Positions 1 through 29,412 of a stretch of DNA of 29,412 nucleotides are shown one piece after another. This stretch comes from a virus, in IMG/VR virus record IMGVR_UViG_3300030060_003740, positions 1 to 29,412 of that record, one strand, 5' to 3'. Made by a program: the position numbers and the translations under genes. Below the pieces are notes generated by a model that did no database searches, had not been told where the DNA came from, and saw only the letters and a program-made list of their open reading frames with translations. The first letter of the stretch is position 1; each line of letters begins with the position of its first letter.

Positions 1-3000
1 AAATCGTTTCCACATTTCTTTGTGTATAGTAGATACTTTTTGATTCCACTTTTCTATTTCTTTTTTATTAGATTTTATAGTTTTAGAATCTTTAAATATT
101 GTAGAATAACTTGAAACAGAAAAATTTTCAATACCATTTATTGGTTTACCAAAGCTTGAGTCAGGTAAATTCCTTAGTTGCTTTATTTTAGGTACAAGAA
201 CTTTGTTATATAAATCTTTATATTTTTGTTTTAAAACCGGATTATCACTAGAACCTACTATATAATAACTCGGTGTAAAAACAGTACCTCCGCCAGCACC
301 AAACCAAAAGTCTTTTGGCATTAAAGGTAAGAGTTGAGTTTTTATAGACTCAACAAATTCTTCTATACCTTCTTCTGTTTTTAAATCAAACGTATTAGAT
401 ATTTCATATTTAGCTAATAACTTATCAATACCTTTAGTTTCAAGTTCAAATAAATCTCTTATATTTAAAACTTCATCTACACTTTTACTAAACTTAACTG
501 TAGGATCTCTATCAATTTGTTTAGCTATAATAGCAGCTTCGTTTCTAGCTTGTACTTTACCTTCTAACTCTAGTATATCTTTTCTTTTTTCTTGTATTTC
601 AGGTTGTTGAACAGTCTCCATTGTAGCATCGAAAGCTAATTCAACACCCATCTCCATTGCTAGCTTATCTTTTCTAGTACCAAGCGTTGATGCTCCAACT
701 TTATAACCAAGTTGAGCTTCCATATCAACACCTCTAAAAAATGCCATTGTTTTATTTATACCAGGAAAACTTTTCTTTGTATGTAATTGTGGACCAGATA
801 ATCTATTAGTATCTTTAGGTAGTAAACCATCACTAATTAATTTATCTACTTCAGTAGGTTTCGTTATTCTTCTAGACTTTGTAAAAATCCTTTGTTCAGC
901 CGGTAAATTCCTTTCCATTTGAATTAAAGTTTCTACAGGTAGAGCATTAAATACTGCTTCAAAATTTTCTTGTAAAAATTTATCATAGTTATTTCTTGAA
1001 CCTATCATATCTTGTATAGGTTTTTTAAGCTCTGTTCTAAATCGTTTTTGTAGTTCAGTTCTAAACTGTTTAGATTGAACATCTGGTAGTTTTGTACCAA
1101 ACGTTTTAATAACAGCTTGACGAACTTTATTCATCATCTTATCGTCTAGTTTCAGCCTTCTTCTAAGCTTAGAATATTGTACCTGTTGTTCTTCAGTTAA
1201 ACCTATTCTGTCTATAAATTCTTGTTCAGCTGTAGTATCAGCTTCAACTTGTATTACTGGTGCTCCTTCTTCTGTTCTTGCATCTATATCTTGAGTGCGT
1301 TGTTCTACTTTATATTCTCTATTAAATACGTTACCAGCTTTATTAGCTATTTGAGCATTGACCCAACCAAAGAAACTATCGTTAACTTCAGGATTAAAGT
1401 TTTTAGCATGTGGTGTTAATTCAGAATAAACTTTTGAAACAAACTCTTGAGTTCTTTCAACATTCATTGGTACTTTTAATTTACTAGCTATTAATCTATC
1501 TAGTGTTTTATTTTCTTGCATTTCTTTTATTGCAAAATTAGCACCTTGATCTTTCCAAGTTTTAGCTGTCCAACCCATTTTACCTAGTTCGTCAACAACA
1601 GGTTTGGCATCTCTTGAGAACTTAGCTTCGTCAAACGTAACGTCTGCAGCTTTTCTAGTAACACCTTTACTCAGTGAACCTTTATGTATACTTTTATTAT
1701 AATCTTTTAAAAAGTTATAAGCTCCTCTACCAGTTTCAAAATCTATATTAGCATAACCAAGATCTGCGAAGAAACGTCTAATAACATCTTTTACTTGAGT
1801 AAACAAACTATCGTTAAATTTTATTTTGTTGTTTTCTACAAGATCAGAGAATATAGTGAAGTACTCATCTTTACTCCTAGCCATATACTCAGCATCGTAA
1901 TTATCATCTATACGTTTTTGTATTTTAGCTGCATTATCTTTACCAATAATATTTAAAAAATCATTTATTGTTTTTTGCGATATATTACCTAATTGACCGC
2001 TAGATTTTATTATACCATGTAGTAATTCGTGATTAGCTACATTGTCTCCATAAACTCTTTTCTTGGCTAAATCTTTATTTATAACTATCTTGTTCTCCAC
2101 TACTCCGCCTAAAGACTCTGCTAATTCATCTCCGTATTTAGCTCGTATTTCTTCTTGAGTTAAGTTGTCTTCTACTTCTAAACCATAAAGTTTACTATGC
2201 TTTTTAGCAAACTCCATATTAGCTTCAAAGTTTTTATCTGCTTGTTGTTCTAGCACTTTAGTTTTAACTTCTTCTCTAGCGGCAACTTCTTCAGTTGTTA
2301 CATCTACATCTTGATACTTATTAGTTATATCATCTATTTTGGTTTCAATATCTTTTAATGCGTTCTGATTTGATTTGGTATCTTGATCTTTTAATTTTCT
2401 TTTTATTTCAGTTCTTTGTATTTCTAAATCTACTAAAGTGTTTCTATCTTCACCAGTTACTTTAGTATCTACAACAGAATTGTAGTAAGCCTTTTGTTGT
2501 CTCTTAAATACATTAGCAGCATACTCGTTATCGTTTTGAATATCGATATCCATTAAAGCTAAATCAACATCATCAGCATTATCTATTATAGATTTAAACT
2601 TTGCTTCACCAACTTCTGTTCCTTTAATAGTATATTTAGGTTTATTAATTATAGCTTTACCACCAGAAACAGCTACATCTAGTGGTGCTTTAGCTAAACC
2701 GGCTATAGCTTCTAAAAGTATTTCTTTTTCATCTAGTGGTTTACCTTCTATAGTTAAACCTGCGGCTTCACCAAGCCCGCCACCAATTGCTTCTGCTGTT
2801 GCAGCGGCACCTGTTTGAGCTGTAGCAGTAACGACTCTACCAGCTACACCTTTACCTGTTGCTTTTGTTACAGCTTGACCAACTGTAAAAGCACCCTTAG
2901 CTCCTAATAAAGTGGATATACCCTCTACAGTACCTATAACACCTCCTCTTGCTATTGCTTTAGCTTGTATTTTATTTCTTGTTTTTTCATCAGATAAAAC

Positions 3001-3831
3001 AGTTCTTATATTATCAGCTGTAAAATCTAAGTTCTGCTTAGTTAGCTCGTCTTGTAATAAACCTTGAAACGAAAGCATGCTTTCTGTCATAAAGTTTGCT
3101 CCTGCAAAGAAACCACCCATAGCTCCAGCAGGTCCAGCAAGACCAGTACCAACTCCACCAATAGCAGTTCCAGCTGCTATAGATTGTTTATTAAATAATC
3201 TAGCCATACTCTGAACTGTGACTTGAGCTAAACCAGTTGCGCCTTTATCTTTAGTAGCAAGTAGAGTTGACATGAAAACATTTTCATCTTTTCTATATTT
3301 ATCATAAGCATCTGTCCACTCTTTAAGCTCTGTAAGTTCACCAGCTGCATTAGCTTTGTTTACTACATCAACATAAGCTTCAAAATCTTTATCTGTTAAG
3401 TCATCAAACTTCTTACCTAGCGCAACAGTGAATGTTTCATCTATAGATTGAGCTGATGGTATAGCGCTATATATAGCTTCACCTAAAGCTGTGGGATTTT
3501 CTTTTGTTCCTAATAATATTTCTGTATTTTTTTCACCTTGTTTTTGTAGAAGTTCACCTGCTTTAGTTTTTTTAAACCAGCCCATGAAGTCGTCTACCAT
3601 GTCTGTTAGTGCATTAGACTCTTGCGAATCCAAAGACCCATTGTCCGACTTTAAGTCCGTAGTATTTTGTTGATTGTTTTGGGACTGACCCGTCCCTTGA
3701 GACTTTCCCGGCTCATCAGATATTAGAACCGGATTGTATTTTCCGTATTTATCGAAAAACTTTTGTTCGTTGTTTAATGAAACATTTTTAAATATAGTTT
3801 CACCATTTAAATCAAATTGATATCTTTTCAT
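1..3831 (-). CDS. Giant internal virion/ejection-type protein with HExxH motif, partial (C-terminus beyond window)
   Basis: Starting at the ATG at 3831-3829 (MKRYQFDLNGE...), the frame stays open for 1277 codons to base 1, so the C-terminus is missing. It begins with about 90 polar, Q/N/S-rich residues. A Gly/Ala-rich hydrophobic stretch follows at about 218-247, then another at about 298-397, both suited to membrane contact. A K/E-rich helical segment spans about 458-557. Residues 601-605 read HELLH, a zincin-type HExxH zinc-binding motif. E656, in a DEYFTIFSDL context 51 residues later, could be a third zinc ligand. Length, membrane-like segments and a position after two smaller Ala/Gly-rich proteins resemble the end of a T7-like internal-core gene series or a phage polyvalent protein. 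I infer that it is packaged and enters the cell with the DNA. The leader has no Shine-Dalgarno sequence. The frame is certain; the function is not. Confidence 0.85.
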   Translation of the reverse strand, partial: MKRYQFDLNGETIFKNVSLNNEQKFFDKYGKYNPVLISDEPGKSQGTGQSQNNQQNTTDLKSDNGSLDSQESNALTDMVDDFMGWFKKTKAGELLQKQGEKNTEILLGTKENPTALGEAIYSAIPSAQSIDETFTVALGKKFDDLTDKDFEAYVDVVNKANAAGELTELKEWTDAYDKYRKDENVFMSTLLATKDKGATGLAQVTVQSMARLFNKQSIAAGTAIGGVGTGLAGPAGAMGGFFAGANFMTESMLSFQGLLQDELTKQNLDFTADNIRTVLSDEKTRNKIQAKAIARGGVIGTVEGISTLLGAKGAFTVGQAVTKATGKGVAGRVVTATAQTGAAATAEAIGGGLGEAAGLTIEGKPLDEKEILLEAIAGLAKAPLDVAVSGGKAIINKPKYTIKGTEVGEAKFKSIIDNADDVDLALMDIDIQNDNEYAANVFKRQQKAYYNSVVDTKVTGEDRNTLVDLEIQRTEIKRKLKDQDTKSNQNALKDIETKIDDITNKYQDVDVTTEEVAAREEVKTKVLEQQADKNFEANMEFAKKHSKLYGLEVEDNLTQEEIRAKYGDELAESLGGVVENKIVINKDLAKKRVYGDNVANHELLHGIIKSSGQLGNISQKTINDFLNIIGKDNAAKIQKRIDDNYDAEYMARSKDEYFTIFSDLVENNKIKFNDSLFTQVKDVIRRFFADLGYANIDFETGRGAYNFLKDYNKSIHKGSLSKGVTRKAADVTFDEAKFSRDAKPVVDELGKMGWTAKTWKDQGANFAIKEMQENKTLDRLIASKLKVPMNVERTQEFVSKVYSELTPHAKNFNPEVNDSFFGWVNAQIANKAGNVFNREYKVEQRTQDIDARTEEGAPVIQVEADTTAEQEFIDRIGLTEEQQVQYSKLRRRLKLDDKMMNKVRQAVIKTFGTKLPDVQSKQFRTELQKRFRTELKKPIQDMIGSRNNYDKFLQENFEAVFNALPVETLIQMERNLPAEQRIFTKSRRITKPTEVDKLISDGLLPKDTNRLSGPQLHTKKSFPGINKTMAFFRGVDMEAQLGYKVGASTLGTRKDKLAMEMGVELAFDATMETVQQPEIQEKRKDILELEGKVQARNEAAIIAKQIDRDPTVKFSKSVDEVLNIRDLFELETKGIDKLLAKYEISNTFDLKTEEGIEEFVESIKTQLLPLMPKDFWFGAGGGTVFTPSYYIVGSSDNPVLKQKYKDLYNKVLVPKIKQLRNLPDSSFGKPINGIENFSVSSYSTIFKDSKTIKSNKKEIEKWNQKVSTIHKEMWKRF

Positions 3832-3870
3832 ACTGTTTCGTTAGTTACCCGTTAATAAATGTAATTTGTT

Positions 3871-5022
3871 TTAATCTGCAAATTCGTCTTCGTTTTGCAT
3901 TTCTGTTTGTCCTACTTGTAGATCTATAATTGCATCAGTTTTTTCCTCATCAGTTAAATTTGGATTGTTCATTATAAATTGATATTGATCTTGAACAGTA
4001 GAAGCTGTACCTCTACCTATACCAACAATTGGTGTTACGTATTGAGGATTTTGTTGAGCTGCATAATTAGAATAATAATCTATTAATTCAGCTTGTAGTT
4101 GATTAGTATACATTGTATCATTAATCATAGTGTTTGCTATCAATTGAGCTTCTTCATTATTGATACCATCTTTCCAGTTAACATCACTAGCATCAGCATA
4201 CTTATTTAATGTTACATCATTTAGACCTAAGTCAGCGTAGCTATTAGTTGTTAGCTTAGATACAACATCGTTATAAAATGTTCTACCTGGAATAATCTCA
4301 CTGTGAACTAATGATTTTGTTTTACCATTTTGTACCATTCTAGAAACACTATAGTTTATAGCTTTCATGTTTGGTTTTCTTTTGCTTTGTAATTGTTTAA
4401 TTGCTAAAGCTTCTATTGTTCCAGCGAAGTTTGTATCTTTAACATTATTACCTGCTATGTTTTTAAGTTCGCTTAGCGAAGTCCACCTGTCACCTAACAT
4501 AACTCCTAACTCATTTTTATTTTGAGCAGACTTACTAGGATTTTTCATAAGTTTATTTCTACCACTTACAGCGTCTAAGTATGCTTTTCCTTCTGGACTA
4601 TTTTTAAATATATCTAATAAACCATCTGGGCTATCAGCTAGTATAGCTGTGTTCTCAACTAAACCCTTATAGTCTTCATAGCTATTAGCTAGCTCAGATA
4701 AATCTTTCATAGCTAAAGTTCTACTTTTTTTACTACCTAAAATAAAATCGTTTCTACCACTTTGTAGATCGTCATATAAAGCTTCAAAGTTTTCATCAGT
4801 TAACATCACACCGTTGTTAGTAACGTTCTCTACGAACTCATCATACTGTCTACCAACTTCACCGAAGTATTGAGTTAATGCTAGACCAGTTTGTGCTATA
4901 CTACCTGCAGCTTTTGTTATAGCTTTGGATGCAGCTATATCTCCAGCTCCTTCTACTCTAGCTGCTCTATAAGCTCCGCTTGCTAAACCTGAAAATTTTA
5001 ATGGTGATTTTTTATCTTTCAT
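3871..5022 (-). CDS. Putative internal virion protein (383 aa)
   Basis: The frame is unbroken from ATG at 5022 to TAA at 3871. The protein is helical-looking. Residues 1-55 are Ala/Gly-rich, and the remainder is polar with many N, D and K residues. The start, residues 5-12 KSPLKFSG, closely resembles residues 5-12 of the upstream neighbour (KSPFKILG), which suggests a shared targeting or assembly signal. It lies 12 bases after that neighbour and 39 bases before the giant HExxH protein. This position matches the middle member of a three-gene internal-core set (compare T7 gp14, gp15 and gp16), but I see no sequence motif that proves the role. The C-terminus is acidic. It could also be another minor structural protein. 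Confidence 0.8.
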   Translation of the reverse strand: MKDKKSPLKFSGLASGAYRAARVEGAGDIAASKAITKAAGSIAQTGLALTQYFGEVGRQYDEFVENVTNNGVMLTDENFEALYDDLQSGRNDFILGSKKSRTLAMKDLSELANSYEDYKGLVENTAILADSPDGLLDIFKNSPEGKAYLDAVSGRNKLMKNPSKSAQNKNELGVMLGDRWTSLSELKNIAGNNVKDTNFAGTIEALAIKQLQSKRKPNMKAINYSVSRMVQNGKTKSLVHSEIIPGRTFYNDVVSKLTTNSYADLGLNDVTLNKYADASDVNWKDGINNEEAQLIANTMINDTMYTNQLQAELIDYYSNYAAQQNPQYVTPIVGIGRGTASTVQDQYQFIMNNPNLTDEEKTDAIIDLQVGQTEMQNEDEFAD

Positions 5023-5034
5023 ATTACTATTAAA

Positions 5035-6015
5035 TTATTGATTTACTTCTTCCGCATAGTTAGTAGTATACATTTGACCGTTCCACATGAATGTTTGGCC
5101 TGGTCCTTTTGCCGCTCTAGCTTGACTAAAAGCTTGTCCAAAGCTAACTGTATTTCCACCACTAATTGAAGACATTTGACTAGGATTAGTAGTATCTGAA
5201 TAACCTTCAGCATAACTTATACCACCTAAACTATTACCTTGAGAGTCAACATTATTTAATCTATTCATCTCTTCAAAATCTATATCAACTGTACCTTGTC
5301 TACCTACACCTTGTATATTATCAAAAGCTCCAGCTTGTAAACCTGCTATACCAGCTTGCGCGATACCACTAAAGGCACCACCAATAGCATTGTATCTTGC
5401 TTGCTGTGCTGCTGAAACCTGTTGTCCATATGCTGCTGTTTCTGCTTGAGCCATACCAAGTAAGCTAGTTACCTTTTGTCTTTCTTGTCCACGAGATATT
5501 AATTCACCTTGTCTTTCAAGAGTTTGTAATCTACCAGCTTCTCTTTGTCTTAGCATTTGATTTCTAGATTCTTGAGCTCCAATGCTAGCTGAAGATCTTT
5601 GAGCTTGTAATTGACCTTGTTGTGCCAATGCTTGTGCTACAGCTGCTACGCCGCTACCACCTGCCGCATCTCTAAGTCCACTAAGTATATTAGCTTGTGA
5701 TTGTTGAAATTGTTGTGATTCAAATTGAGCTTGCTTTTGGTTAACAGTTAAATCTTCCATAACGTTCTCCATATTTAAATACGGATTACTAGTATCTAAA
5801 TCTGAATAAACTTGTTTAAGTCTGTTCATTTCAGTTCTAGCCATACGTTCTTTTCGCTCCGCATCTCTTTGAGCTCTTCTAGCTCTTCCTCCACCAAATA
5901 TACCTCCAAGTAAAGATGAGCCAGCTGATATAATACTACCAGCTAAAGCAGGGTTTGCTGAAGCAAACGCTCCAACAGCTCCAAGTATTTTAAAAGGACT
6001 TTTTTCTTCTGCCAT
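5035..6015 (-). CDS. Putative internal virion/ejection protein, Ala/Gln-rich (326 aa)
   Basis: An N-terminal hydrophobic Ala/Gly/Ser segment at about residues 9-42 ends in a GGIFGGG turn and a basic GRARRAQRDAERKERMAR stretch. The following helical region to about residue 215 is extremely rich in Q, A and R and looks like a long coiled coil. After it comes a second Gly/Ala segment (AIGGAFSGIAQAGIAGLQAGA), then a polar tail. This plan, a membrane-like N-terminus followed by a long Gln-rich helix, is common in small ejection proteins of podoviruses, such as the T7 gp14 type. That role is inferred from architecture and position, since it heads the block of three internal-protein candidates. The ATG follows the A/T-only leader ACAAATAAT. 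Confidence 0.82.
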   Translation of the reverse strand: MAEEKSPFKILGAVGAFASANPALAGSIISAGSSLLGGIFGGGRARRAQRDAERKERMARTEMNRLKQVYSDLDTSNPYLNMENVMEDLTVNQKQAQFESQQFQQSQANILSGLRDAAGGSGVAAVAQALAQQGQLQAQRSSASIGAQESRNQMLRQREAGRLQTLERQGELISRGQERQKVTSLLGMAQAETAAYGQQVSAAQQARYNAIGGAFSGIAQAGIAGLQAGAFDNIQGVGRQGTVDIDFEEMNRLNNVDSQGNSLGGISYAEGYSDTTNPSQMSSISGGNTVSFGQAFSQARAAKGPGQTFMWNGQMYTTNYAEEVNQ

Positions 6016-6058
6016 ATTATTTGTTTTTCTAATTAATTATAATTACACTATTTAGTGT

Positions 6059-6454
6059 TTATTTACTGCTTTCGAATACTTCACAAGCTGTAGCGAATAT
6101 TTCAGCTCTATCTGTAGAGTTGTTTTTAAACTTAGCTTTACTAAAATAACCTAGCATTGAAGTTGAATTTACCTTATTATCTTTACTAAAGAATATATAA
6201 CTTTGTGGTGTACCACCAGTACCATCTGTAGGAGGTGGAGTTGCAGCGTCCATGTTACATACTACAGTTGTTTGGTTGTTGTCATCATCAAAACCTATAG
6301 CGGTTACTATACCTATTTCAACCATACTATTATTAACATCAAACTCTGCTACATCAGTAGGGTTAGTATAATAAGCTGTGTCACCTATTTGTAGTGAAGA
6401 GTTTAAACTACCCGATTGAAAACCAAAAGTTAATGTTATTGATACTATTGCCAT
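6059..6454 (-). CDS. Small probable virion protein (131 aa)
   Basis: This compact, beta-looking protein begins MAIVSITLTFGF. Its middle reads IGDTAYYTN...VEIGIVTAIG, then a Pro/Gly/Thr linker at about 72-83, and it ends FSKDNKVNSTSMLGYFSKAKFKNNST and VFESSK (the former split here only as a description of two adjacent halves). I associate this end pattern with small proteins beside tail and appendage genes in marine phages, but I know no assigned function. It lies 10 bases after the 490-residue appendage candidate and before the internal-protein block. A tail accessory or head-tail completion role is possible. The start is well supported by the ATAAATAAT leader shared with its neighbours. Confidence 0.75.
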   Translation of the reverse strand: MAIVSITLTFGFQSGSLNSSLQIGDTAYYTNPTDVAEFDVNNSMVEIGIVTAIGFDDDNNQTTVVCNMDAATPPPTDGTGGTPQSYIFFSKDNKVNSTSMLGYFSKAKFKNNSTDRAEIFATACEVFESSK

Positions 6455-6464
6455 ATTATTTATT

Positions 6465-7937
6465 TTAAGCGTTAACTACTACTTTACTTAAATCAAAATC
6501 CATAGTTACATTTTGAGTACCCCATTTATGTACTATAACAGTAGCTGTTATTGTTATTGTTTGTGCGCCTGCAGCTGTAGTCGCTATGTTAGTTATAGAT
6601 ATATCTGTACCACCGTTTTCAGATGGTAAAGAGTTTGTCCAACTAGAATTACTAGAGTTAGATGTTGAGAATCTAATAGTCTCTAATGTACTAGGACTTT
6701 CTGCTACAGTAGAAAAAGCTGTTCCACCTGATCCAGTTAATAAATAACTAATATTCCATTTGTTATTATTAGAAGGACTCTTTTTACTTGAGTCTGCTAT
6801 ACCAACATAACTAGCTGTACTAACTGTACCAGCTGAAGTAGTAACACTATTTTGATCTGTTATAGTGTATCTACTACCATTTTCAGTTGCAGTTAAGGTT
6901 AACGTGGGGTTTATATATTGATTTAAAGTAAACGTTGGTGTTGTTGTAGGTATTCTAGAATTTAAATGATCAGATGTTATATCTATACCATATGAGCAAC
7001 CTCTTCTAAAAACAACATCAGCATTATCAGCTAATGTTACAGACTCAGATACTGTACACTCATTAACATTATCACTGTCAGGATTTAAAGTTATAACAGT
7101 TACGGTTTTATTAGAGTTTATATTAGATGATTCTATTTTATCACCAACTTCTACACCAGTCAAACTATCAAATATTATTTTAGTAGCACCACTAGCAGCC
7201 ATACTACCATTTACTTTTGTTGATATAACTGTTATTAATCCAGGAAAGTCTTGATTAAATGTAAACTTACCAGTGCTATCTAGGTTTCTACTAATACAAT
7301 TAACTGTATTACCTTTACTATCTACTTTTGTAGAGTTTTTATTAAGAGTACTTAGTATAGATTCTTCTACACTATTAACAACTCTAACTGTTCCATCAGC
7401 TAATGTTTCTCTTGAGTCTATTATTTTATTAACAGTAAGTACGAAAGGTGTATTTGGAGAACCAGATACTGTTATAATTTTTCTATCACCATACTGTCTT
7501 ACTTTATCTTCTCCAGTATATTTTAAATTATTAATTGCTAGAGATCTAGTTACTAAACTTACTTCTTTGTAATCAAGTTTATAATTCAAAGGGTTGACAA
7601 CTTCAGAGTCGTTGTTATATACAACATTAAAATTATATGTTGTAACGAAGTTACTAGTTTTCTCTACTCCAGTTAGAAATAAATTAACATGTTGAGAATC
7701 TTCTCTATTAACAGCCGTTATTGTTGGTACTTTCAAAAACTTCTTACCAGTATCAGCAACAAGTTTAATTGTAGCAACAACACTAGATCTATTTATACCT
7801 ACACTTCCAGCTAGAAAATTATTAGTAAGTTGATTAGATAAACCTCCATTAACAACTTCAGTTGATAATGTTGTGGTTCTAGGTAACCTACTTTTTGCTC
7901 TAGTTGTATTTACTGGGGTTATTGTTACTGTTGCCAT
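6465..7937 (-). CDS. Putative tail appendage/fibre protein (490 aa)
   Basis: The protein is rich in T, S, N and V with few charged runs and frequent alternating beta-strand patterns, as in phage fibres and surface appendages. It begins MATVTITPVNTTRAKSRLPR. The C-terminal 150 residues are especially Ser/Thr/Asn-rich and end in two strand-like segments (QTITITATVIVHKW and VTMDFDLSKVVVNA). A possible Ig-like or jelly-roll makeup fits but cannot be assigned by eye. It lies 12 bases after the 519-residue structural gene and follows the giant tail gene, where receptor-contact proteins often sit. No enzymatic motif was seen. The ATG is preceded by AAATTTAAAATAAT, again without a Shine-Dalgarno sequence. 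Confidence 0.78.
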   Translation of the reverse strand: MATVTITPVNTTRAKSRLPRTTTLSTEVVNGGLSNQLTNNFLAGSVGINRSSVVATIKLVADTGKKFLKVPTITAVNREDSQHVNLFLTGVEKTSNFVTTYNFNVVYNNDSEVVNPLNYKLDYKEVSLVTRSLAINNLKYTGEDKVRQYGDRKIITVSGSPNTPFVLTVNKIIDSRETLADGTVRVVNSVEESILSTLNKNSTKVDSKGNTVNCISRNLDSTGKFTFNQDFPGLITVISTKVNGSMAASGATKIIFDSLTGVEVGDKIESSNINSNKTVTVITLNPDSDNVNECTVSESVTLADNADVVFRRGCSYGIDITSDHLNSRIPTTTPTFTLNQYINPTLTLTATENGSRYTITDQNSVTTSAGTVSTASYVGIADSSKKSPSNNNKWNISYLLTGSGGTAFSTVAESPSTLETIRFSTSNSSNSSWTNSLPSENGGTDISITNIATTAAGAQTITITATVIVHKWGTQNVTMDFDLSKVVVNA

Positions 7938-7949
7938 ATTATTTTAAAT

Positions 7950-9509
7950 TTATCCTTGTTCGTCTATTATGTTAATATTAAACCCAACGCCATTACCAGT
8001 AAAAGGTTCAAATGATAAATAATTATAACTATTATAGTAAAATGTATTTCCATCCAGCGTCTCGCCGTTTGCATTTTGAGTTGTTAATCCAGTAAGTGCT
8101 ATACCAAGTCTAGTAGAGTCATATAAATTTTCACTAAAAACATAATTTGGATTAAGTTCTAACCTAACCAAAACAGCATTTGTCTCTGTTCCGTAACCTT
8201 CAGTAGGAAATATTTCTGTAACTTGGTAGTCTTCAATACGTAATAATTGTTGGGATCCATAAGAATCGATTCCAGTAGCACTTATTGCGCTAGAAAAAAC
8301 AAAAGGTGCCATATCAGATTCAGGAAAATATGTACCATCTTGACCAGTGTTATTTAATCCAACACCTCCTATTGAACTTATTGCACCACCATACACTTGA
8401 AGTAAAGGTTGACAATTATCAGGGTTTATGTACAATGGTGTATGAGGTAAAGCCGGCTGAAGTGGAGCATTATTTCCAGTCTGAAAAGTTTCTCCACTAA
8501 ATGCAAAAGCAACAAACTTTATATAAACATATTGAGGTAGATTACCATTTAAAACACCATCTCCTTCTTCTAAATTAAATCTAATACTTTTATAACCTAC
8601 AGAAGCATCAATACCAGAATTAGTATGTGTAGGTCCGTAAAAATTATTAGGAATAAGAGTTGAGGCTTCGCTATCTTGATTTAAAAAATCAGGACCATCC
8701 TGATGAGTATGATATTCGTTTCCATTCTCATCAGAAATTATTCCAGTTACAAATACACTTTGATTAGAAAACTCACCATCTGGATCACAGCTGTCATTAT
8801 TAGTAAATATACCTGATACGTTATCCCCGGATCCTGGGACCCCAGAAGAGTATGTTGAAGAGGTATTAGAAGTATAACCAACACAATCAGAATTAAAAAA
8901 ATTTAACATTCTACCTCTTGGTATTATTTTTAAAGTACTTGTTGCAGTAGGCTGTGGCACTTCATATAAAACTGCAGCTCCATCAAAATCTATATTTATA
9001 GTTAAGTTATTATTCGGCATAACAAAAGTAGGGTTAAGTACTATAGTTGCTACAACTTTGTTACCTAGTGGATATGGAGGCTGGATAGTTGAAATATCAC
9101 CTAAATCGCTAAAGTATTGAAAAGCAACTGTATTTCTTAATGTTATACGTTCTATGTTTGGATATAACCAATCATAGTTAAAGGCTCCTGCAAATTGTTG
9201 ACTCCAACTAAATGATGCTATACCACTATCATTAGTTGTGTTATCTGGGGCTGGGAAAGCACTAGCCACTACACCTCCTAGCGTTATATTTGGTGCAGAT
9301 ATAGTATAACCAGGATCTGGCTCTATAACTAATACTTTGATATTAGGTTCAAGAAGAGAGTCTACTATCCAACTAGCATTAGTAACCGCTATAGCATTTT
9401 GTATAACAGGATCTGTTATTAATTGTTCTTCTATAAGTTGTACTCCATCACCTACATCTTCTAAAGAAGAATATGTTGTTACCGTACAGTTTAATAAATT
9501 TGTTGCCAT
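7950..9509 (-). CDS. Putative tail structural/appendage protein (519 aa)
   Basis: This beta-rich protein is full of N, T, S, P, G and aromatic residues with few lysines. It has the look of an extracellular adhesive or fibre protein. Scattered cysteines include C8 (NLLNCTV) and two in the middle (NSDCVGY and NDSCDPDGE). A His/Asp-rich patch reads EYHTHQDGPDF and might bind metal. Its ATG overlaps the stop of the 2368-residue tail gene in TAATG, so the two are probably translationally coupled and their products work together. Residue composition resembles the C-terminal part of that tail protein. A host-contact role is inferred from position and composition only. Confidence 0.78.
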   Translation of the reverse strand: MATNLLNCTVTTYSSLEDVGDGVQLIEEQLITDPVIQNAIAVTNASWIVDSLLEPNIKVLVIEPDPGYTISAPNITLGGVVASAFPAPDNTTNDSGIASFSWSQQFAGAFNYDWLYPNIERITLRNTVAFQYFSDLGDISTIQPPYPLGNKVVATIVLNPTFVMPNNNLTINIDFDGAAVLYEVPQPTATSTLKIIPRGRMLNFFNSDCVGYTSNTSSTYSSGVPGSGDNVSGIFTNNDSCDPDGEFSNQSVFVTGIISDENGNEYHTHQDGPDFLNQDSEASTLIPNNFYGPTHTNSGIDASVGYKSIRFNLEEGDGVLNGNLPQYVYIKFVAFAFSGETFQTGNNAPLQPALPHTPLYINPDNCQPLLQVYGGAISSIGGVGLNNTGQDGTYFPESDMAPFVFSSAISATGIDSYGSQQLLRIEDYQVTEIFPTEGYGTETNAVLVRLELNPNYVFSENLYDSTRLGIALTGLTTQNANGETLDGNTFYYNSYNYLSFEPFTGNGVGFNINIIDEQG

Positions 9510-12500
9510 TAGTCGTTAGGGTCGTTTTGTATTGTTAATGTATATTGATCTGGTTGATTTACGTCAGCACTAGTAATTGTCATCTCAACAGAAGCAATTG
9601 CCCCGTTACATAGATTTGCAAAATTTGTACTACCTACAGTTGTTTGTGACATGACATCAACAAGAGTAATTGAATCACTTATTGTAAATGTAAACGTTTC
9701 GTTGCTTTCAACAACACCAGGATTTGCGTATACTACTGCATATGCAACTTGATTATTAATAGATGTTAAGTTAGCCATCTCTATATTTATAGTAACATCA
9801 AGATTACCTCCTATATCACTTCCAGTTTGGTTTATATTGAGAATGTTTAAAGATCCTCCCCCTTGAATAAACTGTTGAGTAGGCGTTGGAGATGCAGTGA
9901 ATAATGTGTATTCAGTTCCAGGATTTAAATCACTTTGTACCCCAACGTTAGTAGCTGGATTTTGTATAAAAATACCAGCTTGTGTAACATTACTTTCAAC
10001 TACATTACCAAGTGCATTGCCACCAGAAACTAGTAAGTCAATTCCATCTTCAGAGGCAGCCGATATATAACCCGCTGTACCAAGTAAACTACTACCTGTT
10101 GTTGGACTATTAATAACACTATAAGGATAATTAAGACCTTCTTCAGCGTTTTGGAACTGCACCTCAAATACAACAACTTCACCTTCAGCCATCGTAGTTG
10201 AAACAACTCCATTTACATAAGGAGTTATACTTACTATACATGGATTAGCAGAGAACGTACAGCTACCATCATCTAATATAGCTGTTGAATCGTAGTTTTC
10301 AGCTGTAGGATCTGTACAACCAGTTGGTATTGGAGGTACATCTATACCACCAATAAGCCCTATACCTTGAACTGAAAATTCATTTGTATCTAAATTATCA
10401 AAGTTAGTTGTATCACCACTTATCTTGTTAAACCATTTATTTTCTTTATTTATAAATTCCGGTACACTACCAGTTTGCATATCAGTTTCAAATGATTCAA
10501 CATACCAACCTTTCTTTTCTGCTAGGTTATAGTACTCACCATCTGATAAATTTGTTATAGTATTTCCATTTGCGTCTGTAATAGTAGTTAAACCAGTAGC
10601 ATTATCAGTTGCTACATGTTTATTAACTCTAGCTTGTGTACCTTCATAGTTTACAGTTTGAAACGATTTAACTGAACCAGGTATGTCATTAAATAAAACA
10701 TCTATAGTAGATTCAGTATATTGTCCATAGAAAGTATTATAGTTTCCTACACCACCAATATTATCTATATAATGTTCGTATATATCAGCTCCTTTAACAG
10801 TAAAGTATTTACCACTAACAGAAACACCTTCGTCTTGTATAAATGATTTAAAACTAACCCAACCTTTAGAACCTTCATTAAATGATATTGTTTTACTATC
10901 ACTAACTCTTTCTATAGTTAAGTTATATTCTCCGTTTACTTTATCAAAGCTTCCAATTAAATCTTCACTGTTCTTTAGGTTTTCTCTAAAATAAGTTTTC
11001 ATACCTACATTAGATATAGGAGTTAAACCATCTCTTGATAATCTAAGTACAGCACCTCTTTGTTTATCAGTAAAGTACATCCTATATTGATCTGTTGCTA
11101 ATGATTCAGGATTTTTAGATATTCCATAATCACCAACAAATGGTATTGATTGACCTAATACTCTGTCAGTTGCTGTTAATTGTGGGTTACCATCTGCATT
11201 AAATAAAGCATCTTTGTTTGAAAGTAATTTCAACACTTTATCCTCTGTAAATACCACAACATCAGTATCTCTAGTTTTTAGAGCTTGTATTGATCCATAT
11301 GTTGGATTTAAATCTTTAGTTATTTTTTCTGCTATATTAAACTCATTCAGATCATTAATACCTGAAGTAGAGTTATATATACCAGAGTATATTAATCCAG
11401 AAGATCTAGTTTCTTCTTTATAATCTTCAAATGTTGTTGATACTCTAACCCCATTGTCTAGTTGAGTACCATTAAAATCATCTCTTATTCTATCAGACTC
11501 AACACCATTACCAAATGAGTAACAATTAAACCAACCTGGTTGAACTGGGTATTGCCAAACTTCACTATCTATTTCGTACCATCCAGTTGCTTGAGCTATA
11601 AATACTTGATATACAGTATTAGCTGCACCGTTACCTTGGTTCATCCAAGCAGTATCACTTATCCAAAAGTCATTTGTGTTACCAGAGTAATTATTTAAAA
11701 TTAAACCATTTGGTATACCATTGCCAAATATTGATATATCGTTATTGTTAGATATAGGTAAAGCATTTAGTAGGTTTTGATTACCTACATCTGTAAAAAT
11801 TACACCACCAGTAGCATCATTGTATTGAATACTTACATTGTACCACTGTTGTTTTTGTAATACATACACATCATTATTTCCATCACCATCTACATCTTGT
11901 ACTGTTCTAGAATAATAATTATTTACTTTACTTTTAGTTATTGTACCATCCTTGTGAGTAAAGCATATCATGGAACCTATACCTATTTTAGCTTTGTGTT
12001 CAGCTGTCACTCCATTAAGTTCGGATGATATACCTATAACTGGATTAGTAGCTGAGTAATCATAGCCAGATATATAAGGAGTAGTGTCATAAGTAGTGAA
12101 CGTACTATAAATTTCGTTACCTTGATTATCTATATAATAAGAATCTACTCCAGCGTTGGGTGGTACAAATGCTGTAGTATTACCTTTGTTTAGTGACATT
12201 GGTAAAGCTGGTGTAGCGTTATAGTATAATTCTAAATCTACATCTTCTTTTGGTTCTGTTTCCCAACACGCACCATCTTTAACATCAAAATCTTCTTGCA
12301 CACCACCAGCAGTACCTACTTCTTGCAATATGTTTATAACTAAATTTCTAGTAGAACCATCATGTGCATTTACAGCTCTTGGATCAGGATCTACATCTAA
12401 GTCTATACCAGTATTTAGTTCTTGATTGTTTTCTCCTAATTTTCTAAATTCAAATCTAACACTATGTCTACCACAACCTGCATGTATACCTGGGCCTAAA

Positions 12501-15500
12501 TTATCACATATACCACATGTTTGATCACCTGGATGAGTTGTACCTATAATAACATGATCACCGTCAAGATTTGTTGAACTATGAACATCAATAGGACCAA
12601 TAGGTCCAACTGCAGTACTATTAGCCTCTACAGAATCTATTATGTTTTGATAAAATTGAGAAGCGCCTTCGTCCCATTCTCCAAACGATGAGTAGCTTTC
12701 TGAACTAGACCATAAATGTGCAACATTAAAAGGACCACCTGAACCTATAGCAAAAAGCTCTGGATTTACTTGATCAAAATCAACAGCTATATTGAAATTT
12801 GGAGGAACCATTACTCCCCAATAGGCTACCGGAAAAGTAAAATCTTCACCGTACTCTACAGCATTGTAGCTATACAAAGCGCTACTACCACCGGTGTTAG
12901 CAAGAACATAACTTTCAGAATAAAGCTCATGCCAATTTTGATTACCGGCATTAGCCCATGTAGGGTGACCAAAGTTACGTATAATATTTGTCTCTTGCTC
13001 TGCACTTATTACCTTATAGTGTACACCTGGATTATTTGCGAATTCAAATATTGTCCCAGGGGTAGTCATGTAGTCTATGTATATTTGGTCTACATTATTA
13101 AACGCAGGAGCTTGATTAAGAGTTTGAGTAGATATTCTCATTCTACCTAAAGTACCATCTGTCAATGTACCGTAATCTAAAGGAGTTGGTTTATAATTGT
13201 ACCAAGTATCTCCTGGAGTGTTCTCCCAGTCAGTAGCTCTAGCTCCATCTAAAAATAAACCAGCATTAGTACTGTTTTCCCATTGCTGCCAAAAATTTCT
13301 AGTTTCATCTCCATAATTTAATATAGTAAGATTACCGTTAAGTTGGTCTGTCCAAGATACAGCATCTGATAAATCTAAATTATCTTGGCCAACACAACCA
13401 AGGGCCATGTAGCTGGCTTCATAAGAATTAGCAAAACTTCCATCAGCCCACTCATACGCAGGATTATTATCATTGTTAGTACCATCACCACCATAATCTC
13501 CACCAATACCAGGATTATATTTTTGAGAATCTATATAAGCTAAGTTAAAGCTATCTAGTTGTCCCCAGTATTCTGTACTTGACTTACCAGACTGCAGTGC
13601 GCTTAATAGTGTAGCATCTTTTTCTACTAATACAAAAAATCTACCATCAAACTCTGGTTTGTTTTCTACAACTTCTTCTTTAAATTCTACATTGTAAGTT
13701 AAAAGATTAGTTGATGTATTTAAAGCTAATGTTATTGGTACACCATTTTGATCAGTTGAGCCAGCAGCTAAAGCATTAGTGAATCTAGTAAAGAAGTCTA
13801 CTTCTGATACACCAAAGTCATCATTGCCAAAAGGTTCATTCCAAAATATTTGAGCGTGAGTAGTACCTCCAATTTCAGGACTAGAATAGTGTGTTAGAGT
13901 TTTCCAAGAACTATATAAAACGTTATTTACAGCTTGAGTAGAATTATTAACTGTTCTACCTACAAACCTAAACTTTATAGTACCTCGATTTGTAGTTCTA
14001 GAGAAATTATATCTATCAAGTAAGTTTTTAAAAGATGCTTGACCTATTAATAAAGATGTAGAACTAATTAAAACACTCGGCACACTAGTTGATGTATCTG
14101 GAGGAACTGGAGGTGCTTGTATAGTAAATAAAGCTGCAGCTGGATCAATTGTATTACCATCTGTGGTATCTAATGTAACTAATCCCATTGTTCTATGATC
14201 TATCTTTATAAAATCTGGAGCTTCATTTTCTATTGCTATAACTTTGTACCTTGCTTTGTCTACTACAGGTATTTGGTTACCGTGTTCGTTTTTAAGTAAT
14301 AGATATGTTTCTTCGTCTATTTTATTTCTATCAGCTGAAGGGAAAGATAACCACATATTCTCTCTCTTCTCAGCATAGTACCAACGATCCATTACTAAGT
14401 TGTAATATTCGCTAGTTGTTTCTTTTACGTAATACTTTACGTATTCCATCCAGTCTTCTGGTTGACCATTGCCTAACACTTGACTCTCCCACTCTTGTTG
14501 TAATTTAAAAGTATTTTTTAATGGAGCTAAATCCTTTTCAGTAACAATATCACCAGAAAAACTTTCAAAGTTGTTGCCATCACCTATAGTATAACCAGAT
14601 GTTATAACAGGTGTTTCTCTACCGTACTTGTCTCCAAATACCATACCCCATTTATAACTTCTAATAGATTTAATAGATTTTTGTGGATCGTTTAGCGTTG
14701 CTGAGTTATCACTAGATAAACTTTGAACTAAGTTTACTGGAAAGTTTATATCGTAGTTTTGAGTATAGTTACCATAAACAATTCTGTTTGATGTAACCTC
14801 TTGTGCTTTTGCATATCTAGGTACGTTATCAAAAGCTCTTAATATTTGATTAGATGGTAAAACTCTATGAATCATCTCTGATGTTATATTGAGTTCACCA
14901 GTTTGTATAGAGTCATCACCTGTTATAGGACCTGGAGTAAACAACTCCCACTCTGCATCCTTTTCTTTTTCTATAGTTTTAACAACATATATATTAGGTG
15001 AGTCAGCTGTTTTAAATAGTATGTCAATAGCTTTTATATCAAAAGGCCTATCAGTATGTAGTGGTATAAAATCTTTTATTACTAACTCTCTAATGGTATT
15101 AACCATACCTAAGTTAAAAGCTTTAGTAACTACATAATCAAAATTACCTGGTCTAAAAACTATTTCAGAAAATGGTGAGAAACTAGAGTACTCTCCATCT
15201 TCATATTTATATCTGTAGCCAAACCTAGGAAATTTTAATTCAAATAAAGGTTTTGGTAAGTCTACACTTATGTCGTAAGTTTGTGTGTCAGCACCATCAA
15301 AAACCTCTTGCGATATACTTATTAATTCTATAGATATAACATTAGTTGGTACTAAACTTAATTCAAGATCAACTACATTGACTTGCTCTGTACCATCCGC
15401 TAATACAACAGTTTCAGTTATTTGGTTTTGATATGATATAAATTTAAACTTTATTATAGTATCAGTATCGTTATCTATAAACTTGAGAATATCATTAGGT

Positions 15501-16615
15501 TTATATTTAGTAGAATAAAACTCATCGTTAGTTATATTAAATATATCACCAATGTTATCTTCTGTTAATCCAAAGTTAAAATCAATAGTAGCTTCTAAAT
15601 CAGCTTCTTCTCTAGTTTTAACTTCTATTGTTGGAGGATATAATGGAGCTTTCCTTATTACTGTTATATGCTTTTCTAATAAATCAGCACTAGCAGATAT
15701 TAAAGATTGATCTGAGTCGTTTGGAAACTCTAAGTCAACAGCTTCAACTAATTGTTTAGTTATAGGATGTTCAACCATTAACTTTGTATGACTAGTAAAA
15801 CCAGCTGTACCTTCTTTACATCTTGTAATGTTTATTTTCTTTGGTTCAGTTCTACCGTCTGTATAAAATAATAAATCATCAATTATATTTATACCAGTTA
15901 TTTTATCTCTAGCTATATTGCTGGTTGGTCTTAAGTTTAATAACTTAGGATGCTCAAAAAGAAAACCTTGTAAAGGTAAACCATAACCATCTGTAAACGT
16001 AGATATATCTAAAGTTTGTTCACTATATAAAGTAACTACGTTTCCATTAATAGCTTTTATTTTTGCATTATTAAATTGATCTACACCGTCTGTATCAAGA
16101 GCTTTTATTGTCATGTCAACTCTAAGGGACGATGCATCATTTAAAGTTATCTGTGTCCAAACTCCATTTTGTAATACAGGAAAATTAGCTGAACTTACCG
16201 CCGTACTAAATGGTTGTGCAACCGCGTAGACATCTACTACAACCGGAGTTGTTGTACCTAAAACACTTTGTTCTATTATAGCTTCAGTCCATATAACATC
16301 TTGTGATGGAAACTGCTCTATTGTATTTGGTTGTATAGGATTATTATTGTAGAATAAAAAATAAGCTACGTCATTTTTTTCATCAACTACACTACCAGCA
16401 CATTGATGATTTAACAAGTCTCCTTGTGAACTACCTATAATACTATTACCTTTTATGTTTTGAACAGAACCTGCGTCGCCAATACCATCATCACCACCAG
16501 ATGTGGTTCTGACCTGAATATTCATAGCATCACGGTACTCACCGTTTGGAACAAGTCTTTCGTCAAGATCCTTGTTCATCTTTCCGCCTGTGAAAGTGTG
16601 TTTAATTTCTGGCAT
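9509..16615 (-). CDS. Giant tail nozzle/stabilization-type protein (2368 aa)
   Basis: The N-terminus (MPEIKHTFTGGKMNKDLDER, then a VPNGEYRDAMNIQV-type stretch) matches what I recall from tail 'stabilization' or nozzle proteins of crAss-like and marine environmental phages. Those proteins occupy the place of P22 gp10 or T7 gp12. Residues 1-850 and about 1760-2060 look like the core; the latter has YFTDKQRGAVLRLSRDGLTP. Between them lies a long Trp/Asn/Gly-rich insertion holding CGIC at 1367-1370, C1381 and H1384. After about 2060 there is a Cys-bounded motif (C2100 to C2119) and an Ig-like tail. The protein is several times longer than T7 gp12 (about 790 residues). It lies 6 bases after a connector gene and overlaps the next gene by one base. 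Tail placement is fairly secure; exact homology is not. Confidence 0.85.
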   Translation of the reverse strand: MPEIKHTFTGGKMNKDLDERLVPNGEYRDAMNIQVRTTSGGDDGIGDAGSVQNIKGNSIIGSSQGDLLNHQCAGSVVDEKNDVAYFLFYNNNPIQPNTIEQFPSQDVIWTEAIIEQSVLGTTTPVVVDVYAVAQPFSTAVSSANFPVLQNGVWTQITLNDASSLRVDMTIKALDTDGVDQFNNAKIKAINGNVVTLYSEQTLDISTFTDGYGLPLQGFLFEHPKLLNLRPTSNIARDKITGINIIDDLLFYTDGRTEPKKINITRCKEGTAGFTSHTKLMVEHPITKQLVEAVDLEFPNDSDQSLISASADLLEKHITVIRKAPLYPPTIEVKTREEADLEATIDFNFGLTEDNIGDIFNITNDEFYSTKYKPNDILKFIDNDTDTIIKFKFISYQNQITETVVLADGTEQVNVVDLELSLVPTNVISIELISISQEVFDGADTQTYDISVDLPKPLFELKFPRFGYRYKYEDGEYSSFSPFSEIVFRPGNFDYVVTKAFNLGMVNTIRELVIKDFIPLHTDRPFDIKAIDILFKTADSPNIYVVKTIEKEKDAEWELFTPGPITGDDSIQTGELNITSEMIHRVLPSNQILRAFDNVPRYAKAQEVTSNRIVYGNYTQNYDINFPVNLVQSLSSDNSATLNDPQKSIKSIRSYKWGMVFGDKYGRETPVITSGYTIGDGNNFESFSGDIVTEKDLAPLKNTFKLQQEWESQVLGNGQPEDWMEYVKYYVKETTSEYYNLVMDRWYYAEKRENMWLSFPSADRNKIDEETYLLLKNEHGNQIPVVDKARYKVIAIENEAPDFIKIDHRTMGLVTLDTTDGNTIDPAAALFTIQAPPVPPDTSTSVPSVLISSTSLLIGQASFKNLLDRYNFSRTTNRGTIKFRFVGRTVNNSTQAVNNVLYSSWKTLTHYSSPEIGGTTHAQIFWNEPFGNDDFGVSEVDFFTRFTNALAAGSTDQNGVPITLALNTSTNLLTYNVEFKEEVVENKPEFDGRFFVLVEKDATLLSALQSGKSSTEYWGQLDSFNLAYIDSQKYNPGIGGDYGGDGTNNDNNPAYEWADGSFANSYEASYMALGCVGQDNLDLSDAVSWTDQLNGNLTILNYGDETRNFWQQWENSTNAGLFLDGARATDWENTPGDTWYNYKPTPLDYGTLTDGTLGRMRISTQTLNQAPAFNNVDQIYIDYMTTPGTIFEFANNPGVHYKVISAEQETNIIRNFGHPTWANAGNQNWHELYSESYVLANTGGSSALYSYNAVEYGEDFTFPVAYWGVMVPPNFNIAVDFDQVNPELFAIGSGGPFNVAHLWSSSESYSSFGEWDEGASQFYQNIIDSVEANSTAVGPIGPIDVHSSTNLDGDHVIIGTTHPGDQTCGICDNLGPGIHAGCGRHSVRFEFRKLGENNQELNTGIDLDVDPDPRAVNAHDGSTRNLVINILQEVGTAGGVQEDFDVKDGACWETEPKEDVDLELYYNATPALPMSLNKGNTTAFVPPNAGVDSYYIDNQGNEIYSTFTTYDTTPYISGYDYSATNPVIGISSELNGVTAEHKAKIGIGSMICFTHKDGTITKSKVNNYYSRTVQDVDGDGNNDVYVLQKQQWYNVSIQYNDATGGVIFTDVGNQNLLNALPISNNNDISIFGNGIPNGLILNNYSGNTNDFWISDTAWMNQGNGAANTVYQVFIAQATGWYEIDSEVWQYPVQPGWFNCYSFGNGVESDRIRDDFNGTQLDNGVRVSTTFEDYKEETRSSGLIYSGIYNSTSGINDLNEFNIAEKITKDLNPTYGSIQALKTRDTDVVVFTEDKVLKLLSNKDALFNADGNPQLTATDRVLGQSIPFVGDYGISKNPESLATDQYRMYFTDKQRGAVLRLSRDGLTPISNVGMKTYFRENLKNSEDLIGSFDKVNGEYNLTIERVSDSKTISFNEGSKGWVSFKSFIQDEGVSVSGKYFTVKGADIYEHYIDNIGGVGNYNTFYGQYTESTIDVLFNDIPGSVKSFQTVNYEGTQARVNKHVATDNATGLTTITDANGNTITNLSDGEYYNLAEKKGWYVESFETDMQTGSVPEFINKENKWFNKISGDTTNFDNLDTNEFSVQGIGLIGGIDVPPIPTGCTDPTAENYDSTAILDDGSCTFSANPCIVSITPYVNGVVSTTMAEGEVVVFEVQFQNAEEGLNYPYSVINSPTTGSSLLGTAGYISAASEDGIDLLVSGGNALGNVVESNVTQAGIFIQNPATNVGVQSDLNPGTEYTLFTASPTPTQQFIQGGGSLNILNINQTGSDIGGNLDVTINIEMANLTSINNQVAYAVVYANPGVVESNETFTFTISDSITLVDVMSQTTVGSTNFANLCNGAIASVEMTITSADVNQPDQYTLTIQNDPND

Positions 16616-16621
16616 ACTAAA

Positions 16622-17512
16622 TTATTTTATTTGTTTACCCATACCTTTAAGTACTTGAGTAAATTCTTCTATCTTAATATTTGATAATCTTATCTTAGCT
16701 TTTCTAGTTTCAGCAAACCTTTCTTTTTTAAATCTGTTAACTATAAACGGAGGTATATTAGATCTTGTAGATAATATACCATAAGCTATCCACTTGTAAC
16801 AAGCTTCTTCGCAAAATTTATGTACAACCATTTCAGAGTCTGTACCGAGTCCGTCACTAACGTATTTTAAAGTTATAGTTTTTCCAGATAAAGAAGAACC
16901 AAAATGTATTTTACCTCTTAAGTTATCTATAAAAAAACTACCATTTACCTGAGCGTACTGTGGGTCTAAACCATATCTTCTACCTCTACTATCTATTTCT
17001 ATATCTGTAGTATCATCTGCATATGGATCAACTTCTACGACCTGTGTTTCAAAATTATCTAAAGTATTACTAGGTGTTTGCTCGGTTAAAGTATCAACAG
17101 CACCATCATTATCAGAGTCTGTAAATTGGTATACCCCACTTGAGTCTTGTTCTATAGCAAATGGATTAGATGTATTACGTGCTGGATATAATAAACGTTC
17201 TATACCATTATCATCTAATCTAGTTATCTTTACATAATTAACGTAGTCTTGTGGTAATACCATGACTAATGAGTTTGGCACTTCTATTTCTTGAGACTTA
17301 AAAGATCTTAACACGTCGTATGATAATTCTTGTATAGCACGCATAGCATGAAACTGCACATCTGTTCTATTTACTTTAGATAATATTTTATCTTCTCCAA
17401 CATGAGTAATCATGAAAGCATTTATTATATGCTCTAAAGTTGTAAACTGATAATCGCCAAAGTTACTACCAGTATAATATTGATTTTGATTTGTTCCGTC
17501 TAATAAACCCAT
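16622..17512 (-). CDS. Head-tail connector/ring protein candidate (296 aa)
   Basis: The N-terminal half contains a helical region (VQFHAMRAIQELSYDVLRSF) followed by EVPNSLVMVLPQDYVNYVKI, a pattern I recall from connector or ring proteins beside nozzle genes in marine phages. The C-terminal half has a strand-rich part (NGSFFIDNLRGKIHFG) and a helical end (VNRFKKERFAETRKAK and IEEFTQVLKGMGKQIK). Size and position, two genes after the capsid block and just before the giant nozzle-like protein, fit a T7 gp11 or P22 gp4-type adaptor that joins portal to tail. An Asp-rich middle at about 128-170 (DSDNDGAVDT and PYADDTTDIEID) could bind calcium. It follows the previous gene by two bases. Confidence 0.78.
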   Translation of the reverse strand: MGLLDGTNQNQYYTGSNFGDYQFTTLEHIINAFMITHVGEDKILSKVNRTDVQFHAMRAIQELSYDVLRSFKSQEIEVPNSLVMVLPQDYVNYVKITRLDDNGIERLLYPARNTSNPFAIEQDSSGVYQFTDSDNDGAVDTLTEQTPSNTLDNFETQVVEVDPYADDTTDIEIDSRGRRYGLDPQYAQVNGSFFIDNLRGKIHFGSSLSGKTITLKYVSDGLGTDSEMVVHKFCEEACYKWIAYGILSTRSNIPPFIVNRFKKERFAETRKAKIRLSNIKIEEFTQVLKGMGKQIK

Positions 17513-17514
17513 GA

Positions 17515-18231
17515 TTAATTATTTTTATCTTGTGTTGACATTTGTTTATCTACTATTGCAGCTTGTTGTATATCTTGTTGCTTTATAGTTATTCCAGATA
17601 ACTGAAGTATTCTAGTTACTAAATGCTCTTCTTCAGAAAAGTGCAATTCAAAATCTTGAGCTAAATTTGCATTGAATAAAGCTTTTTCGTTAACAACAAC
17701 ATAAGCCCAGTTAGGTGTTACAGGTAATCTCCAGTAATGAATAATTATATTGATATTACTTGTTTGAGCCGGGTACAATTTAATATAATTAGTAGAATTA
17801 TTTAGATAATCCTCTCTAACATAGTTCATTCTTTTAGTTGTTGCAGCTAATAAAGGGTTATTTTCAATATATAAAACTTCTTTTCTAGTTACTTCTGTTA
17901 TTTCTCCATTAACACTTGATAAAGCATTTAGATGGTAACAATCACTAGGGATTTCATAGTAGTCAAGTCCAGGGCTTGATTGTAGTGATTCTTCGTTTTG
18001 AAATGGATGTAACTTCTCTTGTAGCATCTCTACTTCGTCAAACGCTGTACCACTTGAGTGGTTTTTTCTTTTGTACTTAGCTGTTTTCATATCATGGAAA
18101 TAATTTTCAAATATTTCCTTTTGAGCTTTATCAGCAAACAAATTAAACTCTTGAGGTGTTATGTAACCTCGCTGTTCTTTATTTGCTAAAGATAAAACCT
18201 TTTGATATACATCGTCTATACTTATTGCCAT
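17515..18231 (-). CDS. Head-tail connector/ring protein candidate (238 aa)
   Basis: It begins MAISIDDVYQKVLSLANKEQ, followed by GYITPQEFNLFADKAQKEIF. This helical start resembles the first of paired connector or ring proteins in crAss-like and flavobacterial phages. The middle holds strand-like LDYYEIPSDCYHLNAL and TNYIKLYPAQTSNINIIIHY segments. The C-terminus is helical and polar (QQDIQQAAIVDKQM). It lies between the 53-residue CGC protein and a second connector candidate, with only two bases between stop and next start. A role at the portal-tail junction is inferred from that context. No catalytic motif was seen. Confidence 0.77.
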   Translation of the reverse strand: MAISIDDVYQKVLSLANKEQRGYITPQEFNLFADKAQKEIFENYFHDMKTAKYKRKNHSSGTAFDEVEMLQEKLHPFQNEESLQSSPGLDYYEIPSDCYHLNALSSVNGEITEVTRKEVLYIENNPLLAATTKRMNYVREDYLNNSTNYIKLYPAQTSNINIIIHYWRLPVTPNWAYVVVNEKALFNANLAQDFELHFSEEEHLVTRILQLSGITIKQQDIQQAAIVDKQMSTQDKNN

Positions 18232-18233
18232 AA

Positions 18234-18395
18234 TTATTTTTGTTTATAAGGAAAAGCCTTATTAAGTAATTCTTTTCTTTTATTACAACCACAAGGTTTT
18301 CCAGTTTTCTTAGTAACATAATTAGCAAATGATTTTATACCAGTTGCTTTTGTAAATTTTTCTATAGAATCCCCCAAACCTTTTGATTTACTCAT
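18234..18395 (-). CDS. Small CGC-motif protein (53 aa)
   Basis: The ATG at 18395-18393 opens a 53-residue protein that begins MSKSKGLGDSIEKFTKATGI and ends at TAA 18236-18234. It is strongly basic. It has two similar helix-like segments (IEKFTKATGIK, then FANYVTKKTGK), followed by CGCNKRKELLNKAFPYK with cysteines at 35 and 37. Proteins of this size with a CGC-N-x-R motif and an LNKxFPYK-like end are familiar from small phage genes near the head-tail module, but I know no proven function. It is the first gene after the second terminator and ends two bases before the connector candidate's ATG. A DNA- or metal-binding accessory is possible. Conserved composition and the snug fit make it a real gene rather than chance. 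Confidence 0.75.
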   Translation of the reverse strand: MSKSKGLGDSIEKFTKATGIKSFANYVTKKTGKPCGCNKRKELLNKAFPYKQK

Positions 18396-18453
18396 AATAT
18401 AATATATTTTACTATACTTATAGTTACATAATAAAGCGGAAGGTTAGCCCCTA
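18396..18453 (-). promoter_or_regulatory. Possible promoter/leader region for the connector-tail genes
   Basis: This 58-base stretch lies between the second terminator and the 53-residue gene, so transcription of the tail genes may restart here. On the minus strand it contains TATAGTAAAATATATT near the gene, a possible -10-like element. There is no convincing -35 and no clear Bacteroidota TTTG/TAnnTTTG promoter. It also contains a relatively GC-rich patch, GGGGCTAACCTTCCGC. Placement is the main support. Confidence 0.2.
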
Positions 18454-18483
18454 AATAAAAATAGCCACTGTAGTAGTGGCTAT
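18454..18483 (-). terminator. Intrinsic terminator after the 277-aa gene
   Basis: ATAGCCACT (18461-18469) and AGTGGCTAT (18475-18483) form a perfect 9-base-pair stem with a 5-base loop. On the minus-strand transcript the stem is followed at once by TTTTATT. It lies 21 bases past the stop of the 277-residue gene. Confidence 0.85.
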
Positions 18484-18504
18484 CTTTAATTGTATAAAAG
18501 ATTA

Positions 18505-19338
18505 TTAATTTAATCTTTTTTCTATATTTTGATATATCTCCATACCTTCATCGGTTTTAAACCAAGCAGCTAACGCTGAATATGGGTGCTCATCAAATGG
18601 AACTGTCATTAGTTTTCTATCATTAGATCCCCAAGTAAAAGTTCTTTGATCTGACGATAATTTTATTATCTTCATTTCTGTAGCTCTAATACCAAAGTTT
18701 CTTAATTGAACATTTTCGTCATTAACTAGTTCTAAGAATAATATAGGGTTTTTCTTAGCGTATAATAGTAGATCTCTTTTAAGTTCTTTAGAACTCATCT
18801 CTGATACCTTAGAACCAACTTCTACTCTCATGACAGCTTCTGCCATATCTATATCTAAATTTTGAGCTGCATTTAAAGCTTCAATTTCAACCTCAATACT
18901 AGCTACCTCGTCGACAGCTATTTCTTCTGCTTTGTATTCATAAAACAATTGACCTCTTTCTGGATGATATAATGATAACATCTTTTGCAGCACTGTTTTT
19001 TCTTTTGGAACGTGTAAATGACCATTCCTAAAAACTATATGTGCTAATCTTTGATCACCAGTCATTTCATCAACAAAACATGTTCTTTGATTTTCCGTAT
19101 ACTTAAGTTCTCTTTCATAACCTTTTTCTTCATCGAACCAAAATATTCCAGATGATTTTATAGAATATGATAAAGGTTTTCTTTGTCTGTTTAAAAAATA
19201 AACTCTATCTTTTATTTCCCAAGTATTCTTTGGTTTAGCTTCTTCTTTGGAAGCTTTAACTTTAGGTTGCTCTATAACAACCGTTTCTTCAACTATAGGT
19301 TCTTCAACCTTAGTTGTTGTTTTCTTTTTGTTTGCCAT
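18505..19338 (-). CDS. Capsid-neighbour protein of unknown role (277 aa)
   Basis: Residues 1-38 are a low-complexity K/E/V/T tail (MANKKKTTTKVEEP...). The folded part follows, with NTWEIKDRVYFLNRQRKPLS and SGIFWFDEEKGYERELKYTE. A long helical E/A-rich segment lies at about 145-205. The C-terminal domain includes TFTWGSNDRKLMTVPF and HPYSALAAWFKTDEG. I do not recognise a named family. The gene stands alone between two strong terminators, just after the major capsid gene, so it may be made in a dose different from both. A capsid accessory, decoration or head-completion protein is a reasonable guess. An early regulator or DNA-binding protein is not excluded. Confidence 0.8.
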   Translation of the reverse strand: MANKKKTTTKVEEPIVEETVVIEQPKVKASKEEAKPKNTWEIKDRVYFLNRQRKPLSYSIKSSGIFWFDEEKGYERELKYTENQRTCFVDEMTGDQRLAHIVFRNGHLHVPKEKTVLQKMLSLYHPERGQLFYEYKAEEIAVDEVASIEVEIEALNAAQNLDIDMAEAVMRVEVGSKVSEMSSKELKRDLLLYAKKNPILFLELVNDENVQLRNFGIRATEMKIIKLSSDQRTFTWGSNDRKLMTVPFDEHPYSALAAWFKTDEGMEIYQNIEKRLN

Positions 19339-19367
19339 AATATAATATATAATATAATTAATAAAAA
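19339..19367 (-). promoter_or_regulatory. A/T-only leader before the 277-aa gene, possible promoter
   Basis: Between the post-capsid terminator and the ATG lies a tract of pure A/T with repeated TATAAT-like words (TTAATTATATTATATATTAT). A gene bracketed by terminators probably needs its own promoter or read-through. The words could serve as a -10 element, but low complexity makes them cheap by chance. Confidence 0.2.
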
Positions 19368-19396
19368 TATAAGGGCGATACTAGACCGCCCTTATA
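19362..19396 (-). terminator. Intrinsic terminator after the major capsid gene
   Basis: TATAAGGGCG (19368-19377) and CGCCCTTATA (19387-19396) form a perfect 10-base-pair stem with a 9-base loop. On the minus-strand transcript TTTTTAT follows directly. It starts 11 bases beyond the capsid stop. The GC-rich stem stands out sharply in this AT-rich sequence. Confidence 0.92.
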
Positions 19397-19407
19397 AATA
19401 ATGTGTC

Positions 19408-20916
19408 TTACTTCATTAACATAAAGTTGTTAGCACCTTGAGTAACTAAACATCTTTCTGATAAGTAGTGAACTTGCATTGCATCAAGATCAGAAGTAAC
19501 AGCTCCAACAGAACCAGTAGTCCAAGTTTTCATTCTTCTATCATCAGTAGCAGAAGCTCTGAATCTAACATGTAAAAATGGTCTCTTCATATTTCTTCCT
19601 AATTGCTGATCATATACAGAAGATGTACCAGCTGGAATTATAATACCTCTAACAGCATCACTAGTTCCACGCTCATTAATACTCCCTCTTGTAGCTTTAT
19701 CATTTAAGTATCTGAAGTCAGATTTGTAGAAGTCGTAAGAACCTCTTCTGAATCCTGAGAAACCTAAGTTTAATGCCATATCTTCTGAGTTATCAAACAC
19801 TCCGTAAGAAGTACCTCCTGCTCCATAAGAATTCATTGAAGCTAACATATCGTCCATTGCTAGAGATGTAGCTCTATTTACAAACATCATGTTTTCTTCA
19901 ATAGCTCCTTGATTATCAAATTCAGCTAAGATAGCATCAAATTCAGCTAAGTCAGTAGCAGCGTTAACACCTGTTACACCTGTAGTTACATTACCTCTTG
20001 ATTCAATAGCAGCGAATAAACCTTCAGAACCAGAGTTAGTACCTAAAGCAGCATAGTCAGTATCGTTAGTACCACCAGCATCAACGATATGAGAAGCAGC
20101 TGCTGTTTTCTCAGCCTCCATCATAGTCATTTCTAAGTAATCAGTAAACCTAGATCTTGTATCACCTTCAGCTTTCAAGTACCATAAGTAACCATTCTGT
20201 CCACTTTCTCCAGAAATCTCTACCCAACCTATTTGAGAAGAATCAGATCCTGAAATTTCATAAGCATCTTTTAGAATAATTGGTTTGTTAGTAAAAGAAA
20301 CGTGAGTTGGTTTAACCGTTCTAGCAGAACCAGTACCTGATCCATAAGAACCTTGACCTGTAACACCTTTCTTAAATTCAGAACCTATAACTAGTAATGT
20401 CGCGTCTATAGAGTTAGAAGTAGCTATAGCTGAATCAGCATTAAAGTGTTCAACATTGTAAGGTTGACATGTTATAGCTACACCAGCAACTTTTGTTACG
20501 TGAGCTCTAATAATTCTTCCAGCAACAGCTACAAGAACTATGTCGTTTAGTCTAACACCATGATTAGCTAATGTAAATACATTTGTTGTAGTTGCATTAT
20601 TACCATCTATATCAGAAGTTACAGTAAATATAGAGTCATCAGTATCTAATGTACCTTTAACTGATATATGTAATCTACCTTGCTCTGTCCAGATAACTTG
20701 ATCAGAAGTCATAGCTTCTTCAGCTCCAACTTGTGATAAAAATCCTGAAATTGTTCTATTACCAAATACTTCCGCTTCTTTTTCTAGAAGATCTGGCACA
20801 TATTGTTGCGCCCAGCCAGCAGTGCCTGACGCAGTAAAATCTATGTAGTTTGAATCTAGCGTTTGCTTCTGTGAAGCTGGAACGCTGTTCAACTCATTTC
20901 CTGCATTAATTGCCAT
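19408..20916 (-). CDS. Major capsid protein (HK97-fold type, 502 aa)
   Basis: Length and the portal-scaffold-capsid order fit a major shell protein. Internal stretches near residues 200-270, such as KPTHVSFTNKPIILKDAYEI, SGSDSSQIGWVEISGE, YLWYLKAEGDTRSRFTDYLE, resemble what I recall of crAss-like capsid proteins. The N-terminal residues 1-60 are soluble and acidic, with LLEKEAEVFGNRTISGFL perhaps the N-arm. A strand-rich insertion lies at about 90-190. The C-terminal part (KRPFLHVRFRAS, then DDRRMKTWTTG) suits an A-domain end. A strong terminator follows the stop, as expected for a highly expressed single product. The start is a TATATTATGGC context without a Shine-Dalgarno sequence. No prohead-protease gene is visible in this window. 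Confidence 0.85.
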   Translation of the reverse strand: MAINAGNELNSVPASQKQTLDSNYIDFTASGTAGWAQQYVPDLLEKEAEVFGNRTISGFLSQVGAEEAMTSDQVIWTEQGRLHISVKGTLDTDDSIFTVTSDIDGNNATTTNVFTLANHGVRLNDIVLVAVAGRIIRAHVTKVAGVAITCQPYNVEHFNADSAIATSNSIDATLLVIGSEFKKGVTGQGSYGSGTGSARTVKPTHVSFTNKPIILKDAYEISGSDSSQIGWVEISGESGQNGYLWYLKAEGDTRSRFTDYLEMTMMEAEKTAAASHIVDAGGTNDTDYAALGTNSGSEGLFAAIESRGNVTTGVTGVNAATDLAEFDAILAEFDNQGAIEENMMFVNRATSLAMDDMLASMNSYGAGGTSYGVFDNSEDMALNLGFSGFRRGSYDFYKSDFRYLNDKATRGSINERGTSDAVRGIIIPAGTSSVYDQQLGRNMKRPFLHVRFRASATDDRRMKTWTTGSVGAVTSDLDAMQVHYLSERCLVTQGANNFMLMK

Positions 20917-20936
20917 AATATATTTTTTTTAAATTG

Positions 20937-22061
20937 TTAATTTTTTCTTTTAATTTTATATTTGAAATCATTAGCAGAATCACCTAGTACTTTAACTTTA
21001 ATACCTCCAGCGTTTACTTCACCATGTGTTTGTCTTGGATCAGTGTTTATGTTTTTATCTTTAGCAACTTGATTTTTTATTGCATCTGCTTTGCCTTGCT
21101 CATAAAAGTGCTTAGCTATAACATCTGCATTCATTGCTGTAAATAAAGACTTATGATAACCAGTTGCGTCTTCAATAGTTGTTTTATCTTCACCAACAAA
21201 CTTGTTAACAAAATTATTAATATCGCTCTGTGTTTCTTTTACTTTGTTAATATCTTTAATATTAAACCGAAATTTTTTGTCTCCAACTTGATAATCAAAA
21301 CCTTTGAAATCTTTATTAAAAACCCTTTCAGTTCTTTGTTTAAATTTATTTACGCTAGCTTCAGTGATCTTTTTCTGCTCTTCATTCTCTTTGTTATATC
21401 TATTAAAAAAATCAATTGCCTTCTGTTGCTCACCAGTGAGTTTACTTCCAGCTTTAATTTCTTCATAGTACTTAGACTTTTGCCCGTCTAAATAGGCTTT
21501 AGCCTCGGCAACTTGCTCTTTAAGGGCTATTTTCTTTTTACGTATATCTTTTTCATCATCAACTTCTTCATCATAACCGAATGTCTCTTCTAATAAGAAG
21601 TTTCTTTCTTCAGCTGTTAAATGAGATTTGGTTGCTCTGTAGTATTCGTCTAATACATCAGAGTCATCCATTTTAGATACGTCTCTATTTAAATTTACGT
21701 AGTCACTTATATCACCACCTGTTTCCTCCATAAAATCTACAAGCTTTTGTATATTCTCTGGTAGTGGTTTACCTGTAGCTACAGCTTCTTCTATTGCTTC
21801 TTCTAACGTAGGTTTTTCTTCTTCAACTTCTGTTTCTACTTTTGGTTCCTCGTTAACTACGACCACTTCTTCTTCAGCGGGTTGTTGCTCAACCTCTTCG
21901 CTTTCAGTTTGTGGTTGATTGTTTAAATCAACTTTAACAACGTCTGGATCACCAGCGCTTTCAAACTTTGATTCATCTACTTCTTGAACAACTTCTTCAA
22001 CTTGTTGTTCATTGTTTTCTTCAGTCACCTCTTCGGTAACTTCTTCTAATTCTTCTGCCAT
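20937..22061 (-). CDS. Putative scaffolding protein (374 aa)
   Basis: Residues 1-95 are very acidic and low in complexity (MAEELEEVTEEVTEENNEQQ...). A helical E/K-rich centre follows (residues about 130-270), and the C-terminus is basic (KVLGDSANDFKYKIKRKN). An acidic helical protein with a basic tail, encoded between portal and major capsid genes, is the usual scaffold layout (compare P22 gp8 and T7 gp9). It is transcribed 27 bases after the portal stop and 21 before the capsid start. The role is inferred from position and composition. An alternative is a structural protein that stays in the virion. Confidence 0.78.
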   Translation of the reverse strand: MAEELEEVTEEVTEENNEQQVEEVVQEVDESKFESAGDPDVVKVDLNNQPQTESEEVEQQPAEEEVVVVNEEPKVETEVEEEKPTLEEAIEEAVATGKPLPENIQKLVDFMEETGGDISDYVNLNRDVSKMDDSDVLDEYYRATKSHLTAEERNFLLEETFGYDEEVDDEKDIRKKKIALKEQVAEAKAYLDGQKSKYYEEIKAGSKLTGEQQKAIDFFNRYNKENEEQKKITEASVNKFKQRTERVFNKDFKGFDYQVGDKKFRFNIKDINKVKETQSDINNFVNKFVGEDKTTIEDATGYHKSLFTAMNADVIAKHFYEQGKADAIKNQVAKDKNINTDPRQTHGEVNAGGIKVKVLGDSANDFKYKIKRKN

Positions 22062-22087
22062 AATAAAATTTTATAAAATATTAAATA

Positions 22088-24418
22088 TTAAGGAGTAAGC
22101 CTACCCATAGCGGCGTCTCCCGTAACTATATCATTACCTGACGACTCAAACTTTTTAAGAGGTTCACCCTGCTTTTTTTCATCTCTCTTCATAAGTATTT
22201 CACCATCAAGATTTTTTAATCTTGAATTTAAATCAAATTCAAAAGCCATTAAATCTTTTTTAACTCTAGCTTCTTCTTCTAAATACTGTATCTTTAATTC
22301 ATTTTTAGATTGTTCAAGTTGAGCGTCGGTTTGGGCTTTAGCTTGATTCTTTTGTACTTCTGCTTGAGCTGCAACTTGTTGAGCTTGAGCATTAGCTTGT
22401 GATTGAGCTTGTATATTCTGTTGTTGTAGTATTTGATCTCTCTCTTGTTTCTTTCTTCTTTTTACTTTTAATAGTTGGTTAGCAAGCTTTATATTTCTTA
22501 CGTTACGTAAATCAATTGCATCATCTAAGTCTATTAAACCTTGACTAAGTGCAACTTGTATATTGTTTTCTAATATAGCTTTTTCTTCTTCATCTGGCAT
22601 AAGTTCTATAAATATACCAAAGTCATAAAGGTGTAACTCTTTTAATTCTTCAAGTGTAGCTACATTGTGAGCACCTATAGCTCTTATAAAAGCTTCTCTT
22701 GTTGGAGAGTACTCAACTATATCAGATATTCTAAGTGATAAGCACTCAGCAACCTCAGCAGTTACATATAGCATTGATTGTAGTATATGTCTAGTTGCTG
22801 TATTTGAATTAGCAGCAGCAAGCTTTTGCACTCCAACTAAAGCGTTTTTATCTGGGTTACTACCATCTCTCGCTTCATTTAAACCCGTAGTATCTCTAAT
22901 CATCTGTAGATAGTAGTTGTAAGTTGTAATTAAACTTTGTAACTTACCACTATTAACTCCATTACTTATTTGTTGTATTGGAACTTTACCTGGGTTGATA
23001 TCTCCATCAGCAGTAAAGCTTCTACCAATAACACTACCAGTTTGGAAGAACATATTTAATGCTTCTTGTGGGTTGTAGTTTGTACCATTGCCAAGATCTA
23101 TTTCAGCTAAACCATCAGCATCTAAGTATACTCCATCAGGAACCATACGCGCCATAACCTGTTGTATCTTCAAGTGAGTTAATTGAATCATGTCAGCAAA
23201 ACCTGTTATTCTACTAACTAAAGATTCTATTTTACCTCTATACATTCTTGGTGCTACTATTTGATAAGGCATTTTAACTTTAGTAAAATCTGAATCTGAC
23301 CTCATCATATTATCCATCATTCTCCATCTTAACAATTTATTTGCACCTACTATATATACACCTTCGTATAGACACTCAACAACTCTTTCAAGTTTTTGAA
23401 AATCACCGTCTTTGTTTTTAGGTGGATTAAATGTATCGTCTTTTTCTATAACCTTCTCCGCACCGCTAGCAACAGTCTTCAATTTATAAACATCGTTCAT
23501 ATATGTTTTATAATTAAAATATAACACTTGAACTTTATTTTTATCTGTAGTTGTTTTGTAATGAGCGTTTTCGTAAGGAGCTGCTCCAGAAGTATCTGTT
23601 ATAGTTTTTATTTCTTCTTGTGTTAAATCTGGAAACTCTTTAACTAATTCGTTTATTGGTATTTCTTTTATTTCACCAACATAATATATATCATCAAAAT
23701 ATGGTGATTCAGTGTAAGAGTAAACCATGTTTGCTGGATCTACGTATTCTACTTCTGCACCACTACTAAAGTCAAATGTCGTTTTAGTTGAAGCTATACC
23801 AAGAGTCGTTAAGTCGTATAAGCATCTTCTTCTAACTAAATCGTAATCACTATTTTCTAATAAAACATTTATAGCCTGCTCTTCCGCTAACTCAACTGCT
23901 TGTTTATAGTTAAGTTGCATATGAAGCGCAAGCTCTTCTTCTGTATCTGGCAAAGTATCTTTATCGTTTTCGTAAAGATCTACTCCAAATTGCTGTTGTG
24001 CTAAGTCGTTATATTCTTTAGATCTTATATCTCTTAGCATAGACTCCATATATTCTGTTCTTTTGCTAATACCATACTCGTCTTGAGAAAAGCAGTTTAT
24101 CTCATAGTTTCTTTGAGCCATACCGTTTACAACGATATCTACAAACTTAGGAATAATAGGTACAGGCTTCCAATCTAAATTTAAATAAGATAAATCACCA
24201 TTAATTGATAATTCATTTTTATACTTTTGTATTGATTGTTCACCTCTTGCGTATAATCTTAATTGATGATATTGATTTTCATTGGTGTTATACTTAGATG
24301 ATATTCCTTGAAACCACTCGTATTTTATTGCGTTAGCTACTTGAAGTCCGTAATCTTCACTTAGTTTTTCTAAATCACTTACTGCCTGTGAAGGAAAGTT
24401 TATAACAGAATATGCCAT
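22088..24418 (-). CDS. Portal protein (776 aa)
   Basis: The gene follows the large terminase by one base and precedes the scaffold candidate, the expected portal place. Size suits crAss-like-type portals. The early region YHQLRLYARGEQSIQKYKNE and then LSYLNLDWKPVPIIPKFVDI is, from memory, close to portals of that group. The middle contains a clip/stem-like region (LTHLKIQQVMARMVPDGVYL). The last 125 residues are a long Gln/Ala/Lys-rich coiled coil (QQQNIQAQSQANAQAQQVAA and onward), longer than needed for the crown of small portals. It forms the packaging ring at one capsid vertex. The start reads ACAATAACATGGC with no Shine-Dalgarno sequence. Confidence 0.86.
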   Translation of the reverse strand: MAYSVINFPSQAVSDLEKLSEDYGLQVANAIKYEWFQGISSKYNTNENQYHQLRLYARGEQSIQKYKNELSINGDLSYLNLDWKPVPIIPKFVDIVVNGMAQRNYEINCFSQDEYGISKRTEYMESMLRDIRSKEYNDLAQQQFGVDLYENDKDTLPDTEEELALHMQLNYKQAVELAEEQAINVLLENSDYDLVRRRCLYDLTTLGIASTKTTFDFSSGAEVEYVDPANMVYSYTESPYFDDIYYVGEIKEIPINELVKEFPDLTQEEIKTITDTSGAAPYENAHYKTTTDKNKVQVLYFNYKTYMNDVYKLKTVASGAEKVIEKDDTFNPPKNKDGDFQKLERVVECLYEGVYIVGANKLLRWRMMDNMMRSDSDFTKVKMPYQIVAPRMYRGKIESLVSRITGFADMIQLTHLKIQQVMARMVPDGVYLDADGLAEIDLGNGTNYNPQEALNMFFQTGSVIGRSFTADGDINPGKVPIQQISNGVNSGKLQSLITTYNYYLQMIRDTTGLNEARDGSNPDKNALVGVQKLAAANSNTATRHILQSMLYVTAEVAECLSLRISDIVEYSPTREAFIRAIGAHNVATLEELKELHLYDFGIFIELMPDEEEKAILENNIQVALSQGLIDLDDAIDLRNVRNIKLANQLLKVKRRKKQERDQILQQQNIQAQSQANAQAQQVAAQAEVQKNQAKAQTDAQLEQSKNELKIQYLEEEARVKKDLMAFEFDLNSRLKNLDGEILMKRDEKKQGEPLKKFESSGNDIVTGDAAMGRLTP

Positions 24419-24419
24419 G

Positions 24420-26651
24420 TTATTGTTTTATTATTGTTGATTGAAATCCTTTGTTATTATATCGGGATATAGTTAGGTTTAATGGTTGTTTCTTTTGTTT
24501 TGGATTTGGTCGGTATAAATGTCTATTGCAAGCCATTATTGCTAGACCTGTACTAATTGAAGCATCGTGCTTTGTTCTTTTGTTTATATCAAACTTAGAC
24601 CAGTCATTTAACGTTTCGTTAAAATACATATTACCGTAAGTTCCATCTTCTAATAATCCAATGTGATCGTTAATATACATTTCAATTGCAGCAGCATGAG
24701 CTTGCTTTATATCTTCACTTGAGTTTGGTATACCACCAACTTCTTTTTCTGCTGTTGATAATTTATTCCAGATCTTGTCTGGCCTATTCATACTAAAGCC
24801 TCTATATCCTCTTCTTCTTAAATAGTATAATAATCTTGGTTTATTATTCTCTGCAAGTATCGGCATACCGTAAAATACTAAAGACATTAAAACATCTTCA
24901 AAAAATATTTCAGCGGTTTGAGGTCTAGCTATATATTCTAAAAAGAAAGTATTAGCTGGAGCATCTTCCATTGAGAACTTTGTTAATCCGTGTAAAGCAC
25001 CTTTCGATCCTTTACTATCTACTGTTCCTGATATATCATACGAGTCACAGCCAAACGCTCCCATGTGTTCATTACCTGGATATTTAACTCCATTTTTTAG
25101 TATTACATTATTTTGTAATTCAACTCCTGGTACCCAACTTATTTTAAATCTACCATTAGGATCTGGGTTAAAAACAACTTGAGTGTCTTTAACTCCATTC
25201 ACCCATTGAAAATTACCAGTTGTTAATACAGATGAGTTTTTGTTTCCTTCGTTATAATCTATTTGCTCGTATATTTTTATAAGATTAAATAAACTATTTT
25301 TTGTCTCATCTCTAAATGCGTGTTCTTCTGTTCTAGGAAACTGACGGTAAAATTCGTTTAAAGCGTCTTGGTCATCTCTCAAACCTTCTGCTTCATTTTC
25401 CCAATGATCGATTACACCTTGTTCTATTTCTATTCCATGTGGATCAATTGCGGGTTGCTCAGGAGTGCTAAACACAGGTCGTCCGTATCTGTCAATGAAT
25501 CCTTCATAATTCCATTCCATAGGAATAAACAAAGAATATAATCCTGACTTAGTCTGTCCATTGCGGTTTCGTTTTGATACATCTGAATTGTAGTATAAGT
25601 TTCTGAAGTTTTCTCCACCTTTATCAAGAGCATTACTTGTTGAGCCCATCATACACTTTCCGATTATTCTACTTCCTAATCTCAAGCAAGTTTTTGTAAC
25701 TCTCCAATTGTTTTTTATATTATCAGGTTTCTCCCACTTACCACTCTCATCGTGTACTAACAGAGAAAGCTTCTCACCATCATAACTATTATCACCTGTG
25801 TTCTTCCAGTCGATAGTTGTATCAAGACCTTCCATATCATCTATCTCCTCTCTTTCACGTATCTTTTTACGTGTAAACTTTTTAGCAGGAACTCTATATG
25901 CAAGCTCTGACTTTGGTCTATCCATACCATCTTGTATAGGTTTAAAGAAGAAAGGATAATTTAAACTAATCGGTACAACTTTATCTGTAAACATCTTTTT
26001 AGCATCTGCACCAGATTTAGATAATATACCAAATCTACTATCACTTGCTAATGTTGCTTGGTTGACTGTTTCAGCTGAACTCATAAATGAAAAACCAGAT
26101 CGTCTGTTCTTCAAGTAACACATACCGTAGCATCTGTTATCTGCTTTACAAGCTTCCCAAAATATAAAGAACAATCTGTTTGCATCTCTAAAATCAGGAG
26201 CACCAACATCTATCTTACTCCACTGTAGATACATATAATGTGTACCTGTTATGTAAGTTGGTTCACCGTTATTCATAAACCAAAATCCTTCTTCTCTTCT
26301 TTTAAACTCTTCGTCTATATATCCATAATGTTTTTCTTTAAAATCATCTGGATATGTTTGCCAATCAAAAACTGTTTTAATTCTTTTAAAATCAGGATTA
26401 GCTGGAAACTGTTTCCATTTTTGTTCTTCTTTGTTTTTGCTACAAGCATAAACTTCTTTTGGTTGTTTTGGTAATGCTATTTTTAATCCTTGTACTTCTA
26501 GCACGTCACCAATCATACCAGTTTTAGATATCACAACTACGTCATTTTCTTTATTATAACCATACTTCCACTTTTTAGATTTATTTAATCTACTTATAGT
26601 GTTTAATCGTATTGGTTCTATTATTTTATATAAAGTTTGTTCGTACGTCAT
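24420..26651 (-). CDS. Terminase large subunit (packaging ATPase/nuclease, 743 aa)
   Basis: This is the motor that pumps and cuts genome DNA. A terminase-style Walker A lies at residues 181-188 (KNRRSGFS). Walker B lies at 295-302 (LSLLVHDE, with D301 and E302). A coupling motif GSTSN sits at 336-340. The nuclease half has GCDSYD at 534-539, giving D536 and D539 as metal ligands, and D696 in KHDASIS as the likely third. The protein is larger than most terminases because of about 150 N-terminal residues before the ATPase core. Its ATG overlaps the stop of the small-terminase candidate in ATGA, and the portal gene follows one base after its stop. The function is secure from motifs and order. 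Confidence 0.93.
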   Translation of the reverse strand: MTYEQTLYKIIEPIRLNTISRLNKSKKWKYGYNKENDVVVISKTGMIGDVLEVQGLKIALPKQPKEVYACSKNKEEQKWKQFPANPDFKRIKTVFDWQTYPDDFKEKHYGYIDEEFKRREEGFWFMNNGEPTYITGTHYMYLQWSKIDVGAPDFRDANRLFFIFWEACKADNRCYGMCYLKNRRSGFSFMSSAETVNQATLASDSRFGILSKSGADAKKMFTDKVVPISLNYPFFFKPIQDGMDRPKSELAYRVPAKKFTRKKIREREEIDDMEGLDTTIDWKNTGDNSYDGEKLSLLVHDESGKWEKPDNIKNNWRVTKTCLRLGSRIIGKCMMGSTSNALDKGGENFRNLYYNSDVSKRNRNGQTKSGLYSLFIPMEWNYEGFIDRYGRPVFSTPEQPAIDPHGIEIEQGVIDHWENEAEGLRDDQDALNEFYRQFPRTEEHAFRDETKNSLFNLIKIYEQIDYNEGNKNSSVLTTGNFQWVNGVKDTQVVFNPDPNGRFKISWVPGVELQNNVILKNGVKYPGNEHMGAFGCDSYDISGTVDSKGSKGALHGLTKFSMEDAPANTFFLEYIARPQTAEIFFEDVLMSLVFYGMPILAENNKPRLLYYLRRRGYRGFSMNRPDKIWNKLSTAEKEVGGIPNSSEDIKQAHAAAIEMYINDHIGLLEDGTYGNMYFNETLNDWSKFDINKRTKHDASISTGLAIMACNRHLYRPNPKQKKQPLNLTISRYNNKGFQSTIIKQ

Positions 26652-26920
26652 TTTGATCTACCTTCTGCGAAACCTTTAAAAGTGTTTTCTCTGGTTTCGG
26701 TTGTTTTACCTTCTAGCAAATTCTCTTCTTCTTGTATTCTATTTAATATTTCAAACGCATCGAATATAGCTAACTTCTTTGTAGCTGCAGCGTTCTTTAA
26801 TCTATCTGCTGATATATCTTCGTCTGAATCAACTATTTCTTCTCTAGCAACTTTGATTAGCTCTTCAACCGCTTTGTGTCCAGCTTGGATTATACTCTTC
26901 TTCGTTTCCTTGATATTCAT
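26648..26920 (-). CDS. Putative terminase small subunit (90 aa)
   Basis: A short helical protein (residues 20-75 contain AVEELIKVAREEIVDSDEDI and RLKNAAATKKLAIFDAFEIL) is encoded immediately before the large terminase and shares ATGA with it. Size is that of T7 gp18. That position and make-up suggest the DNA-recognition subunit of packaging, though no DNA-binding motif is obvious. The only ATG near its start lies inside the last 56 bases of the preceding gene in another frame, a long overlap that ties the two. It could instead be an unrelated packaging accessory. Confidence 0.72.
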   Translation of the reverse strand: MNIKETKKSIIQAGHKAVEELIKVAREEIVDSDEDISADRLKNAAATKKLAIFDAFEILNRIQEEENLLEGKTTETRENTFKGFAEGRSK

Positions 26921-27452
26921 ATTTAATTGTAATAAATTTATTTAAAACCCTGTATAATCTTTCACCATCAATAATAAATTCAAATTCACTATTTGGTGTA
27001 AATCCAACTAAATCTTGTTCATTATACTTTCCATCAGAATATTTAACTATACCAACTAAAGGTTTTTCGCTGTCTATATTAAAGTTGTTTACAGATTTTA
27101 TTGGTTTAACAAAGCTATATCCAGGTGCGGCTTTCCAATTGTCTCTCTTATATAAATATATTTGCTCTTCAGATATTATATATTTATCTTCTTTCCAGTA
27201 AGATCTACTGTTCCTTTCTTTACCTTGCATATCGTGCCATCTTCTAAAAACGTTATGATGAATTATTATCTCATCACCTACGTTAATAGGTGATGAAAAT
27301 AATAAAGGGGTAGCGACAACCCTTGCCCACCTGTTTACAAATTGATGATTGTAAATTTCGGTGTTTAATATTAAGTCTTTGTCTCCGACTTTTTTAGAAT
27401 TATTATAGCGTTCACCTATTGGTGATACTATAAAATCTTTATAAGCTTTCAT
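26865..27452 (-). CDS. Putative GroES-like co-chaperonin (195 aa)
   Basis: The first 103 residues follow a GroES-type order. Strand KDFIVSP (5-11) corresponds to DRVIVKR. FVNRWARVVATP (38-49) corresponds to the GEVLAVG strand. NVGDEIIIHHN (57-67) corresponds to VKVGDIVIF. DKYIISEEQIYLYKR (89-103) corresponds to EEVLIMSESDILAIV. The flexible part between the first strands (about 14-37) could be the mobile loop that docks on GroEL. Residues 104-195 are an added C-terminal domain rich in aromatic and charged residues. T4 gp31 is a known phage co-chaperonin used for capsid folding, and a place just upstream of terminase and capsid genes suits such a role. The match is from pattern reading only. 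It overlaps the previous stop by one base (TAATG) and the next gene by 56 bases. Confidence 0.6.
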   Translation of the reverse strand: MKAYKDFIVSPIGERYNNSKKVGDKDLILNTEIYNHQFVNRWARVVATPLLFSSPINVGDEIIIHHNVFRRWHDMQGKERNSRSYWKEDKYIISEEQIYLYKRDNWKAAPGYSFVKPIKSVNNFNIDSEKPLVGIVKYSDGKYNEQDLVGFTPNSEFEFIIDGERLYRVLNKFITIKYEYQGNEEEYNPSWTQSG

Positions 27453-27676
27453 TAATACTCTAAGTTATACTCAATAGATATAGCCATATTTTTATTAAAA
27501 TCTTTCCAAGGTATGACTACGTCATTTTTCCTAATATAAATAGAATACTTATCTTCTTCTTCTATTATATCACAAATTTGATGTCCACCATAAACTTCTT
27601 GGTCTACGGCATAGTGCATAGAATCGTTTTTGTAGTCTTTACCTATAGTGATTTTTCTTATAATATTATTTTTCAT
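27452..27676 (-). CDS. Small conserved-looking protein, unknown (74 aa)
   Basis: The protein begins MKNNIIRKITIGKDYKNDSM. It has a beta-like centre (HQICDIIEEEDKYSIYIRKN) and ends MAISIEYNLEY. It overlaps the previous gene by 11 bases and the next by one base (TAATG), so it belongs to a tight coupled run before the chaperone-like and terminase genes. I recall similar small products with PWK and SIEYN-like ends in flavobacterial phages, without a function. There is no signal peptide or membrane segment. Confidence 0.68.
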   Translation of the reverse strand: MKNNIIRKITIGKDYKNDSMHYAVDQEVYGGHQICDIIEEEDKYSIYIRKNDVVIPWKDFNKNMAISIEYNLEY

Positions 27677-27941
27677 CTTTAGGCCAATTTATTGTACCAT
27701 CTTCTAGATTAATATCATAAGTACCATATTCTTTAACAAGCTTATCTTGTAATATACCTATCATATCTTGAGATCTACCTAACTCATGCAAAGCTGCATG
27801 CTTTTGAGCTTCTAATCTACCAATACTAAATTGTATAGCGTTTACACTATTAACAACTTTTTGTAATTCTTCTAATTCTTCTTTAGATATTTTATCTACC
27901 TTTGGCTTTAGGTCAATGACCTTTTCTTTTGTTTTTCCCAT
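27666..27941 (-). CDS. Small coiled-coil protein, unknown (91 aa)
   Basis: Residues 18-70 form a probable coiled coil (EELEELQKVVNSVNAIQFSI, then GRLEAQKHAALHELGRSQDM and ILQDKLVKEYG). A short strand-like tail follows (YDINLEDGTINWPKDEK). Similar short coiled-coil genes with a 'GxxNLxxGxI' style ending occur in many marine phages. A role in virion assembly or packaging is possible but not shown. The ATG follows the TTAAA/T pentamer repeat in the 30-base gap upstream. Confidence 0.72.
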   Translation of the reverse strand: MGKTKEKVIDLKPKVDKISKEELEELQKVVNSVNAIQFSIGRLEAQKHAALHELGRSQDMIGILQDKLVKEYGTYDINLEDGTINWPKDEK

Positions 27942-27971
27942 AATTTAATTTAATTTAATTTTATTTATTTA
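27942..27971. repeat. A/T pentamer and tetramer simple repeat
   Basis: The intergenic gap reads TAATT four times in a row (27941-27960, including the first base of the ATG complement), followed by TTAT-type tetramers. It is a low-complexity leader for the 91-residue gene. It may simply keep the start site free of RNA structure. Confidence 0.6.
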
Positions 27972-28721
27972 TTATACTTCAAACGATAACCTAAGAGTTA
28001 TCGGAGTCGTGCAATATACACTTCTATTGTTTACCGCAGCGTTGGATAGTCCCGAAACAATACTAATGCTTGTTGGACTATCTATACTTTTTGCTGTTCC
28101 TAGTAGTAAGCCACCTTCATCGTGCAAAACGTCACCTTTATCAAATACGTTAATAGCTGCTATTGTTTTAACTGTTAAACTAGATAAACCACCTGCTTGA
28201 TTTCCATCAATTGCAAGAGTTGACGCAAAATTTAAATCACCATCTACCGTTATACCACCAACATACAGAACACCAAATCCTTTAACATCACCAGAGTGAG
28301 GTTCTGGATCTAGTGTCATATCGATAAATCTCCCTCTATCATGTGCATTTCTAATTACTGTTATAGTATCTAATCCTGACGCTTGATCGTTTTCTTCAAG
28401 ACGTGTATAACCAAGCATGTTCTTAAAGTAACCAGTACCATTAGCTGTTGCATGAATAGTACCTAAACTACCTGGTGCTTCAAAATTTACACCTGAATCA
28501 GATGATGAAAATGATTTAGCAAAGAATATATCAAATGCAGCACTCTGTGACGCACCATCTGTACCTCTTAATATTAGGCTTGCTGAAATTAATCTACTAG
28601 CACCATTTGGTATATAGAACGGTGTCCAATCAAAAACTACATCATTGTCCGCAAACGCTCCTAAGTGTTGTTTAGCCGCGGCTATTGTTGGTTTCACTTC
28701 TACTGTATGAAATTTTCTCAT
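27972..28721 (-). CDS. Probable virion-associated beta-rich protein (249 aa)
   Basis: It begins MRKFHTVEVKPTIAAAKQHL and continues with alternating strand-like segments (RLISASLILRGTDGAS and TIHATANGTGYFKNMLGY). The middle carries DMTLDPEPHSGDVKGFGVLY and a Gly/Ser-rich C-terminal part ending TTPITLRLSFEV. Composition is that of a soluble beta-sandwich or decoration protein, without cysteines apart from one near the end, or any enzymatic motif. It sits between the holin and the packaging genes, away from the main structural block. A capsid decoration or head-fibre role is a guess. The leader CAAAATAAATAATAAATAAA has no Shine-Dalgarno sequence. Confidence 0.72.
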   Translation of the reverse strand: MRKFHTVEVKPTIAAAKQHLGAFADNDVVFDWTPFYIPNGASRLISASLILRGTDGASQSAAFDIFFAKSFSSSDSGVNFEAPGSLGTIHATANGTGYFKNMLGYTRLEENDQASGLDTITVIRNAHDRGRFIDMTLDPEPHSGDVKGFGVLYVGGITVDGDLNFASTLAIDGNQAGGLSSLTVKTIAAINVFDKGDVLHDEGGLLLGTAKSIDSPTSISIVSGLSNAAVNNRSVYCTTPITLRLSFEV

Positions 28722-28729
28722 TTTATTTA

Positions 28730-29149
28730 TTATTTATTTTGTTTTTCATTTTTACTAGACGATCCGCCGAAAAAGAAATCGACTACCGTGTTAACTTTAG
28801 CGCTCATAGCGCCGAATATTGTTGATATAAAACTTATTTCAAACTCTCCTAAATTTATATCTTTCATTACAAAAACCTTAAACATCATAAAGCTTAATCC
28901 AAAATATGCTACTGTGAATAACGTCGCAAGAATCTTTTGAATGATTGCGTCGTCTTTGTACATATCTCTAGCGCTCTTTCTGTCTTCGACTTCTTTAGCA
29001 AATGCTTCTTTCTCTGCTTCGAGGAGTACTTTTCTGAGAGCGAGCTTTGCTTCATCGCGCTCTTTGTCCGTTGTAATAACTTTATCAAGTATTCCTTCTG
29101 CATTGTCTACTACTTTATTAAATAAGTTTCCTACTAAATTACCTATCAT
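28730..29149 (-). CDS. Holin, three-transmembrane (GTA-holin-like) type (139 aa)
   Basis: An amphipathic N-terminus (MIGNLVGNLFNKVVDNAEGI) is followed by a charged helix (residues about 28-65, with EAEKEAFAKEVEDRKSARDM). The hydrophobic segment ILATLFTVAYFGLSFMMFKV lies at about 73-94. A second membrane-like segment (FISTIFGAMSAKVNTVVDFF) ends in FGGSSSKNEKQNK. The charged helix, RKSARDMYK-D box and FFFG-SSS-K end match the family of three-helix holins used by many phages and gene-transfer agents. It forms the inner-membrane lesion that times lysis. The ATG overlaps the previous stop in ATGA. No endolysin gene is visible beside it. Confidence 0.83.
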   Translation of the reverse strand: MIGNLVGNLFNKVVDNAEGILDKVITTDKERDEAKLALRKVLLEAEKEAFAKEVEDRKSARDMYKDDAIIQKILATLFTVAYFGLSFMMFKVFVMKDINLGEFEISFISTIFGAMSAKVNTVVDFFFGGSSSKNEKQNK

Positions 29150-29412
29150 CTTTCTTTATCTTTTATCATGTCGTCTATTGACTTGTTCATTACTTTGTCA
29201 GTATACGATTCATTGTTATAAAATATACTCTTACTTGTTGTAGGTATATCCTCTTCTCCTAATAATATTCTATATATCCTACTAATTAAGTGAGAGCATT
29301 TAAACGAGGTTTTAAATACTGAGTATTTTATGGTTGTTCTATTTCTGTATCTCCAAGCTTCTATCCAACCTTCTCGTCTTAGTTTTTCCCAACGGTTCTT
29401 ATCCCAGTTCAT
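29146..29412 (-). CDS. Small protein of unknown function, possibly N-terminally truncated (88 aa)
   Basis: Its first visible codon, ATG, is the very last three bases of the window, so a start further upstream is possible. The protein begins MNWDKNRWEKLRREGWIEAW, is Arg/Trp-rich at the N-terminus, and has a short hydrophobic patch (CSHLISRIYRILLG). Its C-terminus is charged (MNKSIDDMIKDKER). It overlaps the holin gene by ATGA, so the two are probably made together and it may serve lysis. I do not recognise it. No signal peptide or catalytic motif is seen. Confidence 0.6.
   Translation of the reverse strand: MNWDKNRWEKLRREGWIEAWRYRNRTTIKYSVFKTSFKCSHLISRIYRILLGEEDIPTTSKSIFYNNESYTDKVMNKSIDDMIKDKER

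Follow-up and report, generated by a model that had tools for sequence, protein, structure and literature searches.

The ejection-protein sets of the phages T7, N4 and DEV comprise an outer-membrane pore, a periplasmic tunnel and a giant protein that reaches the cytoplasm (PMC12633501, PMC10925440). Zincin MPTases, characterized by an HExxH motif, are the commonest domain of the polyvalent proteins of phages (Iyer et al. 2017, PMC5512222), for which either self-processing or host targeting was proposed. P1 DdrB is cleaved before packaging, and the virion RNA polymerase (vRNAP) of N4 bears an HExxH domain, yet is packaged unprocessed; self-cleavage is therefore not general (PMC5512222). The N4 zincin was unified with lethal factor (4dv8) in the same study.

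The window, a stretch of 29,412 nucleotides (positions 1 to 29,412 of IMG/VR virus record IMGVR_UViG_3300030060_003740), holds at its left edge a three-gene block that resembles the podovirus ejection-protein operons (T7 gp14/15/16, N4 gp51/52/50, DEV). The last gene of the block (1..3831, minus strand) runs, as a preliminary description of this DNA had read it, from an ATG at 3831 to base 1 over 1277 codons with zero stops, and in-frame stops lie just 5′ of the ATG. Base 1 of the window is also base 1 of the 35,218-base record, so the protein is cut off there: these are the N-terminal 1277 residues of a putative giant ejection or cargo protein whose C-terminus is absent and whose complete relatives measure about 2,030-3,420 aa. 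Going by the shortest of these, roughly 850 or more residues are probably missing. Directly upstream, a 383-aa protein (3871..5022, minus strand) takes, judged by position only, the place of a periplasmic-tunnel (T7 gp15-like) ejection protein. The second gene upstream encodes a 326-aa protein (5035..6015, minus strand) that resembles T7 gp14 in size, composition and position. Wherever a locus includes upstream DNA (44/44), the giant gene has one gene of 320-850 aa on its upstream side, preceded in turn by a homologue of the 326-aa protein. All of these loci thus show the podovirus ejection-trio arrangement of three neighbouring genes, one of them giant, and the two smaller internal-protein candidates proposed earlier are confirmed by position. 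One contig (L003:1-430) is 98% identical to the window protein across 43 residues and then unrelated, reflecting either an assembly chimera or a recent recombination.

Further upstream on the same strand lie the genes for the terminase, the portal, the capsid region and a 2368-aa protein. The latter (9509..16615, minus strand) is a structural protein of the virion whose C-terminal domain is a tail muzzle of crAss type (Pfam PF25729, 2.8e-6, above the cut-off; phrog_14478). By its portal and large terminase (22088..26651, minus strand), the phage groups with flavobacterial podoviruses. Terminase identity is 63% with MW202828, an uncultivated 60.8-kb circular podovirus, and about 46% with the Elemovirus phages of Flavobacterium (BAL314); further relatives infect Cellulophaga, Tenacibaculum (Gundel_1) and Maribacter. 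The source is an uncultivated podovirus-like phage, kin to phages of aquatic Flavobacteriia. A scan of genome contigs gave a single match in one Maricaulis bin, and Maricaulis is not trusted as a host. A GroES-like PHROG match lies at window positions 26865-27452. To the right of the window end, at contig positions 30065-31874 (L004:1066-2875), a complete GroEL (Cpn60, 2.5e-57) and GroES (5e-12) pair is found. Beyond it, a 140-aa ORF (L004:3468-3890, minus strand; contig about 32467-32889) contains HEMKH followed by a Glu further on; it gave no Pfam match and is a possible second small zincin.

A tblastn search of phages with the window protein gave no matches even at E 10. In most relatives examined, a giant gene likewise ends the same virion block: elemoC gp20 (3694 aa), phi38:1 gp101 (1691 aa), Gundel_74 (2482 aa), Panino_69 (1829 aa) and the MW202828 giant (UOF82488, 3859 aa). 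One further gene follows gp120 (1439 aa) in phi46:3. Among these syntenic giants, elemoC gp20, phi38:1 gp101 and Gundel_74 are annotated as structural, some of them by similarity only. Together with the operon position, the annotation of the relatives' last giant gene as a virion structural protein lends indirect support to the earlier suggestion that the window protein is packaged. It is probably packed in the virion shell and injected into the bacterium, and would be expelled from the head ahead of or with the DNA.

Relatives of the giant protein were collected in two ways. A first set was obtained from IMG/VR scans with patterns lying both outside and inside the zincin domain, yielding 45 loci, a few of them from the same contigs, in which the protein spans 2135-3252 aa where complete. 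As these patterns touch the zincin domain, a held-out set was assembled by scanning IMG/VR with the C-terminal region only. Full-length relatives share the order Gly/Ala-rich N-terminus, zincin, variable regions, HAD-like phosphatase and a 640-residue C-terminal region, and thus combine several disparate domains per chain, as polyvalent proteins do. The Gly/Ala-rich N-terminal region of the window protein (residues 120-520; 2272..3474, minus strand) matches phrog_32588 at residues 124-508, and its family profile matches the MW202828 giant and, weakly, phi38:1 gp101. Long hydrophobic Gly/Ala stretches had been described here: the Gly/Ala richness is evident at about residues 218-400, but hydrophobicity is weak, with mean hydropathy above 1.3 in only one 19-residue window, which does not establish a clear membrane span. 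A variable region (residues 740-925; 1057..1614, minus strand) is common to a subset of relatives. Within it, FNPEVNDSFFGWVNAQIANKAGNV resembles sigma-70 region 2 by eye (residues 790-840), and the relative L019 (2222 aa) carries a similar stretch, DLIRAYDPNKGVPLAAYINDNLPKRAI; a PDB profile search gave no support for sigma-70, and the likeness was set aside. The HAD-like domain matches DUF2608 in 19/20 members and PF12710 weakly in 6/20. It falls in the piece missing from the record, the window protein ending before it. In some relatives (L010:8198-17953, L041, L049) it seems degenerate, present in duplicate or interrupted by an insertion, with motif I lost or moved. The C-terminal region (for example L019:13187-15133) gave no convincing Pfam or PDB match; it occurs in at least 591 confirmed IMG/VR stretches and in zero of 50,697 phage records, and zincin-bearing giants with this conserved region have so far been seen only in uncultivated viruses.

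The putative active site is marked by HELLH at residues 601-605 (2017..2031, minus strand), in which His601 and His605 are putative metal ligands and Glu602 the putative general base. Conservation and modelling point to Glu656 (1864..1866, minus strand), at the start of the glutamate helix, as the third ligand. Residues 525-720 would thus bind Zn2+ via His601, His605 and Glu656, with Glu602 activating water. The chance expectation for HExxH in the window protein is 0.003 (7 His, 98 Glu), and the window's remaining 16 main genes hold none (0.09 expected). In the first set, every sequence (46/46) has His601, Glu602 and His605, and wherever Glu656 is covered it is likewise invariant (45/45), so the motif is retained in every relative of this set that can be aligned. 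The held-out loci were fetched only through the C-terminal domain, and invariance among them therefore escapes selection bias: across 49 sequences aligned by the zincin profile, both His and the downstream Glu are present in 49/49, and Glu602 in 47/49, with two Asp. Among the 66 held-out proteins of sufficient length, HExxH is found in 62 and HDxxH in four (L082, L096, L097 and L125, reading HHDxxH, with Asp replacing the general base); the downstream Glu is kept in the two of these that align.

An AlphaFold (AF2) model of the zincin domain (residues 525-720; 1672..2259, minus strand), built with 42 sequences, reached a pLDDT of 83.2 and a pTM of 0.81. The predicted fold contains the elements of a zincin in the expected order: three short strands, HELLH within helix 78-93 and Glu656 (model residue 139) opening helix 139-149, model residue 1 being residue 518. 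The motif is placed in a core helix with a third ligand available, not in an exposed or coiled-coil helix lacking one. The preliminary description had recognized a gluzincin pattern in HELLH and the downstream E656, and the positions are confirmed and the assignment supported: Glu at the general-base position of a helical HExxH and a Glu in a downstream helix are the gluzincin-type (MEROPS clan MA(E)) features. Of the 29 rows listed by VIA-align, 27 are HExxH metalloenzymes (zincins). The best are the lethal factor catalytic domain (Z 5.5), PPEP-3 (5.0) and IrrE (4.1), with collagenases, YbeY and selecase also represented, although a Z of about 5 is weak alone and can mean only a common arrangement. 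VIA-align on the first model gave the same picture as on the second. Foldseek alone returned no significant PDB match for either model, and no zincin match came from searching Pfam, PHROG and PDB sequences with either the window protein or family profiles. A BFVD model of the elemoC structural protein matches the window zincin model with probability 0.99. The strength of the fold assignment lies in a ranked list of one class combined with predicted helices that bear invariant residues. Members of family M34 (lethal factor and PPEP), the best rows at Z values in the common-arrangement range, have an active-site Tyr seven residues before the Glu ligand. Tyr649 occupies this position relative to Glu656 and is present in 41/45 near relatives. 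In the held-out set it is found in 6/49 and is thus not conserved, so MEROPS M34 membership was rejected and none is claimed. Position and predicted site together indicate that the window ORF very probably encodes a zincin-bearing ejection protein.

A short recurrent motif marks the linkers of the long chain. Two copies lie in the window protein: KFSRD at residues 737-741 (1609..1623, minus strand), just after the zincin, and VKFSKS at residues 1112-1117 (481..498, minus strand). The pattern [VILAM][KRQ][FY]S[KR][ST], noticed first and counted afterwards, occurs 39 times in 39 proteins against 0.34 expected, and never in 122,549 aa of control ORFs taken from their loci; many copies stand at homologous positions and hence are not independent. 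The held-out set repeats the enrichment (45 against 0.70 expected in proteins with the zincin profile). Copies follow the zincin, flank the HAD-like domain on either side and stand between variable regions, with up to five per protein. The zincin, HAD and C-terminal domains take in 36% of random positions but none of the 39 sites, although HAD edges were set by hand at segment cutting and nearness of the motif to a HAD edge is partly built in. When 4-mers were ranked by within-protein repeat, FSKS came first (14/39 proteins) and KFSK second (12/39), the shuffle maximum being 5; an unbiased search for internal 7-mer pairs, underpowered for a motif of 5-6 residues, did not surface it. Across the six phage records examined, no syntenic giant carries the motif, and a text search of Iyer et al. 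(PMC5512222) gave no mention of such a recurrent linker motif.

Taken as a whole, these observations are best explained, with moderate confidence, by a giant multi-domain ejection protein whose zincin most likely acts in cis on its linkers. The protease would cut its own chain, or sister copies, at inter-domain linkers, with the recurrent [VI]KFSKS linkers as candidate cleavage sites, and would thereby set free the HAD-like enzyme together with other modules, either in the head or once delivered. For multi-domain polyvalent chains generally, processing in cis may be considered at least as likely as attack on the host (PMC5512222). For this chain, we judge self-processing the more likely job than host-envelope attack, and the chances that it is the main one are about even. 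The linker motif as a processing signal for the embedded protease is a lead, not a result: its distribution also fits other linker functions, such as partner binding or unfolding for ejection. A search for covariation between the motif and zincin type found none; the copy after the HAD-like domain is retained alongside divergent HExxH types. A broader version, in which giant ejection proteins are self-cleaving phage polyproteins whose embedded zincin cuts a reusable [VI]KFSKS tag between modules, so that one chain yields several enzymes in the new host and modules are swapped together with their tags, is conceivable but rather improbable.

The same triad and fold evidence would also serve for an injected effector protease whose substrates, once it is delivered, are host proteins of the envelope, of defence or of regulation; the preliminary description had proposed action on the host envelope or proteins at entry. 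Its closest folds include lethal factor and PPEP, which are substrate-specific endopeptidases, and IrrE/PprI, which cut regulators. Host targeting is among the options listed by Iyer et al. (PMC5512222). A mid-chain domain with many others around it, retained across very diverse relatives, is more readily explained by a function in the chain itself than by a fast-evolving target in the host, and the effector reading is possible but doubtful. Somewhat less probable still, and unlikely overall, is a metal-binding HExxH domain devoid of peptidase activity, with a structural role or one in RNA cleavage or hydroxylation. The HExxH endoribonuclease YbeY is among the fold matches, HDxxH appears in four relatives, of which two belong to the 49 aligned sequences, and the authors of the N4 vRNAP study weigh a zincin against radical SAM-linked HExxH chemistry (PMC12633501). 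Against this, Glu602 is kept in 46/46 and 47/49 sequences, the His residues and downstream Glu are invariant in the gluzincin arrangement, and peptidases form most of the fold matches. That the HExxH arose by chance, in some coiled or structural stretch of an internal protein, might be argued from the shortness of the motif and the non-significant Foldseek E-values. This reading has a negligible probability and is refuted by conservation, with the motif in 46/46 and His in 49/49 sequences and a co-conserved Glu656. Only 0.003 motifs are expected per protein, and a confident AF2 model places this one in a core helix.

Self-processing by the zincins of injected phage giants is a question raised in 2017 (PMC5512222) that is now simple to test, since single residues can be named both for the active site and for the candidate linker sites. 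The weight of the finding would rise if the linker motif proved to be a cleavage signal; were the polyprotein model true, one ejected chain would yield several separate enzymes in the new host. The family is well represented in environmental viromes, to judge from the IMG/VR counts of its C-terminal domain, which gave no match in the phage records.

Several described systems can be compared with the window protein. It shares the position of last gene in a syntenic virion block, and a weak N-terminal profile match, with Cellulophaga phage phi38:1 gp101, which differs in being without HExxH. Elemovirus gp20, Gundel_74 and MW202828 UOF82488 are syntenic giants, each carrying HExxH once or twice; they differ in that their zincins are missed by the window-family profile, and UOF82488 shares with the window family the N-terminal region only. 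N4 vRNAP gp50, whose ejection partners are gp51 and gp52, is likewise a giant and the third protein of its ejection set; it combines an N-terminal region of membrane type with an HExxH domain and a large C-terminal part made up mostly of helices (PMC12633501). It belongs to another phage lineage, and the window zincin is N-terminal, not placed after an RNA polymerase; Pfam searches, of weak sensitivity here, gave no match to an RNA polymerase domain in the window protein or three full-length relatives. Lethal factor, tied to the N4 zincin in PMC5512222, is also among the best fold matches of the window zincin. With polyvalent proteins (Iyer et al. 2017, PMC5512222), the giant protein shares a large multi-domain chain in a late-virion-gene setting, a zincin with HExxH and a Glu helix, and further enzyme domains; it differs in a zincin without any Pfam match and in its domain set. 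The giant protein represents a new family within the already known polyvalent, zincin-bearing injected proteins.
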